The position numbers were made by a program, and so were the translations under genes. The notes beneath the pieces were generated by a model. The model ran no database searches. It was not told where the DNA came from and saw nothing but the letters and a program-made list of their open reading frames with translations. Below, piece after piece: positions 1 to 64,000 of a stretch of 64,000 nt of DNA; positions within the stretch are counted from its first letter, which is position 1; each line of letters starts with the position of its first letter. The DNA comes from an uncultured Eubacteriales bacterium. Lineage in GTDB: Bacteria > Bacillota > Clostridia > Christensenellales > Aristaeellaceae. The stretch is from the NCBI GenBank assembly GCA_902764875.1, contig CACWXP010000016.1, positions 1 to 64,000 on the forward strand, written 5' to 3'.

Positions 1-70
1 AAATACTTGAACCCATGTTACGATGTAGCGCCGTATACCTGACCGGTACGTACGGTGCAACGGGAGGGGC

Positions 71-86
71 GAGGGCTAACGCCCTC
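71..86 (-). terminator. Possible stem-loop after panE
   Basis: GAGGGC-TAAC-GCCCTC forms a perfect 6-bp stem with a 4-nt loop just past the panE stop codon, inside a longer G/C-rich imperfect stem. No T-run follows on the minus strand, so it may act only as an mRNA 3' end structure. Bases 1-70 show nothing else that I recognise. Confidence 0.35.
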
Positions 87-98
87 CCTCTACCCTAT

Positions 99-1100
99 TC
101 AGAACTCCTTCAGATTCTCTTTGCCGGTTTTTCTTTTGCCGGACTGGATATCCCGGATGATTTCAGCAATTCTGTCGTTGACGGGCGTCGGGACGCCCTT
201 TTTCCGGCCCCAGTCGCAGACTACGCCGTTGATCGCGTCCACTTCGCAGGGTTTGCCTCTCTTCAGGTCCTGCAGCATGGAGGGCTCGATGGCGGCGTGT
301 TTTTTCATGGCGACGGGCAGGATGGTTCTGGCGACGGCTTTTTTGACGGGATTCGTCCAGTAAAACAGCGCAGTGATGTTCTTTCCCTGCACGGGGGCGA
401 ATTCCACGCCGGCGGCATGGCCCACGTCAATGATCTCCTTCATGCAGCGGACGGCGATTTCCCGTCCCAGGGGATCGCCGGTTACATCGCCGAAGGTGCC
501 GCCGATGATGGTGCCGAGGCCGGAGAAGGTGGAATTGATCAGGAGCTTGGACCAGCGGGCGCCGGGAAGATTGGGCTCAATCTCCACGGGACACATTTTT
601 TCGAGTACCTCTTTTACCTTCTGCAGCTGTTCTTCCGTGATCCCGGGCATGCCGCCCATATGGAAGGAAAGACTGTCCGGCTCGGAGGTCAGGGTGCTTT
701 CACCGGGAGCGGACAGGGTCGCGCCCCATTCGACCACGACACCGATGGTATGCTCCGGTCCGACGATTTCGGCGATGCTGTCTTCCGGAATGCCGTTCTG
801 CAGGGTGACGATCAGGGCGTCATCCGTCATATACTTCTTCAGGTCTGAGACCACTTCCCGGTTGTTCAGCTGTTTGGTCATCAGGAAAATAATATCGTAT
901 TTCCCGGACATTTCCTCCGGCAGGAGCGCGGACACCGGAACCGTGAAATCCACCGTGCCGGTGATGCGGGCACCGTTCTTTTTCAGGGCTTCCACATGGT
1001 CTCTGTTATGATTGATCAGATCGACGGGAATGCCGTTTTTTGTCAGATATGCGCCGAGCACCGTTCCCAGGGAACCTGCGCCGTAAATTGCAATTCTCAT
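99..1100 (-). CDS. panE: 2-dehydropantoate 2-reductase (ketopantoate reductase)
   Basis: Reduces 2-dehydropantoate to pantoate with NADPH in pantothenate/CoA synthesis (family knowledge). The 333-aa product begins MRIAIYGAGSLGTVLGAYL, a Rossmann nucleotide-binding loop at residues 6-12. It carries the conserved LTKQLNN segment in the N-terminal domain and a WSKLLINS segment whose lysine matches the catalytic lysine of the family. The open frame continues 49 codons further upstream, but the ATG at 1100 is preceded by an AGGAAAGGA ribosome-binding site and starts exactly at the family N-terminus. It stands alone, divergent from mrfA. Some members of this ApbA/PanE superfamily reduce other 2-keto acids, so the substrate is inferred. 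Confidence 0.85.
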   Translation of the reverse strand: MRIAIYGAGSLGTVLGAYLTKNGIPVDLINHNRDHVEALKKNGARITGTVDFTVPVSALLPEEMSGKYDIIFLMTKQLNNREVVSDLKKYMTDDALIVTLQNGIPEDSIAEIVGPEHTIGVVVEWGATLSAPGESTLTSEPDSLSFHMGGMPGITEEQLQKVKEVLEKMCPVEIEPNLPGARWSKLLINSTFSGLGTIIGGTFGDVTGDPLGREIAVRCMKEIIDVGHAAGVEFAPVQGKNITALFYWTNPVKKAVARTILPVAMKKHAAIEPSMLQDLKRGKPCEVDAINGVVCDWGRKKGVPTPVNDRIAEIIRDIQSGKRKTGKENLKEF

Positions 1101-1146
1101 GAGGTTTCCGTCCTTTCCTGCAGGGTGTTTTTCCGCAACGGAGCCT

Positions 1147-1174
1147 ATTATACCACGGGAAACCGAAAGAACAA
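1147..1174 (-). promoter_or_regulatory. Probable sigma-A promoter of panE
   Basis: On the minus strand TTGTTC (1174-1169), a 16-bp spacer and a perfect TATAAT (1152-1147) lie about 47 bp upstream of the panE start. The -10 is strong and the -35 is weak. Confidence 0.5.
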
Positions 1175-1199
1175 GAGCAGAAAAATCATTTTGTTCGCC

Positions 1200-1228
1200 T
1201 TGAAATGGACAGGAGATGACCCTATAAT
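1200..1228 (+). promoter_or_regulatory. Probable sigma-A promoter of the mrfAB operon
   Basis: TTGAAA (1200-1205), a 17-bp spacer and TATAAT (1223-1228) match the housekeeping consensus closely. The promoter lies about 115 bp upstream of mrfA. The leader between 1240 and 1320 contains short degenerate repeats of an ATTCGGGATTCAGGG type with no clear function. Confidence 0.65.
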
Positions 1229-1343
1229 AGGGGTCAGGATACAGCATTTAGGAATAGGATTCGGGATTCAGGGTTTAGGGCCTAAGGAACGGGGTCCGGG
1301 GGTTATCGGATTCAGGGAAACTTTTTTGTAAGGAGACGACAGG

Positions 1344-3614
1344 ATGAACGTAGCGCAGCTGGCGGATCAGCTCCGAAAGGACAGCATGTTCATGAAGGAC
1401 GTGACCCGGTGGGAAGTGATTCCCGCCCGCAGGGCACGGACGGCGCCTTTTCCCGCCTGCATGGACGGGCGGCTGAAGCCTGCGCTGGAAAGCCGCGGGA
1501 TCCACGAGCTGTACATTCATCAGGTCCGCAGCCTCGAGGCCACGGACCGGGGGGAAGACGTTACGGTCGTGACGCCGACCGCCTCCGGGAAAACCATGTG
1601 CTACAATCTTCCGGTGCTTTCCGCGATCCTGAAGGACGAGGACGCCCGGGCGCTCTACATTTTTCCGACAAAAGCGCTTTCCGCCGATCAGGTCAGCGAG
1701 CTTTACGACATGATCGAGGAAATCGGCGTCGATATCAAAACCTATACCTACGACGGGGATACGCCGGCTGCGGCCCGCAAGGCGGTGCGCCAGGCGGGGC
1801 ACATTGTCGTCACGAATCCCGATATGCTGCACAGCGGTATTCTGCCGCATCACACCAAATGGGTCAAGCTGTTTGAAAACCTGAAGTACATCGTGATCGA
1901 TGAAATTCATACCTACCGCGGCGTGTTCGGCAGCAACCTGGCAAACGTTCTGCGCCGGCTGCTGCGCCTGTGCGACTTTTACGGCAGCCATCCGCAGTTT
2001 ATCCTCTGCAGCGCCACGATCGCCAACCCGAAGGAGCTGGCGGAAACGCTGATCGGCCGCCCGGTGACCCTGGTGGACGAGAACGGCGCGCCGATGGGCG
2101 AAAGGCATTTTGTGTTCTACAATCCGCCGGTGGTTAACCGGCAGCTGGGGATCCGCAAAGGCGCGATTCCGATCACAAGAACCATCTCCGGCATGCTGCT
2201 GAAGAACGGGATCCAGTCCATCACCTTTGCGCGCTCGCGCCTGACGGTGGAGGTGCTGACCCGGTATCTGAAGGATCTGGTGCGCGATCCGCTGGGCAAC
2301 GCCGGCAGGGTGCGGGGGTACCGGGGCGGCTATCTGCCGGGAGAGCGTCGGGAAATCGAGCGCGGCCTTCGCAGCGGGAAGGTGGACGCCGTGGTGTCCA
2401 CCAACGCGCTGGAGCTCGGCATCGATATCGGCGCCCTGGACGCCTGCGTCATGTGCGGTTATCCCGGAACCATTGCCAGTGCCTGGCAGCAGGCCGGCCG
2501 GGCCGGAAGACGGCAGGGAACCAGTATTGTGTTTTTCATCGCTTCCTCTGCTGCGATTGACCAGTACATCGTGAACCATCCGGACTATTTCCTGCACAAG
2601 TCGCCGGAAAACGCGCTGCTGAATCCGGACAACCTTTACATCCTGATGAGCCATTTCAAGTGTGCCGCGTTTGAGCTGCCCTTCGAGGAGGGAGACCGGT
2701 TCGGCAACGCGCCGGGAACGGAAGAACTGCTGGAGTATCTGGACGAAGAGGGAATTCTGCACCATACGGAGGGAAAATACCACTGGTCCGCGGAGGATTT
2801 CCCGGCCAGCGAGATCTCCCTGCGCTCCGCGGCGTCGGAAAACTTCATTATTATCGATATTACGGATCCGGCGCATCACCGGGTGGTCGGGGAGATGGAT
2901 CGGTTTACGGCGCCGATGCTGCTGCACGAAAACGCGATTTATATGCATGAAGGCCGTCAGTTCCAGGTGGAAAAGCTGGACTTCGACGCCTGCAAGGCCT
3001 TTATCCGCAGCGTGGACGTCGGATACTATACGGACGCGGATCTGAACATCAGCCTGAGCCTGCTGGACGTGGAGAAAGAGGAGCCCTTTGCCCGGACGGC
3101 AAAAGCGGCGCTGGGCGAGATCAAGGTGACCGCGCTGGTGACCATGTTTAAAAAGATTCGTTTCGATACGCATGAGACGCTGGGCTTCGGGCACGTACGC
3201 CTGCCGGAAACGGATATGCATACAACGGCCATGTGGTGGACGCTGCCGGACGCGCTGGCGGACAAAATGGCCGGCGACCGGCTGAAGAACGGGATGATGG
3301 GCATCGCAAACCTGCTGCGGATTGTCTGCCCGCTGTACCTGATGTGCGCACCGCAGGATGTGGCCGTGGTGTATCAGGTACGAAGCCCGATCACCAACAA
3401 GCCGACGATCCTCATCTATGACAACTGTCCCGGCGGCATCGGCCTGGCACAGAAAGCCTTCAGCATGCGGGATCTGCTGCTGGAAAAGGCGCTGCAGGTG
3501 GCGGAAGACTGCGGGTGCGAATACGGCTGTCCCTCCTGCGTGGGACCGGTGGGTGAAATCGGCGAAGACGGAAAGCGGACGGCAATGCGCCTTCTGAAGG
3601 AGCTTGCCGGATGA
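1344..3614 (+). CDS. mrfA: DEAD/DEAH-box helicase with C-terminal DUF1998 Zn domain, MrfA-like
   Basis: The 756-aa protein is a superfamily 2 helicase. Visible motifs are TPTASGKT (77-84, Walker A), DEIH (186-189, Walker B), SATIANP, LELGIDIG and QAGRAGRR. The C-terminal DUF1998-type region ends with four closely spaced cysteines (CGCEYGCPSC), expected to bind a metal. In Bacillus subtilis the homologous YprA/MrfA works with the exonuclease MrfB in repair of mitomycin C damage, independently of UvrABC. The next gene is mrfB, which supports the same role here. The start has an AAGGAG site about 9 nt upstream. The MrfA identity is stronger than the precise damage substrate in this organism. Confidence 0.9.
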   Translation: MNVAQLADQLRKDSMFMKDVTRWEVIPARRARTAPFPACMDGRLKPALESRGIHELYIHQVRSLEATDRGEDVTVVTPTASGKTMCYNLPVLSAILKDEDARALYIFPTKALSADQVSELYDMIEEIGVDIKTYTYDGDTPAAARKAVRQAGHIVVTNPDMLHSGILPHHTKWVKLFENLKYIVIDEIHTYRGVFGSNLANVLRRLLRLCDFYGSHPQFILCSATIANPKELAETLIGRPVTLVDENGAPMGERHFVFYNPPVVNRQLGIRKGAIPITRTISGMLLKNGIQSITFARSRLTVEVLTRYLKDLVRDPLGNAGRVRGYRGGYLPGERREIERGLRSGKVDAVVSTNALELGIDIGALDACVMCGYPGTIASAWQQAGRAGRRQGTSIVFFIASSAAIDQYIVNHPDYFLHKSPENALLNPDNLYILMSHFKCAAFELPFEEGDRFGNAPGTEELLEYLDEEGILHHTEGKYHWSAEDFPASEISLRSAASENFIIIDITDPAHHRVVGEMDRFTAPMLLHENAIYMHEGRQFQVEKLDFDACKAFIRSVDVGYYTDADLNISLSLLDVEKEEPFARTAKAALGEIKVTALVTMFKKIRFDTHETLGFGHVRLPETDMHTTAMWWTLPDALADKMAGDRLKNGMMGIANLLRIVCPLYLMCAPQDVAVVYQVRSPITNKPTILIYDNCPGGIGLAQKAFSMRDLLLEKALQVAEDCGCEYGCPSCVGPVGEIGEDGKRTAMRLLKELAG

Positions 3615-4756
3615 ATCTGAAGGATAAAATACGGGCGGTGGGCGGCAGCAGCGGTACTCGTAAGGACCCTCCTGCGGAAACCAGCACGGACTGCCGCCAT
3701 TTTGCGGTGTACCGCCCGGCAGAGGAGTTTCCCGGAGCGCTGGAACTGACGGCGGAAACACTGCGTATGATGAGCGATCGGGAGATCCCGGACGGGCTGG
3801 ATCCGCGGCGGATTCTCTATCTGGATACGGAAACCACCGGCCTGGGCGGAAGCGGAACGGTGGCTTTCCTGGTGGGCATGGGCTGGCTCACGGATCAGGG
3901 GTTTGAGGTGCATCAGTTCCTGATGCGGGACTATCCGGAGGAGCCGTTCCTGCTGAAGCATGTGGCGGCCGGACTGGAAAAATTCGACGTGCTGTGCACG
4001 TTCAACGGAACGACCTTTGATGTTCCGCTGCTGGAAAGCCGGTTTCTGATGAACCGGATGGACCGGGAGCGGCTGCTTGCACTTCCGCATCTGGATCTGC
4101 TGCATATGTGCCGGCGGCTGTGGAAACTGCGGCTGGGGAGGTGCAACCTCGGTCATCTGGAGGAAGTGATCCTCGGGAAACCCCGGGTGGACGATCTGCC
4201 CGGCAGCGAAGTGCCCCAGCGGTATTTCACCTATCTGAAAACAAAGCAGATGTCGCTGCTGGACGATATCCTGAAGCACAACGCTCAGGATATCGCCTCG
4301 CTGTGCGTGCTGCTGAACCATATGGCGGACCTGTACCTGCACCCGGAAAAGATCCGGTTCAGCGAAGACGTTTACTCCATGGGCCGGGCACTGGAGCGGA
4401 TCAACCGGACGGAGAACGCGAGGCACTGTTACCGGCTGGCCCGGCGGGGGCGCATGGGAGACTCAGCGGGTGCGGCGCTGGCTATGAGCTATCGCCGGGG
4501 CGGTGAGCGGGAACAGGCGGCCGAAGTCTGGCGGGATATGATCCGGGACCGTCGGGGCGGCATTGTTCCGTATGTGGAGCTGGCCAAGTATGAGGAGCAT
4601 GTGCGGCGGGACATTCCGGCGGCTCTGGAACTGACGGAAAAGGCATTGCTGCTGATCAGTGAGCCGACGCTTCGGGAAGGCAAAACTGTACAAGAAAGCA
4701 AAAATGAGTTACAATACCGCCGTCAGAGATTGATAAGGAAGCTGAAGGAGCGATAA
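3611..4756 (+). CDS. mrfB: RNase H-like exonuclease, MrfB-like
   Basis: The 381-aa protein starts inside the mrfA stop codon (ATGA overlap). Residues about 68-235 form an RNase H-fold/DEDD-type exonuclease domain. YLDTETTGLGG (70-80) carries the first two acidic metal ligands, CTFNGTTFDVPLLESRF the next, and HNAQDIASL the last. The C-terminal 130 residues look like TPR-type helices. The order matches B. subtilis yprA-yprB (mrfAB), where MrfB is the nuclease of the mitomycin C repair pair. Function is by homology and neighbourhood. Confidence 0.85.
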   Translation: MNLKDKIRAVGGSSGTRKDPPAETSTDCRHFAVYRPAEEFPGALELTAETLRMMSDREIPDGLDPRRILYLDTETTGLGGSGTVAFLVGMGWLTDQGFEVHQFLMRDYPEEPFLLKHVAAGLEKFDVLCTFNGTTFDVPLLESRFLMNRMDRERLLALPHLDLLHMCRRLWKLRLGRCNLGHLEEVILGKPRVDDLPGSEVPQRYFTYLKTKQMSLLDDILKHNAQDIASLCVLLNHMADLYLHPEKIRFSEDVYSMGRALERINRTENARHCYRLARRGRMGDSAGAALAMSYRRGGEREQAAEVWRDMIRDRRGGIVPYVELAKYEEHVRRDIPAALELTEKALLLISEPTLREGKTVQESKNELQYRRQRLIRKLKER

Positions 4757-4760
4757 CGTT

Positions 4761-5711
4761 ATGGGATTTATGAGCGGAATGAAGGCCAATAAAGCACACC
4801 GGCTGCAGCAGCAGGGGAAGCGCGAGGAAGCGATAAAGCTTTATGAAGAAGCGTTTTCGGAAGGGCTGAACGACGCCCGGTACCTGCTGGCCTATGCGCT
4901 GCTGATCATTCGGGAAGGACAGTATCAGAAAGCAAGAGAATTTCTTGTGGCCCATCAGAAGGTGCAGATGGCGCCGGGTCAGCGGACGGAACTGCTGGTT
5001 TACTATGCCACCTGCTGTTTCCGTCTCGGGAATCTGGACAAGGGGATCAGCGTGCTGGAACAGCAGTTCCGCAAAGGAGAGACCGGTCTTCTTTACCAGA
5101 CGCTCGGGTATCTGTACGTAGAAAAATACGATATGGATCACCGGCCGGATTTCGCGGCGATGGCAGCCGAAGCAGCAGGTGCAGAGGAAGCCCCGCAGGC
5201 GGACGAAAACGCGGTAACAGCAGACGGAGAAAACGGAGCGGCTGCGGAGGAGAACAATCCGGAAGAAAACGCGGCGGAGGAGACTTCCGCTGAGGAAAGC
5301 ACCGCGGAAGAAACGCCGGCCGCGGAAACGGATGCTGCCGAAGAAAAAGCGCCGAAGCTGAGTCCGGAAGAGGAATGGAACGCCGGTATCGACAAGGCGG
5401 AAAAGTTCATCCGTGAATCCGTGGAATACGACGACGAGGATCCCGTGTGTCTGGACAACCTCGGAGAATTCCTGTACAGGGTCCGCGGGGACAGGGCGGG
5501 AGCGAAGGAATATTTTGACAAGGCGATCGCCATCAAGGACACCCAGATTGACACCCTGTATTTCCTGAGCCGGTACGATCTGGAAGCGGGAGACAAAAAG
5601 GCGGCTCTGGAAAAACTGGAAAAGGCCGCCGGAGGGCGGTTCTCCCCCCTGAACTACTGCAACAGGGAAAAGATTACAAAAGAAATTGAAGAACTGAAGG
5701 GAGCACTGTAA
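4761..5711 (+). CDS. TPR-repeat protein with acidic Ala/Glu-rich linker
   Basis: A 316-aa cytoplasmic protein with no signal peptide. Residues 1-130 form TPR-like helical repeats (for example EEAIKLYEEAFSEGLNDARY). Residues about 135-200 are a low-complexity Ala/Glu/Thr linker that is probably disordered, and 205-316 is a second TPR-like block (AKEYFDKAIAIKDTQIDTLY). It lies 4 bp after mrfB and directly before lepB, probably in one transcript. TPR modules bind proteins; no enzymatic motif is seen. Whether it serves mrfAB, the signal peptidase, or neither cannot be told from sequence. Confidence 0.75.
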   Translation: MGFMSGMKANKAHRLQQQGKREEAIKLYEEAFSEGLNDARYLLAYALLIIREGQYQKAREFLVAHQKVQMAPGQRTELLVYYATCCFRLGNLDKGISVLEQQFRKGETGLLYQTLGYLYVEKYDMDHRPDFAAMAAEAAGAEEAPQADENAVTADGENGAAAEENNPEENAAEETSAEESTAEETPAAETDAAEEKAPKLSPEEEWNAGIDKAEKFIRESVEYDDEDPVCLDNLGEFLYRVRGDRAGAKEYFDKAIAIKDTQIDTLYFLSRYDLEAGDKKAALEKLEKAAGGRFSPLNYCNREKITKEIEELKGAL

Positions 5712-5712
5712 G

Positions 5713-6678
5713 ATGAGCGAGCTGGAACAGCAGACGGTCAGTGAAACGCCGGAAGAAGAAAACGCCGGCAAAAAGAAGAAAAATAAAAAGGTAAAGGAAA
5801 AGAGACCTTTGTGGCGTGAAATTCTCAGCTGGATCTTTACTCTGCTCGGCGCAGTGGCGGTGGCGCTCGTGTTCCGCTCCATCATTGCGGAGCCTGTGCG
5901 GGTTGACGGAAAATCCATGCTGGATACCCTGGAAGACAAGGAAATCATGCTGGTCAGCAAATACGACTATTCCTGCACCTGGCTGTGCATGCCCTGGGAC
6001 AGCGACAACGCCGCCCAGCAGGCGCCGCGGATTACCATCGGGAATCCGAAACTGCTGGATGTGGTTATCTGCCGGTATCCGGCCCGCGGCGCGTGGAACT
6101 TCGTGAAACGGGTATGCGGTATGCCCGGGGACACAGTGGAACTGCGGGAAGGCTACCTGTATATCAACGGGGAGCAGGTTGAGGGAGAGAAAAACCTGAT
6201 CAATCCGGAATACCGCACAAAAGGCCTTTCCGACGGATACACCTTCGGACCTTACCGGGTTCCGAAGAAGGGCGATTCACTGACGGTTTCCGGCAGCGGC
6301 AGCGAACTGATGTTTCAGCTGAACGGCGAGGAATGGAACAGGAAGCATACCTGCATCGTCGCGAAGGACGAGAACGGGAAGCAGCTGAAGATCTACAACA
6401 AGAAAGTGGACGACAGCAGCCGGAACGGACAGTCGGAAGCGGAGATGGCGGTTGTTTCCTGGAACGGAAAGAACTATACGGCGGAGAACTGGAGCGAAGT
6501 GCTTCCGGAGCTTTCCGGCAAAAACTTCACCGTGGATGAAGATTACTACTTCCTGATCGGCGATCACCGGACCAACTCCAACGACAGCCGCAGCGTCGGC
6601 GCGGTGGAACGGACGATGATCATCGGCCATGTGCGCAGGGTGGTGTATCCGTTCAATAAATGGCACGGTGTCCAATAA
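5713..6678 (+). CDS. lepB: Signal peptidase I
   Basis: Membrane-bound serine/lysine protease that removes signal peptides from secreted proteins. The 321-aa protein has a Lys-rich cytoplasmic N-terminus (residues 20-31) and one transmembrane helix (about 36-58). The catalytic Ser68 lies in VDGKSMLDTL, the catalytic Lys132 in FVKRVCGMPGDTVEL, and the GDHRTNSNDSR box follows near residue 282. It is longer than the usual Gram-positive SipS type because of an insertion at about 160-260 between the lysine box and the final box. It starts 1 bp after the TPR gene stop. Confidence 0.92.
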   Translation: MSELEQQTVSETPEEENAGKKKKNKKVKEKRPLWREILSWIFTLLGAVAVALVFRSIIAEPVRVDGKSMLDTLEDKEIMLVSKYDYSCTWLCMPWDSDNAAQQAPRITIGNPKLLDVVICRYPARGAWNFVKRVCGMPGDTVELREGYLYINGEQVEGEKNLINPEYRTKGLSDGYTFGPYRVPKKGDSLTVSGSGSELMFQLNGEEWNRKHTCIVAKDENGKQLKIYNKKVDDSSRNGQSEAEMAVVSWNGKNYTAENWSEVLPELSGKNFTVDEDYYFLIGDHRTNSNDSRSVGAVERTMIIGHVRRVVYPFNKWHGVQ

Positions 6679-6788
6679 GAAATAAACAGACAAGCCCCAG
6701 CATTCATAAGTACAGAAAACTACAAACATATAAAAAGCAGAAAGATGCTCCGAAAGGGAACTGAATGCCAGACGGAGGTGAAACCCGT

Positions 6789-8174
6789 ATGTCTATTCTC
6801 GCAGCTTATATGGTGCCTCATCCGCCGATGATTGTTCCGGAAGTCGGAAAGGGCAGTGAACGCCAGGTCGAAGCCACCCGGAATGCGTATATCCGCGTGG
6901 CGGAAGAGATTGCTGCCCTGAAACCGGAAACAATCATCGTTTCCAGTCCGCACGCAACGCTGTATGCCGATTATTTCCATATTTCCCCAGGAAAATCGGC
7001 GGAAGGCTCCTTTGCGCAGTTCAGGGCTCCACAGGTGCGTTTCCGGGAAGAATATGACAGCGATCTGGTCGGAAGGATTGAAAAGCTCGCCGCCGGAGAA
7101 AGCTTCCCTGCCGGAACCATGGGCCAGCGGGATGCATCTCTGGATCACGGAACCATGGTTCCGCTGTATTTCATACGGCAGGCTTATCAGGATTTTAAAC
7201 TGGTGCGGATCGGACTGTCAGGCCTTTCCCTTGAAGAACATTACCGTCTTGGACAGATCGTTCGCCGGGCCGTGGAAGAAACAGGCAGGAAAGCGGTCTG
7301 GGTCGCCAGCGGCGACCTTTCTCACAAACTGCAGACCTACGGCCCGTACGGTTTCGCGGCAGAAGGCCCGGAATATGACGAAAGAATCATGGACGTCTGT
7401 GGGCGGGCCGCTTTCTGGGAGCTGTTCGATTTCAGTGAATCCTTCTGCAACCGCGCGGCGGAGTGCGGTCACCGTTCCTTTGTGATGATGGCGGGCGCTT
7501 TTGACGGGATTTCTGTGGAGGCGCAAAAGCTGTCCCATGAAGACGTGACCGGCGTCGGATACGGCATCTGTATTTTCCGCCCGGGAGAAGCGAACCCCGC
7601 CAGGGCTTTTTTGGATATCCGGGAGCGGGAGCAGGAAAAGCGGCTTTCGGAAAACCGTAGGAAATGCGACCCATGGGTCCGCCTGGCCTGGAAGTCCGTG
7701 GAAGATTACGTGCGGAACCGGCGGGTGACCGAAGTTCCGCCGGATCTGCCGGATGAACTGCTGAATACAAGGGCCGGGGCTTTTGTTTCTATCCATAAGC
7801 TTGGGCAGCTCCGGGGCTGTATCGGAACCATTTCCCCGACCCGGGACAACCTGGCACAGGAGATTATCGAGAATGCCGTCAGCGCGTCTTCCCGGGATCC
7901 GCGGTTTGATCCGATCCGGCCGGAGGAGCTGAAATGGCTCGAGATCAATGTGGATGTGCTGGGCGAAGCGGAGGATATCGAATCCGAGGAGCAGCTGGAT
8001 GTGAAGCGCTACGGGGTGATTGTCTCGAAGGGACATCGCCGCGGCTTGTTGTTGCCGGATCTGGAGGGCGTAGACACCCCGCAGCAGCAGATTGCCATCG
8101 CCCGGAAAAAGGCGGGCATCGGCCCGAATGAAAAGGTGAATCTGCAGCGCTTCGAAGTTGTCCGGCATGTATAG
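6789..8174 (+). CDS. AmmeMemoRadiSam system fusion protein: MEMO (B) plus AMMECR1 (A) domains
   Basis: The 461-aa protein joins two families. Residues 1 to about 265 are a MEMO/LigB-like domain with conserved histidines in VPHPPMIVPEVG, SSPHATLYADYF, SLDHGTMVPLYF and ASGDLSHKL. About 285-460 is an AMMECR1 domain (GAFVSIHKLGQLRGCIGT, SSRDPRFDPI, LPDLEGVDTPQQQ). The start at 6789 is chosen for its GGAGGTG site 8 nt upstream. An earlier in-frame ATG at 6765 lacks one. The partner radical SAM enzyme follows 12 bp later. The AmmeMemoRadiSam set is widespread in anaerobes; its biochemical role is not settled to my knowledge. Confidence 0.88.
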   Translation: MSILAAYMVPHPPMIVPEVGKGSERQVEATRNAYIRVAEEIAALKPETIIVSSPHATLYADYFHISPGKSAEGSFAQFRAPQVRFREEYDSDLVGRIEKLAAGESFPAGTMGQRDASLDHGTMVPLYFIRQAYQDFKLVRIGLSGLSLEEHYRLGQIVRRAVEETGRKAVWVASGDLSHKLQTYGPYGFAAEGPEYDERIMDVCGRAAFWELFDFSESFCNRAAECGHRSFVMMAGAFDGISVEAQKLSHEDVTGVGYGICIFRPGEANPARAFLDIREREQEKRLSENRRKCDPWVRLAWKSVEDYVRNRRVTEVPPDLPDELLNTRAGAFVSIHKLGQLRGCIGTISPTRDNLAQEIIENAVSASSRDPRFDPIRPEELKWLEINVDVLGEAEDIESEEQLDVKRYGVIVSKGHRRGLLLPDLEGVDTPQQQIAIARKKAGIGPNEKVNLQRFEVVRHV

Positions 8175-8186
8175 GGAGATGATTGA

Positions 8187-9023
8187 ATGGCCCGATGTGA
8201 GGTATGCTTCCGCCACTGCGAAATTCCGGAGGGCGGCGTGGGCTTCTGCAGAGGTCGGATCTGCGAGAATGGAGAAGTCCGGGCGGGAAACTACGGAAAG
8301 CTTACCGGAATTGCCCTGGATCCTATCGAAAAGAAACCCCTGCAGCGGTTTCATCCCGGCAGCATGATCCTGTCCGTGGGCAGCTACGGATGCAATCTGC
8401 GCTGCCCCTTCTGCCAGAACTTCGGAATCTCCTGGTCGGAGGAAGCCAAAGAGCGCGCTGCCGAGGCCCGGTTTGTCCCGCCGGAGGAACTGGTGCAGCT
8501 CGCGCTGGAAACCCGCAGCCGGGAAAATATCGGTCTGGCTTTTACCTATAACGAGCCGCTGATCGGCTGGGAATATGTCCGGGACACCGCAAAACCGGCC
8601 CATGAAGCCGGCCTGAAAAATGTTCTTGTAACCAACGGTACGGCGGAACTTCCCGTTCTGGAAGCCCTCCTGCCGTACACAGACGCAATGAATATCGACC
8701 TGAAAGGTTTTTCGGAGCATTATTATACCCATACACTGGGCGGCAACCTGGAAATGGTGAAAGCCTTTATCACCCGGGCCGTCCGGGACACGCACGTGGA
8801 GCTGACCACACTGATCATTCCGGGGGAAAACGACTCGGAAGAGGAGATGCGTCGCATGACCGAATGGATTTCCGTGCTTTCGCCGGAGATTCCGCTGCAT
8901 ATTTCCCGCTTCTTTCCCCATTTCCACATGACGGACCGTCCGGCAACCGATGTCCGGAAAATTTACCATCTTGCTGAGGTTGCCCGGGAAAAACTGAAAT
9001 ATGTCTATACAGGGAATTGCTGA
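8187..9023 (+). CDS. amrS: AmmeMemoRadiSam system radical SAM enzyme (AmrS family)
   Basis: A 278-aa radical SAM enzyme related to pyruvate formate-lyase activases. GCNLRCPFCQN gives the CxxxCxxC cluster ligands C69, C73 and C76. N-terminal cysteines (MARCEVCFRHC, FCRGRIC) resemble the extra Cys-rich segment of this subfamily. TYNEPLIGWEY and NIDLKGFSEHYY are also family hallmarks. It is paired with the MEMO-AMMECR1 fusion directly upstream, so all three components of the named set are encoded in two genes. The substrate is unknown. Confidence 0.88.
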   Translation: MARCEVCFRHCEIPEGGVGFCRGRICENGEVRAGNYGKLTGIALDPIEKKPLQRFHPGSMILSVGSYGCNLRCPFCQNFGISWSEEAKERAAEARFVPPEELVQLALETRSRENIGLAFTYNEPLIGWEYVRDTAKPAHEAGLKNVLVTNGTAELPVLEALLPYTDAMNIDLKGFSEHYYTHTLGGNLEMVKAFITRAVRDTHVELTTLIIPGENDSEEEMRRMTEWISVLSPEIPLHISRFFPHFHMTDRPATDVRKIYHLAEVAREKLKYVYTGNC

Positions 9024-9227
9024 TTTATAGTGGCTGTTCTATCATTTCTGAAACAAAACGGGCGGAGAGTGGTATGAGTCGATGGCTGTTGAGTTCCGCG
9101 GCCTTTTTTTGTTTTTTGGAATATGGTATTATCTACAGGTGAAGGCAGGATGGTTATTACCAGATCATTATGTGTTACTGCTGCAAGGCAATCAAGATAT
9201 CAGGGCGCAATGGAGGCGATACCGGCC
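9024..9227. other. Intergenic region upstream of the cobalamin operon
   Basis: About 200 bases between the radical SAM gene and the Nudix stub. A T-rich run follows a CCGCGG near 9098-9118 and could be a weak terminator, but no good stem is seen. No cobalamin riboswitch conserved core is recognisable, unlike upstream of btuF. Confidence 0.4.
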
Positions 9228-9332
9228 ATGAGAGAGCTGTTTCAAATGGACAGGCAGAATTACAATCCAGAAGGGAAAGTGTACAAGCGACCCTCGGCGA
9301 GGGCCGTCATCCTGAAGGACGGTAATATGTGA
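9228..9332 (+). pseudogene. N-terminal stub of a Nudix hydrolase
   Basis: The 34 codons from the ATG at 9228 encode a segment (MRELFQMDRQNYNPEG then KVYKRPSARAVILKDG) that resembles the first strand of clostridial Nudix hydrolases. It stops before any Nudix box. A GGAGG lies about 12 nt upstream of the ATG. The frame ends in TGA overlapping the alternative GTG start of cobQ. I read it as a remnant left by deletion. It could also be a short leader ORF of the cobalamin operon. Confidence 0.5.
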
Positions 9333-9349
9333 TAAAGAGAAGAGCAAAG

Positions 9350-10876
9350 ATGAGCAGATGTCTGATGGTTCAGGGGACGGCTTCATCCGTCGGGAAAAGC
9401 GTGCTTTGCAGCGCCTTTTTGCGGATTATGAAACAGGACGGATGGAAAGCCGTGCCTTTCAAGGCGCAGAACATGTCCCTGAATTCCTTTGTCACCCGGG
9501 ACGGACTGGAAATGGGCAGGGCCCAGGTGACCCAGGCCCAGGCGGCGGGCGTTGAACCGGACGTCCGGATGAATCCGGTGCTGCTGAAACCCACCGGCGA
9601 CCGGCAAAGCCAGGTAATCGTCGAGGGAAAAGTCATCGGCAACATGACGGCCATGGAATATCACCGGTACAAACCGGCTCTGCGGCAGAGAATCAAAGAG
9701 ATCTATGATTCTCTGGCAGAAGAAGCCGACTGCGTCGTGATCGAAGGCGCCGGAAGCCCCGCGGAGATTAACCTGCGGGAAGGCGACATCGTCAACATGA
9801 GCATGGCAAAGGCTGCCGACGCGCCGGTGATTCTGGTGGGGGATATCGACCTGGGCGGCGTGTTCGCTTCCCTGCTGGGCACGGTGATGTTGCTGACGGA
9901 AGAGGAAAGGGCTCGGGTCAAGGGCGTCATCATCAACAAGTTCCGCGGGGATGTGAAAATCCTGGAGCCGGGGCTGCGGATGCTGGAAGAAAGGATTCAT
10001 GTTCCCGTGCTCGGCGTGGTGCCCTGGATGGACGTGGAACTGGAAGATGAGGACAGCGTTACGGAGCGTTTCCGCCTGCAAGGCGGAACGGGAGATATCG
10101 ACGTGGCGGTGGTGAAGCTGCGCCATATCTCCAATTTCACGGATTTCCAGTCGCTGGCGCTGCAGCCTGGATGCCGGCTGCGCTATGCGGAAAACGCGAA
10201 GGATCTGGAAGGCGCCGACCTGATCCTGCTGCCGGGAACCAAAAACACGATTGAAGACCTGATCGACCTTCGCAACCGCGGCATGGACGCCGCGATCATT
10301 CGCCATGCGCGCCGGGGCGGCATGGTGATGGGCATCTGCGGCGGATACCAGATGCTCGGGAACCGGCTGCGGGATCCGGAACATACGGAATCGGCGGTTC
10401 CGGAAACGGCGGGTCTGGGGCTGCTGGATCTGGACGTGGTGTTTGAAAAGGAAAAGCAGACGGTGCAGGCGACCGGAACCGTCGAATGCGCTTCCGGGTG
10501 GATATCGGCCTTCAACGGATTGACGGTGGAAGGCTATGAGATCCACGCGGGTCAAAACGTGACCGGACCGGACGCCGTGACATGGGTGAACATCAACGGC
10601 CGGCCGGACGGGATCATGAACGCGGAAGGAAACGTGCTGGGCTCCTATTTGCACGGACTGTTTGACGACGGAAAACTGTTTGCCGCCGTTGCCGGCAGGA
10701 TCCGGGAGATGCGCGGGGACGGAGCGCGCGATTCTGCTCCGGTCAGTATGGAAGCTTTCCGCGAGAGGGAATTCGACAGGATTGCCGCCATCGTGCGAAG
10801 CAGCGTGCATATGGACGCGATTTACAGGATCATGGATGGGGAGGATGTGCCGTGCGGTTCTGGATTGCCGCTCTGA
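9350..10876 (+). CDS. cobQ: Cobyric acid synthase (glutamine-hydrolysing)
   Basis: Amidates the b, d, e and g carboxylates of adenosylcobyrinic acid a,c-diamide using glutamine and ATP. The roughly 508-aa product begins MSRCLMVQGTASSVGKS, the dethiobiotin-synthetase-like P-loop domain. It has DIDLGGVFASL in the N-terminal domain and a C-terminal class I glutamine amidotransferase domain with the nucleophile region GICGGYQMLG (about residue 330) and LHGLFDD. A GTG at 9329 in frame would add 7 residues; the ATG at 9350 fits the family start and has a purine-rich AGAGAAGAG upstream. First enzyme of the cobalamin late-assembly operon. Confidence 0.93.
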   Translation: MSRCLMVQGTASSVGKSVLCSAFLRIMKQDGWKAVPFKAQNMSLNSFVTRDGLEMGRAQVTQAQAAGVEPDVRMNPVLLKPTGDRQSQVIVEGKVIGNMTAMEYHRYKPALRQRIKEIYDSLAEEADCVVIEGAGSPAEINLREGDIVNMSMAKAADAPVILVGDIDLGGVFASLLGTVMLLTEEERARVKGVIINKFRGDVKILEPGLRMLEERIHVPVLGVVPWMDVELEDEDSVTERFRLQGGTGDIDVAVVKLRHISNFTDFQSLALQPGCRLRYAENAKDLEGADLILLPGTKNTIEDLIDLRNRGMDAAIIRHARRGGMVMGICGGYQMLGNRLRDPEHTESAVPETAGLGLLDLDVVFEKEKQTVQATGTVECASGWISAFNGLTVEGYEIHAGQNVTGPDAVTWVNINGRPDGIMNAEGNVLGSYLHGLFDDGKLFAAVAGRIREMRGDGARDSAPVSMEAFREREFDRIAAIVRSSVHMDAIYRIMDGEDVPCGSGLPL

Positions 10877-11793
10877 TGGCCGGGTATCTGCTGGATCTGC
10901 TGCTGGGGGACCCGGAGTGGCTGTATCACCCGGTGCGGCTGATCGGAAAATATATCTCCTTTGCGGAGAAACACCTCCGAAAGCGGGGCGGCAACCTGCG
11001 CATCAGCGCGGTGGTGCTGACCGTGTCCACGATGCTGATTACGATGGCAGCCGCCTTCCTGATCCTCCGGGGGCTGGGCCTTTTGGGGCGGATCCCGCTG
11101 TTTGTCGGGATGACGCTGATGAACTGGATGGGCATTTCGGTGAAATGCATGGCGAAGGAAGCCCGGGACGTCGGGAAAGCGCTTGAGAAAGGCCTGCCGG
11201 AGGCCCGGAAACAGGTGGCCCGGATCGTTGGCCGGGACACGCAGAACCTGAGTGAAGAGGAGATCGTGAAGGCAACGGTGGAGACCGTGGCGGAGAACAC
11301 CACGGACGGCGTGATTTCCCCGATGTTTTACGCGCTGATCGGCGGACCGGTGCTGCTGTGGGGATTCAAGGCGGCCAACACGCTGGATTCCATGGTGGGC
11401 TACCGGGACGAGAAATACCGGGATATCGGCTGGAGCAGCGCCCGCCTGGACGATGTGCTGAACTATCTTCCGGCCCGGCTGACGGCACTGCTGATGGTCG
11501 GCGCTTCGTTCCTGATCGGACTGGACGGGAAAAACGCCTGGCGCATTGTGCGGCGGGATCATGCCAACCATCTGAGTCCCAACTGTGCGTGGAGCGAGGC
11601 CGCGGCAGCCGGGGCATTGCATATCCAGCTGGGCGGAACCCACGACTATTTCGGCAAACCCGTGGAAAAGCCGACCATCGGGGATCCGGACCGGCCGGCG
11701 GAACGGGAGGATATTCTCAGGAGCAACCGGCTTCTGTATGTGACAAGCGCCCTGATGATGATCCTGATCGCAGCCGTTGAAGTGCTGGTATAG
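10852..11793 (+). CDS. cbiB: Adenosylcobinamide-phosphate synthase
   Basis: Integral membrane enzyme that attaches the aminopropanol arm to adenosylcobyric acid. The 313-aa product has the family signatures LDLLLGDPEWLYHPVRLIG near the N-terminus, ENTTDGVISPMFYALIGGP, NTLDSMVGYRDEKY and SPNCAWSEAAAAGAL, with several hydrophobic helices. It uses a GTG start and overlaps the cobQ 3' end by 25 bp, implying translational coupling. Confidence 0.93.
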   Translation: MRFWIAALMAGYLLDLLLGDPEWLYHPVRLIGKYISFAEKHLRKRGGNLRISAVVLTVSTMLITMAAAFLILRGLGLLGRIPLFVGMTLMNWMGISVKCMAKEARDVGKALEKGLPEARKQVARIVGRDTQNLSEEEIVKATVETVAENTTDGVISPMFYALIGGPVLLWGFKAANTLDSMVGYRDEKYRDIGWSSARLDDVLNYLPARLTALLMVGASFLIGLDGKNAWRIVRRDHANHLSPNCAWSEAAAAGALHIQLGGTHDYFGKPVEKPTIGDPDRPAEREDILRSNRLLYVTSALMMILIAAVEVLV

Positions 11794-11801
11794 GAGGAGA
11801 C

Positions 11802-12086
11802 ATGGAGACAACCGGAAACAGCAGCCACTTTTTTCAGAACCGGGCGTGCGAGCATTTTCCCTGCCATGAAGGGATCCCGGAGGAGGATTTCAACTGCCTG
11901 TTCTGCTTTTGTCCGCTTTATACGCTGGGAAAACGGTGCGGCGGGAACTGGCGGTATACCGATAAGGGAACGAAGAGCTGCAGAGAATGCATATTTCCCC
12001 ACGAACGAGAAAACTATGATCAGATGATCTCCCGGTTTGAGGAAATTAAAGCGGTTGTGCGAAGGTCGGACGGAGAAAAAGAATGA
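11802..12086 (+). CDS. Small cysteine-rich protein of cobalamin operons
   Basis: A 94-aa protein with nine cysteines (ACEHFPC, NCLFCFCPLYTLGKRC, SCRECIFPH) that resembles the cysteine-rich small domain family found beside cobalamin genes. Metal or cofactor binding is likely, and the role is not known. It has an AGGAGG site about 5 nt upstream of its ATG and overlaps cobT by 4 bp (ATGA). It sits between cbiB and cobT, so a role in cobamide assembly is inferred from position only. Confidence 0.75.
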   Translation: METTGNSSHFFQNRACEHFPCHEGIPEEDFNCLFCFCPLYTLGKRCGGNWRYTDKGTKSCRECIFPHERENYDQMISRFEEIKAVVRRSDGEKE

Positions 12087-13105
12087 ACGTACGGGAACAG
12101 GCTCAAAAACGGTGGGACAGCGTGGCAAAACCTCTGCATTCCCTGGGGCTGCTGGAAGATCTGATTGTGAAGATCGCAGGGGTGCAGGGAACGGCGGACG
12201 TGCGGATTGACCGGCGCTGCGCCGTGGTTTTCTGCGGCGATCACGGAGTGGTCCGGAAGGGTGTGAGCCAGTCCGGCAGCGAAGTGACGGCTCTTGTGGC
12301 CGGCACTATTGCGGAGGGCACGGGAAACATCAACCTGATGGCTTCCGTCGCCGGCACGGACGTGTTTGCAGTGGACATGGGGATGATCACCCCGGTTCCC
12401 GGCACCGTGGACCGGCGGATCGGGAACGGAACGGCGGACATCACCGAAGGTCCGGCCATGACCCGGGAGCAGGCGGAGGCGGCGATCCACGCGGGCATGG
12501 AGATGATGCATGACCTGCGCGAAAAGGGCTATCAGATCGCCGTGATCGGAGAGATGGGCATCGGCAATACAACGGCGGCCAGCGCCGTGACGGCCGCGCT
12601 GCTGGATCTTCCTCCCGAAGAGGTCACCGGCCGGGGCGCCGGCCTTTCCGACGCCGGCCTGGTGCGGAAAATCGCCGCGATCCGGCAGGCACTGGCGATC
12701 AACCGGCCGGACCGGTCGGATCCTGTGGATGTGCTGGCCAAAGCAGGCGGATTTGAACTGGCCGGGATGACGGGAGCCTTTCTCGGCGGGATGAAATGCG
12801 GGATTCCGACGATCCCGGACGGCATGATTCCCGCGGCTTCCGCACTGGCGGCGGCACGGATTGATCCCCGGGTTACGGAGTCCATCCTGCCGGCCGTGAT
12901 GAGCAAGGAACCGGCGGACCGGCTGATCATGGAAGCGCTGGGGATGGAGCCGGTGATCCGTGCGCAGACGGCATTAGGGGAGGGAACCGGCGGCATCCTG
13001 CTGCTGCCCATGCTGGACATGGCCCTGCAGGTTTACCGCGGGCCGCACACTTTTGACGCGCTGGGCATGGAGGCGTATGTACCCCAGGGAAAGGACGGCT
13101 TATGA
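12083..13105 (+). CDS. cobT: Nicotinate-nucleotide-dimethylbenzimidazole phosphoribosyltransferase
   Basis: Makes alpha-ribazole phosphate (or an analogue with another lower base) for the cobalamin nucleotide loop. The 340-aa length and motifs fit: VVFCGDHGVVRKGVSQ, GEMGIGNTTAASA, LSDAGL, and near the C-terminus LGEGTGGILLLPMLDMAL, which holds the catalytic glutamate. It overlaps its neighbours on both sides by 4 bp. Confidence 0.94.
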   Translation: MNVREQAQKRWDSVAKPLHSLGLLEDLIVKIAGVQGTADVRIDRRCAVVFCGDHGVVRKGVSQSGSEVTALVAGTIAEGTGNINLMASVAGTDVFAVDMGMITPVPGTVDRRIGNGTADITEGPAMTREQAEAAIHAGMEMMHDLREKGYQIAVIGEMGIGNTTAASAVTAALLDLPPEEVTGRGAGLSDAGLVRKIAAIRQALAINRPDRSDPVDVLAKAGGFELAGMTGAFLGGMKCGIPTIPDGMIPAASALAAARIDPRVTESILPAVMSKEPADRLIMEALGMEPVIRAQTALGEGTGGILLLPMLDMALQVYRGPHTFDALGMEAYVPQGKDGL

Positions 13106-13677
13106 TCCTTCTTGTGACCGGCGGCAGCGGCTGCGGAAAATCCACCTGGGCAGAAAAAGTCGTTGAAACAATGCCGAAAGAAAAGCGGATCTATGTCGCC
13201 ACCATGCAGGTGTACGACCGGGAATCCGAGCTGCGCGTCGCGAGGCACCGGGCCCAGCGGGCGGATAAGGGCTTTGAAACGCTTGAATGCCCAAAGGATC
13301 TGGAAAGCGCTCCGATTCCGGAAGGCAGCACGGTGCTGCTGGAAGACCTGGTGAACCTGACAGCCAACGAAATGTTTGACGGCGGGGACCCGGAACGGAT
13401 TGTTCCGGCGCTGAAGAACCTGGCGGTCCGGAGTCGGCATCTGATCCTGGTGACGAACGACCTGTTTTCCGACGGAATAACGTATTCGCCGTCAGTGCAG
13501 GCATATCTGCGGAAGCTGGCGGAGATCAACCGGCAGGCGGCGGAGATGGCGGACCGCGTCGTCGAAGTTGTCTATTCCATTCCAGTGATTCTACGCGATT
13601 GCCGCAGCCAGAGCTGCAGTATGGAGCATTCCATGATCAAAGATTCGGGCATATCCGTGAAAGGAGAAATGCCATGA
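13102..13677 (+). CDS. cobU: Adenosylcobinamide kinase/guanylyltransferase
   Basis: Phosphorylates adenosylcobinamide and transfers GMP to give adenosylcobinamide-GDP. The 191-aa protein has an intact P-loop GGSGCGKS (residues 7-14). The C-terminal half has the LILVTNDLFSDGITYSP and ADRVVEVVYSIPV segments typical of clostridial members. A second, shorter CobU-like gene lies two genes downstream, so the two may share the activities. Confidence 0.85.
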   Translation: MILLVTGGSGCGKSTWAEKVVETMPKEKRIYVATMQVYDRESELRVARHRAQRADKGFETLECPKDLESAPIPEGSTVLLEDLVNLTANEMFDGGDPERIVPALKNLAVRSRHLILVTNDLFSDGITYSPSVQAYLRKLAEINRQAAEMADRVVEVVYSIPVILRDCRSQSCSMEHSMIKDSGISVKGEMP

Positions 13678-14435
13678 CCGTGATCCGTTCCCTTCTGATT
13701 GCCTTTTCGACCTACTCGCGGATTCCCGTGCCGCAGGTGGAATGGACAGCGGAAAACCGCCGCTACAGCATGTGCTTTTTTCCGCTGGTCGGAGCCGTCA
13801 TCGGCCTTGTGATCTGGGGCTGGTTCGCTTTATGCGGAAAGATCGGGATCGGGGCTTTCCTACGCGGCGCGGCGGCGGCGCTGATTCCTCTGCTGATTTC
13901 CGGGGGCATCCATATGGACGGCTTCATGGATACCACGGACGCGCTGGCTTCCTGGCAGCCGAAGGAAAAGCGCCTGGAGATTCTGAAGGACAGCCACACC
14001 GGCGCCTTCGCGGTGATGGGCTGCGCGGGGATGCTCCTGCTTTCCGCCGCCCTGTATGCCGAGGCGGACCCGGCTAAAGCACCGCTGCTAATCTGCGTTT
14101 TCGTGCTGTCCCGGGCGCTGAGCGCCTGGACGCTGGTGACAATGAAAGGCGCCCGGCCGCAGGGCATGCTGGGCGACTTTTCCCGGGCGGCGCAGAAACG
14201 GGCGGTGACTGTCAGCGGCAGCATCTATGCCGTGTTGTGCATGGCAGTCTGGACTGCGCTGGGCGGATGGATCGCCGCGATGTGCGCCGCGGCGGCGGTA
14301 CTGTGCGTGCTTGCTTACCGGCGGATGGCCTACCGGCAGTTCGGCGGCGTGACGGGGGATCTGGCCGGATGGTTTTTGCAGGTGACGGAGCTGGCGTTGA
14401 CAGCGGTGATTGTGATCGGAGGGAAGCTGATTTGA
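13674..14435 (+). CDS. cobS: Adenosylcobinamide-GDP ribazoletransferase (cobalamin synthase)
   Basis: Membrane enzyme that joins adenosylcobinamide-GDP to alpha-ribazole(-phosphate). The 253-aa product starts MTVIRSLLIAFSTYSRIPVP and contains the family segments HMDGFMDTTDALAS and LKDSHTGAFAVMGC, followed by hydrophobic helices and GGVTGDLAGWFLQVTE. The ATG at 13674 overlaps the cobU stop by 4 bp and has an AAGGAG site. The open frame extends further upstream but inside cobU. Confidence 0.93.
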   Translation: MTVIRSLLIAFSTYSRIPVPQVEWTAENRRYSMCFFPLVGAVIGLVIWGWFALCGKIGIGAFLRGAAAALIPLLISGGIHMDGFMDTTDALASWQPKEKRLEILKDSHTGAFAVMGCAGMLLLSAALYAEADPAKAPLLICVFVLSRALSAWTLVTMKGARPQGMLGDFSRAAQKRAVTVSGSIYAVLCMAVWTALGGWIAAMCAAAAVLCVLAYRRMAYRQFGGVTGDLAGWFLQVTELALTAVIVIGGKLI

Positions 14436-14761
14436 AACTGTATATAGGCGGAGCCTGGCAGGGTCAGGATGTGCTCGCACGGCAGGAAAACCCGGAGGGC
14501 CCGTTTTTTGAGGATTTTCACGAAACCGTCCGTCGGGCGGTGCTTTCCGAGGGTCAGGATCCACGGGTGTTTGCCGAAGACTTTTGTGCTGCCCATCCGG
14601 ATGCCATCGTTATTGCCAACGAAGTCGGGGCCGGCGTAGTGCCGATGGCGGCGGAAGACCGGACGTTCCGGGAAGCCGTCGGGCGTGCGCTGTGCGTGAT
14701 TGCCGGGAAGGCTGAAACGGTTACGCGGTGCATATGCGGAATCGGGGTGCGGATCAAATGA
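14432..14761 (+). CDS. Short CobU-like protein lacking the P-loop lysine
   Basis: A 109-aa product read from a TTG start that overlaps the cobS stop. Its second half (IVIANEVGAGVVPMAAEDR, then FREAVGRALCVIAGKAETV) matches the C-terminal part of CobU guanylyltransferases. At the N-terminus the expected GGxxSGKS loop is GGAWQGQDVL, without the lysine, and the central third of CobU is missing. It may form a complex with the full-length CobU upstream or be a decayed duplicate. Continuous ATGA-type overlaps on both sides suggest it is still translated. An initiation codon other than TTG is not available nearby. Confidence 0.65.
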   Translation: MKLYIGGAWQGQDVLARQENPEGPFFEDFHETVRRAVLSEGQDPRVFAEDFCAAHPDAIVIANEVGAGVVPMAAEDRTFREAVGRALCVIAGKAETVTRCICGIGVRIK

Positions 14762-15309
14762 AATGGATTCTGATCCGGCACGGAATGACCCGGGGGAACA
14801 TGGAAAAGCGCTATGTCGGGTGCAGGACGGACGAATCGCTGTGCCCGGAGGGAATCGCGCAGCTGAAGCAAAACCTCTATCCCGCCGCGCGGCATGTGTA
14901 CACAAGCCCCATGCGCCGCTGTCTGGAAACAGCGGAGATTCTCTATCCGGGCATCCGGTCCGAAATTGTTCCGGATTTCCGGGAATGTGATTTCGGCGCG
15001 TTTGAGTATAAGAACTATCACGACCTGAACGGGCGGGAGGACTATCAGACGTGGATCGACTCCGGCGGCGAGCTTCCCTTTCCGGGCGGAGAAAGCCGGG
15101 CGGCCTTCGCGGCGCGCTGTGTCAGGGCGTTTGAACGGATCCGAAAAAAAGCGCCACAGGAAGACTGCGCGCTGATTGTTCACGGGGGGACGATCATGGC
15201 GCTCATGGAAGCCATGGCCCGGCCGAAAGGGAACTATTACGACTATCAGGTACAGAACGGCTGCGGATATATCCTGGAGGAAGACGGTTCCTCACAGGCA
15301 ATACCGTAG
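14758..15309 (+). CDS. cobC: Histidine phosphatase, probable alpha-ribazole phosphatase
   Basis: A 183-aa phosphoglycerate-mutase-like phosphatase. The RHG motif is at residues 7-9 (ILIRHGMT), followed by YTSPMRRCLETAEIL, the acid ECDFGAFE and the second histidine in LIVHGGTIMALM. As the last gene of the cobalamin operon it most likely dephosphorylates alpha-ribazole phosphate. The start overlaps the previous stop (ATGA). Specificity is inferred from context because histidine phosphatases are broad. Confidence 0.8.
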   Translation: MKWILIRHGMTRGNMEKRYVGCRTDESLCPEGIAQLKQNLYPAARHVYTSPMRRCLETAEILYPGIRSEIVPDFRECDFGAFEYKNYHDLNGREDYQTWIDSGGELPFPGGESRAAFAARCVRAFERIRKKAPQEDCALIVHGGTIMALMEAMARPKGNYYDYQVQNGCGYILEEDGSSQAIP

Positions 15310-15373
15310 CGGATCGTTCCCGGACATAGACGGAAACAATCCATAGAGACTGTGACACAGAGGAGAGACCGAC

Positions 15374-16300
15374 ATGAATATTCTTCACCTGAAATACGCG
15401 GTGAGCATTGCGGAGTGCGGATCGATCAACAAGGCGGCGGAGGAGATCCACGTTGCCCAGCCCAATCTGAGCCGGATGATGAAGGATCTGGAGGCCGATC
15501 TGAACCTTGAGATCTTCCGCCGGAGCGCCCATGGAATGGAGCTTACGCCCGACGGGGAACGGTTCATCGCCCAGGCCCGGAAGATTCTGCAGCAGGTGGA
15601 TGAAATGGAGGAAATGTATAAAACCGGGAAGCCGGGCAGGCAGCGTTTTTCCATCTCCGTTCCACGGGCCAGCTATATCTCCGACGCTTTTACACGCTTT
15701 TCCAAATCGCTGGGCAGGGAAGACGCGGAAATCTTTTATCAGGAGACAAACGCGCAGCAGGCGATCAAAAACATTCTGGAAGTCGGGTACGATCTCGGGA
15801 TCATCCGCTATGCCAACAAGCACGACAAATACTTCAAACAGCTGCTGGAGGAGAAAAACCTTCACGGCGAACTGGTGGTGGAATTCACCTACTGCCTGAT
15901 CATGAGCGAGAAAAGCGAACTGGCAAAGAAAGAAACCATCACGACGGACGACCTGCACGGGTATATCCAGATCGCTCACGCGGATCCCTATGTTCCGTCC
16001 CTGCCCCTGTCCGCGGTCAAAAGGGATGAACTGCCGGATACTGCCAGAAGGATCTATGTGTTTGAGCGGGGGAGCCAGATGGATCTGCTTTCCGAAAACC
16101 CGGAAACATTTATGTGGGTTTCCCCCATTCCGACCCGTCTGCTCACTAATCTGCATCTGGTTCAGCGGAAATGCTGCGACAACAGCCGGAAATACAGGGA
16201 TGTGCTGATCCGGCGGAAGGATTATCAGCTGACTGCGCTGGACAAACAGTTTATTACCGAACTGACCCAATCGAGAAGAGAATGCCTGCCTGACCGGTGA
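15374..16300 (+). CDS. LysR-family transcriptional regulator
   Basis: A 308-aa LysR-type regulator. The N-terminal winged helix is MNILHLKYAVSIAECGSINK followed by AAEEIHVAQPNLSRMMKDLE, then a linker helix and a periplasmic-binding-protein-like effector domain (about 90-300). A good AGAGGAGAG site precedes the ATG. Targets are unknown: it lies between the cobalamin operon and rex, both on the same strand, and could act on the repeated TATCGATA sites that follow it. Confidence 0.85.
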   Translation: MNILHLKYAVSIAECGSINKAAEEIHVAQPNLSRMMKDLEADLNLEIFRRSAHGMELTPDGERFIAQARKILQQVDEMEEMYKTGKPGRQRFSISVPRASYISDAFTRFSKSLGREDAEIFYQETNAQQAIKNILEVGYDLGIIRYANKHDKYFKQLLEEKNLHGELVVEFTYCLIMSEKSELAKKETITTDDLHGYIQIAHADPYVPSLPLSAVKRDELPDTARRIYVFERGSQMDLLSENPETFMWVSPIPTRLLTNLHLVQRKCCDNSRKYRDVLIRRKDYQLTALDKQFITELTQSRRECLPDR

Positions 16301-16329
16301 GCAGATTCCCGTGAAATATCAGCCTTTTT

Positions 16330-16358
16330 GCCCCCTTGCGGCGGAAGGGCTTTTCTTT
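16330..16358 (+). terminator. Possible terminator after the LysR gene
   Basis: CCCTT-GCGGCGG-AAGGG (16333-16349) followed by CTTTTCTTT. The stem is short, but the placement just past the LysR stop fits a terminator. Confidence 0.4.
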
Positions 16359-16392
16359 ATCGATACAGTGATATCGATATGTATATATCGCA
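16358..16392. promoter_or_regulatory. Three TATCG repeats at 14-bp spacing upstream of rex
   Basis: TATCGATA at 16358 and 16372 and a related TATCGCAT at 16386 start exactly 14 bp apart. The last two also form the inverted repeat CGATAT-GTAT-ATATCG (16375-16390). A perfect TATAAT -10 element (16432-16437) with a poor -35 (TTCCCT, 16409-16414) lies downstream, as expected for a promoter needing an activator. The regulator is unknown; the LysR protein encoded upstream and Rex are candidates. Confidence 0.5.
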
Positions 16393-16461
16393 TATACCAT
16401 TTTGGTAATTCCCTCCGAAACCCATTCCGTTTATAATGCGTTTCGGAAGGAGGGAAGAGGG

Positions 16462-17094
16462 ATGCAAAGCAGCACGCTTTCCAGAGCGACCATGGGACGA
16501 CTGCCGCTGTACCTGCAGTTTGTGCGGACGGTGAAGACCGAAATGGTTTCATCCGCCGCTGTCGCAAGAGGCCTGGGTCTTGGCGAAGTGCAGGTGCGGA
16601 AGGATCTGGCCAGTATCTGTACGGCAGGAATGCCGAAAGTCGGCTATCCGTCCGACAGGCTGCGCGGCGACCTGGAAAAGGTACTGGGAATGCAGCATAC
16701 GGAACCGGCTGTGATCGTCGGCGCCGGCAGACTCGGAAGAGCGCTGATGGAATACGACGGCTTCCGGGAATACGGCATGGAGATTTCCGCGGCATTCGAT
16801 ATCAGCGGAACAGATGAATCCCATGAAGGCATTCCGATCCTCCAAATGGATCAGATGCGCCGATGGTGCCTGCTGCATGATGTTCATCTCGGGATCCTTG
16901 CCGTTCCCGCCGCATCGGCGCAGGAAGCAGCGAACGCGATGGTGAACAGCGGCATTACGGGAATCCTCAATTTCGCGCCGTATCCCGTGCATGTTCCGGA
17001 AACCGTCACGGTGCGGCAGGAGAACATCGCCCTTTCCCTGGCTTATCTGAAAATGACAGCCTGTACACCCGGTCAAATGAAGGAGGAAGATTGA
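16462..17094 (+). CDS. rex: Redox-sensing transcriptional repressor Rex
   Basis: A 210-aa Rex protein that senses NADH/NAD+ and represses fermentation genes when NADH is low. The N-terminal winged helix includes LPLYLQFVRTVKTEMVSSAA and GEVQVRKDLA. The Rossmann domain begins PAVIVGAGRLGRALM and contains AAFDISGTD and LGILAVPAASAQEAAN. The ATG at 16462 is preceded by a strong GGAAGGAGGG site. It lies one base before adhE, a classic Rex target, so the pair is probably one transcript and self-regulated. No textbook Rex box (TTGTTAA...TTAACAA type) is visible upstream. Confidence 0.92.
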   Translation: MQSSTLSRATMGRLPLYLQFVRTVKTEMVSSAAVARGLGLGEVQVRKDLASICTAGMPKVGYPSDRLRGDLEKVLGMQHTEPAVIVGAGRLGRALMEYDGFREYGMEISAAFDISGTDESHEGIPILQMDQMRRWCLLHDVHLGILAVPAASAQEAANAMVNSGITGILNFAPYPVHVPETVTVRQENIALSLAYLKMTACTPGQMKEED

Positions 17095-17095
17095 C

Positions 17096-19798
17096 ATGGA
17101 AAACAAACCCTATGAACTGACAGACAGCGTGGAGGCGCTGGAAGCCGCGATTGCCCGCGTCCGGGCGGCGCAGCGTCAGTACGCGACCTTCACCCAGGAG
17201 CAGGTGGACAGGATCTTCCTGGCCGCCGCAACTGCCGCCGATCAGGCGCGGATCCCCCTGGCGAAGATGGCTGTGGCGGAGACGGGCATGGGCGTTGTGG
17301 AAGATAAGGTGATCAAAAACCACTATGCCAGCGAATATATTTACAATGCATACCGCGATACCCGGACCTGCGGCGTGATTGAAGAGGACAAGTCGGCCGG
17401 GATCAAAAAGATCGCCGAGCCTATCGGCGTCGTTGCGGCGGTCATTCCCACCACCAATCCGACTTCCACAGCGATTTTCAAATCCCTGATCTGCCTGAAG
17501 ACCCGCAACGGGATCATCATCAGCCCGCATCCCCGGGCCAAAGGCGCGACGATCGCCGCGGCCAAAGTAGTTCTGGAAGCGGCTGTGAAAGCCGGCGCAC
17601 CGGAAGGCCTGATCTCCTGGATCGACGTGCCCAGCCTGGAAATGACCAACACGTTGATGAAGGAAGCGGATATCATCCTGGCCACCGGCGGCCCCGGCAT
17701 GGTCAAGGCGGCTTACTCCAGCGGAAAGCCCGCCCTGGGCGTCGGCGCCGGCAACGTGCCCGCGGTGATTGACGACAGCGCGGACATTATCCTGGCGGTC
17801 AACAGCATCATCCATTCCAAGACCTTTGACAACGGCATGATCTGTGCCTCCGAGCAGAGCGTGATCGTGCTCGACAGCATCTATGAGCAAGTGAAGCATG
17901 AATTTGCTGCCAGAGGATGCTGGTTCCTGCAGGGACAGGATCTGAACAAAGTGCGTAAGACCATCCTGATCAACGGCGGGCTGAACGCGAAGATCGTCGG
18001 CCAGAGCGCGTATAAGATCGCCCAGCTTTCTGGCGTGAAGGTTCCGGAAGGAACAAAGGTGCTGATCGGCGAAGTTGAATCCGTGGAGCTTTCCGAAGAA
18101 TTTGCCCATGAAAAGCTTTCTCCCGTGCTGGCTATGTACCGGGCGAAGGATCTGGAAGACGCTTTTGCCAAGGCGGACCGCCTGATTGCCGACGGCGGCT
18201 ATGGACATACGGCTTCCCTGTACATCAACACGCAGAAGAAACCCGATGTGCTGAACGATTTCGCTGAGCGGATGAAGACCTGCCGCATCGTCGTGAACAC
18301 GCCTTCGTCGCACGGCGGCATCGGCGATCTGTACAACTTCAAACTGCGGCCGTCCCTGACCCTGGGATGCGGCAGCTGGGGCGGTAACTCCGTTTCCGAA
18401 AATGTCGGGGTCAAACATCTGCTGAATATCAAAACCGTTGCTGAAAGAAGGGAGAACATGCTCTGGTTCCGCGCCCCGGAAAAGGTGTACATGAAGAAAG
18501 GCTGCCTGCCGGTGGCCCTGGATGAACTGAAAACCGTGATGGGAAAGAAAAGGGCTTTCGTGGTGACCGACAGCTTCCTGTATCACAACGGCAACACCAA
18601 GCCGATTACGGATAAGCTGGACGAAATGGGCATTGAGCACACCACCTTCTTCGATGTCGCTCCCGATCCCACGCTGGCGAGCGCCAAAGCCGGCGCGGAG
18701 CAGATGCGGATCTTCCAGCCCGATGTGATTATCGCCCTGGGCGGCGGCAGCGCCATGGACGCCGGAAAGATCATGTGGGTGCTGTATGAGCATCCAGAGG
18801 TCGACTTCATGGATATGGCCATGCGCTTCATGGATATCCGCAAACGGATTTATACTTTCCCGAAGATGGGAGAAAAAGCCTACTTTGTCGCCATTCCCAC
18901 TTCCGCCGGCACCGGCAGTGAAGTCACGCCCTTCGCGGTGATCACGGATGAGCAGACCGGAGTCAAGTATCCGCTGGCGGATTATGAGCTGCTGCCCAAG
19001 ATGGCGATTATCGATACGGACTTCCACATGACAGCCCCGAAGGGACTGACCGCGGCCAGCGGCATCGATGCGGTGACGCACGCGCTGGAAGCCTACGCTT
19101 CCATGATGGCCACCGATTACACCGACGGCCTGGCGATTCAGGCGCTGAAAGTGATCTTCGAATACCTGCCCCGCGCCTATGACGACGGGCAGACGGATGT
19201 GGAAGCCCGCGAAAAGATGGCCAACGCCGCCACGATGGCCGGCATGGCTTTCGCGAACGCGTTCCTGGGCGTATGCCATTCCATGGCGCATAAGCTCGGC
19301 GCCTTCCATCATATTCCCCACGGCGTTGCCAACGCGCTCATGATTGAGGAAGTGCTGCGGTTCAACGCGGCGGAAGTTCCCGCCAAGATGGGCACCTTCC
19401 CGCAGTACGATCATCCGCATACGCTGCGCCGCTATGCCGAAGTGGCGGAAGCCCTGGGCGTACAGGGAGAAAACGATCAGGAAAAACTGGAAGGCCTGAT
19501 CAAAATGATCAACGACCTGAAAGCCTATGTGGGGATTAAGCCCACCATCCGTGATTATGTTGCAGACGAAAAGGATTTCCTGGACAGGCTGGACGCCATG
19601 GTGGAACAGGCCTTTGACGATCAGTGCACCGGCGCGAATCCCCGCTATCCGCTGATGGAGGAAATCAGGCAGATGTACCTGAACGCCTATTACGGCGGAA
19701 AGCATTTCAAAGAGCTTCCCAAGCCCACCGATGCGGATATCGCAACCCGTGACGACGATCCGGTCAAGAAAGCCTATCGCCGGGGACAGAAGAAGTGA
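17096..19798 (+). CDS. adhE: Bifunctional acetaldehyde-CoA/alcohol dehydrogenase
   Basis: Converts acetyl-CoA to acetaldehyde and then ethanol, oxidising two NADH; usually forms cytoplasmic spirosome filaments. The 900-aa length is full. The N-terminal aldehyde dehydrogenase half has IPTTNPTSTAIFKSL, ISPHPRAKGAT and the catalytic cysteine in FDNGMICASEQSV (about residue 249). The C-terminal iron alcohol dehydrogenase half has GGGSAMDAGKIMW, TSAGTGSEVTPF and the metal-binding histidines in CHSMAHKLGAFHHIPHG. An AAGGAGGAAG site precedes the ATG. Expression is probably controlled by the preceding rex gene product. Confidence 0.97.
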   Translation: MENKPYELTDSVEALEAAIARVRAAQRQYATFTQEQVDRIFLAAATAADQARIPLAKMAVAETGMGVVEDKVIKNHYASEYIYNAYRDTRTCGVIEEDKSAGIKKIAEPIGVVAAVIPTTNPTSTAIFKSLICLKTRNGIIISPHPRAKGATIAAAKVVLEAAVKAGAPEGLISWIDVPSLEMTNTLMKEADIILATGGPGMVKAAYSSGKPALGVGAGNVPAVIDDSADIILAVNSIIHSKTFDNGMICASEQSVIVLDSIYEQVKHEFAARGCWFLQGQDLNKVRKTILINGGLNAKIVGQSAYKIAQLSGVKVPEGTKVLIGEVESVELSEEFAHEKLSPVLAMYRAKDLEDAFAKADRLIADGGYGHTASLYINTQKKPDVLNDFAERMKTCRIVVNTPSSHGGIGDLYNFKLRPSLTLGCGSWGGNSVSENVGVKHLLNIKTVAERRENMLWFRAPEKVYMKKGCLPVALDELKTVMGKKRAFVVTDSFLYHNGNTKPITDKLDEMGIEHTTFFDVAPDPTLASAKAGAEQMRIFQPDVIIALGGGSAMDAGKIMWVLYEHPEVDFMDMAMRFMDIRKRIYTFPKMGEKAYFVAIPTSAGTGSEVTPFAVITDEQTGVKYPLADYELLPKMAIIDTDFHMTAPKGLTAASGIDAVTHALEAYASMMATDYTDGLAIQALKVIFEYLPRAYDDGQTDVEAREKMANAATMAGMAFANAFLGVCHSMAHKLGAFHHIPHGVANALMIEEVLRFNAAEVPAKMGTFPQYDHPHTLRRYAEVAEALGVQGENDQEKLEGLIKMINDLKAYVGIKPTIRDYVADEKDFLDRLDAMVEQAFDDQCTGANPRYPLMEEIRQMYLNAYYGGKHFKELPKPTDADIATRDDDPVKKAYRRGQKK

Positions 19799-19812
19799 GA
19801 GGAGGAAGAGAC

Positions 19813-20562
19813 ATGAATCTGGATCGTGTTATTGCAGTGCGCAACACCAAGACCGTCTACCGCGACGGCGATCGCTGCCTGAAGGTTTTCAATCCCGAGT
19901 ATTCCAAGGCGGATGTGCTGAACGAGGCGCTGAATCAGGCCCGGGTGGAGGAGATCGGCCTGCATATCCCGAAAATCCTGGAAGTGACCATGATCGACGG
20001 GAAATGGACGATCGTATCCGAGTATATTGCCGGGAAGACGCTGTCTCAGCTGATGGAGGAGCATCCGGAAAAGAAGAAAGAGTATATCGAACAGCTGGTG
20101 GATCTGCAGCTGGAAGTGCAGAGCAAGACCTGTCCGCTGCTGACCAGGCTGAGAGACAAGATGAACCGCAAGATCAGCGAAGCGGACCTGGACGCCACGG
20201 TGCGGTATAACCTGCATACCCGGCTGGAGGGTATGCCCAAACATAACAAGGTGTGCCACGGGGATTTCCGTCCGTCCAATATCATCATCACGGAAGACGG
20301 AACACCCTATATCCTGGACTGGAGCCATGTGACCCAGGGAAATGCTTCCGCCGACGCCGCCCGCACCTATCTGCTGTTCTGGCTGAAGGGCGATATCGAA
20401 GGCGCCGAGACCTATCTGGATCTGTTCTGCAAAAAGAGCGGAACGGCAAAGACCTATGTCCAGAGCTGGATGCCGATCGTGGCCGCCAGCCAGTCCGTGA
20501 AGGGCAATGAAAAAGAACGGGAATTCCTGCTCAGCTGGGCGAACGTTGTGGAATATCAATAA
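19813..20562 (+). CDS. Aminoglycoside-phosphotransferase-fold kinase
   Basis: A 249-aa protein with an APH/choline-kinase fold: a phosphate-loop region NTKTVYRDGDRCLKVF, the catalytic HGD with the metal-binding asparagine (H149, D151, N156 in HGDFRPSNIII), and the Asp of the DFG-equivalent in YILDWSHV (D169). All key residues are present, so it is probably an active small-molecule or protein kinase. It is not clearly an antibiotic resistance enzyme. It sits between adhE and the H2-sensor/phosphatase genes, which suggests a signalling or metabolite-kinase role. The ATG at 19813 has a GAGGAGGAAGAG site; an in-frame GTG at 19795 lies within the adhE stop. Confidence 0.75.
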   Translation: MNLDRVIAVRNTKTVYRDGDRCLKVFNPEYSKADVLNEALNQARVEEIGLHIPKILEVTMIDGKWTIVSEYIAGKTLSQLMEEHPEKKKEYIEQLVDLQLEVQSKTCPLLTRLRDKMNRKISEADLDATVRYNLHTRLEGMPKHNKVCHGDFRPSNIIITEDGTPYILDWSHVTQGNASADAARTYLLFWLKGDIEGAETYLDLFCKKSGTAKTYVQSWMPIVAASQSVKGNEKEREFLLSWANVVEYQ

Positions 20563-20574
20563 TTCGAGGGGGAT

Positions 20575-20820
20575 ATGAAAATGAAAATGACGGTTTGTAT
20601 CGGTTCTTCCTGCCATATCAAAGGATCCCGCCAGGTGGTGGAACAGCTGCAGGCACTGATTGCCGAAAACAATCTGGGAGACAAGATTGAACTGGGCGGG
20701 ACCTTCTGCATGGGCAGGTGCCAGCAGGGCGTCTGCGTGACGGTGGATGATGAAGTCTTTTCGGTTTCGCCGGAAACCACCCATGCTTTTTTTGAAAAGA
20801 ATGTTCTGGCGAAACTGTGA
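20575..20820 (+). CDS. Thioredoxin-like 2Fe-2S ferredoxin (NuoE/HydC-like)
   Basis: An 81-aa thioredoxin-fold 2Fe-2S protein with the cysteine pattern CIGSSC (residues 8-13) and CMGRCQQGVC (45-54), as in the NuoE-type C-terminal domain. Such proteins pass electrons between NADH- or ferredoxin-linked partners and hydrogenases. The GAGGGGG site is 2 nt from the first ATG (20575) and 8 nt from the second (20581), so the true start is probably 20581. It precedes the sensory hydrogenase gene. Confidence 0.8.
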   Translation: MKMKMTVCIGSSCHIKGSRQVVEQLQALIAENNLGDKIELGGTFCMGRCQQGVCVTVDDEVFSVSPETTHAFFEKNVLAKL

Positions 20821-20828
20821 TCAGGACG

Positions 20829-20866
20829 GCACCGGGCGCTCGCTTCGTCCGGTGCAACCCTTTTTT
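20829..20866 (+). terminator. Attenuator-like stem-loop inside the hydrogenase cassette
   Basis: GCACCGG (20829-20835) and CCGGTGC (20849-20855) form a perfect 7-bp stem with a 13-nt loop. CAACCC is followed by six T from 20861. The structure lies between the 2Fe-2S gene and the sensory hydrogenase gene, so it could be a partial terminator that lowers expression of the sensor and phosphatase. Confidence 0.5.
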
Positions 20867-20896
20867 GAATGATTACATAACGGGGGAGGGACAGGC

Positions 20897-22573
20897 ATGC
20901 AGAACTGCCTGATGCTGAAGAAATCCAACTGTAAAAACTGCTACAAATGTATCCGGCACTGTCCGGTGAAATCCATCCGTTTTTCCGGGAACCAGGCGCA
21001 TATTATCGGGAACGAATGCATTCTCTGCGGACACTGTTTTGTTGTCTGCCCCCAGAACGCAAAAGAAATTGTGGATGAGACCGAAAAGGTGAAGGTGCTG
21101 ATCCAGAGCGGCGCCCCGGTCATCGCGTCGCTTGCACCTTCCTTTATCGCTAATTACGACGGCGTCGGCATCGAAAGCATGCGGGAAGGCCTGCAGAAGC
21201 TGGGATTCACGGATGCGGAAGAAACCGCGCTGGGCGCGACCCAGGTCAAACGGGAATATGACCGCATGCTGAAGGAAGAGGACAGGGACATTCTGATTTC
21301 CTCCTGCTGCCACAGCATCAATCTGCTGATCCAGAAGTATTTCCCGCGGGAACTGGAGTATCTGGCGGATGTGCTGTCGCCGATGCAGGCCCACTGTGCC
21401 GATATCAAAAAGAGAATGCCGGAAGCCAAGACCGTGTTTATCGGTCCCTGCGTTGCGAAGAAGGATGAAGCGGCTTATTACGGCGATACCGTAGACGCGG
21501 TGCTGACCTTTGAGGAACTGACGAACTGGCTGAAAGCGGAAGGGATCGAACTGAAACCGGACGTGAAAGCTGATCCGCGAAGCCGCGCCAGGTTTTTCCC
21601 GACGACCGGCGGCATTCTGAAAACGATGCGCTGTGATTCGCCTCAGTATACCTACATGGCGTTGGACGGCGTTGAAAACTGCATTGCGGCGCTGCGGGAT
21701 ATTGAGAACGGGAAGATTCATCACTGCTTCATCGAAATGAGCGCCTGCACGGGCGGATGCATCGGCGGTCCGGTGATGGAAAAGTACCACCGCAGCCCTG
21801 TGCGGGATTATCTGGCGGTGGCTTCGTTCGCGGGAGAGAAGGATTTTGACGTGGATCAACCGGAAAACCGCGATCTGCGGAAACGCTTTGAACCCATTGA
21901 TCAGCGGGCGGCCGTGCCGAGCGAGGACGAGATTCGCGATATCCTGCGGCAAATGGGCAAATTCAAACCCAGCCAGGAGCTGAACTGCGGCTCCTGCGGA
22001 TACAACTCCTGCCGGGAAAAAGCGGTTGCGATCTATCAGGGAAAAGCGGAGATTTCCATGTGCCTGCCTTACCTGATGGACAAGGCGGAGAATATGACAG
22101 ACGCGATTTCCCGCAACTCCCCCAACGGCATCCTGATGCTCAACGACCGGCTTGAAGTTCATCAGATCAACCCGATGATGCTTCAGTTCCTGAATCTCCG
22201 GGACGCGGGCGCCGTACTGGGAGACCAGGTCGTGCGGATTCTGGATCCCACGCCTTTCCTGAAAGTGCAGCAGAGCAAGCGCGGCATCTATAACGAACGG
22301 ATTTACCTGGCGGAATACAACCGGTATGTGGAACAGACGATTGTGCCGGCGGAAGAAGGCCGGATGCTCCTGTGCATCATGCGCGACGTGACCGCCGAGG
22401 AGGAAGCGCGCCGCGAGAAAGAAGAGATCAGCCGCCAGACGGTGGAAGTGGCCGACAAGGTGGTTGACAAACAGATGAGAATCGTGCAGGAGATTGCTTC
22501 ACTGCTCGGCGAAACCGCCGCGGAGACCAAGATCGCCCTGTCCAAGCTGAAGGAGTCGATTGCCAATGAATGA
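20897..22573 (+). CDS. hydS: Putative sensory [FeFe] hydrogenase (group C, HydS-like) with PAS domain
   Basis: The 558-aa protein has two 4Fe-4S motifs (C12/15/18/22 and C41/44/47/51). An H-cluster domain follows with L1 SSCCHS (C137, C138), L2 IGPCVAKK (C185) and L3 EMSACTGGCIGG (C284, C288). Next come a four-Cys CGSCGYNSC...C segment (364-389), a PAS domain (about 400-495) and a C-terminal coiled coil. L1 lacks the TSCCPxW proline and tryptophan of catalytic enzymes. This architecture is that of the predicted H2-sensing group C hydrogenases, which are linked to signalling proteins. The following gene encodes a SpoIIE phosphatase and overlaps by 8 bp, so the sensor probably controls that enzyme. 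Confidence 0.88.
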   Translation: MQNCLMLKKSNCKNCYKCIRHCPVKSIRFSGNQAHIIGNECILCGHCFVVCPQNAKEIVDETEKVKVLIQSGAPVIASLAPSFIANYDGVGIESMREGLQKLGFTDAEETALGATQVKREYDRMLKEEDRDILISSCCHSINLLIQKYFPRELEYLADVLSPMQAHCADIKKRMPEAKTVFIGPCVAKKDEAAYYGDTVDAVLTFEELTNWLKAEGIELKPDVKADPRSRARFFPTTGGILKTMRCDSPQYTYMALDGVENCIAALRDIENGKIHHCFIEMSACTGGCIGGPVMEKYHRSPVRDYLAVASFAGEKDFDVDQPENRDLRKRFEPIDQRAAVPSEDEIRDILRQMGKFKPSQELNCGSCGYNSCREKAVAIYQGKAEISMCLPYLMDKAENMTDAISRNSPNGILMLNDRLEVHQINPMMLQFLNLRDAGAVLGDQVVRILDPTPFLKVQQSKRGIYNERIYLAEYNRYVEQTIVPAEEGRMLLCIMRDVTAEEEARREKEEISRQTVEVADKVVDKQMRIVQEIASLLGETAAETKIALSKLKESIANE

Positions 22574-23735
22574 CCTGTGCTGCGAAATCGGCTTTAAGAG
22601 CATCAATCATGCCGGGGAACAGCTGTGCGGAGACCATGTGGACGTTGTGGAACAGGAGGACGGCTCCACCATCATCGTGCTGGCCGACGGGCTGGGCAGC
22701 GGTGTGAAAGCCAGCATTCTGTCCACGCTGACCAGCAAGATTATTTCCACCATGCTGGCTGCCGGCCTGTCCCTGGAGGAATGCGTGGAAACCATCGCGG
22801 CGACGCTTCCCGTCTGCTCGGTCCGGGGCGTTGCCTATTCCACCTTCACCATTCTGAGGATCATGCAGAATCGTACCGCCGAAATCATTCAGTATGACAA
22901 TCCGCATGTGATTCTGCTCCGGAACGGTGAGAACTTCGACTATCCGAAACAGGAAACTTCCATCGGAGGGAAGCAGATCTTCCGTTCGATGATCCGTCTG
23001 CAGGAGGACGACGTCTTTATTGCCATGAGCGACGGATGCCCGCACGCCGGGATCGGGATCGGCTACAATTTCGGCTGGAAACGGGAAGACATCATTTCCT
23101 TTATGGAAGCGATGAATCTTTGCGGATATTCCGCCAAAGTGCTTTCCACGATGCTGGTGGATGAATGCAACCGGCTTTACGGCGGGGAACCGGGGGACGA
23201 CGCCACCTCCTGTGTGGTCCGGATGCGGAAGCGGGTGCCGATGAACATGCTTTTCGGTCCGCCCAGCAACCGGGACGACGCGAACCGCATGATGAGCCTT
23301 TTCTTTGCCAAGGAAGGAAAGCACATTATCTGCGGCGGAACGACATCCTCCATCGCGGCAAAGTGGCTGAACAAGCCTTTGCGTCCTTCCCTGAAGTTTG
23401 ACGGCGACATTCCGCCGATTGCCACGCTGGAAGGCGTGGACCTGGTGACAGAAGGCGTGATTACCGTCAACCGCGTCGTGGAATATGCCCAGGACTATAT
23501 TTCCGAAAACCGGAGATACGACGAATGGAGCAATCAGAAGGACGGCGCTTCCCTGATCAGTCAGCTGCTGTTTGAGGAAGCGACGGATATCAATTTCTAC
23601 GTGGGCCGGGCCATTAATCCCGCACATCAGAATCCGGATCTGCCGATCAATTTCAGCATCAAGATGAATCTGGTGCAGGAATTAAGCGCGGCTTTGCAAA
23701 AGATGGGGAAGCGCATCAAGGTCAGTTACTTCTGA
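22566..23735 (+). CDS. SpoIIE-family (PP2C-type) serine/threonine phosphatase
   Basis: A 389-aa protein whose N-terminal 225 residues are a PP2C/SpoIIE phosphatase. The metal-binding aspartates lie in VLADGLGSGVKAS, AMSDGCPHAG and GDDATSCVVRM. The roughly 160-residue C-terminal domain (from about GPPSNRDDANRMM to the end) is unassigned but soluble. The ATG at 22566 overlaps hydS by 8 bp; a TTG six bases upstream is less likely. In known group C hydrogenase clusters such a phosphatase is the presumed output. No anti-sigma or STAS partner is present in the window, so its substrate is unknown. Confidence 0.85.
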   Translation: MNDLCCEIGFKSINHAGEQLCGDHVDVVEQEDGSTIIVLADGLGSGVKASILSTLTSKIISTMLAAGLSLEECVETIAATLPVCSVRGVAYSTFTILRIMQNRTAEIIQYDNPHVILLRNGENFDYPKQETSIGGKQIFRSMIRLQEDDVFIAMSDGCPHAGIGIGYNFGWKREDIISFMEAMNLCGYSAKVLSTMLVDECNRLYGGEPGDDATSCVVRMRKRVPMNMLFGPPSNRDDANRMMSLFFAKEGKHIICGGTTSSIAAKWLNKPLRPSLKFDGDIPPIATLEGVDLVTEGVITVNRVVEYAQDYISENRRYDEWSNQKDGASLISQLLFEEATDINFYVGRAINPAHQNPDLPINFSIKMNLVQELSAALQKMGKRIKVSYF

Positions 23736-23748
23736 GGGAGGAACCGTT

Positions 23749-25170
23749 ATGCATAAGTTTGATACAAAAGTTCAGCATCTGAAATACAAGGTGCTGCGGG
23801 AAGTGGCCCGCCATGCCTGGAACGACACGCTGCTGGAAAACGTGATGGATATTCCCAAAACCATCGTGCCGGGGAAAGTACCCACCATGCGCTGCTGCGT
23901 GCATAAGGAACGGGCGATCCTGGCGGAACGGGTGAAGCTGGCCATGGGCGGCGGCCAGGGAAACAACATCATTCAGGTGATTGACATCGCCTGCGACGAC
24001 TGTCCCGCCAGCGGCTATCAGGTGACGGATTCATGCCGGGGCTGCCTGGCGCACCGGTGCGAGGACGCCTGCAAGCGCGGCGCGATCTCCTTTGACCACA
24101 AGCATGAGGCACATATCGACAAAACCAAATGTGTGGAATGCGGGATGTGCGCGAAGGTCTGTCCGTACAGCGCCATTGTGAACCGGAAACGCCCCTGCCA
24201 GAATGCCTGCAAGATCAAGGCGATTTCCATCAGCGAAGACAATGCCGCCAAAATCGACGATGAAAAATGCATTCAGTGCGGCGCGTGCGTATATCAGTGC
24301 CCGTTCGGCGCGATTTCCGACCGCTCCTATATCCTGAATGTGATTGATATGCTGAAACGGAGCGAAAACAACAGCAAGTATAAGGTTTACGCGCTGGTTG
24401 CTCCGGCCATCGGAAGCCAGATGCACTATGCCAAACTGGGCCAGGTGATTACCGGCATCAAGAAGCTGGGATTCTATACCGTTGTGGAAGTCGCGCTGGG
24501 CGCGGATATGGTGGCGCAGGCAGAATCCAGGGAACTGGCGGAAAAAGGATTCCTGACCAGTTCCTGCTGCCCGGCCTTTGTCCGCTATGTGAAAACGGCG
24601 TTCCCCGCGCTTGCCCAGTATATTTCCCACAATCTGTCGCCCATGGGCACGATTGCCAAATATATCAAGGAGCATGAACCGAACGTGAAGACGGTATTCA
24701 TCGGTCCGTGCACCGCGAAAAAAGCCGAAGTGCAGCTGGACGAAGTGAAACCCTATGTGGATGCCGCCATCACCTTTGAAGAACTGCAGGCGCTGTTCGA
24801 CAGCCGGGATATTGATCTGACCGCGCTGGAAGAGGACGTGCTGGACAACGCTTCCTATTTCGGCCGGATCTTTGCCCGGAGCGGCGGCCTTTCCGACGCG
24901 GTGGCCGAAGGACTGAAGGAGCAGCAGCTGGATGCGTTTGAATTGAAAGCATGCACCTGCGACGGCATTGAAGAATGCAAGGCGGCGCTGCTGCGCAAGA
25001 GCAAAAATGTGCTCGACGCGAATTTCATCGAGGGAATGGCCTGCATCAGCGGCTGCATCGGCGGCGCCGGCAATCTGACGCACGGCGAGAAGAACAAGGC
25101 GGCGGTTGACCAATACGGACGGGAAGCCCTGGAAAAAACCATCGCGGATGCTGTATCGGTGTTGAAATAA
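23749..25170 (+). CDS. [FeFe] hydrogenase, group B (monomeric, ferredoxin-type)
   Basis: A 473-aa protein with an N-terminal extension of about 80 residues, several cysteine clusters (CDDC, CRGC, CEDAC, then CVECGMCAKVCP and CIQCGACVYQCP) and a complete H-cluster domain. The ligands are L1 SSCCPAF (C273, C274), L2 IGPCTAKK (C321) and L3 EGMACISGCIGG (C432, C436). The layout fits group B [FeFe] hydrogenases, thought to couple ferredoxin to proton reduction in fermenters. The maturases HydE, HydF and HydG are not in this window and must lie elsewhere for activity. It is the last gene of the rex-to-hydrogenase run, 13 bp after the phosphatase gene. Confidence 0.9.
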   Translation: MHKFDTKVQHLKYKVLREVARHAWNDTLLENVMDIPKTIVPGKVPTMRCCVHKERAILAERVKLAMGGGQGNNIIQVIDIACDDCPASGYQVTDSCRGCLAHRCEDACKRGAISFDHKHEAHIDKTKCVECGMCAKVCPYSAIVNRKRPCQNACKIKAISISEDNAAKIDDEKCIQCGACVYQCPFGAISDRSYILNVIDMLKRSENNSKYKVYALVAPAIGSQMHYAKLGQVITGIKKLGFYTVVEVALGADMVAQAESRELAEKGFLTSSCCPAFVRYVKTAFPALAQYISHNLSPMGTIAKYIKEHEPNVKTVFIGPCTAKKAEVQLDEVKPYVDAAITFEELQALFDSRDIDLTALEEDVLDNASYFGRIFARSGGLSDAVAEGLKEQQLDAFELKACTCDGIEECKAALLRKSKNVLDANFIEGMACISGCIGGAGNLTHGEKNKAAVDQYGREALEKTIADAVSVLK

Positions 25171-25216
25171 ACCAAATCGCAGCCCCGCGACCGACAAATA
25201 CGGCCGCTGGGTTATT

Positions 25217-25981
25217 CTATTCTTTCCACTGAGACAGCATTTCCCGCATCCAGGCGAACACATCCATATCATAGACCTGCCGGAGGTTTTCCGGCGTCAT
25301 GACTTCGCCGATCAGGCCCTTGGAGACGGTTTTTCCGTGATCCATCAGGATGGCATGGGTGCCGTAGCGCCGGGCCAGGCTCAGGTCGTGGACCACGGAC
25401 AGCACGGCGCGTCCCGGTTCCCTCAGCCATTGCTGAATCAGAGAGAAAATATGCTGCTGGTATTTCAGGTCCAGGTGATTGGCCGGTTCATCCAGAATCA
25501 GCACCTGCGGGTTCTGCGAAAAGACCTGGGCCAGGAAAACCCGCTGGGTTTCGCCTCCGGAGAGCGTCAGCATACTGGCGCGGCGCAGCTCCGTGAGGCC
25601 CGTCATTTCCAGGGCCTTTTCCACCTGCTGTTTCCCCTGATCGTCCGAACCTGAAAACAGGCCGGACTTCCAGGCATATCTTCCGAGACCGACCACTTCG
25701 TCGACGGTGTAGGCATAGCCTACACTGTTTTTTTGCGACAGGACGCCGATTCGCTGCGCCAGCTGCGCCGGTTTCATCGCGCGGAGTTCCTGCTCCTCCC
25801 AACGGATGGAGCCGGTATAGGGAACGCCCTGGGCGATGGCTTCGATCAAAGTGGATTTGCCTGCCCCGTTGGGGCCGGCGAGCATCAGCCACTGTCCTTC
25901 TTCAAGATGAAAGGAAAGATCGTCTACGACGGTGGCGGCGCCGTAGCGAACCGAGATATGATCTCCCCGCAGCATTTTCAT
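25217..25981 (-). CDS. btuD: Cobalamin ABC transporter ATP-binding protein (BtuD-like)
   Basis: A 254-aa ABC ATPase of the FecE/BtuD type. Walker A is GPNGAGKST, the signature is LSGGETQRV, Walker B is VLILDEPANHLDL, and the switch histidine is in VVHDLSLA. It energises the permease encoded immediately upstream, whose stop overlaps this start (ATGA at 25981-25978). Specificity for cobalamin is inferred from the riboswitch ahead of the operon; by sequence alone it could be a heme or siderophore importer. Confidence 0.85.
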   Translation of the reverse strand: MKMLRGDHISVRYGAATVVDDLSFHLEEGQWLMLAGPNGAGKSTLIEAIAQGVPYTGSIRWEEQELRAMKPAQLAQRIGVLSQKNSVGYAYTVDEVVGLGRYAWKSGLFSGSDDQGKQQVEKALEMTGLTELRRASMLTLSGGETQRVFLAQVFSQNPQVLILDEPANHLDLKYQQHIFSLIQQWLREPGRAVLSVVHDLSLARRYGTHAILMDHGKTVSKGLIGEVMTPENLRQVYDMDVFAWMREMLSQWKE

Positions 25982-27024
25982 CTTCCCCCTTTCCTGGTTC
26001 TGTAGAAGATGATGACGAAAGCAACCGCACCGACGATGGACGTGACCACGCCGATGGGCAGCTCGATCGGACTGAGCAGGGTCCGGGCGGTCAGATCCGC
26101 CAGCAGGAGGAAGATGGCGCCGGAAAAGAGGGAAGCCGGCAGGAGCCGTTTATGGTTCGGACCCACCAGCATCCGGGCGATGTGGGGCATGATGAGACCT
26201 ACAAAGCTGACAGTGCCGGCGATGGAGACGCAGACCCCCGTCAGGACGGAGACGGTGATCAGGACAATCAGTTTGACGCGCCGGATATTCACGCCGATAT
26301 GCCGGGCGTTTTCCTCGCCGATGGCGAAGGCGTTCAGTTCGGGGCTGAAACGGATCAGGATGCCGCCGCAGAGGATCAGCGCCCCGCAAAGCAGCAGGGC
26401 CTGGTCATAGTTTACGCCGGAGAAGGAACCCATGGTCCAGAAACTGAGCGACCGGGTGTGATCATTGGAAAAGGTGATGACCAGCGAAATAATGCTGGAA
26501 ATGAACATGGTGAAGATGACGCCGATCAGGATAATGCTGGTGGTGGCCAGCGAATGATCCAGCAGATACGCCAATGAAAGAATCAGCATCAGGGAGCCGA
26601 AGGCAAACACCATCGCGGAGACCATGACACCGCCGTAGGCAAAACCGGGAAGGGTGAAACCGGCCGCGATGGCGATGATCGCGCCCAGGGCTGCCCCGGA
26701 GGAAACACCCATGGTGGATCCGTCGGCCAGCGGATTCCGGAGCAGCCCCTGCATGGCCGCTCCGCTGATCGATAAAGCCGCCCCGGCCAGCGTGACACAC
26801 AGCACGCGGGGCAGACGAACATTCAATATGATATTCTTGGCGATATTTTCGGGAACCGGCAGTCCCCACAGCGCGTTCCAGACGGCCGTGACCGTATCGG
26901 AAAGCTTAATCGGAACACTGCCCACGCAGATGCAGAGGATCATCGTCATCAGCAGGGCGGCGGCCAGCGCCAGATAGGTTAAAGGAGAAAAGCGCTCTCT
27001 TTTCAGCAGTCGTGCATCCTTCAT
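25978..27024 (-). CDS. btuC: Cobalamin ABC transporter permease (BtuC/FecCD-like)
   Basis: A 348-aa polytopic FecCD-family permease. Signatures include RLPRVLCVTLAGAALSISGA, GLLRNPLADGSTMGVSSGAA and SFVGLIMPHIARMLVG, with about nine or ten hydrophobic helices. It is the second gene after the riboswitch and lies downstream of a strong intercistronic hairpin. Vitamin B12 as substrate is inferred from the riboswitch. Confidence 0.87.
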   Translation of the reverse strand: MKDARLLKRERFSPLTYLALAAALLMTMILCICVGSVPIKLSDTVTAVWNALWGLPVPENIAKNIILNVRLPRVLCVTLAGAALSISGAAMQGLLRNPLADGSTMGVSSGAALGAIIAIAAGFTLPGFAYGGVMVSAMVFAFGSLMLILSLAYLLDHSLATTSIILIGVIFTMFISSIISLVITFSNDHTRSLSFWTMGSFSGVNYDQALLLCGALILCGGILIRFSPELNAFAIGEENARHIGVNIRRVKLIVLITVSVLTGVCVSIAGTVSFVGLIMPHIARMLVGPNHKRLLPASLFSGAIFLLLADLTARTLLSPIELPIGVVTSIVGAVAFVIIFYRTRKGGR

Positions 27025-27041
27025 GAAAACCTCTCAGAAAG

Positions 27042-27070
27042 CCGGGGAGCTGAAAGATTCAGCTCCCCGG
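27042..27070 (-). terminator. Perfect 13-bp intercistronic hairpin between btuF and btuC
   Basis: CCGGGGAGCTGAA and TTCAGCTCCCCGG are exact inverted repeats separated by three bases. Only a short pyrimidine stretch follows in the direction of transcription, so it is more likely an mRNA-stabilising or attenuating structure than a full terminator. It would raise the binding-protein level over the permease. Confidence 0.65.
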
Positions 27071-27081
27071 GAAACAGGAAA

Positions 27082-27996
27082 TCAGGCGGCAGGAGCTTCC
27101 TCCGCTTCGGTTCCGTTCACGAAATTAAACAGCTCAATGGCGGCTTCCTTCAGTCTCGGACCGGGACGAACCATGTTGTTCAGATCGTCGCTGTAGACCT
27201 TCTTGTTTTTGATTGCGGTGATATCGGTCCAGCCGTTACGGGAAAGAATTTCCTCCACGCCTTCGCTGCCCATGCCGGACATGAGCACGATGAAATCAGG
27301 ATTGCGCTCGATGACCTGCTCTTCGCTGGGGGCGACCCAGGCATCTTCCTGATCCGCGAAGATGTTGGTCAGACCGCAGATTTCGGCCAGCTCGTTCAGG
27401 TAGCTGCTCTTGCCGGCACTGTACAGACCCCAGGACGGCGGGGAGATTTCAAAATAGATGCTCTTTGCTTCGCCGGAGACCTTCGATTTGATATCGTCAA
27501 AGGTTGCCTGCATGTCGGCGATCAGGGCTTCCGCCTCGGTATCCTTCGCCATCAGCGCGCCGATGAGCCGGATGGAGGTGTAGACGCTGGCGATATCGGA
27601 GGTGGTGCTGACAACGACCTTCACGCCGTTTTCTTCCAGCTGCTTGACCTGGTCTTCGCTCTGGCTCATATCCGTCATCACAACGACCTGGGGATTCAGC
27701 GCCAGGATCTCTTCCACGTTTGTCTCCTTGCCGGACTGCACCTTGGGCAGACTGGTGATGGAGGCGGGATAGTCGCACCACTGGCCGATGCCGACCAGGG
27801 CTTCTTCGCAGCCGAGGGCGCAGATGATCTCGCAGTCGGAAGGCTGCATCGCCACGATGCGGGTTGCAGGCTCGGAGAGGGTGATTTCACGGCCGTACAT
27901 ATCCGTGACCGTGATGGCGGTCCCTTCAGCCAGGGACGCGGCGACGCTGCAAACCATCAGCAACGCCAGGAACAGGGAAACCAGTTTTTTGGACAT
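27082..27996 (-). CDS. btuF: Cobalamin ABC transporter substrate-binding protein (BtuF-like)
   Basis: A 304-aa secreted helical-backbone binding protein. It has a signal peptide of about 23 residues ending SLAEG with no convincing lipobox, then ITVTDMYGREITLSEPATRI. NVEEILALNPQVVVMTD and the central long helix are typical of class III binding proteins. How it is held at the cell surface without a lipid anchor is unclear. The first gene after a cobalamin riboswitch; its ribosome-binding site GGAGG (28009-28005) lies 8 nt from the ATG and is part of an alternative pairing scheme. Confidence 0.88.
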   Translation of the reverse strand: MSKKLVSLFLALLMVCSVAASLAEGTAITVTDMYGREITLSEPATRIVAMQPSDCEIICALGCEEALVGIGQWCDYPASITSLPKVQSGKETNVEEILALNPQVVVMTDMSQSEDQVKQLEENGVKVVVSTTSDIASVYTSIRLIGALMAKDTEAEALIADMQATFDDIKSKVSGEAKSIYFEISPPSWGLYSAGKSSYLNELAEICGLTNIFADQEDAWVAPSEEQVIERNPDFIVLMSGMGSEGVEEILSRNGWTDITAIKNKKVYSDDLNNMVRPGPRLKEAAIELFNFVNGTEAEEAPAA

Positions 27997-28000
27997 TTTC

Positions 28001-28061
28001 TGTCCCTCCTCATGATGATGATCAAATGAGACAGCGGGAGGGACAAAGAAACGTGTCCCTC
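28001..28061 (-). promoter_or_regulatory. Alternative-pairing expression platform controlling the btuF ribosome-binding site
   Basis: In RNA order, GAGGGACA (28061-28054), TGTCCCTCC (28045-28037) and GGAGGGACA (28009-28001) are followed by the btuF ATG. The middle element can pair with the first element, leaving the ribosome-binding site free. It can instead pair perfectly (9 bp) with the third element, which contains the site. The two pairings exclude each other, as expected for a translation-controlling riboswitch platform. Confidence 0.7.
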
Positions 28062-28139
28062 TCTGAGGAACACCAAACAGACCGGCACGACCGGTACCGT
28101 CAGTTGATCCTAACCCCAGAGGATCCTGCGATCACAGTG

Positions 28140-28345
28140 CAAACAGGTCTCCCGACTTGGCTTCATCCTGCCCGGAGCTCCTTCTCACGGCCTGGGCCGC
28201 AATGGATGAAACATGCGTTTCGTGCTCCGTCGTCTGCTTCACGGTTTCCGGGAAAGTCCGGGAATTGCACCCGGTTCCCATGGCGCGCGGATGGCTCCGC
28301 AGCGCCGCGCGTTTCCGCGCAGATGCACCGGCTATTCATTTGTCG
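28140..28345 (-). ncRNA. Cobalamin (AdoCbl-type) riboswitch
   Basis: Read on the minus strand, the leader begins with GCCGGTGCATCTG (28333-28321). It continues with the core GGGAACCGGGTGCAATTCCC and a following CGGAC, and ends with AAGTCGGGAGACCTG (28158-28144). These match the order of the conserved blocks of cobalamin riboswitches, including the near-universal GGAGACCTG end. The classic central ACTGTAA block is not clear. It lies about 145 nt upstream of btuF, so cobalamin excess should lower btuFCD expression. Confidence 0.88.
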
Positions 28346-28526
28346 CATCTATTATATATGCCCCAAAAGTGAACGTCAATGACCGGACTTGGCGGAATTT
28401 GATTGCAGGATCGGAAACGGATCCGGCGCTGTGCAGATGCACCGGGATGCGGGAAAACCATGGAAATCAATCAACGTTGATAAGCAAAAGAAATCCGATA
28501 AAAACATCAGATTTATTTTTTTGATA
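28346..28526. other. Intergenic region between the riboswitch and the GGDEF gene
   Basis: Divergent intergenic space. The promoter for the riboswitch transcript should lie around 28350-28400 on the minus strand: a TATAATAGA can be read there on the reverse strand (28359-28351). The rest becomes strongly AT-rich towards the GGDEF gene. No gene is seen. Confidence 0.45.
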
Positions 28527-28555
28527 TTGACAACAAGATAATAATGTGCTAGAAA
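28527..28555 (+). promoter_or_regulatory. Promoter of the GGDEF-RHH gene
   Basis: A perfect TTGACA (28527-28532), a 17-bp spacer and TAGAAA (28550-28555) with an extended -10 TGC just before it. The predicted transcription start near 28562 lies at the edge of the palindrome at 28566. Confidence 0.6.
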
Positions 28556-28565
28556 TTATTTCAGA

Positions 28566-28588
28566 GATAATATTTCCTAAATATTATC
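28566..28588. promoter_or_regulatory. Perfect 10-bp inverted repeat, candidate operator
   Basis: GATAATATTT-CCT-AAATATTATC is an exact inverted repeat with a 3-bp centre, immediately downstream of the predicted promoter and 32 bp before the ATG. Its position would allow repression by steric block. The encoded protein has a C-terminal ribbon-helix-helix-like segment, so self-regulation is possible. Confidence 0.6.
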
Positions 28589-28619
28589 AGAAAAATAATA
28601 TTAACGGGGAGGACTGAAT

Positions 28620-29327
28620 ATGAACAAGAGCGAAGAAAAGAGACCGATTACAGTGGAAGATCACAAGGAAGTGGCTCGGAAACATGCAGAACGGAAGGTG
28701 TCTGCGGTGAACGATGCACTGCAGTTTCCGACGGGAGACGCGTTTGAAGAAGAATTGAATGCGATTCTGAATTCGGATGTGGAAGCGAACGGTGAAATCG
28801 TTGTGATTGCCCTGATTGATTGTGACAAATTTGATCATATCAACAAAGATTTCGGAGTTAGCGAGGGCGACCGGGTGCTGATCGAAGCCGGGAAGTATAT
28901 CCGGGACAACCTGCCGGAGGGCGCGAAAGTCTACCGGATTGGTGGGGACGAGTTTGCCGTTTTGTTCCGCGGGATCATGGAACGGGAAGAAATCTTTCTT
29001 TACCTGAATGACCTGAAGAATCATTACGCGGTGCAGACACCGGACGGCCAGCGACAGACGATTACGGTCGGTATGGCAACTGCCTTTGAGGACGCGAGCC
29101 GCTGCGTGGAACTGATCCGTAAGGCGGATGGCGCTCTGTTCCGGGCAAAGGTGTCCGGCGGAAACAAAGTGTCCATGGCAAAAGAAGAAAAGATGGTTCC
29201 AAAGACGAGTCATTTTACGCAGGATCAGCTGCAAAGATTGGCAAAACTGGCAAAACGGGAAGGGGTTGGCGAGGCAATTCTGCTTCGGGAAGGGCTTGAT
29301 TTACTGCTGAAGAAATACGATATCTGA
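28620..29327 (+). CDS. GGDEF-domain protein with C-terminal ribbon-helix-helix-like segment
   Basis: A 235-aa soluble protein. Residues about 55-185 form a GGDEF domain with metal-binding aspartates in ALIDCDKFDHIN and the intact RIGGDEFAVL motif (108-112). No RxxD inhibitory site is seen five residues upstream, and there is no sensor or membrane segment. Residues about 195-235 (KTSHFTQDQLQRL, then AKREGVGEAILLREGLDLLL) have the strand-helix-helix pattern of CopG/Arc-type DNA-binding domains. It may be a diguanylate cyclase or an RNA/nucleotide-binding GGDEF that acts on DNA. The RHH reading is from pattern only. It has a strong GGGGAGGA ribosome-binding site. Confidence 0.7.
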   Translation: MNKSEEKRPITVEDHKEVARKHAERKVSAVNDALQFPTGDAFEEELNAILNSDVEANGEIVVIALIDCDKFDHINKDFGVSEGDRVLIEAGKYIRDNLPEGAKVYRIGGDEFAVLFRGIMEREEIFLYLNDLKNHYAVQTPDGQRQTITVGMATAFEDASRCVELIRKADGALFRAKVSGGNKVSMAKEEKMVPKTSHFTQDQLQRLAKLAKREGVGEAILLREGLDLLLKKYDI

Positions 29328-29410
29328 CGGAAAGACGGCAATCAGCACGGAATGTTCTGACTGAAGATAAAGTGGGAAATAAAGAACTACGGAAGCGGAG
29401 ACAGATTGAA

Positions 29411-30304
29411 ATGAAAGCGTATTATCACCTTCCGGGGCTGTTTGAATTCTATGAGCTTTACAGGATGTTTCTGCCGCTTTTCCGCGAACACCAGGAGTAT
29501 TTTTACGACTGGTGCGAGATCGGCTCGATCTACGGGGCGCCCGGCGACTGCCTTTGGGGCGGTGGCCGGGTCGGATTCGGGGACCAGCGGCCCGAGGACG
29601 TGGCACGCCTGATGCGCGAATACGGCATTTCTTCCCGGCTGACGTTCAGCAATTCGCTGCTGCGGGAAGAACACCTGGCGGATTCGAAATGCAACGCCCT
29701 GTGTGCGCTGTTTGAAAGGAACGGATCGGCAGAGAACGGCGTGATCCTCTGTTCTGACCTGCTGCTGAACTATCTTCGGGAAAGTTATCCCGGGTTTTAC
29801 TTTGTTTCCTCCACCACGAAGGTGCTGACGGAATTCCGGCAGCTGGAAGCGGAACTGGACCGGGAGGCGTTTCGCTATGTCGTACCGGATTTCCGGCTGA
29901 ACAAAGCCTTTGACAGACTGAACGCCCTGCCGGACGAAAAGAAAAGGAAGGTGGAATTCCTGTGCAACGAATGCTGCCGGTTTGACTGCAGGGACAGAAA
30001 AGCCTGCTATGAGAACGTCAGCCGGAAAAGCTTGGGGGAAGACTGCGACGATCACATCTGCACCTCGCCGAATGCCGCCAGGGGATACCGGTTTTCCGAC
30101 GCGATGAAGAATCCCGGATTCATCGGCATCGACGGTATTCAGAACGTTTACTTGCCGAATGGGTTTTCCCATTTCAAGATTGAGGGGCGGAGCCTGGGCA
30201 GTGCTGTGATTCTGGAGTTTCTGCTGTACTACATGACCAAGCCGGAATACCAGCTGCGGGTTCGGGAAGAAATCTATCTGGACAGCATGCTGGATCTGTT
30301 TTAG
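29411..30304 (+). CDS. U32-peptidase-like protein with CNECC cysteine motif
   Basis: A 297-aa cytoplasmic protein without a signal peptide. Landmarks are SRLTFSNSLLREEHL, YPGFYFVSSTTKVL, YVVPDFRLNKAF, a cysteine group FLCNECCRFDCRDRKACYEN with a later HIC, and FSHFKIEGRSLGSA near the C-terminus. The KIEGR element and overall layout recall U32-type TIM-barrel proteins, which hydroxylate tRNA or RNA or work with Fe-S or prephenate. The five or six cysteines could hold a metal cluster. The start at 29411 matches the hydrophobic beginning MKAYYHLPGLFEF; a GTG at 29372 would add 13 residues. Function not recognised. Confidence 0.6.
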   Translation: MKAYYHLPGLFEFYELYRMFLPLFREHQEYFYDWCEIGSIYGAPGDCLWGGGRVGFGDQRPEDVARLMREYGISSRLTFSNSLLREEHLADSKCNALCALFERNGSAENGVILCSDLLLNYLRESYPGFYFVSSTTKVLTEFRQLEAELDREAFRYVVPDFRLNKAFDRLNALPDEKKRKVEFLCNECCRFDCRDRKACYENVSRKSLGEDCDDHICTSPNAARGYRFSDAMKNPGFIGIDGIQNVYLPNGFSHFKIEGRSLGSAVILEFLLYYMTKPEYQLRVREEIYLDSMLDLF

Positions 30305-30320
30305 GACATTCCGGACGGAA

Positions 30321-30350
30321 TTGACAGTTCGGGTCAAAAAAGACTATACT
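30321..30350 (+). promoter_or_regulatory. Promoter of the cytidylate-kinase-like/MATE genes
   Basis: Perfect TTGACA (30321-30326), 18-bp spacer and TATACT (30345-30350), about 130 bp upstream of the kinase-like gene. The leader contains two short ATG-initiated frames that are unlikely to be genes. Confidence 0.6.
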
Positions 30351-30481
30351 TTCCATGAGAAGGAAAACAATCGGATAACCCCTGAAAGAGAAGCAAATAA
30401 CCGAGCCGGATCGGGAAAAATGAGGAGACGGACGACATGAAACACAACTTCAGGAAATGAATTGCCGGGGAGGAAACGGAC

Positions 30482-31111
30482 ATGAAAATTATTACGGTCA
30501 GCCGGCAGTTCGGCAGCGGCGGCAGGGAACTGGGAAAACGGCTGGCGGATCTTCTGGAATGGGACTATTACGACAGGGAGATCATTGAGGCGCTGGCGGA
30601 GGAACAGGGGCTGGATCCGGATTATGTGCACAAAGTGCTGAGCGGCCACGGATGGCACCAGTACCAGCTGACATACCGGAACAGCTTTCATCATCTGACG
30701 GCCGGAACGTGGAAACACACGGAAGTGCTGGTGCGGCAGCGGGAGATTCTGCAGCGGATTGCGGAAGAAGGGAACGACTGCGTGATCGTCGGACGGGACG
30801 CGGACGTGATCCTGCAGGATCATGATCCCTTCCGGATTTATGTGTGCGCGGAGATGCAAAGCCGGATTGATCGCTGCGCCCGATTTGAAGAAAAGAAAGA
30901 TCCCGCGGAACGCCTGTCGGAGAAGGAGATTCTTCGGAATATCCGCCGAATTGACCGGAACCGCCGGCAAATCCGGGAAATCCTGACAGGCAAAACGGCC
31001 GGGGACGGCAGTTCTTTTGACATGACGGTGAACGCCACGGGCTGGGACATCCGGGAACTGACAGGGGCCGTGGCGGATTTTTCCAATCGGTGGTTTGAGA
31101 GGGGAAAATGA
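30482..31111 (+). CDS. Cytidylate kinase-like family protein
   Basis: A 209-aa P-loop kinase of the cytidylate-kinase-like family. The N-terminus KIITVSRQFGSGGRELGKRL carries the phosphate-binding loop, followed by WDYYDREIIEALAEEQGL and IVGRDADVIL. The substrate of this family is not established and differs from true Cmk (no NMP-binding match that I can see). It has a GGGGAGGAAA site and ends in an ATGA overlap with the MATE transporter gene, so the two are co-translated. Confidence 0.8.
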   Translation: MKIITVSRQFGSGGRELGKRLADLLEWDYYDREIIEALAEEQGLDPDYVHKVLSGHGWHQYQLTYRNSFHHLTAGTWKHTEVLVRQREILQRIAEEGNDCVIVGRDADVILQDHDPFRIYVCAEMQSRIDRCARFEEKKDPAERLSEKEILRNIRRIDRNRRQIREILTGKTAGDGSSFDMTVNATGWDIRELTGAVADFSNRWFERGK

Positions 31112-32469
31112 GCAGCGCAAAGGAAAAGAACGACCTGACAACCGGGGTCGTGTGGAAAAAACTGGTGGCCTTCTTCCTGCCGATCGCCGCGGGAACGATT
31201 ATCCAGCAGCTGTATAACGCGGCGGACGGGCTGATCGTCGGCCGGTTTGTGGGCACGAACGCACTGGCCGCGGTGGGCGGCAGCTCGGCCCAGATTATCA
31301 ACATGCTGGTGGGCTTCTTTGTCGCGATGACGGCCGGGGCCTCCGTGGTGATCGGGCAGATTTATGGGGCTGGCAGGAAAGACGATCTGAACTGCGCCAT
31401 CGGAAACGCGGTGGCGGCGCTGGGGATCGCCGGCGTCGGACTGATGATTGTCGGCCTTTTGGCGTCCCCGGGATTGCTCCGCCTGCTGAACACGCCGGAG
31501 GAAACGCTGGAAGGAGCGGCCCTCTACCTCCGGATCTATTTCCTCGGCGTTCCCTTTGTGATGGTGCTGAACATGGAATCCAGCATCCTCCGGGCCCTCG
31601 GGGATTCCTTCCATCCGTTCCTGTACATGGTGATCGGATGCGTGATGAACATTGTGCTGGACATCCTGTTTGTGATCGGCTTCGGATGGAGCATCGCGGG
31701 TGTCGCGATCGCCACCGTGCTGGCCCAGGTGGTGAACGCGGGCCTTTTGACCCTGCGCCTGGCGCGGGGCACGGAGGAATACAGGCTGACGCTGCGGGAT
31801 TTGAAACTGAAGGGCGTGTATCTGGTCAACATGCTCCGGCTCGGCATCCCCGCGGGGCTGCAGTCCTCGATGTACACGGTTTCCAACACCATCATCCAGG
31901 TGGCTGTCAACTCCCTGGGCACGGTGGTGGTGGCATCCTGGGCCATGAGCGGGAAAACGGACGGCCTGTACTGGGCCGTGAGCAGTGCGATGGGCGCCGC
32001 CATCACCAGCTTTATCGCGCAGAATTACGGCGCCGGGCGGATGGACCGGGTGAAACAGTGCGTGCGGCAGGGACTGATCATGGCCTTTGCGGTGACGCTG
32101 ACCGTGAGCGCCGGACTGATGTTGTCCGCGATTCCGGTGCTCCGGATTCTGACGCCGGACGAAGAAGTGGTGCAAACAACCTATACGATTATGTCCTACT
32201 TCGTACCCTTCTATTTCACCTGGGTGCTGGTGGAAGTGTTCAGCGCCGTGCTGCGGGGCGTCGGCGACGCGCTGGTTCCGGTGCTCCTGATCGGCGTCGG
32301 GATCTGCCTGTTCCGGATCCTGTGGATTCTGACGGTGTTTGCCCATTTCGGAACACTGTTCTCCCTGTGCCTGTCGTATACGGTTTCCTGGACCATTACC
32401 AGCATCGCGCTGACGGTTTACTACAAAAAAGGCGGATGGATGAAACGCAGGCGGATTGTGGACAGATAA
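31108..32469 (+). CDS. MATE family efflux transporter
   Basis: A 453-aa integral membrane protein with about 12 helices in two homologous halves. It starts TTGVVWKKLVAFFLPIAAGT and contains QQLYNAADGLIVGRFVGTNA and VGGSSAQIINMLVGFFVAMT, typical of the NorM/DinF-like MATE family. It exports cationic drugs or metabolites by Na+ or H+ antiport. The substrate is unknown. Confidence 0.92.
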   Translation: MSSAKEKNDLTTGVVWKKLVAFFLPIAAGTIIQQLYNAADGLIVGRFVGTNALAAVGGSSAQIINMLVGFFVAMTAGASVVIGQIYGAGRKDDLNCAIGNAVAALGIAGVGLMIVGLLASPGLLRLLNTPEETLEGAALYLRIYFLGVPFVMVLNMESSILRALGDSFHPFLYMVIGCVMNIVLDILFVIGFGWSIAGVAIATVLAQVVNAGLLTLRLARGTEEYRLTLRDLKLKGVYLVNMLRLGIPAGLQSSMYTVSNTIIQVAVNSLGTVVVASWAMSGKTDGLYWAVSSAMGAAITSFIAQNYGAGRMDRVKQCVRQGLIMAFAVTLTVSAGLMLSAIPVLRILTPDEEVVQTTYTIMSYFVPFYFTWVLVEVFSAVLRGVGDALVPVLLIGVGICLFRILWILTVFAHFGTLFSLCLSYTVSWTITSIALTVYYKKGGWMKRRRIVDR

Positions 32470-32494
32470 AAATCATCGGACGGAGGATCGGGTT

Positions 32495-33550
32495 ATGAAG
32501 AGAATGATTTCTTTCCTTTTTGCGGCAGTGATGCTGTGCGGATTGGCATTTTGGACTGCCGGGGCTGAAGAGGCGGACGGATATGTGGCCACAGGGGGGC
32601 AGATCATCGATCAGCAGACATACAGCGGAAGCTGGCAGCAGGCATACATGCAGATTCTGAACAGCCATTCGGAACGGATTCATGCCTACCAGAACCGGAC
32701 GCTGGAGTACTGGATGAACGATGAAGCAATGGTGGTCCCGTGCAAGCCGGTTTCGCTGACAGATATCACAGGCGACGGCACACCGGAACTGATCTTTATG
32801 GAAGCCGCGACGGATGACCGGGGGGATCTGTATATTTACGGTGCGAGCGGGGGCAATATAAAGTGCATCCTGTATATCCCGGGCATTACGCGCCTCGGAT
32901 ATGATGACGTGGGACTGGGTTTTGATATTTATCTTTCTTCGGCGGATGACGGCACACTGGTTGCCGAGTACGAAGAATATGAATGGCCATGGGTGCTGCA
33001 GCTGAAGCAGAACGCGCTGGGTCAATATACACTGCTGAATTACCTGAGGGCGGAATACGACAATTCGGACTGGGACAATGACAGGTACTACCGGAACGGA
33101 ACGCTGATCAGCGGAGACAGCTATGAGGAAACGCTTCGGAAACTGCGGGACGGCAGAACCATGACGATATCCTCCTACATCGCGGAGGGCAACACCCATT
33201 ACGGTTTCTCGATGGATTGGGAAAGCGCGGCTTCCCTGATCAGCGGGTGGAACTATGAGCCGACGGCCGTGCCGCCGTCCGGACAGAACGATGACAGACT
33301 TTTCGGACTGACCATCGACAAACTGGCGACGCGCAAAGGCCCCGGAACCCAGTATGAGGGCGGCGGAACCTACAGCGTGAAGGGAGAATATATTGAGGTG
33401 CTGGCGAAGGCCTATGACAAACGGAACGGGATCTGGTGGGTCAAGTGTGTGATTCCGTATCACGGAGAGGAGCGGATCCTATGGACCGGTTACAAACGGT
33501 TTGACAAGGATACGCTTCCGCTGGATCTGATTCCGGAAGAGGTTTGGTAA
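32495..33550 (+). CDS. Secreted protein with C-terminal SH3-like domain
   Basis: A 351-aa exported protein. The signal peptide MKRMISFLFAAVMLCGLAFW ends near TAGAEE. The middle region holds acidic segments such as VSLTDITGDGTPELIFMEA, like FG-GAP/VCBS-type calcium-binding loops. The last 85 residues (KLATRKGPGTQYEGGGTYSV) look like a bacterial SH3 domain that binds cell wall. The ATG at 32495 has a CGGAGGA site. The role is unknown, probably cell surface. Confidence 0.7.
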   Translation: MKRMISFLFAAVMLCGLAFWTAGAEEADGYVATGGQIIDQQTYSGSWQQAYMQILNSHSERIHAYQNRTLEYWMNDEAMVVPCKPVSLTDITGDGTPELIFMEAATDDRGDLYIYGASGGNIKCILYIPGITRLGYDDVGLGFDIYLSSADDGTLVAEYEEYEWPWVLQLKQNALGQYTLLNYLRAEYDNSDWDNDRYYRNGTLISGDSYEETLRKLRDGRTMTISSYIAEGNTHYGFSMDWESAASLISGWNYEPTAVPPSGQNDDRLFGLTIDKLATRKGPGTQYEGGGTYSVKGEYIEVLAKAYDKRNGIWWVKCVIPYHGEERILWTGYKRFDKDTLPLDLIPEEVW

Positions 33551-33710
33551 TCAGAGAGCCATTTCAGGCGGCGCAGAAACACCGTCTTTTCTAATTCGGG
33601 TACTTGACTTAGAGCATACTCCAAAGTTTAAGATATACGCAGAACCTGAAGGAAATTGCTTTTCGGGACAAATTGTGATGAAATGACCGACGAAAAAGGA
33701 GAGCAGAAAT

Positions 33711-34834
33711 ATGAGCATTGATCTGAAAACCATGCCGAAACTCGGATTCGGTCTGATGCGCCTGCCGGAAAAGGACGGGACAATTGATATTGAACACCTG
33801 AGCCGGATGGTGGACGCCTACATGCAGTCCGGAATGAATTACTTTGACACCGCGTATGTCTACCACGGCGGCAATTCTGAAAAAGCGATCCGGGAAGCAC
33901 TGGTCAAACGCTATCCCCGGGACCGGTTCATGCTGGCGACAAAGCTGCCGGCCTGGTGCATGAAAACCCCGGAGGACCGTGACCGGATCTTCAACGAACA
34001 GTGCGAACGCTGCGGCGTGGACTACTTCGATTTCTATCTTCTGCATTCGATTGAGGACGGCGGAAACGGCGAAACCTATGAGCGGCTGGATTGCTTCAAC
34101 TGGGCGCTGCAGAAAAAGGCGGAAGGAAAGATCCGTCATTTCGGGTTTTCCTTCCATGGAAGTCCGGCTTACCTGATCCAGGTGCTGGACAAGCATCCGG
34201 AGGTTGAATTTGTGCAGATTCAGCTGAACTATGCCGACTGGAAAAACCCGGTTGTCCGTTCCGGCGAACTCTATGAAATCCTGCATGGCAGAAACATTCC
34301 CATGATCATCATGGAACCGGTCAAAGGCGGAACGCTGGCCAGCCTGACGCCGGAGCTGGAAGCCATGTACAAAGCAATCCGGCCGGAAGCTTCCGTTGCT
34401 TCCTGGGCGCTTCGCTTCGTCGGTTCCCTGCCGGGCGTCATGACGATTCTTTCCGGTATGAGCACCCGGGATCAGATGGAGGACAACCTCTCTACTTTCC
34501 GGAACTTTGAACCCTTATCGGCGGAAGAGAAGAAAACCGTTGAAAAGGTGAAAACCATTATGCTGAACGTACCGCAGATTGGCTGCACCTCCTGCCGGTA
34601 CTGTACGCCGGGCTGCCCATGAACATCTCGATTCCGGATGTGTTCAGAGCATTGAACACGATGACGCTTTACGGCGACGTATTCAGACCCAAGGCGTTTT
34701 ACGGCGGGGTGATCGGCCTCGGCCACGGACGGGCGTCCGAATGCATCGGGTGCGGACAGTGTGAAGGCGTTTGCCCGCAGCATCTGCCGATTATCAGCTT
34801 GCTGAAAGAAGCGTCGTCAAAACTGGATACCTGA
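33711..34834 (+). pseudogene. Aldo/keto reductase with C-terminal 4Fe-4S domain, split by a frameshift
   Basis: The first frame (33711-34622, 303 aa) is an aldo/keto reductase of the ferredoxin-domain subtype: TMPKLGFGLMRLPEKDG, YFDTAYVYHGGNSEKAI, and GCTSCRYCTPGCP at the end. The family continues directly into a helical and second cysteine-cluster part, which is found in the +1 frame (34619-34834): NISIPDVFRALNTMT and CIGCGQCEGVCPQHLP. One base is missing at about 34617-34619, inside the CCN proline codon. The break falls at an ATGA, so two separate polypeptides could be made by reinitiation. It may be a sequencing error, a real loss, or a coupled two-gene arrangement. A GGAGAG site precedes the first ATG. 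Confidence 0.75.
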
Positions 34835-35059
34835 CGGACGTCTGGTGATTAAAAGCGCGTTCAACCGCCTCCGCTGTCATTGCCATATCCCGGAGAAACG
34901 CTGTCCGGAAGTCGGGAGACAGTCTCAAAGTTCACTTTCATGAAATGATGCCTCCCTTAACGGCTTCTGCCGTTCATTAAATTCGCGGACAGTATAATGA
35001 AAACCCGGGAGCAAGGCTTCCTGTTTTTTGACAGATCGATGCTCAGATTTTGCACAATC
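34835..35059. other. Intergenic, convergent region
   Basis: About 225 bases between the reductase remnant and the oppositely oriented phosphodiesterase gene. A G/A-rich GGGAGC...TTCC with TTTTTT near 35005-35028 could be a weak terminator. Nothing else is recognised. Confidence 0.35.
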
Positions 35060-35743
35060 TTAAAGCTTTCCCAGCAATCCCATCTTTGTCATGATGCCAT
35101 CCACTGACACTCCGGGGTGGGTTACATATAGCCTGACAATCTGTTCCACCAGTGCCGGATCAAGCTTGTGTTTCCGAGAGATCGAATCAACCGAAAGGCC
35201 TTTTTCAGTATCACGAACCACAATTTCAATCTGTTTATAGATGTCCCCACTGTCGATCTTCGGAGCTTTTTCCCTGGCTGAGTGCGGAATCCGGACTTGC
35301 TTCAGAACCCATCCGTCCGGATCAATGCTCAGTATTGCCATCGTGATTGGCTGGATCAACCGGCGAGGTCCGCAGCTTCCGGGATTGAACAGCAAGGTTC
35401 GATTCCCGGCGGCAGGGGTCTGCCAGACTTCAGCATACTGATGCGTATGTCCGCAGATCACCAGATCATATGCTGTCAGATCCTTTGGCAGATCTTTTTT
35501 CTTATGGGTCATAAAAATATGAAGACCGCCAAGTTCAAAATCCAGGAATAACGGCAGATGTTCAGCCCATTCCTTGTCATTATTACCGCGAACCACCTTC
35601 ACAGGAGCAATCTGTTCCAACCGGTTCAGGATGCACTGACTGCTGATATCCCCTGCGTGAAGAATATAATCGCACCCCTGAAGCGCGTCGATCACCTCAG
35701 ACCGAAGAAGATCATGGGTATCAGATAAAATGCCTGCTTTCAT
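35060..35743 (-). CDS. YfcE/MJ0936-type metallophosphoesterase with C-terminal helical extension
   Basis: A 227-aa calcineurin-like phosphodiesterase. Motifs are GILSDTHDL (D-x-H), YILHAGDIS, VRGNNDKEW, FMTHKK and ICGHTHQY, giving the full two-metal site. The fold ends near residue 150. The remaining 75 residues include EKGLSVDSISRKHKLDPALV and HPGVSVDGIMTKMGLLGKL, a helical, helix-turn-helix-like tail not seen in the short YfcE. The substrate is probably a phosphodiester or cyclic nucleotide. It is alone on the minus strand. Confidence 0.85.
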   Translation of the reverse strand: MKAGILSDTHDLLRSEVIDALQGCDYILHAGDISSQCILNRLEQIAPVKVVRGNNDKEWAEHLPLFLDFELGGLHIFMTHKKKDLPKDLTAYDLVICGHTHQYAEVWQTPAAGNRTLLFNPGSCGPRRLIQPITMAILSIDPDGWVLKQVRIPHSAREKAPKIDSGDIYKQIEIVVRDTEKGLSVDSISRKHKLDPALVEQIVRLYVTHPGVSVDGIMTKMGLLGKL

Positions 35744-35912
35744 ACTGTTTCAACGCCTCGCTCAGTTTCTGCGGTATCCCTCTGGGGCCGCGCACCGCCA
35801 GGAATAAATCATCCCGACATACGACCCTCCCTGAACAGTTCCGCCTATTTGAGTTACGAAATCACACAAATCTAACCACATTTCGCAGTAAATGTCAAAA
35901 GATGAATGAAAA

Positions 35913-36209
35913 TTGTGGAAGAATATGCCTTTTCCGCTGATGGCTTATGCTTTGACATTTGCCGGCAACTGGTACGGCCACCTGAGTATGATCGGGTTAT
36001 ACCCGATTGCCATGGCCTGCGGAATGAAAACAGAACTGCCCGTGTTTTACAGGGCATCCGGGCTGATTCATACCTTTATTTTTTCAGCAGCCGGACTGTT
36101 TCTGATCCTGAGAAAAGGGACGAAGCGGGAAAACAGATATTACTCCGCGGTGCTTCTCTATGTTGCTCTCGGAACACTGATGTTTGGCGTCATGCTGGGA
36201 GAGACGTAA
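35913..36209 (+). CDS. Small membrane protein (hypothetical)
   Basis: A 98-aa frame with three hydrophobic stretches (MAYALTFAGNWYGHL, LIHTFIFSAAGLFLI, AVLLYVALGTLMFGVML), a pattern that favours a real membrane protein over a shadow frame. The GTG start at 35913 has no good ribosome-binding site; an ATG at 35925 within the frame is another choice. It may be an N-terminally truncated remnant. Function unknown. Confidence 0.4.
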   Translation: MWKNMPFPLMAYALTFAGNWYGHLSMIGLYPIAMACGMKTELPVFYRASGLIHTFIFSAAGLFLILRKGTKRENRYYSAVLLYVALGTLMFGVMLGET

Positions 36210-36313
36210 CCTTCAGAACTTCAAAGGAAAGTCAGAAAAACGACAGGAAACGACAAAAAGCCGCTGTAGGGTATTGACGCAGCCGGGAAAGATGGTAGAA
36301 TAAGAACGAAAAC

Positions 36314-36377
36314 AGTAAAGAATAGTAAAAGGATTTCAGAATAGTAAAGAATAGTAAAGGAAATGAATAACAGTAAA
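36314..36377 (+). repeat. Five phased AGTAAA repeats upstream of the ATPase gene
   Basis: AGTAAA occurs at 36314, 36324, 36343, 36353 and 36372, all in the same orientation. The spacings are 10, 19, 10 and 19 bp, close to one and two turns of DNA. Most copies sit in an A(A/C)AGTAAAG or AATAGTAAAG context. The array ends 33 bp before the ATPase start and may be a multi-copy protein binding site. The GGAATAGGAAGGAG that follows is the ribosome-binding region. Confidence 0.6.
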
Positions 36378-36409
36378 ACGGATCACCTCCGGAATAGGAA
36401 GGAGAATGT

Positions 36410-37456
36410 ATGGCGAACCCTTTCACAATAGTCTTCGGACGTCGGCCTTTGGAAATGATCGAGAGATTTCCGCAGCGGCATGAGATTATCGAAAATTTCA
36501 CTTCCGAAAATGCCAATCAGCAGATTTATATGATTACCGGCATTCGTGGCTCAGGGAAAACGGTATTAATGAGTTCCATTGCTGATACCCTTCAAGATGA
36601 CAGCGAATGGATAACGATCGACCTGAATCCGGAACTGGATTTACTACAGGGACTGGCAGCAAGGCTTTCGAATCACATACTTTGCAAAAAATGGTTCCAA
36701 CAGGCCAAGCTGAATCTGTCATATTTGGGTTTGGGGCTGGCGATTGAAGGAGCAGAACCTATTACCGATCTCGAAACTGCCATTCTCCGCATGCTCGAAA
36801 ACATCCGGAGAAAGAAGAAGAGACTGCTGATTACAATAGATGAAGTGACAAATACAAAGCAAATGCGTGTATTTTCTGCTTTCTTTCAGATTATGCTTCG
36901 ACAGAATCTTCCCGTTTTTCTTCTGATGACAGGCCTGTATGAGAACATTTATGAACTGCAGAGCGAAAAGAGCCTGACTTTTCTATACCGTGCGCCCAAG
37001 ATCCAGCTGCAAAGTCTGGAGATGAACGCCATCAAGCTTCGATATCAGTCCGTGTTTCAGATCAGTGAAGAACAGGCCCGCGAAATGACCCGGCTCACAG
37101 GCGGATATCCGTTTGCGTTCCAGCTGCTTGGATATTTAACATGGAATCATCAGGGCCATTATCAGGAAGTGCTGCAAGATTACCGGCAGAGTTTATACGA
37201 ATATGTATATCAGAAAATCTGGAGTGAATTATCACCGCGTGACCGACTGGTGCTTCAGGGCATTGCGGAAACAAACGATTCATCCGTGAAGTCCATTAAG
37301 GAACATTTGCATTTTACGGATAATGAATGGGCTCCATACAGGCAAAGACTGATCAGAAAAGGGATCGTTGATGGCAGCGAGCGCGGTCTGATAAAGATAA
37401 CACTTCCGCTCTTCAGGGATTTTGTCAAAGATCAGATACGGTTTGATCAATATTGA
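36410..37456 (+). CDS. AAA/STAND-type ATPase with winged-helix C-terminus
   Basis: A 348-aa protein of the archaeal-ATPase (PF01637-like) class. It has a Walker A GIRGSGKT after QIYMITG (about residues 44-51), Walker B LLITIDEVTN and sensor segment PVFLLMTGLYENI. FRAPKIQL-like LYRAPKIQLQSL and a lid with TRLTGGYPFAFQLLGY follow. The last 80 residues (LSPRDRLVLQGIAETNDSSV) look like a winged helix. Such ATPases are often mobile or defence-linked; no partner gene is adjacent. The ATG at 36410 has an AAGGAG site. Base composition is less GC-rich than the housekeeping genes nearby. Confidence 0.72.
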   Translation: MANPFTIVFGRRPLEMIERFPQRHEIIENFTSENANQQIYMITGIRGSGKTVLMSSIADTLQDDSEWITIDLNPELDLLQGLAARLSNHILCKKWFQQAKLNLSYLGLGLAIEGAEPITDLETAILRMLENIRRKKKRLLITIDEVTNTKQMRVFSAFFQIMLRQNLPVFLLMTGLYENIYELQSEKSLTFLYRAPKIQLQSLEMNAIKLRYQSVFQISEEQAREMTRLTGGYPFAFQLLGYLTWNHQGHYQEVLQDYRQSLYEYVYQKIWSELSPRDRLVLQGIAETNDSSVKSIKEHLHFTDNEWAPYRQRLIRKGIVDGSERGLIKITLPLFRDFVKDQIRFDQY

Positions 37457-37598
37457 TCCGAACGAGACCAAGTACCTGTACCGTCAGAAACAGGATACCG
37501 GTGCCATGCGTAAGCTTTGCAAACGGGTGGTTCATGCGGTACAATACGAATACGAAGTTTTGCGGGAGGGAGAAGCGAACTGCGCGGGCTGACGAAAT
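37457..37598 (+). other. Short open segment, possible gene remnant
   Basis: After the ATPase stop, a frame without a start codon reads NIDPNETKYLYRQKQDTGA then MRKLCKRVVHAVQYEYEVL and ends at a TGA near 37592. It has normal protein-like composition and may be the tail of a deleted gene. I do not recognise the family. Confidence 0.3.
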
Positions 37599-38843
37599 AT
37601 GGAGACGAAAAATTTTAAGGCAATGGCGGTTGCCATTCTGATCATCGTTTATCTTTACAACACCCTGCTGGCCGTCATTCACATGCGGTCGGCGAAAAAT
37701 CCCATTCCGGCGAACGTCTCAGACGTCTATGACGAGGAGACCTATCGCAAATGGCGGTCTTATCACGCGGAGAAATCCCGTTTCGGGATCCTTACCTCCA
37801 CGGCAGCCTTTATCGTGGAGCTGGTGCTGATGGCCTGCAATGTCTATGCAGCCTTTGCGGGCTTTTTCCCGAAAACCGTCTTCATGCAGATGTTCGCCGT
37901 GTTCCTGCTTTCTTCGGTGACAGCCCTCCTGACCATTCCCTTTACCTGGTATAACACGATGCATATCGAGCAGCGCTATGGGTTCAACAAGACCACGGCA
38001 AAGACCTTCTGGGTGGACCAGGTGAAGGAATTTATCATCGGACTCGTCCTGAGCGTCGGCATCGGCTCCCTGCTCATGTGGGTTCATCAGGCGCTTGGGG
38101 ACTGGCTGATTCTGGCCTTTGCGGTGCTGATGACCCTGTTTGCGCTGGTGATCTCCTTCCTGTATCCTGTTCTGAGCCGGATCTTCAATAAATTCACGCC
38201 GCTGGAGGACGGGGAACTGAAGGATAAACTGACATACCTGCTGGAGAAGAACGGTTATCAGGTGCGGGGGATCAAGGTGATGGACGCATCCCGCCGCACC
38301 ACGAAGTCCAATGCCTATTTCTCCGGCTTCGGCAGGATGAAAACCATTGTCCTGTACGACACCCTGGTGGAATCCATGACGCCGGACGAAATCTGCGCGG
38401 TCTTCGCCCATGAGCTCGGTCACGGCCTTCATAAGGACACACTGAAGAACCAGATCCTCTCCTTTATCCAGATGGCCGTTTTGGGCGTGCTGGCCTGGCT
38501 GACCCTGCGTACAGCAGAAATCTTCCTGTCCTTTGGCTTCACGGAAGTCAACTATGGCTTTGCGATCATTCTGATCATGAGCGTGGAGTATGCCCTGATT
38601 GCCCCGCTTTTCGGCCTTCTGGTGAATACTTTCTCCCGCAGGGCTGAGTACCGGGCAGATGCCCAGGCCGTGAAGGAAGGATACGGAGATCAGCTGATCA
38701 GTGCTTTGAAGAAGCTGACCAGGCAAAACTTTGCGGATCTGGCGCCGTCTCCGCTGCTGGTGAAACTGGAGTATTCCCACCCGACCCTGAGCCAGAGAAT
38801 TGAAGCCATTCAGAAACTGACCGGTGAAAATCCGCCGCACTGA
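37599..38843 (+). CDS. M48 family metalloprotease (Ste24/CAAX-type)
   Basis: A 414-aa integral membrane zinc protease. It has N-terminal hydrophobic helices, the catalytic HELGHGLHKD motif (near residue 271) and the third ligand region EYRADAQAVKEGYGDQL (near 350). FNKTTAKTFWVDQVKEF and KSNAYFSGFGRMKTIVLYD are typical of Ste24-like members. Bacterial homologues process or degrade membrane proteins. Confidence 0.9.
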   Translation: METKNFKAMAVAILIIVYLYNTLLAVIHMRSAKNPIPANVSDVYDEETYRKWRSYHAEKSRFGILTSTAAFIVELVLMACNVYAAFAGFFPKTVFMQMFAVFLLSSVTALLTIPFTWYNTMHIEQRYGFNKTTAKTFWVDQVKEFIIGLVLSVGIGSLLMWVHQALGDWLILAFAVLMTLFALVISFLYPVLSRIFNKFTPLEDGELKDKLTYLLEKNGYQVRGIKVMDASRRTTKSNAYFSGFGRMKTIVLYDTLVESMTPDEICAVFAHELGHGLHKDTLKNQILSFIQMAVLGVLAWLTLRTAEIFLSFGFTEVNYGFAIILIMSVEYALIAPLFGLLVNTFSRRAEYRADAQAVKEGYGDQLISALKKLTRQNFADLAPSPLLVKLEYSHPTLSQRIEAIQKLTGENPPH

Positions 38844-38866
38844 TTCGAAAGGATGCTGATCGCTGC

Positions 38867-39697
38867 ATGGAACTGCACAGATATCACGACGTAAACAGAA
38901 GGGGAACGATCCAAAGACTTTGCTACAGCACAAAGGATGAGGACGGAACCGCTGTTTCCAAATACGCGAATATGTATCTGCCTTATCAATACGCATCGGA
39001 GCAGGCATATCCGGTGCTTTATCTGATTCACGGAGGCGGCGGGAATCCGGACGCATGGCTTGACTGTTCGATGATCAAGAACGCACTGGACGCGTCTTTT
39101 GCGGAGAATCGATGCAAACCGTTCATCGTGGTTTTCCCCGGCTTTTACAATCATGATCCGATTCGCACGGGCCGCGTGGATGAGGAAGCGGAAAGGGCGC
39201 ATGTGCTCCGATTCCAGAAGGAACTTCGGAACGACCTGATTCCGGCGGTGGACAGTGCTTACTCTACAAATCCGGACCGCAAAGCCCGGGCAATCGGAGG
39301 ATTCTCCATGGGCGGAGTGACGACCTGGTTCGCTTTTCTGGAAAATCTGGATCTGATTTCCGTGTTTATGCCTTTATCCGGCGACTGCTGGCAATTCGGC
39401 GGCTTGGGCGGCGGGAAGAAAACAGAGGAAACGGTCCGATATCTTCATGACCGGACCCTGGAACAGGGCTTTGGGAAGCAGGATTTTCGTATTTTTGCCG
39501 GAACAGGATATGAGGATATCGCTTATCCGAACCTGACACCGCAGATTGAGACGATGAAAAAGGACACGGCGCTTTTTGAATTCAGCGAGAAGATGACGGA
39601 GGGGAACCTGCATTATGAGGTGATGAAGGACGCACCGCATATGTACGAGAAGGTTTATCAGCATGTCTACCATTATATGCCCGCACTGTTCGCGTAA
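38867..39697 (+). CDS. Alpha/beta-hydrolase esterase (esterase D/CE1-like)
   Basis: A 276-aa esterase with the oxyanion segment VLYLIHGGGGNPDAWL, the nucleophile elbow GGFSMGGVTT (Ser about 146) and the C-terminal histidine region DAPHMYEKVYQHVYHY. It lacks a signal peptide, so it is probably cytoplasmic. Related proteins include feruloyl or acetyl xylan esterases and S-formylglutathione hydrolases. The substrate is not predicted. It lies 23 bp after the M48 gene. Confidence 0.8.
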   Translation: MELHRYHDVNRRGTIQRLCYSTKDEDGTAVSKYANMYLPYQYASEQAYPVLYLIHGGGGNPDAWLDCSMIKNALDASFAENRCKPFIVVFPGFYNHDPIRTGRVDEEAERAHVLRFQKELRNDLIPAVDSAYSTNPDRKARAIGGFSMGGVTTWFAFLENLDLISVFMPLSGDCWQFGGLGGGKKTEETVRYLHDRTLEQGFGKQDFRIFAGTGYEDIAYPNLTPQIETMKKDTALFEFSEKMTEGNLHYEVMKDAPHMYEKVYQHVYHYMPALFA

Positions 39698-39768
39698 ATG
39701 ATGACACCATATGTCAATCGGATTCAGGTCCGTAATGTCCGGATGAAACATGGAATGATATGGACGCT

Positions 39769-39984
39769 TTAGAAAGTTCCAAATTTCTCAGAGGGCTCTG
39801 CGAGCGCAGGACGGGGATTGACGCGCTTAAACTGCCGAAGCTGCTCATCGGTCATGGGCGGACAATCCTCATCATAAACGATGTCCTCATCCCGGGGAGC
39901 ACGTGCTTCGATTTCAGCGATTTGTTCGCGCGTCAGGTGTTTGCGGGGGAAAAGATCAGGAGAAGGTTTATAAGTAACGTTCAT
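39769..39984 (-). CDS. Orphan antitoxin-like small acidic protein
   Basis: A 71-aa frame on the minus strand with a GGAG about 10 nt before the ATG. The order PRKHLTREQIAEIEARAPRD, DEDIVYDEDCPPMTDEQL and FKRV matches the N-terminal part of small clostridial antitoxin-like proteins. No toxin gene is paired with it on this strand. A complete BrnTA module sits just beyond on the other strand. Confidence 0.5.
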   Translation of the reverse strand: MNVTYKPSPDLFPRKHLTREQIAEIEARAPRDEDIVYDEDCPPMTDEQLRQFKRVNPRPALAEPSEKFGTF

Positions 39985-40091
39985 AGTACATGCTCCTTTC
40001 CTTCTTATTTGCCAGTCTTGCGGAGATGATCCTCAGGCGATCTTTCCGCTCCGTGTAAAGTCAGGAAAAGTATACCATACCCGCCCCCAAA

Positions 40092-40105
40092 TGTCACGCG
40101 TGACA
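40092..40105. repeat. 14-bp perfect palindrome upstream of brnT
   Basis: TGTCACGCGTGACA is an exact palindrome. A further GTCACG occurs at about 40123. A related TGTGACAG/CTGTCACA inverted repeat closes the other end of the brnTA module (40809-40831). Confidence 0.55.
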
Positions 40106-40173
40106 GTAGTACCGTCTACGCCGTCACGTTTTTCCGCTGAGGCGCGGAATCTTTTACAAGTGGAAGGTAATCT

Positions 40174-40203
40174 TTGACAAAAAGTAATACTTTGTGTTAT
40201 ACT
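40174..40203 (+). promoter_or_regulatory. Promoter and likely operator of brnTA
   Basis: TTGACA (40174-40179), 18-bp spacer and TATACT (40198-40203). The spacer to -10 region has an imperfect inverted repeat AAGTAATAC/GTTATACTT, a possible BrnA autoregulatory site. The predicted transcription start coincides with the GTG start of brnT. Confidence 0.55.
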
Positions 40204-40209
40204 TTCCGT

Positions 40210-40500
40210 GTGAAAGCCGAGATTGAAGGAACGCTGGTTGAGTGGGACGAAAACAAGAACCAGCTAAACATCCGGAAACATGGAATCAGTTTTCAGACTG
40301 CCGCACTGGTATTTGCCGATGAGGAGCGGATTGAATACCTTGATAAGCTGCACAGCCAGGATGAAGAGCGGTTCGTGGTGCTGGGATGCGTTCAGGGAGT
40401 TTTATATGTTGTCTATACGATGAGGGGCGAGTATGCGCGCCTGATATCGGCGCGTGTAGCCACACCTTTTGAAAGGAGGATCTACTATGGCGAAGAATGA
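40210..40500 (+). CDS. brnT: BrnT-family toxin
   Basis: A 96-aa RelE-like ribonuclease toxin. Family landmarks are EWDENKNQLNIRKHGISF, AALVFADEERIEYLD, EERFVVLGCVQGVLYVVYT and the C-terminal RLISARVATPFERRIYYG. An upstream TTG (40174) in the same frame is part of the promoter -35, so the GTG at 40210 is the best start. That would give an mRNA with little or no leader. It overlaps the antitoxin gene start, so the two are translated together. Confidence 0.82.
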   Translation: MKAEIEGTLVEWDENKNQLNIRKHGISFQTAALVFADEERIEYLDKLHSQDEERFVVLGCVQGVLYVVYTMRGEYARLISARVATPFERRIYYGEE

Positions 40501-40813
40501 AAAAACGGTTCGGATGGTGGTTCATGCCGGACAGCAGCCGACCGAGGAACAGATTAAAGAGATTGAAGCAGCGATGGCTATGCAGGCCATGCCGGATGAA
40601 GATGCTCCCGAATTGACATTGGAGCAGTATGCTGAAATGGCGGCAATTGCCCGCGAAAGAAGGAGCAAGCAGGTAAAGCCGGTTGTCGCTCTGCGCATTT
40701 CACAATCCACCCTGGAAAAAGCCAAAGCAACCGGAAAGGGCTATACCGGTTTCCTCAGCCGCCTGTTGGACAATGCAATCAACGATCCGCAGATGGTTGC
40801 GAAAAGTATGTGA
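40487..40813 (+). CDS. brnA: BrnA-type antitoxin
   Basis: A 108-aa antitoxin. The N-terminal 60 residues are the acidic toxin-binding part. The C-terminal KPVVALRISQSTLEKAKATG region is a ribbon-helix-helix DNA-binding domain. The ATG at 40487 overlaps the brnT end by 14 bp and has an AAAGGAGG site. A TTG 18 bases upstream lies within the toxin gene. The protein should repress its own promoter together with BrnT. Confidence 0.75.
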   Translation: MAKNEKTVRMVVHAGQQPTEEQIKEIEAAMAMQAMPDEDAPELTLEQYAEMAAIARERRSKQVKPVVALRISQSTLEKAKATGKGYTGFLSRLLDNAINDPQMVAKSM

Positions 40814-40831
40814 CAGTGGAACGCTGTCACA
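40809..40831. repeat. Inverted repeat at the end of brnA
   Basis: TGTGACAG-TGGAACG-CTGTCACA, a perfect 8-bp stem with a 7-nt loop that includes the brnA stop codon. No T-run follows, so it is a weak terminator at best. It resembles the palindrome at 40092. Confidence 0.5.
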
Positions 40832-41028
40832 ATTGACAGAGCCAAACCATCTCAACATATGATCCACCGAAGGCTAAACTGGCGGAAGGGGCGGTTAACA
40901 ATAAAATTTCTTAAAACCCCTTGACAAAGGCCACTTCATAACAGGGGAGGACTACAGGATAACGGCAGGTTGACCGGTATGATCTGCTAAAACAAAGCCG
41001 GCGGAAGGCGAAAAATTCCCAATATCTC
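40832..41028. other. Intergenic region after brnTA
   Basis: About 200 bases between converging genes. A repeated GGCGGAAGG motif (around 40882 and 41000) is present. I see no gene, RNA or recognisable attachment site. Confidence 0.4.
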
Positions 41029-41496
41029 CTAGCAGGCTGACTGCTGTTCATCAAACCGTTCCAATTCTTCCTTTACATTGAGCGCGTTTTCCGGAAGAAC
41101 AAGCCGCTGCAGGAGCGCCTGATTCAGACGGAAGACAGTTGCACGTTTGGCATGCATTGTTTCAATAATATTATCCCATTTTTCACAGCGAATATATCGC
41201 ATTGTGATCAAAGCGTATTCTTTCGGATTCAGCGGTTTTGCCAACTCCAGGATTTCCGTCTTCAGGCGGATGAGCAGATCTCTTTCGAGATATATTTTAG
41301 CCCTCAGATAGTAAAGCCTTTCCAGATCTCTGGCGTACGGGGCTTCTTTAGACGGGGAAGTCTGAACCGGATCATCCATAATTTCCGGAGCGTCCGCATC
41401 CGTTAAAGTTGCCTTCAGCGCCGTAAAAGAAGCCCGGTCAAAATTGAACCTGGATTTGAGATCACCGTACTGGGACAGGTATTCTTCAACAGTCAA
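41029..41496 (-). CDS. Phage-like sigma/ArpU-type regulatory protein
   Basis: A 155-aa protein whose C-terminal half (NPKEYALITMRYIRCEKWDN, TMHAKRATVFRLNQALLQRL) resembles sigma-70 region 4-like helix-turn-helix proteins of phage late-gene regulators (DUF1492 or ArpU type). The N-terminal half is helical. A TTG start at 41496 is preceded by AAAGGAGAAAG, a good site. With the next minus-strand gene it looks like a two-gene remnant of a prophage or integrated element. Confidence 0.6.
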   Translation of the reverse strand: MTVEEYLSQYGDLKSRFNFDRASFTALKATLTDADAPEIMDDPVQTSPSKEAPYARDLERLYYLRAKIYLERDLLIRLKTEILELAKPLNPKEYALITMRYIRCEKWDNIIETMHAKRATVFRLNQALLQRLVLPENALNVKEELERFDEQQSAC

Positions 41497-41508
41497 AGGC
41501 TTTCTCCT

Positions 41509-41913
41509 TTACAGATCAGTGGATTTGTCATCGGCAAGATAGGTGTCGATGGCAGAAATGGCATATTGGTCCAGGGCGTTGCGATTCAACAATTCAGACA
41601 CAGTTTCATACAGCTCGGACAAATCATGATACAGAAGACCGGGCTGTTTCGGATCTGCATGGCAGAGGGGGGACAACGCTTTGGCGGCGGTATTATACAG
41701 ATTCAGCTCAATTTCATTCACCGCATCCTCCGGGGCATTCGCGTCTCCGTCACTCATCTGCTCTACGCAGGTCATGAAAACCAGGGTTTCGGCTGAAAGG
41801 GAGGTTCGCCAGGCTGCGCGGGGGACGAGGATGGGAACGGGATGACCTTCGGGGACGTGATGATTTTGCTGACGCAATACAAAAGCGCCCTGACGAAGTA
41901 TCGTCGGGCGCAT
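41509..41913 (-). CDS. Small hypothetical protein, phage-like, N-terminus uncertain
   Basis: A 134-aa frame in which residues from MTCVEQMSDGDANAPEDAVN to the end (LYETVSELLNRNALDQY) look like a real protein, while the first 45 residues read like non-coding DNA and have no ribosome-binding site. The true start may be the internal ATG near 41775, or the 5' end may have been replaced by the repeat element upstream. It ends 12 bp before the sigma-like gene, so the two are co-transcribed. Confidence 0.4.
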   Translation of the reverse strand: MRPTILRQGAFVLRQQNHHVPEGHPVPILVPRAAWRTSLSAETLVFMTCVEQMSDGDANAPEDAVNEIELNLYNTAAKALSPLCHADPKQPGLLYHDLSELYETVSELLNRNALDQYAISAIDTYLADDKSTDL

Positions 41914-41932
41914 AGATGATGGGGTGTGGGGC

Positions 41933-42011
41933 TAAAAGAACCGTCCCCATAGGTTCATAAAAGAACCGGATCCAACGCAGGCTCCACTGGAGCCTGCGCC
42001 CCATAGGTTCA
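41933..42011. repeat. REP-like element with hairpin between direct repeats
   Basis: CCCCATAGGTTCA occurs at 41945-41957 and again at 41999-42011. Between them CGCAGGCTCCA-C-TGGAGCCTGCG (41976-41998) is a perfect 11-bp stem. Nearby AAAAGAACCGTCCCC (41934-41948) and AAAAGAACCGGATCC (41959-41973) are partial repeats of each other. The layout resembles short interspersed repeats moved by single-strand (Y1) transposases. No transposase gene is present here. Confidence 0.55.
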
Positions 42012-43127
42012 CTTGACTTGCCTGATTTCGGCCAGCTTGTTGCCTTTTTCGTCGGAGATATAGGGGTTGGAGCCGGTGCGTTTGGAGGTGATAAAGAGCT
42101 GGTCGCCGACGTTGATTTGCATCCAGTCGCTTTCGGCGAGGCTGTAGGTTGTCGGGTCGGATTTCTTCTCCGTATGCTCGACGGTGAAGCGGTAGTCCTC
42201 GGTGCGGGCGCCTTCACGCTCGTTTTCAGCGAGCTCGGGAACCGGCCAGGCGGCCTCGTGATCCGTGCCGGAGGCGGTGACATCCCGGGAGGGGGTCCAG
42301 CGCCAGATGTTGTAGTAGTACTTGGTGGCGTAGCGGGGAACCTGCCGGTACACCGGGCGCTTTTCGGTCTCGGTGTAATACTCGGTTTTATAAACCGGTC
42401 GGGAAACCTCGCGGAAGGTGCCGTTGCCGTTGTCCTCCAGGGTGGTCTCGTTATGGTCGAACACCTGGCGGGAGCGCCGGACTTTCACGTTTTCGTAATG
42501 GTCGAGGACGCTGTCGTAATGGTGGATTTCCCGCTTGGTTCCGGTCTGCTCCGCACCGGCGGGGAGGGACCAGCCGGACTCGCTGAACATCCGGTTTTCT
42601 TCTATATTAATATTGCGGATCCAGCTGATATCGGTGACCTTCAGATCGCCGGCGGTTTTGTTGCCGTTCATCCAGGCGAAGACGCTGACGAGGGCCAGGA
42701 CGATGACGGCGATGATGATCAGCGGTTTGAGGGAGCGCTTCTGCTTCGGATCGTTGGCATGCTGGGCGGCGTACTCCGCGGCTTCTTCCTCCTGCTTTTT
42801 CTTCAGGCGGTCGAAGTAATTTGCCTCGGAATCGGCGCGGGTGGCGCCGCAGTTGGAGCAGACGTCGGCCTTATCGCTGTTGAGGGAATTGCAGAAGGAG
42901 CAATACCAGTCGGGATTGCTGCCCATTTCCTCGGCCTTCTTCTTATCCAGGCGCTCGAACTGGTTCAGCTCTTCCTCCCGGAGGGAATCCCCCTCGGAAT
43001 AGCCCTTGACATAAAACTTTACGTCTCCGCGGGCACGGCCGCAGGAAGGGCAGTTGGTTACGTCGCCGCGGATTTCCTTGTTGCCGCAGACGGGGCAGTC
43101 CCAGTAGCCCATGACAAGTTTAGCCAT
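42009..43127 (-). CDS. Membrane protein with two N-terminal zinc ribbons
   Basis: A 372-aa protein. Zinc ribbon 1 is WDCPVCGN with NCPSCGRARG (C11, C14, C26, C29). Zinc ribbon 2 is YCSFCNS with VCSNCGATR (about 75-95). A charged coil and one transmembrane helix (KPLIIIAVIVLALVSVFAWM, about 132-152) follow. About 215 extracellular residues are rich in Tyr, Arg and Glu (KTEYYTETEKRPVYRQV). The cytoplasmic ribbons may bind a partner. The role is not known. Confidence 0.7.
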   Translation of the reverse strand: MAKLVMGYWDCPVCGNKEIRGDVTNCPSCGRARGDVKFYVKGYSEGDSLREEELNQFERLDKKKAEEMGSNPDWYCSFCNSLNSDKADVCSNCGATRADSEANYFDRLKKKQEEEAAEYAAQHANDPKQKRSLKPLIIIAVIVLALVSVFAWMNGNKTAGDLKVTDISWIRNINIEENRMFSESGWSLPAGAEQTGTKREIHHYDSVLDHYENVKVRRSRQVFDHNETTLEDNGNGTFREVSRPVYKTEYYTETEKRPVYRQVPRYATKYYYNIWRWTPSRDVTASGTDHEAAWPVPELAENEREGARTEDYRFTVEHTEKKSDPTTYSLAESDWMQINVGDQLFITSKRTGSNPYISDEKGNKLAEIRQVK

Positions 43128-43332
43128 AAATTATTTCCTCCGGAACATAATTTTATGCATTGTATATGGGGAAACCCTTTCCCCCTGCCCACTTCCCCGC
43201 TGTGCAACAGAGTTTAAACTGCTGCTTGTTGCAACGGGGACGGGGAATAGAAAGAAGAACGAATCGAATCATACGAAAGAATCCTTTCGTATTCTACCCT
43301 AAATTTGATCGACTTTCCACCCTTTTTTGGAA

Positions 43333-43361
43333 TTGCAAAATTCCTTCATATTTGATATATT
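43333..43361 (+). promoter_or_regulatory. Promoter of the ATP synthase operon
   Basis: TTGCAA (43333-43338), 17-bp spacer and TATATT (43356-43361), about 33 bp upstream of atpI. The -35 lies in the small inverted repeat GGAATT-GCAA-AATTCC. The 265-base space 43128-43393 holds no other gene. Confidence 0.6.
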
Positions 43362-43393
43362 ATTCTTTAGTTGTGTATCAGGAGGGAAGGCCG

Positions 43394-43822
43394 GTGTCGA
43401 ATTTGGATCCTGCGGTGAAAAAAGAGACCGGCTATATTTCTTTCTGGGTGATTGTGCTGAGCGTGCTCATGCAAGCCGTGTTCCTGATCATCGGGAAATG
43501 GGACCTTTCGGTGCTTTTCGGCAATCTGGGCGGGGCGGCGGCCGCGATCGGGAGCTTCTTCCTGCTGGCGGTTACGGTGAGCAAGGCGGTGGCCTCCGGG
43601 AAACCGGAGGACGCGGCGAAGCGGGTGAAGGCATCCGCAGGGCTCAGACTGATCGGAATGGGCGGAATTTGCGCCCTGATGATCGGGGTGTTTCATACCA
43701 ACGTATACGCAACGGTGATTCCGCTGCTGTTTCCGCGGATCGGACTGCTGTTCCGGCCGCTGATCGACCGGAAGCGCGGCGGAGGGGCTCCGGATACGGA
43801 AGGAAGTGATTTGATTGACTGA
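43394..43822 (+). CDS. atpI: ATP synthase subunit I-like membrane protein
   Basis: A 142-aa protein with four hydrophobic helices (FWVIVLSVLMQAVFLIIG, AAAAIGSFFLLAVTVS, LIGMGGICALMIGVF, VIPLLFPRIGLLFRPL), as in AtpI, a c-ring assembly factor. The GTG start has a GGAGGG site 7 nt upstream. It is the first gene of the operon and overlaps atpB. Sequence conservation in AtpI is low, so the call relies on topology and position. Confidence 0.7.
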   Translation: MSNLDPAVKKETGYISFWVIVLSVLMQAVFLIIGKWDLSVLFGNLGGAAAAIGSFFLLAVTVSKAVASGKPEDAAKRVKASAGLRLIGMGGICALMIGVFHTNVYATVIPLLFPRIGLLFRPLIDRKRGGGAPDTEGSDLID

Positions 43823-44744
43823 GACGGCGGCGCCGGATGTGAAGAGCAAGAAGTTCCGGATGGTTGATTACGGACTGATTGCAATGATGATTCTTCCGAT
43901 TCTGGCGTGCATCGTGCTGAAGGTGCTGTTTACCCCGGCATCAGAGGGCGTTAACATTTCGGGCGCGCTGGTGTTCTGGTCGAACGAGCCGGAACTGGGC
44001 ATGACGACGCTGTACCTGAGCGAAAGCCAGATCAACAGCTGGGCCGTGATGATCTCCATCCTCGGGCTTTGCCTTTACCTGACCCACGGGCTGACGGCGA
44101 AAGCCGTTACCAAACGGCAGCTGATTGCCGAGTGGCTGGTGGAGAAGAGCGAGAAGCTGGTGAAGGACAACATGGGCGGATTCTTCGCCGAGTGGGGTCC
44201 CTTCATCGCGGCGATCATGGGGCTGAGCGCATTCAGTTCGCTGATCTGCCTGGTGGGGCTGTTCTCACCGACGGGGGACGTGAACGTGACGTTCGGCTGG
44301 GCAATTCTGGTGTTCTTCCTGATCATGCACTTCAAGTTCCGCGGGGGACTGTGGAACTACTTCATCGGGCTGTTCAAACCGATTCCCGTGTTTGCACCGA
44401 TGAACCTGATCGGCGAGATTGCCACCCCGGTGAGCATGGCTTTCCGTCACTACGGCAACATCCTGAGCGGCGCGGTGATTTCCGCGCTGATCGGATCGGC
44501 GCTGACGGGGCTGAGCCGTTCACTGCTGAGCTGGCTGCCGGGGGTTTTCGCGGACATGCCGTTGCTGCGTGTCGGCCTTCCCGCGGTGCTGAGCATTTAC
44601 TTTGACGTATTCAGCGGGGTTATGCAGGCGTTTATCTTCGCCATGCTGACGATGCTGAACGTTGCGGGCGCCGTTCCCTGGGATGAATGGAACGCCCGCA
44701 GAAAAAAACGGAACAAAACCGAGATTCAAAATACAGCCGCCTAA
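43815..44744 (+). CDS. atpB: F0F1 ATP synthase subunit a
   Basis: Membrane stator subunit that forms the ion half-channels against the c-ring. The 309-aa product is longer than the bacterial average of about 240-270. The conserved arginine is in PVSMAFRHYGNILSG, with the FAPMNLIGEIATPV helix before it. The TTG start at 43815 overlaps the atpI stop and has AGGAAG upstream. Confidence 0.92.
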   Translation: MTETAAPDVKSKKFRMVDYGLIAMMILPILACIVLKVLFTPASEGVNISGALVFWSNEPELGMTTLYLSESQINSWAVMISILGLCLYLTHGLTAKAVTKRQLIAEWLVEKSEKLVKDNMGGFFAEWGPFIAAIMGLSAFSSLICLVGLFSPTGDVNVTFGWAILVFFLIMHFKFRGGLWNYFIGLFKPIPVFAPMNLIGEIATPVSMAFRHYGNILSGAVISALIGSALTGLSRSLLSWLPGVFADMPLLRVGLPAVLSIYFDVFSGVMQAFIFAMLTMLNVAGAVPWDEWNARRKKRNKTEIQNTAA

Positions 44745-44769
44745 GGCTGAAATATGGAGGAGTAGACAA

Positions 44770-45072
44770 ATGGATAATGGTATGCTGGAACTTGCTTTGG
44801 GTATCATGCTGGGACTGCTGGGACTGGGCGCCGGATGCGCGATGATCGCCGGTATCGGCCCGGGCATCGGCGAAGGCAACGCCGTGGCCAAGGCCTGCGA
44901 AGCGATCGGACGTCAGCCGGAATGCAAGAGCGACGTGACTTCCACGATGATCATGGGCTGCGCCATCGCCGAGACCACCGGCCTTTACGGCCTGATTGTG
45001 GCCATTCTGCTGATCTTTGTGGCGCCGGGCTCTTTTAAAGACATTCTGCTTACTGCTGTTGGAAAGAAATAA
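44770..45072 (+). CDS. atpE: F0F1 ATP synthase subunit c with two-carboxylate ion site
   Basis: The 100-aa two-helix rotor protein. The ion-binding glutamate is E68 in helix 2 (CAIAETTGLYG), followed by T69. Helix 1 has GIGPGIGEGNAVAK with a second carboxylate, E35, where the sodium type of Ilyobacter has glutamine. This pair matches the two-carboxylate site described for Fusobacterium nucleatum, a sodium-driven enzyme. A GGAGGAG site lies about 7 nt upstream. Confidence 0.95.
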   Translation: MDNGMLELALGIMLGLLGLGAGCAMIAGIGPGIGEGNAVAKACEAIGRQPECKSDVTSTMIMGCAIAETTGLYGLIVAILLIFVAPGSFKDILLTAVGKK

Positions 45073-45123
45073 TCTATACTGAAAGTAACCTTAAAGACAC
45101 CAAGGAATGAAACGGGGAGCAAC

Positions 45124-45642
45124 ATGCAGAGCTTAAAAGTGATTTCCGTCAATATCTGGGCGATTCTTGCCTCGCTGGCGAATCTGCTGCTTTTGACGTG
45201 GATCGTGAAAAAGTTTCTCTTCAAGCCGGTGAAGAAGATTGTGGACGCCCGCCGGGCCGCGATCGACGCGGACTATGAGCAAGCGGCCGCGGCGCGCGCC
45301 GACGCGGAGGAGAACCGGCTGAACTATGAAGCGGCCATGGCGGCCGCGGAGCAGACTTCCGGACAGATCATCGCCGACGCGACCCGCATTGCGGAGCACC
45401 GGAGCAACGAGATCGTTGCGGAAGCCCGGGAGAAAGCGACCGAACTTCGCCGCCAGGCGGAGGCAGACGCCGTGCTTGAGCGGAAGAAGGCGGAGGACGA
45501 CATGAAGCGCGAGATCGCGGACGTTTCCACGCAGCTGACCGAGAAACTGCTGCAGCGTGAAATCAACGAAGAGGATCACCGCGCGCTGATCGATTCCTTC
45601 CTTCAGGAAATGGATTCGCAGGCAGGAGATAGCGACAGATGA
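45124..45642 (+). CDS. atpF: F0F1 ATP synthase subunit b
   Basis: A 172-aa peripheral stalk protein: one N-terminal transmembrane helix (NIWAILASLANLLLLTWIV), then a long Ala/Glu-rich coiled coil from about residue 40 (FLFKPVKKIVDARRAAIDAD). A GGGGAGC site precedes the ATG. Overlaps atpH by 4 bp. Confidence 0.93.
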   Translation: MQSLKVISVNIWAILASLANLLLLTWIVKKFLFKPVKKIVDARRAAIDADYEQAAAARADAEENRLNYEAAMAAAEQTSGQIIADATRIAEHRSNEIVAEAREKATELRRQAEADAVLERKKAEDDMKREIADVSTQLTEKLLQREINEEDHRALIDSFLQEMDSQAGDSDR

Positions 45643-46169
45643 CGACGACAAGCAGGGAATACGCGGTGGCGCTGTTTGAACTGGCGACCGACGAGAACGT
45701 TCTGGAGGAAACTTCGAACGGGCTGGAGACGGTGATCAGCGCGATGCGGCAGACGCCGGAATACCGGCAGCTGCTGGCCAGCGCCGCCATCGGTAAGGCC
45801 GAGCGGCTGAAAGCGCTGGACGACGCGTTCGACGGGAAGGTTCCGAGGGTGCTGATGGGCGTGCTGCGGATGATGGTGGCCCGGGGGCATGTCGGAGCCG
45901 TAGACCAGATGGCCCGGGACTATGAGGAACTGCGCCGGGAATACCGGGGAGAATCCATGGCCCGGGTGCTGAGCGCGGTGCCGCTGAAGGAAAGTGAAGC
46001 GGTTGCGATCCGGGCGGAACTGGAAAAACGCTTCGGCCACGGGATTTCCATCCAATGCGAAGTGGATCCCTCGCTGATCGGCGGGGTCCGGGTGGAAGTT
46101 GAGGGCCGGGTGATTGACGGCAGTATCAGGAATAAGCTGGAACAGATCAAGGATGTGATGAACGGATGA
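45639..46169 (+). CDS. atpH: F0F1 ATP synthase subunit delta
   Basis: A 176-aa stator protein linking b to alpha. It begins [20 protein letters not shown] and ends with the family segment [20 protein letters not shown]. Overlaps both neighbours by 4 bp (ATGA). Confidence 0.93.
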
Positions 46170-47662
46170 GCTCCAAGGCGATCGAAATCAGCAGCATTAT
46201 CAAGGAGCAGATCAAACAGTACGAAAGCAAAATCGAGATGAAGGAGAACGGCACCGTTATTACCGTCGGCGACGGTATTGCGACGGTGTACGGCCTGCGC
46301 AGCTGCATGGCCAACGAACTCCTCCGCTTTGAAGACGGCAGCTTCGGCGTGGCGCAGAACCTGGAGGAGGAGACGGTTTCCGTCGCCATCCTTTCGGAGC
46401 GCGACAACGTTCGCGAAGGCAGCACGGTTTACCGGACGGGCGAAGCCCTGAGCGTTCCGGTGGGCGAGGCGCTGCTGGGCCGCGTTGTGAACGCGCTGGG
46501 CGCGCCGATCGACGGCAAGGGCCCGGTGGAAACCAAGGAGATCCGGCCGATTGAATCTCCCGCGCCGGGCATCATTCAGCGCAAGAGCGTCAGCGTTCCG
46601 CTGCAGACCGGTATCAAGGCCATCGACAGCATGATCCCGATCGGCCGCGGACAGCGCGAACTGATCATCGGCGACCGGCAGACCGGCAAGACGACGATCG
46701 CCGTGGACACGATCATCAACCAGAAGGGCAAGGGCGTGATCTGCATCTACGTGGCCATCGGCCAGAAGCGGACCAGCGTCGTTCAGATTGCGCAGGAACT
46801 GGAAAAAGCCGGCGCGATGAGCTATTCGATCATCGTGAGCGCCAGCGCGGCGGAAAGCGCGCCGCTGCAGTACATCGCGCCCTATTCCGGATGCGCCATG
46901 GCGGAGTATTTCCGGGCACAGGGGAAGGACGTGCTGATCGTTTACGACGACCTGAGCAAGCACGCGGTGGCCTACCGGGCGCTGAGCCTTCTGATCCGGC
47001 GGCCTCCGGGACGTGAAGCCTATCCCGGCGACGTTTTCTACCTGCACAGCCGGCTGCTGGAACGCGCGGCCTGCGTGGCGCCGGAATACGGCGGAGGCTC
47101 CATTACGGCGCTGCCGATCATTGAAACCCAGGCGGGCGACGTTTCCGCCTATATTCCCACAAACGTGATTTCCATCACGGACGGCCAGATCTTCCTGGAG
47201 ACGGAACTTTTCCACAGCGGTATCCGCCCGGCCATCAACCCCGGTATCTCCGTGAGCCGCGTGGGCGGCAGCGCGCAGATCAAGGGCATGAAGAAGGTTG
47301 CCGGCGAACTGAAACTGCTGTACGCCCAGTACCGCGAACTGCAGGCATTCGCCCAGTTCGGCAGCGACCTGGACGAGGACACCAAGGCCCGTCTGGCCCT
47401 GGGCGCCCGGATTGTGGAAGTGCTGAAACAGAAGCGGAGCTCGCCGATGGAAGTCGGCTGCCAGGTCGCCATCGTTTACGCAGTCATCAACGGATACCTG
47501 AACGACGTGGAGCCGGCGAAGGTTGCGGAATACGAAGAAGGCCTGATTGAATACCTGCAGGCCCGATACGGCGAACTGCTGGACCGGATTGAAAAAGGCT
47601 ACTGGGACGACAGTGACGTTGAAACCATGAAGGAAGCCCTGACAGGGTTTGGCAAGAGGTAA
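46166..47662 (+). CDS. atpA: F0F1 ATP synthase subunit alpha
   Basis: A 498-aa non-catalytic nucleotide-binding subunit of F1. Walker A is GDRQTGKT, and the conserved blocks [20 protein letters not shown] and [20 protein letters not shown] are intact, as is [15 protein letters not shown]. Length is close to the usual 500. Confidence 0.97.
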
Positions 47663-47668
47663 GAAGCA

Positions 47669-48469
47669 GTGGGCGCAGATATCAAATCGCTGAGGATCCG
47701 GATTCGCAGCGTGGATTCCACGATGCACCTGACCAAGGCCATGGGCCTGGTTGCATCGAGCAAAATCCGCCGGGCGACCCGCGATATGACGCTTTCGCGC
47801 GAGTATTCTTCCGCGATGCAGGACGTTGTGAACGTGCTGCGGGCCGCGCCGGAATGCGAACGCTCCCCGTACATGAAGCCCACCGGCACGGGCACGCGGC
47901 TGATTGTGATCGGGGGGGACCGGGGCCTGGCGGGCGGCTACAACGCCAACGTGTTCCGGCTGGCGGCAACGATGCCGGAAGCGGAAGTGATCGCGATCGG
48001 GAAACGGGCGTGCGACCGGTTTGATCAGCCAAGCGTTTCCTCCGAGCGGTTTCCCGCCGCGGAGGCAAAGAAACTGGCGGACGCGCAGTGCAGGGATTTC
48101 CTGGAAGGGAAATTTGAACGGCTTGGGATTCTCTACACCCGGTACAAATCCATGATGAGCCAGGAAGCCACGGTGCTGTGGGTTCTGCCGCTGGAGAAGA
48201 CCGAGAAGACCGAAGGCGGGGATCCGCTTTTCGAGCCGGACGAGCAGACCGTGCTGAACGCGGCGGTGCCGACATATGTGAGCGGCATCCTGAGCGCGTG
48301 CATCAAGGAAAGCTTTGCCAGCGAGGTGGCCGCCCGGAGAATGGCCATGGACTCCGCGAGCAAGAACGCGCAGGAAATGATCGACCGGCTGCAGCTTCAG
48401 TACAACCGGGCACGGCAGAACTCCATTACACAGGAGATTACGGAAATTGTTGCCGGCAGCGGACTTTGA
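47669..48469 (+). CDS. atpG: F0F1 ATP synthase subunit gamma
   Basis: A 266-aa rotor shaft. The N-terminus DIKSLRIRIRSVDSTMHLTK and C-terminus SASKNAQEMIDRLQLQYNRA, with RQNSITQEITEIVAG, are typical. It is about 20 residues shorter than common bacterial gamma. The GTG start has only a weak site (AGAGGTAAG), so translation may be coupled to atpA 6 bp upstream. Confidence 0.95.
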   Translation: MGADIKSLRIRIRSVDSTMHLTKAMGLVASSKIRRATRDMTLSREYSSAMQDVVNVLRAAPECERSPYMKPTGTGTRLIVIGGDRGLAGGYNANVFRLAATMPEAEVIAIGKRACDRFDQPSVSSERFPAAEAKKLADAQCRDFLEGKFERLGILYTRYKSMMSQEATVLWVLPLEKTEKTEGGDPLFEPDEQTVLNAAVPTYVSGILSACIKESFASEVAARRMAMDSASKNAQEMIDRLQLQYNRARQNSITQEITEIVAGSGL

Positions 48470-48481
48470 CGAGTGGTGGAT

Positions 48482-50260
<1,779 letters not shown>

Positions 50261-50273
50261 AAAGCTCATACGG

Positions 50274-50300
50274 GCGGACGGTATTTTGGCCGTCCGCTTT
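50274..50300 (+). terminator. Terminator of the ATP synthase operon
   Basis: GCGGACGG (50274-50281), loop TATTTTGG and CCGTCCGC (50290-50297) form a perfect 8-bp stem followed by TTT. A further T-run occurs at 50312-50317. Confidence 0.75.
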
Positions 50301-50325
50301 GCAATACCCGGTTTTTTGGGGAAGA

Positions 50326-50377
50326 GGCCGCACTACGGCGCGGCAGTGGATAGTGAATAGTTATTAGTAGATAGCGG
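50326..50377 (+). repeat. Interspersed repeat, copy 2, before the M18 peptidase
   Basis: The same 52-bp unit as at 48482, with four differences. Two of these change the hairpin head to GCCGCACTACGGCGCGGC, which weakens the stem. It lies between the atp terminator and the M18 gene. Confidence 0.75.
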
Positions 50378-50402
50378 ATGTTTTTCAGGGAGGCTTTGAA
50401 TT

Positions 50403-51662
50403 ATGGATTTACTGGAACGGTTTCTGAACTTTGCGGAGCAGTCGCCCACGGCTTTCCACGCCGCGGAGAACCTGAGCGGGATGCTGCGGGAGAATGGGTT
50501 TGCGGAGCTGAAGGAAACGGCTCCGTGGCTGGTGGACGCGGGCGGAAAGTATTTTGTGCGCCGGAACGATTCGGCCGTTATTGCCTTTATTGTGCCGGAA
50601 ACGGGATTCGGAACCTTCCGGATCGCCGCGGCGCACAGCGATTCCCCGGCCTTCAAGCTGAAGGAAAGATTTGAGGACAAGACGGAATATTATGTGCGGC
50701 TGAACGTTGAAAAATACGGCGGGATGATTATGAGCACGTGGCTGGACCGGCCGCTTTCCGTGGCCGGGCGGCTGGCCGTCCGGGACGGGGGCGGCGTTGC
50801 CACAAAGCTTGTGAACCTGGACCGGGACGCGCTGCTGATTCCCAACATGCCGATTCACTTCAACCGGGACATCAACGACGGATACAAGTTTGACCCGCAG
50901 GTGGACATGATGCCGATTTACGGCGGGGCGGAGAGCAGCGGCGGGCTGATGCGGGAGATCGCGGAGGCTGCGGGAGTTGAGGAGGATCAGATCCTGGGAC
51001 ACGACCTGTTCCTCTACGGGCGGCAGAACGCCACCGTCTGGGGCGCGGAGGACGCTTATTTCTCCTGCGGACGGATTGACGACCTGGAGTGCGCGTGGGC
51101 CTGCATGACGGCGCTGGTTCACAGCGGCGCCCGGGACACGGTGAACGTCTGCGCCGTGTTCGACAACGAGGAAGTCGGCTCCGGCAGCCGCCAGGGCGCG
51201 GATTCCGGGTTCCTTTACGACACGCTGACACGGCTTGGATTCGCGCTGGGCGCCTCCGACGGGGAGATCCGGGCGGCCATGGCCGGAAGCTTCCTGGTTT
51301 CCGCGGACAACGCTCATGCCGTGCATCCCAACCATCCGGAAAAGTTTGACAAACAGAACCGGCCGGTGATGAACGGCGGGATTGTGATCAAGCACAACGC
51401 GAACCTGAAATACACGACGGACGCACTGAGTTCGGCACGGTTCGCGCTGATCTGCGAAAAGGCCGGGGTTCCGGTGCAGCACTTTGCCAACCGGAGCGAC
51501 ATCGCCGGCGGATCCACGCTGGGGCACATTTCCACGGCGCATGTGAGCGTGGAGAGCGTGGATATCGGCCTGGCCCAGCTGGCCATGCATTCCCTGTACG
51601 AGACGGCGGGAACGAAGGACCTTCCGATGCTGATTTCGGCGATGGAAGAAATGTGGCGCTGA
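50403..51662 (+). CDS. apeB: M18 family aminopeptidase
   Basis: A 419-aa dinuclear metallopeptidase of the aspartyl aminopeptidase family. Metal-binding and catalytic regions are AAHSDSPAFKLK, FDNEEVGSGSRQGADSGFL and SADNAHAVHPNHPEKFD, with STLGHISTAHVSV at the C-terminus. It is cytoplasmic and removes N-terminal residues from peptides. An AGGGAGG site precedes the ATG. It is probably independent of the atp operon because of the terminator. Confidence 0.93.
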   Translation: MDLLERFLNFAEQSPTAFHAAENLSGMLRENGFAELKETAPWLVDAGGKYFVRRNDSAVIAFIVPETGFGTFRIAAAHSDSPAFKLKERFEDKTEYYVRLNVEKYGGMIMSTWLDRPLSVAGRLAVRDGGGVATKLVNLDRDALLIPNMPIHFNRDINDGYKFDPQVDMMPIYGGAESSGGLMREIAEAAGVEEDQILGHDLFLYGRQNATVWGAEDAYFSCGRIDDLECAWACMTALVHSGARDTVNVCAVFDNEEVGSGSRQGADSGFLYDTLTRLGFALGASDGEIRAAMAGSFLVSADNAHAVHPNHPEKFDKQNRPVMNGGIVIKHNANLKYTTDALSSARFALICEKAGVPVQHFANRSDIAGGSTLGHISTAHVSVESVDIGLAQLAMHSLYETAGTKDLPMLISAMEEMWR

Positions 51663-51670
51663 GGATTTGA

Positions 51671-51712
51671 AACATCCGAAAAACATCCGGACACGGCAGA
51701 ATATGATAGAAT
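51671..51712 (+). promoter_or_regulatory. Promoter region of dapA with tandem AACATCCG
   Basis: AACATCCG at 51671 and 51682 are 11 bp apart in the same orientation. A possible -10 element (TATGAT 51702-51707 or TAGAAT 51707-51712) follows without a clear -35. The repeats overlap the -35 area, as a regulator site would. Confidence 0.4.
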
Positions 51713-51746
51713 AGGCCATCGAACGGATGGACGGAAGGGGTGCGGA

Positions 51747-52640
51747 ATGAAGAACACTGTGTTTACCGGAGCGGCCACCGCGATCATTACCCCCATGACG
51801 GAGACAGGCGTTGACACCGAAGCGCTGGGGCGGCTGATTGATTTCCAGCTGGAAAAAGGGATTGACGCCATTGTGGCGGCCGGAACCACCGGCGAAGGCA
51901 GCACGCTGACAGACAGGGAGCACGAGGAACTGATCGGCTTCTGCGTGAAACGGATTGCCGGGAGGGTTCCGGTGATCGCCGGGACGGGTTCCAACAACAC
52001 GGCGCACGCCATTGAACGAACCGTTACGGCCTGCAGGGCCGGGGCGGACGCCGTTCTGCTGGTGACACCCTATTACAACAAGACCACCCAGCGGGGCCTG
52101 ATTGCCAGCTTCAGCGCCATTGCCGACGCGAGCAGCGTGCCCTGCATCCTGTATAACGTTCCCTCCCGGACGGGGCTGAATATGCTGCCGGAGACGCTGA
52201 AGGTTCTTGCGGAGCACGAACGGATCGTCGGCGTGAAGGAAGCCTGCGGCAATATCAGCCAGGTGGCGAAGGAGATCGCGCTTTGCGGCGACGCGCTGGA
52301 TATCTACTCCGGGAACGACGACCAGACCGTTCCGGTGATGAGCCTGGGCGGCAGGGGCGTGATCACCACCATCGGGAATATCATGCCCGGGGAAATGGCG
52401 GAGATGTGCCGGAAGTTCTTCGCGGGAGACGTTGCGGGCGCCGCGGAGATTCAGCTGCGGCTTTTGAGGCTGATGAACCATCTTATGATTGAGACCAACC
52501 CGATTCCCGTGAAAGCGGCGTGCGCCGCCATGGGGTTCGGGAAATATATCCTTCGGCTGCCCCTGGTGGAAATGGAAGCGGAAAACCGGGCGAAGCTGAT
52601 TGAACTGATGAAAGAGCAGGGGCTGGAGGCAGACGCATGA
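51747..52640 (+). CDS. dapA: 4-hydroxy-tetrahydrodipicolinate synthase
   Basis: Condenses pyruvate with aspartate semialdehyde in lysine/meso-DAP synthesis. The 297-aa TIM barrel has AAGTTGEGSTLTDREH, the YNVPSRTGLNM loop and the Schiff-base lysine in IVGVKEACGN. A GAAGGGG site precedes the ATG. Ends in an ATGA overlap with dapB. Confidence 0.95.
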   Translation: MKNTVFTGAATAIITPMTETGVDTEALGRLIDFQLEKGIDAIVAAGTTGEGSTLTDREHEELIGFCVKRIAGRVPVIAGTGSNNTAHAIERTVTACRAGADAVLLVTPYYNKTTQRGLIASFSAIADASSVPCILYNVPSRTGLNMLPETLKVLAEHERIVGVKEACGNISQVAKEIALCGDALDIYSGNDDQTVPVMSLGGRGVITTIGNIMPGEMAEMCRKFFAGDVAGAAEIQLRLLRLMNHLMIETNPIPVKAACAAMGFGKYILRLPLVEMEAENRAKLIELMKEQGLEADA

Positions 52641-53377
52641 AAATCATTCTGACAGGATACACAGGGCACATGGGCCGGGAGGTCCGGACCTGCGCGGAGG
52701 CGGCGGAGGGCTGCGAAATCGTCGCGGGCGTGGATCCCATGATTCCGGAAAGCGAAGGCATCTGCGCGAAAACCTTTGGGGAATGCACGGCGGAGGCGGA
52801 CGTGATTATCGACTTCAGCCATCACTGCATGACCGGCGATCTGCTGGACTTTGCGGAGAGGCGGAGGCTGCCGGTGGTGCTGGCCACGACCGGGCAGACG
52901 GAAGAGGAGAAGGCACGCATCCGGGAAGCGGCGAAAAAAATACCGATCTTCCTGGCGGCGAACTATTCCCTGGGCATCGCGACGCTGACGGATCTGGTGA
53001 AACGGGCGGCTGCCCTTTATCCGGACGGGGAAATCGAGATTGTGGAACAGCACCACGACCGGAAGATCGACGCCCCCAGCGGCACGGCCCTGGCGCTGTT
53101 CAACGCGATTAAGGAAGTGCGCCCGGCGGCGGAGGCAAACTGCGGCCGCGCGGGACAGGGAAAGCGCACGAAGGACGAGATTGGCATTCACGCCGTTCGG
53201 ATGGGCAACATTGTGGGCGTGCATGAGGTGATGATCGGCACGCAGAACGAGCGGATCACCCTGAAGCACGAAGCATTCAGCCGCGGCGTTTTCGCGGAGG
53301 GGAGCCTGAAGGCTGCGGCTTTCCTGATCGGAAAGCCGGCGGGGATGTATGATATGAAGGATCTTTTGCGGGGATAA
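52637..53377 (+). CDS. dapB: 4-hydroxy-tetrahydrodipicolinate reductase
   Basis: A 246-aa NAD(P)H-dependent reductase. The N-terminal nucleotide loop is ILTGYTGHMGREV, FSHHCMTGDLLDFAE and ATTGQTEEEKA are seen, and the catalytic block is EQHHDRKIDAPSGTAL. It acts directly after DapA. Confidence 0.94.
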   Translation: MKIILTGYTGHMGREVRTCAEAAEGCEIVAGVDPMIPESEGICAKTFGECTAEADVIIDFSHHCMTGDLLDFAERRRLPVVLATTGQTEEEKARIREAAKKIPIFLAANYSLGIATLTDLVKRAAALYPDGEIEIVEQHHDRKIDAPSGTALALFNAIKEVRPAAEANCGRAGQGKRTKDEIGIHAVRMGNIVGVHEVMIGTQNERITLKHEAFSRGVFAEGSLKAAAFLIGKPAGMYDMKDLLRG

Positions 53378-53394
53378 CGGAGGGGAAGTTTTTT

Positions 53395-54372
53395 ATGAAG
53401 ATCGGGATTTACGGGTACGGTAATCTGGGACGCGGGGTGGAAGCAGCTTTGCGGCAGAACACGGACATGGAGATTGTCGGGGTGTTTTCGCGGCGGGATC
53501 CCGCAAAGGTGAAGACGGTGACGGGGATTCCGGTTTATTCGGCTTCACTGGCGGAAGACTTTGTCACGGAGATTGATGTGATGATCATCTGCGGCGGGAG
53601 CGCGACGGATCTGCCGGAGATGACGCCCATGCTGGCGAAGCATTTCAACGTGGTGGATTCCTTTGACACCCATGCCCGGATTCCGGAGCACTTCGCCAAC
53701 GTGGACGCGGCGGCAAAGGCGGCGGGGCATACGGCGCTGATCAGCGCGGGCTGGGATCCCGGCCTGTTCTCGCTGGCACGGCTTTACATGAACACCGTTC
53801 TTCCGGAAGGAAAGGACTACACCTTCTGGGGCCGGGGCGTGAGCCAGGGACACAGCGACGCAATCCGCCGGATTCCCGGCGTCGCGGACGCACGGCAGTA
53901 TACCGTTCCGGTGCCTTCGGCACTGGAAAGCGCCCGCAGCGGAGAGAATCTCGACCTTTCCACCCGGCAGAAGCATACCCGCGAATGCTATGTGGTTGCC
54001 GAAGAAGGCGCGGACCGGGCAAAAATCGAGAAGCAGATCAAGGAAATGCCCAACTACTTCGCGGACTATGACACCACGGTGACCTTTATTACCGCGGAGG
54101 AAATGAAGCGGGATCATGCCGAGCTGCCCCACGGCGGCCAGGTGATCCGCAGCGGAGCTACCGGCGAAGGCGGGAAGCACAAGCACGTGATGGAATTCTC
54201 GCTGAAGCTGGATTCCAACCCGGAGTTCACGGCCTCGGTGCTGGTGGCCTGCGCCCGGGCGGTGGGCCGGATGAACAGCCGGAGCGACTTCGGATGCAAG
54301 ACGCTGTTTGACGTGGCGCCGGCGGATCTTTCGCCGCTGACGCCGGAAGAAATGCGGAAAAAACTGCTGTAA
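53395..54372 (+). CDS. ddh: meso-Diaminopimelate dehydrogenase
   Basis: A 325-aa NADPH enzyme that makes meso-DAP from tetrahydrodipicolinate in one step. It begins MKIGIYGYGNLGRGVEAALR and has FSRRDPAKVKTVTGIPVYS, SAGWDPGLFSLARLYMN and WGRGVSQGHSDAIRRIPGV. With dapA and dapB it gives a short dehydrogenase route, so the acylated dap genes may not be needed. Located 17 bp after dapB. Confidence 0.95.
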   Translation: MKIGIYGYGNLGRGVEAALRQNTDMEIVGVFSRRDPAKVKTVTGIPVYSASLAEDFVTEIDVMIICGGSATDLPEMTPMLAKHFNVVDSFDTHARIPEHFANVDAAAKAAGHTALISAGWDPGLFSLARLYMNTVLPEGKDYTFWGRGVSQGHSDAIRRIPGVADARQYTVPVPSALESARSGENLDLSTRQKHTRECYVVAEEGADRAKIEKQIKEMPNYFADYDTTVTFITAEEMKRDHAELPHGGQVIRSGATGEGGKHKHVMEFSLKLDSNPEFTASVLVACARAVGRMNSRSDFGCKTLFDVAPADLSPLTPEEMRKKLL

Positions 54373-54393
54373 AGTTCGAAATGGACATTTTTG

Positions 54394-54420
54394 AGCTCCT
54401 GCCAACCGCGGGAGCTTTCT
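54394..54420 (+). terminator. Possible terminator after ddh
   Basis: AGCTCC (54394-54399) pairs with GGAGCT (54411-54416) with a loop of 11 bases, followed by TTCTTCT. It ends the dap operon. Confidence 0.5.
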
Positions 54421-54592
54421 TCTGCAGCGATGATCCTGAGAACGGAGAATAGAAACGTAAATCCATGACGTTCCCAGTAAACGATGTAACTGTTTTTGGA
54501 ACGGCGAGTTGTACGTACTACCAGATGATGTGGCGGAAGCAAGGCAGGACAACAAATACGGAATTGCCGCAAAAACATAATCGTTTCTTGTG
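54421..54592. other. Unassigned transcribed-looking region upstream of a strong terminator
   Basis: About 170 bases with no homology that I recognise. A 43-codon frame starts at about 54466 (MTFPVNDVTVFGTASCTYY) and ends at the start of the hairpin. It has no clear ribosome-binding site. The region could be a small RNA, a gene remnant or a leader. Confidence 0.3.
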
Positions 54593-54625
54593 GTGAGATG
54601 TTTTCAAGAAGGCATCTCACTTTTT
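54593..54625 (+). terminator. Strong intrinsic terminator without an assigned upstream gene
   Basis: GTGAGATG (54593-54600), loop TTTTCAAGAAGG and CATCTCAC (54613-54620) form a perfect 8-bp stem followed directly by TTTTT. Confidence 0.75.
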
Positions 54626-54716
54626 GCTGCGCAAGAAATGAGCATCAAAAGCAGGAAAATGCCGAGAAATGTTGAAAAATAAAGAGAATACGAATAGCAA
54701 GAAATGAGAGGACTGA

Positions 54717-54728
54717 GCAAACGTTTGC
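54717..54728. promoter_or_regulatory. LacI-family-type operator palindrome
   Basis: GCAAACGTTTGC is a perfect 12-bp palindrome with the central CG typical of LacI/GalR-family operators. It lies about 65-75 bp upstream of the promoter proposed for the ABC importer. A CcpA cre reading fails at one conserved flank base. No LacI-type gene is in the window. Confidence 0.55.
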
Positions 54729-54793
54729 AAAATGATATGCAACAAATAATGATAAACAGCGCAAGAAATGAGGAAAAGTGACCGGATCTTCCA

Positions 54794-54823
54794 TTGCGAA
54801 AGTACGTACAAGTTTGTCATAAT
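54794..54823 (+). promoter_or_regulatory. Probable promoter of the ABC importer operon
   Basis: TTGCGA (54794-54799), 18-bp spacer and CATAAT (54818-54823), about 50 bp upstream of the solute-binding protein start. A GTACGTAC palindrome (54802-54809) lies in the spacer. Confidence 0.45.
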
Positions 54824-54874
54824 GTGCTCAACGGGCACTGATGTGCCAAATTAAACAAAACGGAGGAGAAAACC

Positions 54875-56593
54875 ATGAGGAAGATTCTCGCTGCTCTGCT
54901 GGCACTGGCTCTGGTGCTGGCGCTGGTTCCCGCGGTGATGGCTGAAGGCGCTGCCGAACCCATTACCCTGACCGTGTTCCGTGGCGATCCCGGTGATCAA
55001 CCCACGGCTGACAACAAAATCTACAAGCTGATCGAAGAAAAGTTCGGCGTCACGTTCAAGTTTGAATATCTCGCCGGCGATCTGGATGAGAAGCTGGGCA
55101 TGATGATTGCCGGCGAAGACTATCCGGATCTGTTTGACGGCGGCAACAGCGCTGACCTGATCATCTCCAACGGCGCGCTGATCAACCTGCTGGACTATGT
55201 TTCTCCCGAGAAGACCCCCCGTCTGTGGGCGCACATCGAGCCCCAGAAGGCCCGCCTGATCGAGAATGTTGACGGCGTTGACACGCTGTACATCATCCCG
55301 AACTACGGCCTGCCGGATGGCCCCCAGATCGCCCTGAGCGTCGGCGGCCCCGCCTTCTTCCTCCAGAAGCAGGTTCTGGCGGATGCCGGATATCCGGACG
55401 TCAAGAACATCACGCTGGACGGCTACTTCGATCTGATCGAAGGCTTCCTGGCGAAGCATCCCACCCGTGAAGACGGCACCCCCTACACCGGTTTCGCCAT
55501 CCTGTGCGAAGACTGGCGTCACTTCTGCCTGATCAACCCCGTGCAGCACCTGATGGGCCGCCCGAACGACGGTGAAGTTCTGATCGACGTGAACGATCCC
55601 GACTTCCACACCGAAACATTCATCAACAAGCCCTATGCCAAGGCCTACTACAAGAAGCTGAACGACGAGTTCCACAAGGGCCTGATCAGCAAGGACACCT
55701 TCGTTATGAACTATGACCAGTACATCGCTGCCATCTCCAGCGGCACCATCCTGGGCATGTTCGACCAGGCCTGGGACTTCGGCTCCGCCACCTCCGCCCT
55801 GATCGACGCCAAGATGTATGAGAACACCTATGTGGCTCTGGGCCCGGTCTACAGCGAAAAGGATGTTGAAGGCGTTGCGATGCCCACCGAAAACTGGAAG
55901 ATCGAAGAGCACTACCTGAATGGTTCTCTGCCGAACGTCCGCCGCGGCTTCGGTATCTCCACCAAATGTGCGGATCCCGAGCGCATCGTTGCGATGTGGG
56001 AAGAAATGATGAGCGACGAGTGGCAGCTGATCTTCAACTGGGGTATTGAAGGCGAAGACTACAGCATCGACGAGAATGGCCGCCTGACCATGACCGAAGA
56101 GCAGTACGCCCACACCCAGGATGCTAACTGGAAGCTGGCCAACAAGGCTGAAGGCTTCACCCAGAGCAGCCCCAAGAAGCAGGGCTGGATCATGAACGAC
56201 ATCCAGGTCGGCGACAAGGTCGTCAAGGCCGGCAACTGCTGGGAACCCGGCAATCAGGATGAAATCGTTCTGGGTCTGATGAACGACTATGACAAGGAAT
56301 TCCTGGGCCACTACGGCTACTCCAAGTGGGCCGACTTCGTGAATCCTCCGATCGAACTGGCTCCCTTCGGCGAAGCCTGGCAGATCGACTATACGCCCGT
56401 TGACGTTGAGCATACCGACTTCTGCGCGATCCAGGATAAGGATCTGCCCGAAATCATCATGTGCGATCCCGCCGAGTTCGATGCCAAGTGGGATGCGTTC
56501 GTTGCTGAAATCGAGCCCTCCGCCAAGGTGTTCGAAGACTATATGCAGGAGCATGTCGTCATCGAAGCACACAAGGTTCTGGACAATAAGTAA
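54875..56593 (+). CDS. ABC transporter extracellular solute-binding protein
   Basis: A 572-aa exported binding protein. The signal peptide MRKILAALLALALVLALVPA is cleaved near AVMAEG; there is no lipobox cysteine. Mature start EPITLTVFRGDPGDQPTADN, with IAGEDYPDLFDGGNSADLI, as in the LipO/YtcQ-like family of large carbohydrate-binding proteins in clostridia. An ACGGAGGAG site precedes the ATG. Codon use is strongly biased to C/G endings, suggesting high expression. The sugar is unknown; oligosaccharide uptake is inferred from family and AraC neighbour. Confidence 0.85.
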   Translation: MRKILAALLALALVLALVPAVMAEGAAEPITLTVFRGDPGDQPTADNKIYKLIEEKFGVTFKFEYLAGDLDEKLGMMIAGEDYPDLFDGGNSADLIISNGALINLLDYVSPEKTPRLWAHIEPQKARLIENVDGVDTLYIIPNYGLPDGPQIALSVGGPAFFLQKQVLADAGYPDVKNITLDGYFDLIEGFLAKHPTREDGTPYTGFAILCEDWRHFCLINPVQHLMGRPNDGEVLIDVNDPDFHTETFINKPYAKAYYKKLNDEFHKGLISKDTFVMNYDQYIAAISSGTILGMFDQAWDFGSATSALIDAKMYENTYVALGPVYSEKDVEGVAMPTENWKIEEHYLNGSLPNVRRGFGISTKCADPERIVAMWEEMMSDEWQLIFNWGIEGEDYSIDENGRLTMTEEQYAHTQDANWKLANKAEGFTQSSPKKQGWIMNDIQVGDKVVKAGNCWEPGNQDEIVLGLMNDYDKEFLGHYGYSKWADFVNPPIELAPFGEAWQIDYTPVDVEHTDFCAIQDKDLPEIIMCDPAEFDAKWDAFVAEIEPSAKVFEDYMQEHVVIEAHKVLDNK

Positions 56594-56608
56594 TTCTTAA
56601 TTCTCCGG

Positions 56609-56644
56609 CCATGGGGAGAGGCTTGTCTCTCCCCATGGTTTTTT
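56609..56644 (+). terminator. Terminator-like hairpin between the binding protein and the permease
   Basis: CCATGGGGAGAG and CTCTCCCCATGG (12 bp, perfect) with a 6-nt loop, then TTTTTT. Its position inside the operon suggests partial termination. Confidence 0.8.
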
Positions 56645-56663
56645 CAGAAAGGGGTTTGTCACC

Positions 56664-57617
56664 ATGACCAGTACTGCGGGCACCCGGAAGGAACTGAAAC
56701 CGATCCGGAAGAAAGGCTTTTTTGCCACGCTGGGAGGGCAATGGCAGCTGATGCTGATGTCTGTTCCCATGTTCCTTTATGTGCTTTTCTTCAACTATTA
56801 CCCGATGTATTTCTGGGTTACGGCATTCCAGGACTACAAGCCGAAACTCGGCGTTGCGGGCAGCAAATGGGTCGGGCTCAAGAATTTTGAGTGGCTTTTC
56901 GGCCGGGCGGATTTTATTAACAGCATCCGGAACACGCTGGCCATGAGCGTGATTAACCTGGTATTCGGCACGGTATCCGCTGTACTGCTGGCCGTGCTGC
57001 TGAACGAGGTTCGGCAACGCGCGTTCAAACGCACGGTGCAGACAGTGACGTATCTGCCTCACTTCCTGAGCATGGTTATTGTCGTCGGTATGGCGCAGAA
57101 CCTGTTCTCGAGCAACGGTTCCATCAACGACCTGCTGATGGGCCTGGGCCTTGTGAAGGAACCTCTGTTCTTCCTGGGCGAAGGAAAATACTTCTGGTGG
57201 CTGGTCGGCGTTATCAACGTATGGAAAGAAGTCGGCTGGGGCACCATCATCTACATTTCCGCAATGACATCCATCGATCCGTGCCTTTATGAGGCGGCGG
57301 CCATCGACGGGGCGGGACGCTTCCAGCGGATCCTGCATGTTACGCTGCCGGGCATCAAATCCACCTTTGTGATCCTGCTGATCATGAACATCGGTCATCT
57401 GATGGAGGCCGGGTTTGAAATCCAGTACCTGCTGGGGAACGCACAGGTGCTCGACTGGTCACAGACCATCGACGTATTTGTCCTGAAATACGGCGTTTCC
57501 AAACAACAATACGGCGTCGCGACAGCGGCCGGCATGTTCAAAAGTATCGTTGCAATCCTCCTCCTGCTGACAGCGAACTTCGTTGCCAAGAGGCTGGATG
57601 AAGATACGCTGATCTGA
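56664..57617 (+). CDS. ABC transporter permease (LplB-like)
   Basis: A 317-aa membrane protein with six helices. The first half has LMLMSVPMFLYVLFFNYYPM and VGLKNFEWLFG. The ABC-binding EAA loop is YEAAAIDGAGRFQRILHVTL PG-type, at about residues 210-230. It pairs with the next permease to form the channel. An AAAGGGG site precedes the ATG. Confidence 0.88.
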   Translation: MTSTAGTRKELKPIRKKGFFATLGGQWQLMLMSVPMFLYVLFFNYYPMYFWVTAFQDYKPKLGVAGSKWVGLKNFEWLFGRADFINSIRNTLAMSVINLVFGTVSAVLLAVLLNEVRQRAFKRTVQTVTYLPHFLSMVIVVGMAQNLFSSNGSINDLLMGLGLVKEPLFFLGEGKYFWWLVGVINVWKEVGWGTIIYISAMTSIDPCLYEAAAIDGAGRFQRILHVTLPGIKSTFVILLIMNIGHLMEAGFEIQYLLGNAQVLDWSQTIDVFVLKYGVSKQQYGVATAAGMFKSIVAILLLLTANFVAKRLDEDTLI

Positions 57618-57630
57618 GGAGGGATGAATC

Positions 57631-58548
57631 ATGACGACCGCAGCCATCAATAAAAACAAAAATCGAATTAAACGGGACAGAGTATTCCCGATTGTAAATA
57701 CCATCATTCTCTGCCTGCTGATGTTCCTGACCCTGTATCCGGTTATCAACACCGTGGCCTATTCCTTCAACGACGGAACAGACGCCCTGCGCGGCGGCAT
57801 CGGCCTGTGGCCCCGGATTTTCAGCACGAAGAGCTATGAATCCATTTTGTCCGATACCGCGGTTTATCAGGCGGCGTTCATTTCCGCCGCCAAGACCATT
57901 GTCACCACGGTGCTGAACCTGTTCTGGACCGGCATGCTGGCCTACGCCCTGAGCCGGAAGGAATATGTTCTGCGCAAGGTTATTACGACGGTTCTGGTGC
58001 TGACCATGTATGTCAACGCAGGCATGATTCCGAACTACCTGCTGATTTCCAAGACGCTGGGATTGAGAAATACCTTCTTTGTTTACATCATTCCCACGAT
58101 GTTCAGCTGCTTCAACATGATCGTGATCCGGACCTATATCGCGGGCCTGCCGGACGCACTGGTGGAATCCGCCAAAATTGACGGGGCGGGTGACCTGCGG
58201 GCCTACTGGCAGATCATCTTCCCGCTGTGCACACCGGTGCTTGCGACGGTCGCGCTGTTTGTGGCCGTCGGCGCGTGGAACAGCTGGTTTGACACCTACC
58301 TGTACTGCGGCAGCGAAAAAGATCTGTATACGCTGCAGTACATCCTGAAAATGAAACTGGCAACGACGCAGAACAGCGCAAACGCCGCACAGACATCGGT
58401 CGACGCACTGAAGACCACAACGCTTACCACGCCGGTTACGATCCGATGCGCCATTACGGTTATTTCCACCGTGCCGATTCTGATCGTGTATCCCTTCCTG
58501 CAGAAGTACTTCGTCACCGGTATGGCGCTGGGCGCTGTGAAGGGCTGA
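57631..58548 (+). CDS. ABC transporter permease (LplC/YtcP-like)
   Basis: A 305-aa permease of the carbohydrate MalG type. It opens with a basic N-terminus then VNTIILCLLMFLTLYPVINT, has VESAKIDGAGDLRAYWQIIF as the EAA loop, and ends FLQKYFVTGMALGAVKG, typical of LplC/YtcP. No ATPase gene is next to it; clostridial systems of this kind usually share an MsmK/MsiK-type ATPase. Confidence 0.88.
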   Translation: MTTAAINKNKNRIKRDRVFPIVNTIILCLLMFLTLYPVINTVAYSFNDGTDALRGGIGLWPRIFSTKSYESILSDTAVYQAAFISAAKTIVTTVLNLFWTGMLAYALSRKEYVLRKVITTVLVLTMYVNAGMIPNYLLISKTLGLRNTFFVYIIPTMFSCFNMIVIRTYIAGLPDALVESAKIDGAGDLRAYWQIIFPLCTPVLATVALFVAVGAWNSWFDTYLYCGSEKDLYTLQYILKMKLATTQNSANAAQTSVDALKTTTLTTPVTIRCAITVISTVPILIVYPFLQKYFVTGMALGAVKG

Positions 58549-58595
58549 GCAAGGTATATCGGACGATACAGATTGCCTGAAAGGAGGACAGCCCG

Positions 58596-59501
58596 ATGTC
58601 AGAAACGAAAAGGATTGATGCGCAGCTTCGGGCTGCCCGTTATGAAGACGGCTTCCGGGTGATGCAAGGGCGGCGGGAATATGTGACCTATCCGGACAAT
58701 TCGTCCGTGCGGATCTGGTTTTCCGACGTTCCCTGGAGATATGAGGTTCATGATCATTCCGCCGTGGAAATCTGCCTGACGCTGGAGGGCGTGGTGGACT
58801 ACATGGTGCAGGATACGATCTATCATGTTCACAAGGGAGAAATCCTGATCCTTCCGCCGGAGACGCCCCATTCCCTGGCCATGGGTGAGGGGAGCAGCCG
58901 GTATCTGTTCCTGTTTGAACCGGAAGGGATTTTCAGCATGCGCGATATCAAGGCGCTGATTCAGCAGTTCAACCGGCCGTTCTATCTTCACGACGGATCG
59001 GACGCCCACACGCGGATCCGGGAGACGCTGCTGAAAGCCCAGGGGGTTTACGACCGGAACGAGGTCATGTGGAACACGGCCTGCTATGGGTATTTCCTGC
59101 GAATGTACGCGGTGCTGGGGCAGCATTATCTGCTGAATCCCAGGATTCGCACGCACGAGATGGTTCACAGCGTGGATTCGGAAGTGATTACAGCCGCCAT
59201 GGGATACATCAACAGCCATTTCCGGGAGGAACTCTCGCTGGACGACGTGGCGGAATTCGCCGGATTCAGCCGGTACTATTTCTCCAGGTCTTTCAAGAAG
59301 CAGACGGGGTATTCCTTCAAGGACTACCTTTGCCAGAAGCGGCTGCAGGTGGCGATGGATCTTCTGATCCGCAGCAACTGCTCCATGCGGGAGGTTGCGA
59401 TTGAAAGCGGCTTCGGCTCGGTGGCGACCTTCAACCGGGTTTTCCGGGAAAAGAAAGGCTGCACGCCGACCCAGTACCGGGCGATCTACGGCACATACTG
59501 A
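58596..59501 (+). CDS. AraC-family transcriptional regulator
   Basis: A 301-aa regulator with an N-terminal cupin sensing domain (PWRYEVHDHSAVEICLTLEG, HKGEILILPPETPHSL). The C-terminal AraC double helix-turn-helix (about 200-300) has LDDVAEFAGFSRYYFSRSFK and FGSVATFNRVFREKKGCTPT. It is the last gene of the importer group and probably controls it in response to the transported sugar. An AAAGGAGGA site precedes the ATG. Confidence 0.9.
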   Translation: MSETKRIDAQLRAARYEDGFRVMQGRREYVTYPDNSSVRIWFSDVPWRYEVHDHSAVEICLTLEGVVDYMVQDTIYHVHKGEILILPPETPHSLAMGEGSSRYLFLFEPEGIFSMRDIKALIQQFNRPFYLHDGSDAHTRIRETLLKAQGVYDRNEVMWNTACYGYFLRMYAVLGQHYLLNPRIRTHEMVHSVDSEVITAAMGYINSHFREELSLDDVAEFAGFSRYYFSRSFKKQTGYSFKDYLCQKRLQVAMDLLIRSNCSMREVAIESGFGSVATFNRVFREKKGCTPTQYRAIYGTY

Positions 59502-59525
59502 TAAAACTGATTTCTGAGACTGAAC

Positions 59526-59562
59526 ACCCGCGTCGGGGCTTTGGAACCGGCGCGGGTTTTAT
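59526..59562 (+). terminator. Terminator after the AraC gene
   Basis: ACCCGCGTCGG pairs with CCGGCGCGGGT (one G-T pair) and is followed by TTTTAT. Confidence 0.75.
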
Positions 59563-59647
59563 CGGTGTGCCGAAAAGCTTCTTCCTGTTGAAAATACGGC
59601 TGAAAGCTGATAAAATCACGGCAAAGGAAAAGAGAGGAGACCCGACC

Positions 59648-60562
59648 ATGAAAAAGACTGTTTCGGCTGTTTGCGCCGCCATACTGGCCCTGATGCTGCT
59701 GGTTCCCTGCTTCGGAAGCGCGGAAGAGTATTATACTCCCGGGAGAATCGCCGTTCCGGAGACCGGCCTTCCTTTCTCCATGAAAACGGAACAGGGCAGC
59801 GGGGAGCTTGAATACGAAGCCGTGCTGGACGGCAGTTTCATGGAACAGCTTGAGGTTGAATTCGAGAAGGACGGCGTTGAATACGAGGTGCTTTACGACA
59901 TTCTTGGTAATGTGGTGAGGGTCGAATATGAAAACGGCGACAGCGAAATCTATTACAACGGCACGACCTGGACGGACGCAAACGGCAACCCGACCACCGG
60001 TCCGGATCTCTCCTTCATGAAGAAATACTACAACGATTTCAAGCTGGAACCCCAGGAAATCTACAAGAACAACACGCTGGGCGTGGTGGGGCTTTCGCTG
60101 CGGGAAATGAACAAAAACCTGACGGATAAATGGTATCATATTCTGCCGGTGGACCTGACGAAGGAAGGAACCTTCCGCTACAAGCTGGTTTCCGGAAACC
60201 TGTTTTATATGGGATATTGCGACGTGACGATAGCGGATGGGAAGGTGACAGTGGATTACTCGATTCCCGAGGGCGTGACGCTGCACGAGGATCAGCAATG
60301 CCTGGCCTGGTTTACGGCATTGGACGAGATCACCACGGCATTCCTGAACAATCCCGTGAGCGACTTCCGCTTCGGGCAGCCGGCGGATATTCAGAAAGAT
60401 CTTGGCGGGAAGGACGTTGCGCTGATGTTCATCTGCAACCGGATTTCCTTCATGCTGCCGCTGGCCGGGTCCTATTACTATCCGAAACGCTTCTATTATA
60501 ATAATCCGGATCTGAAGGCATACCGGAAGGAACTGACGGCGCTGCTGGACAAAATGAACTGA
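59648..60562 (+). CDS. Secreted hypothetical protein
   Basis: A 304-aa protein with a signal peptide (MKKTVSAVCAAILALMLLVP) cleaved near GSAEEYY. The rest is a soluble, beta-rich, acidic domain with repeated-looking stretches (GELEYEAVLDGSFMEQLEVE, EYEVLYDILGNVVRVEYENG). The ATG at 59648 has an AGAGAGGAG site. No known family recognised; extracytoplasmic location is the only firm statement. Confidence 0.65.
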   Translation: MKKTVSAVCAAILALMLLVPCFGSAEEYYTPGRIAVPETGLPFSMKTEQGSGELEYEAVLDGSFMEQLEVEFEKDGVEYEVLYDILGNVVRVEYENGDSEIYYNGTTWTDANGNPTTGPDLSFMKKYYNDFKLEPQEIYKNNTLGVVGLSLREMNKNLTDKWYHILPVDLTKEGTFRYKLVSGNLFYMGYCDVTIADGKVTVDYSIPEGVTLHEDQQCLAWFTALDEITTAFLNNPVSDFRFGQPADIQKDLGGKDVALMFICNRISFMLPLAGSYYYPKRFYYNNPDLKAYRKELTALLDKMN

Positions 60563-60584
60563 CGGGGATTTGCCGCAGGAAAGG

Positions 60585-60618
60585 AAAACCCGGGCTGGCT
60601 TTGAACAGTCCGGGTTTT
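60585..60618. terminator. Bidirectional terminator between convergent genes
   Basis: AAAACCCGGGCTG and CAGTCCGGGTTTT form a stem with one bulge, carrying A-run and T-run on both sides. It serves both the secreted-protein gene and the AEC transporter gene. Confidence 0.7.
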
Positions 60619-60656
60619 GGTGTGGTTGCACCGTGCGGCGCAGAGGAAAGAGGAGA

Positions 60657-61586
60657 TCAGAGCAGGAGACTGAGCAGGGGGATGGTGACGATACTGAGCA
60701 ACGTTGTGAGGAGGGCGCAGTTGGCAGCCAGCTCCCGGCCGTTGCCGTGAATCTCCGCGAGATTCAGGAGGATGCTGGCACAGGGCGTGGCGGCCAGGAT
60801 CAGCATGCTGCCCTTGAAGACCGGATCCAGGGCGAAGGGCTGCACCAGCGCAAAGCAGAAGAGCGGGAAAACCAGCAGCTTACCGGCAGAGATGATCCAG
60901 ACCAGGGGCGTGGTGAAGAGCTTCCGGAAATCCATGGTGGCAAGCCGGACGCCGAGGATGATCATGCAGAGGGGCGTGGACATGGTGCCGAGGGTGCTGA
61001 AGCTGTTTTGCAACAGGGGCGGGAGCCAGGTTTTTGCCCGCAGGAGATGCAGAATGAGGCCGGCAATGACGGAAAGAATGGTCGGATTGATGATGGCGGC
61101 CTTCAGGGAAATATACTTGCGGTCGCCGGTGAGGGTGTAGACCCCGACGGTCCAGGCCATGAGGTTCAGGGACGCATTGAACACGCAGGAATAGACGGCG
61201 GCCTCCGGGACGCCGGGGAACAGCGCCCGGACCACCGGCATGCCGAAAAAGCCGGTGTTGCCCATGACGGAGGCGATGGAAAGCATACGCATTCCGAACT
61301 CTTTCCGCTTTTTCCCGAGCAGAAGCAGAATGAGGGACATGAGGGCGAATTCACCGAAAAGGGAAAAGAGCAGGAACAGCCCCATCTTCGCGAGCATTTC
61401 CGGGGAATAATCCAGCTCGGTGAGGGCGTTGAGGAACAAGCCGGGCCCGCAGACGTAGAGCAGGATTACGCTGACGGAGCTGAGGTGCTCGGCTTTGACC
61501 CTGCGGAATTTGCAGAGCAGAAAGCCGGGAAGAAGATACAGCAGCGTCAGGAGCACGTTGCTGAAAGTGATATTGAAACTGGCCAT
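60657..61586 (-). CDS. AEC (auxin efflux carrier) family transporter
   Basis: A 309-aa membrane protein with about ten helices: FSNVLLTLLYLLPGFLLCKF, the half-way charged loop, and SVMGNTGFFGMPVVRALFPG, a hallmark of the family. Homologues export organic acids such as malate or malonate. The ATG at 61586 has an AAGGAGG site; the frame extends 21 codons further into repeat-like DNA. Confidence 0.87.
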   Translation of the reverse strand: MASFNITFSNVLLTLLYLLPGFLLCKFRRVKAEHLSSVSVILLYVCGPGLFLNALTELDYSPEMLAKMGLFLLFSLFGEFALMSLILLLLGKKRKEFGMRMLSIASVMGNTGFFGMPVVRALFPGVPEAAVYSCVFNASLNLMAWTVGVYTLTGDRKYISLKAAIINPTILSVIAGLILHLLRAKTWLPPLLQNSFSTLGTMSTPLCMIILGVRLATMDFRKLFTTPLVWIISAGKLLVFPLFCFALVQPFALDPVFKGSMLILAATPCASILLNLAEIHGNGRELAANCALLTTLLSIVTIPLLSLLL

Positions 61587-61713
61587 GGCGGCCTCCTTAG
61601 GGCTCAGGATTCGGGGCTTCGCCCCCGCACATTTTGCAGTATACAGCATGCGGGGTTGACGGGCAAGAGCGGGATAAATAAAATGGAGAGGATTTCAACC
61701 GGAGGGAACGAGC

Positions 61714-62406
61714 ATGAAGATTCACGGACTGCAAAAAATGACGCTGCTGGATTTCCCGGGCAAGGTGGCGTGTACGGTTTTCCTGGGCGGATGCGACCTG
61801 CGCTGCCCTTTCTGCCACAACGCGGAGCTGATTGACGGCACGGCGCCGGCGGTGATGGACGAGACGGAACTGCTGGCCTTCCTGGAGAAACGGAAGGGGC
61901 TGATCGATGGCGTGGCGATTACCGGCGGGGAACCGCTGCTGCGGGGGGAGGAACTGGTGACGCTGGCGGAAAGGATTCGGGATCTGGGATACCCGCTGAA
62001 GCTGGACACCAACGGGACCCATCCGGAACGGCTGCGGAAAATGATCGACGGCGGGCTTGCGGCCTATGTCGCCATGGACATCAAAAACGATCCGGAACGC
62101 TACGGACGGACCGCCGGGATTGAGGATCTGGACCTGGGACCGATCCGGGAAAGCGTCTGCCTGCTGATGGAGGGCAGGACGGATTACGAATTCCGGACCA
62201 CCACGGTGGCGGAGCTGCACGACGGGGAGTCCTTCCGGAAAATCGGCGAATGGATCCGGGGGGCGAAACGCTACTACATTCAGAAATTCACGGACCGGGA
62301 GACGGTGCCCTTCGAGGGGTTCCACGCGCCGACGGACGAGGAGATGCGGCGGTATCTGGAGATTGTGCGGACGTACGTGCCGGCGGCGGAACTGCGGGGC
62401 GTTTAG
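61714..62406 (+). CDS. nrdG: Anaerobic ribonucleotide reductase activating protein (radical SAM)
   Basis: A 230-aa radical SAM activase. The cluster motif is GGCDLRCPFCHN (C27, C31, C34), followed by VAITGGEPLLRGEE and LKLDTNGTHPERL. It generates the glycyl radical on NrdD, the next gene. The length and N-terminus MKIHGLQKMTLLDFPGKVAC are of the longer activase type found beside class III reductases. A GGAGGG site lies 7 nt upstream. Confidence 0.9.
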   Translation: MKIHGLQKMTLLDFPGKVACTVFLGGCDLRCPFCHNAELIDGTAPAVMDETELLAFLEKRKGLIDGVAITGGEPLLRGEELVTLAERIRDLGYPLKLDTNGTHPERLRKMIDGGLAAYVAMDIKNDPERYGRTAGIEDLDLGPIRESVCLLMEGRTDYEFRTTTVAELHDGESFRKIGEWIRGAKRYYIQKFTDRETVPFEGFHAPTDEEMRRYLEIVRTYVPAAELRGV

Positions 62407-62460
62407 GCCGCGCTGCGGCACGGCAGTGGATAGCGGGGAGTGGACAGTGAATAGTGAATA
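62406..62460 (+). repeat. Interspersed repeat, copy 3, between nrdG and nrdD
   Basis: GGCCGCGCTGCGGCACGGC then AGTGGATAGCGGGGAGTGGA and AGTGAATAGTGAATAG. Same head and tail as copies at 48482 and 50326, but longer and more divergent. Confidence 0.65.
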
Positions 62461-62499
62461 GGGGGTGGCTTTGTAAGGGGAAGGGCTGTAATACTGTAT

Positions 62500-62515
62500 A
62501 CACTAGATATAGTGC
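62500..62515. promoter_or_regulatory. NrdR box upstream of nrdD
   Basis: ACACTAGATATAGTGC closely matches the NrdR consensus (ACACWATATNTWGTG type). It lies about 40 bp upstream of the nrdD -35 element. NrdR represses ribonucleotide reductases with ATP/dATP. A second box at the usual spacing is not clear. Confidence 0.65.
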
Positions 62516-62551
62516 CTTTAGTATTAAATTCGTTTTTTCATTAACAACATA

Positions 62552-62581
62552 TTGACTTTCGCCCTCTTCGCGTGGTATAGT
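62552..62581 (+). promoter_or_regulatory. Promoter of nrdD
   Basis: TTGACT (62552-62557), 18-bp spacer and TATAGT (62576-62581), giving an mRNA leader of about 70 nt. The -10 lies inside an inverted repeat (62558-62572 with 62591-62605). Confidence 0.65.
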
Positions 62582-62656
62582 AGACGAGCTCGCGGAGAGG
62601 GCGAAGTGCGCTCTCCGGGATCGGGTAAAATATCAAAAACGGGGAGCGGAGAAACC

Positions 62657-64000
62657 ATGTATCAGGTTGTCAAACGTGACGGGAAAGTCACAGAATTTGA
62701 AATCAGCAAAATTTCAAAAGCCATTACAAAAGCCTTCGAGGCGCTGGACAAGCAGTATCACCCCAGCGTCATCGACATGTTGGCCCTGCGGGTTACGGCG
62801 GAATATGAGCCGCTGATCCGGGACAACAAAATTTCCGTGGAAAGCATCCAGGACTGCGTGGAAAAAGTGCTTTCCGAAGCCGGCTATGCCGACGTGGCCA
62901 AGGCCTATATCCTGTACCGCAAACAGCGCGAGAAAGTCCGCAACGTCAATTCCGCTCTCCTCAACTATAAAGACCTGGTGGACAACTATCTGCGTATCAA
63001 CGACTGGCGCGTGAAGGAAAACTCCACGGTGACCTATTCCGTGGGCGGTTTGATCCTTTCCAACAGCGGCGCGATCACGGCCAACTACTGGCTGAGCGAG
63101 ATCTATGACAACGAGATCGCCGAAGCGCACCGCAGTGCCGCTATTCATATCCACGACCTTTCGATGCTGACCGGATACTGCGCGGGCTGGAGCCTGAAAC
63201 AGCTGATCAAGGAAGGCCTGGGCGGCGTTCCCGGGAAGATCACCAGCTCTCCCGCCGGACATCTTTCCACCCTTTGCAACCAGATGGTCAATTTCCTCGG
63301 CATTATGCAGAACGAATGGGCCGGCGCCCAGGCGTTCTCCAGCTTTGACACCTATCTGGCGCCTTTCGTCAAGATTGACAACCTGAGCCAGAAGGAAGTC
63401 AAGCAGTGCATCCAGAGCTTCATCTACGGCGTGAACACCCCCAGCCGCTGGGGCACGCAGGCGCCCTTCTCCAACATCACGCTGGACTGGACCTGCCCGA
63501 AGGATCTGGAAAACCTGCCGGCCATCGTGGGCGGGAAGGACATGGACTTCACCTACGGCGACTGCCAGAAGGAAATGGACATGGTCAACAAGGCCTTCAT
63601 CGAAATCATGATCGAAGGCGACGCCAACGGCCGCGGATTCCAGTATCCGATTCCCACCTATTCGATCACGCGGGACTTTGACTGGAGCGAAACGGAGAAC
63701 AACAAGCTGCTGTTCGAGATGACCGCCAAATACGGCACGCCATACTTCAGCAACTACATCAACAGCGACATGGAGCCCAGCGACGTGCGCAGCATGTGCT
63801 GCCGCCTGCGGCTGGACCTGCGGGAGCTGCGCAAAAAGAGCGGCGGATTCTTCGGCAGCGGCGAAAGCACCGGCAGCATCGGCGTCGTGACGATCAACCT
63901 GCCCCGGCTGGCCTATGAAGCCAGCAGCGAACAGGACTTCTACCGCCAGCTGGACCGGCTGATGGACATTGCGGCCCGCAGCCTGAAGACCAAGCGCACC
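62657..64000 (+). CDS. nrdD: Anaerobic ribonucleoside-triphosphate reductase, 5' part
   Basis: Class III (glycyl radical) enzyme that makes dNTPs without oxygen. The 448 residues present begin with an ATP-cone regulatory domain (YQVVKRDGKVTEFEISKISK to about residue 95). They then show the reductase core (IHIHDLSMLTGYCAGWSLKQ, GVNTPSRWGTQAPFSNITLD, GSIGVVTINLPRLAYE). The gene runs off the window; the C-terminal glycyl radical site is not included. The ATG at 62657 has a GGGGAGCGGAG site. Likely under NrdR control. Confidence 0.94.
   Translation, partial: MYQVVKRDGKVTEFEISKISKAITKAFEALDKQYHPSVIDMLALRVTAEYEPLIRDNKISVESIQDCVEKVLSEAGYADVAKAYILYRKQREKVRNVNSALLNYKDLVDNYLRINDWRVKENSTVTYSVGGLILSNSGAITANYWLSEIYDNEIAEAHRSAAIHIHDLSMLTGYCAGWSLKQLIKEGLGGVPGKITSSPAGHLSTLCNQMVNFLGIMQNEWAGAQAFSSFDTYLAPFVKIDNLSQKEVKQCIQSFIYGVNTPSRWGTQAPFSNITLDWTCPKDLENLPAIVGGKDMDFTYGDCQKEMDMVNKAFIEIMIEGDANGRGFQYPIPTYSITRDFDWSETENNKLLFEMTAKYGTPYFSNYINSDMEPSDVRSMCCRLRLDLRELRKKSGGFFGSGESTGSIGVVTINLPRLAYEASSEQDFYRQLDRLMDIAARSLKTKRT

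Follow-up and report, generated by a model that had tools for sequence, protein, structure and literature searches.

The window, by which we mean the whole 64,000-nucleotide stretch of DNA analysed here, carries on its plus strand a conserved unit of eight genes. The earlier note had described the last seven of them, beginning with rex; all seven open reading frames lie on the plus strand in the order given there and are free of internal stops, and the domain identities assigned to them (Rex, AdhE, APH, [2Fe-2S], [FeFe] hydrogenase, SpoIIE and group B hydrogenase) are confirmed, each exceeding its curated cut-off. The conserved unit starts upstream of rex, at the LysR-type gene at 15374–16300, and a LysR gene lies upstream of the kinase gene in 34 of the 48 named loci with enough flank. 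The features are listed below; L numbers denote individual loci and G numbers individual genomes.

15374–16300, plus strand: gene for a LysR-type regulator, with which the duplicated unit of eight genes begins (PF00126 HTH; the similarity between the two copies begins here)
16321–16351, plus strand: terminator-like hairpin 3' of lysR (consensus scan only)
16360–16377, plus strand: palindrome TCGATACAGTGATATCGA, a candidate cassette Rex operator (motif scoring, comparison of upstream regions)
16400–16411, plus strand: conserved element TTTTGGTAATTC, shared with the upstream regions of L007, L014, L079, L117 and L116
16432–16437, plus strand: putative -10 box TATAAT, overlapping an inverted repeat at 16410–16451 (found by eye; the promoter scan missed TATAAT)
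16462–17094, plus strand: rex, cassette subfamily (NF003994; Rex tree)
17096–19798, plus strand: adhE, for a bifunctional aldehyde/alcohol dehydrogenase carrying a C-terminal tail (NF010378)
19813–20562 (alternative GTG start at 19795), plus strand: APH-fold kinase (PF01636; predicted structure)
20575–20820, plus strand: thioredoxin-like [2Fe-2S] protein of 81 amino acids (PF01257)
20829–20855, plus strand: terminator-like hairpin between the cassette halves (terminator scan, shuffle test)
20897–22573, plus strand: hydS, for a sensory-type [FeFe] hydrogenase that has PAS and ends in a conserved helix (PF02906, FeS, PAS)
22566–23735, plus strand: SpoIIE-type phosphatase, its C-terminal domain without a Pfam match (PF07228)
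23749–25170, plus strand: group B [FeFe] hydrogenase, HydA2/HfsD-like, here hydB (TIGR04105)

The assignments are clear for Rex (205 bits against NF003994, cut-off 130), AdhE (1387 bits against NF010378, cut-off 951) and the terminal hydrogenase (565 bits against the group B model TIGR04105, cut-off 450), and HydS contains the [FeFe] hydrogenase large domain plus FeS, both over curated cut-offs. The start of the SpoIIE gene is more likely ATG 22566, and that of the kinase gene ATG 19813 rather than GTG 19795. As to co-transcription, only short gaps and one internal hairpin were observed. This hairpin (-21.9 kcal/mol, z -2.4, with 5 of 200 shuffles equally stable) splits the first four of the seven genes from the last three and may uncouple the two cassette halves; terminator-like sites are common in the region, with 16 found against 10.4 expected. 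A terminator-like hairpin at the seam between the adhE-kinase and hydS-spoIIE pairs occurs in the window and in L014. Its role as a conserved attenuator was ruled out, as the second copy of the cassette carries its hairpin one gap earlier.

The second, full eight-gene cassette is found in the same genome (locus L007, contig C4, about 5551–15279, minus strand). DNA similarity between the copies spans 15374, in the LysR gene, to 25151, at the end of hydB, and protein identity amounts to 56% for Rex, 87–90% for AdhE, 77% for the kinase, 78% for the [2Fe-2S] protein, 81% for HydS, 87% for SpoIIE and 88% for the group B hydrogenase. In copy 2, adhE is 47 nucleotides shorter at the interdomain linker, such that its ALDH and ADH halves form separate open reading frames in different frames. 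In the Rex tree the window Rex groups with that of L014, from the same genus, and the Rex of copy 2 with those of L138 and L079. Since the two Rex proteins fall into different subclades, the copies point to an old duplication or transfer, unless one of the contigs is foreign; their GC contents are 56.5% (window) and 53.3% (L007).

The HydS protein of the window contains the motifs SSCCH, GPCVAK and ACTGGC, which we take to be the cysteine motifs of the H-cluster, and PF02906 is matched by all 20 aligned HydS proteins. The first motif is Cys-Cys-His in the window protein and in several relatives; HydS proteins of the 40%-identity type (L153, L017, L019, L031) have ACP at this position. The PAS domain claimed in the earlier note is weak in the window protein alone (PAS_8, 16.3 bits against a cut-off of 21.8, E 0.009) and is borne out by the relatives, as 18 of the 20 aligned proteins match PF00989 at E <= 0.01. 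All 20, down to 38% identity, end in a conserved block, QEIASLLGET-x-AETK. Together with the overlap of the hydS and spoIIE genes, this conservation makes the block a good candidate for the site at which HydS would contact SpoIIE. The N-terminal domain of SpoIIE is SpoIIE/PP2C-like, and has the conserved aspartates of such phosphatases, D23, D41, D156, D211 and D212 being invariant in 37 proteins. Structure matches mostly cover residues 2–223, and the C-terminal domain of about 165 residues (226–389, encoded at 23238–23732), to which Pfam assigns no family in the window protein, is also conserved.

Cobalamin-related sequences were noted on both sides of the unit. The ORFs at 12083–15309 appear by eye to be genes of cobalamin nucleotide-loop assembly, and minus-strand ORFs for a binding protein, a permease and an ATPase (25217–27996, by eye) lie downstream of a minus-strand cobalamin riboswitch at 28125–28331 (Rfam RF00174, 65.5 bits).

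Association of the kinase with AdhE and of the phosphatase with HydS

The kinase has the APH domain (PF01636) with its conserved lysine, HGD...N and aspartate: K24, E38, H149-G-D151, N156 and D169, invariant in 32 members, are residues that we assume to be of the catalytic type. Its predicted structure (pLDDT 92.9) resembles most closely APH(3')-Ia and the choline kinase LicA, followed by other small-molecule kinases acting on homoserine and choline/ethanolamine. As judged from this model, the fold is closest to that of small-molecule kinases, and a protein target is only a candidate idea. It is possible, at somewhat less than even chances, that the enzyme is a small-molecule kinase without any signalling role which, for example, removes or repairs an AdhE by-product arising from acetaldehyde or CoA chemistry. 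Against this reading, a shared fold proves no function, the gene often lies in one operon with the phosphatase, and the window protein exceeds the cut-off of the RIO1 model (31.4 versus 22 bits), RIO1 being a family of atypical protein kinases. The Ser/Thr protein kinase model Pkinase was not reached by the window kinase (21.4 bits against a cut-off of 31.7).

The neighbourhood of the kinase gene was surveyed in 200 genomes of the order, in 291 genomes across the class, mostly new, and in the 80 nearest named loci. As the genomes within and between the two samples are related, the Fisher p-values overstate independence. In the order sample the kinase occurs at 67 sites in 63 genomes (35 of 102 genera) and SpoIIE at 70 sites in 68 genomes. 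The earlier note had coupled the kinase to the phosphatase, an idea it would have abandoned had the two genes rarely been adjacent. Adjacency is in fact frequent: at 31 of the 67 kinase sites a same-strand SpoIIE gene lies no more than 10 kb away, and 41 genomes have both genes against 21.4 expected, so that this part of the idea survives; the kinase as the partner of the phosphatase is not supported in the form proposed, for it tracks AdhE more tightly. An adhE gene lies directly upstream of the kinase gene at 51 of the 67 sites; SpoIIE follows within 8 kb at 29 of these and is missing from that range at 22. Among these 22, 13 are in genomes lacking a SpoIIE match and 9 in genomes with SpoIIE elsewhere; at 4 (G002, G101, G112, G158) the contig ends less than 1 kb downstream, and at the 11 that were fetched about 8 kb of downstream DNA is free of hydS and spoIIE. 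The 16 kinase sites without upstream adhE include 1 with SpoIIE and 15 with neither gene. DNA was fetched for 20 of the 36 unlinked kinase sites, 20 of the 29 linked sites outside the genome of the window and 20 of the 39 SpoIIE-only sites.

The same preference is seen at the level of genomes. AdhE of the window type occurs in 59 of the 63 kinase genomes (odds ratio 104) and SpoIIE in 41 (odds ratio 7.6); the 124 genomes without window-type AdhE have the kinase in 4 cases and SpoIIE in 23. In the class-wide sample, from which three kinase genomes already contained in the order sample were excluded and in which one broken site was merged, adhE precedes 56 of 68 new kinase sites and window-type AdhE is present in 61 of 65 kinase genomes, and genomes having only the AdhE type of 47–51% identity carry the kinase in just 1 of 41 cases. 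In the named loci, the kinase gene is preceded by adhE in 74 of 79 cases and followed by SpoIIE in 63 of 73; in the 72 that can be judged on both sides, 59 have both genes, 9 adhE only, 3 SpoIIE only and 1 neither, a gene order that is far from chance. The complete order of eight genes is found in 18 of the 80, many others being cut by contig ends. The coupling of the genes follows the same division. With gene ends taken from tblastn, the gap between adhE and the kinase gene has a median of -3 bp and is at most 30 bp in 91 of 99 cases, and that between hydS and spoIIE has a median of -8 and is at most 30 bp in 101 of 105; only these two counts are used, as the counts at the [2Fe-2S] gene included repeated-gene pairs. 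A few genomes are doubled among the loci (L038/L152, L035/L150, L063/L166) and may add a few repeats to the counts of named loci, gaps, AdhE tails, AdhE residues and locus palindromes. Exceptions exist: in L141, L144, L148 and G127 the kinase gene accompanies hydS-spoIIE-hydB with no adjacent adhE, and in L052 it accompanies hydB alone. These data suggest that the kinase belongs to the ethanol enzyme AdhE and that the phosphatase tracks HydS.

They bear on the proposal published for Ruminococcus albus, in which HydS signals via PAS to an adjacent Ser/Thr kinase (available excerpts of PMC5707799), the kinase and the phosphatase forming a matched pair that would control one regulator of the operon, LysR or Rex. 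The frequent neighbourhood and co-occurrence of kinase and SpoIIE speak for it, as does the SpoIIE gene downstream in most named loci. The adhE-kinase sites without downstream spoIIE, more than half of them in SpoIIE-free genomes, the presence of SpoIIE largely without the kinase where window-type AdhE is missing, and the coupling of the kinase gene to adhE rather than to hydS speak against the proposal, which we consider unlikely.

A phosphorylated target of the kinase was not found. Conserved AdhE residues that would mark the kinase-linked copies were sought and dismissed, as the top differences are lineage-like, T184 or S603 being swapped for S or T. A C-terminal tail of at least 15 residues (15–40, often rich in lysine) occurs in 45 of 86 kinase-linked AdhEs and in 0 of 22 unlinked ones, in a sample that leans to close relatives; 3 further kinase-linked AdhEs lacked the anchor motif. 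The tail was nevertheless rejected as the mark of the kinase because about half of the linked AdhEs are without it, no constant Ser/Thr was seen in it, the sample is biased towards kin, and the AdhE of E. coli also has a lysine-rich tail. In a literature search among open-licence papers, no publication on an AdhE-linked kinase was found.

The palindrome and the cassette branch of Rex

A classical Rex box, TTGTTAA-N4-TTAACAA, was rejected for the window promoter; with 3 mismatches allowed no match was found near 16462, the best site agreeing at 8 of 12 positions. The palindrome TCGATA-N6/7-TATCGA lies 85 bp upstream of rex and does not overlap the -10 box. In 47 upstream regions, two pairs of which are the same DNA (45 distinct), it is present with 11 or 12 of 12 half-site bases in 41 (average of 0.17 in shuffles) and exactly in 27 (0 in shuffles), the scan allowing spacers of 5–7 and the motif having been found by reading the same regions that were scored. 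The classical box reaches at least 10 of 12 in 9 of the 47 (1.5 in shuffles) and overlaps the -10 box in L126, L106 and L102. In R. albus 8 (L116) the palindrome scores 11 of 12.

Within the 3.27-Mb genome the exact palindrome is confined to two sites, one at each cassette promoter. The 2.28 Mb of loci, window included, contain 84 sites scoring at least 11: 48 precede rex, 7 precede adhE or a monofunctional relative and 1 precedes lysR, while 1 is at hydS and 27 are elsewhere. The exact pattern is less specific when the whole order is considered: among the 75 matches listed, which include sites already seen, rex, adhE or the spoIIE operon follows 11 of the 19 that have spacer 6 and 2 of the 56 that have spacer 7.

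The cassette Rex is separated from canonical Rex in the Rex tree with full branch support (100/100), and the palindrome follows this division. Outside the fetched loci, it occurs within 250 bp upstream of 11 of 20 hand-picked Rex genes of the same branch with 39–48% identity (0.05 expected from simple letter shuffles) and of none of 20 canonical Rex genes, one of which has a site at 10 of 12; the other 9 branch genes score below 11 of 12. The classical box, at 10 or more of 12, precedes 4 of the 20 branch genes and 6 of the 20 canonical genes (0.3 expected each). Two of the held-out loci, L176 and L192, lie near an adhE-like gene or hydS-spoIIE. The cassette-branch Rex genes L178, L181, L182, L184 and L188 precede, as judged by eye, malate dehydrogenase- and fumarase-like ORFs.

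A comparison of 70 distinct adhE loci, each with 2.5 kb or more of upstream DNA, a reuse of loci in which the half without rex had played no part in finding the motif, gave the palindrome before the operon in 31 of 36 loci with adjacent rex (five lack it) and in 3 of 34 without (L044, L055, L130). In G141 the palindrome precedes adhE in a genome without a Rex match at E <= 1e-12, and in G002 kinase-adhE and spoIIE are in separate stretches with a palindrome upstream of each, the second one 2.2 kb upstream of spoIIE. The palindrome is thus linked to one branch of Rex, and the sequence comparisons suggest that it is the operator of this branch, Rex binding being our inference. That it is instead the site of a LysR-type protein or another regulator is improbable: although in many LysR-bearing cassettes some 80 to 110 bp separate the palindrome from rex, a usual place for LysR-type activators, and some cassettes also carry a classical Rex box, it is present in only 1 of 16 loci with LysR and no rex at adhE versus 13 of 17 with rex and no LysR, and it also precedes same-branch Rex genes outside the fetched cassettes, some of them ahead of the ORFs of malate dehydrogenase and fumarase type.

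The adhE loci without adjacent rex (34 of 70, for example L087, L092, L098 and L147) have LysR or nothing known in its place and are mostly free of the palindrome. As they make up about half of the loci, Rex input is not universal, and other control of adhE must exist there. The palindrome was not found in any publication in a search of open-licence papers. In the available excerpts of PMC8457756 a motif is given for the canonical Rex_2471 of Clostridium thermocellum; Rex_1799, the cassette Rex of that organism, figures there as a second, distant Rex with 36 and 34% identity to two characterized Rex proteins and with no motif.

A proposed overflow operon for ethanol and H2

On balance we favour the reading of the cassette as an overflow operon that, when reducing pressure is high, produces ethanol and H2, with NADH and H2 as its inputs and the kinase as an accessory of AdhE. 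The type of operon proposed in the earlier note, a redox/H2-type unit for ethanol and H2 with a kinase and a phosphatase, is supported by the comparison. NADH would be the first input: the cassette Rex would repress its own operon through TCGATA-N6/7-TATCGA and be released at high NADH, and LysR may add to this control. As to the second input, HydS would sense H2 at its H-cluster and relay its state via PAS and the C-terminal helix to SpoIIE. The outputs would be AdhE, which converts NADH to ethanol, and the ferredoxin hydrogenase. The APH-fold kinase, the gene of which is coupled to adhE, would serve as an accessory of AdhE, and kinase and phosphatase would most likely counteract each other at a single regulated step in the ethanol branch. 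What the sequences show directly is the gene content and order, the couplings, the co-occurrence of kinase and AdhE, and the palindrome with its tie to one branch of Rex; the binding of Rex, the sensing of NADH and H2, the signal path, every phosphorylation event and the kinase-phosphatase connection are inferred.

A bolder model goes further and is in our view rather doubtful. It assumes a two-level redox switch in which a Rex branch with its own operator, in this genome dedicated to the twin cassettes, sets transcription according to NADH, and the AdhE-dedicated kinase and the HydS-driven SpoIIE set the activity of AdhE post-translationally according to H2. If this were the case, the kinase would represent a new class of AdhE-modifying kinases.

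The choice that fermenters make between ethanol and acetate plus H2 as H2 builds up is an old question, which bears on interspecies H2 transfer, rumen methane and biofuel yield, and the cassette has already been put forward in print as a candidate for its control. New from the comparison are that the kinase is reassigned to AdhE and that a second branch of Rex now has a candidate operator. Both leads, AdhE as the first kinase target to be tried and the operator of the cassette Rex, are cheap to test.

Relation to known systems

The cassette is of a known kind. The gene set of the window, lysR-rex-adhE-APH-2Fe2S-hydS-spoIIE-hydB, is present in the same order in R. albus 8 (L116), and C. thermocellum has a close version. 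For the hydS-hydA2 / aad transcription unit of R. albus, sensing of H2 and control of ethanol formation have likewise been proposed, and the circuit idea of the earlier note is close to that proposal, which is in print for R. albus (PMC5707799, PMC6776011); Zheng 2014 is taken here as relayed in PMC5707799, PMC11837493 and PMC13277313. A cluster of eight R. albus genes that includes the ferredoxin hydrogenase, the bifunctional alcohol/aldehyde dehydrogenase and the sensory hydrogenase falls 111-fold in co-culture, as described in the accessible part of PMC6776011. Differences from R. albus are apparent: the genome of the window has two copies of the unit, the palindrome of L116 departs from the pattern at one of 12 positions, and the hydrogenase of R. 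albus 7 is assigned to group A1 in the accessible part of PMC6776011 whereas that of the window matches the group B model.

The hfs region of C. thermocellum (Cthe_0422-0431), known from descriptions, resembles the window by locus number, with rex, adhE, APH, a small hypothetical gene, an Fe-S gene and SpoIIE; it ends in NADH dehydrogenase-like and Fe-only hydrogenase genes in place of the single group B hydrogenase of the window. After furfural addition its rex, aminoglycoside phosphotransferase, hypothetical, Fe-S cluster protein and SpoIIE genes fall together, and adhE sits in the same region (available excerpts of PMC3848806). The canonical Rex of the Rex_2471 type shares the Rex family domains with the cassette Rex, which differs from it in its separate branch and in the lack of the canonical site at the window promoter.

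The hfsABCD operon of Thermoanaerobacterium, as far as it is described in the excerpts available, shares several parts with the cassette: HfsB corresponds to HydS with PAS, HfsC is a serine phosphatase and HfsD is HydA2-like. Unlike the window, the operon as described there is without a kinase and without adhE and rex. Deletion of hfsB (hydS) was linked to higher adhE expression and more ethanol (available excerpts of PMC5707799); since the loss of HfsB raises adhE in T. saccharolyticum, HydS would act negatively in that organism.
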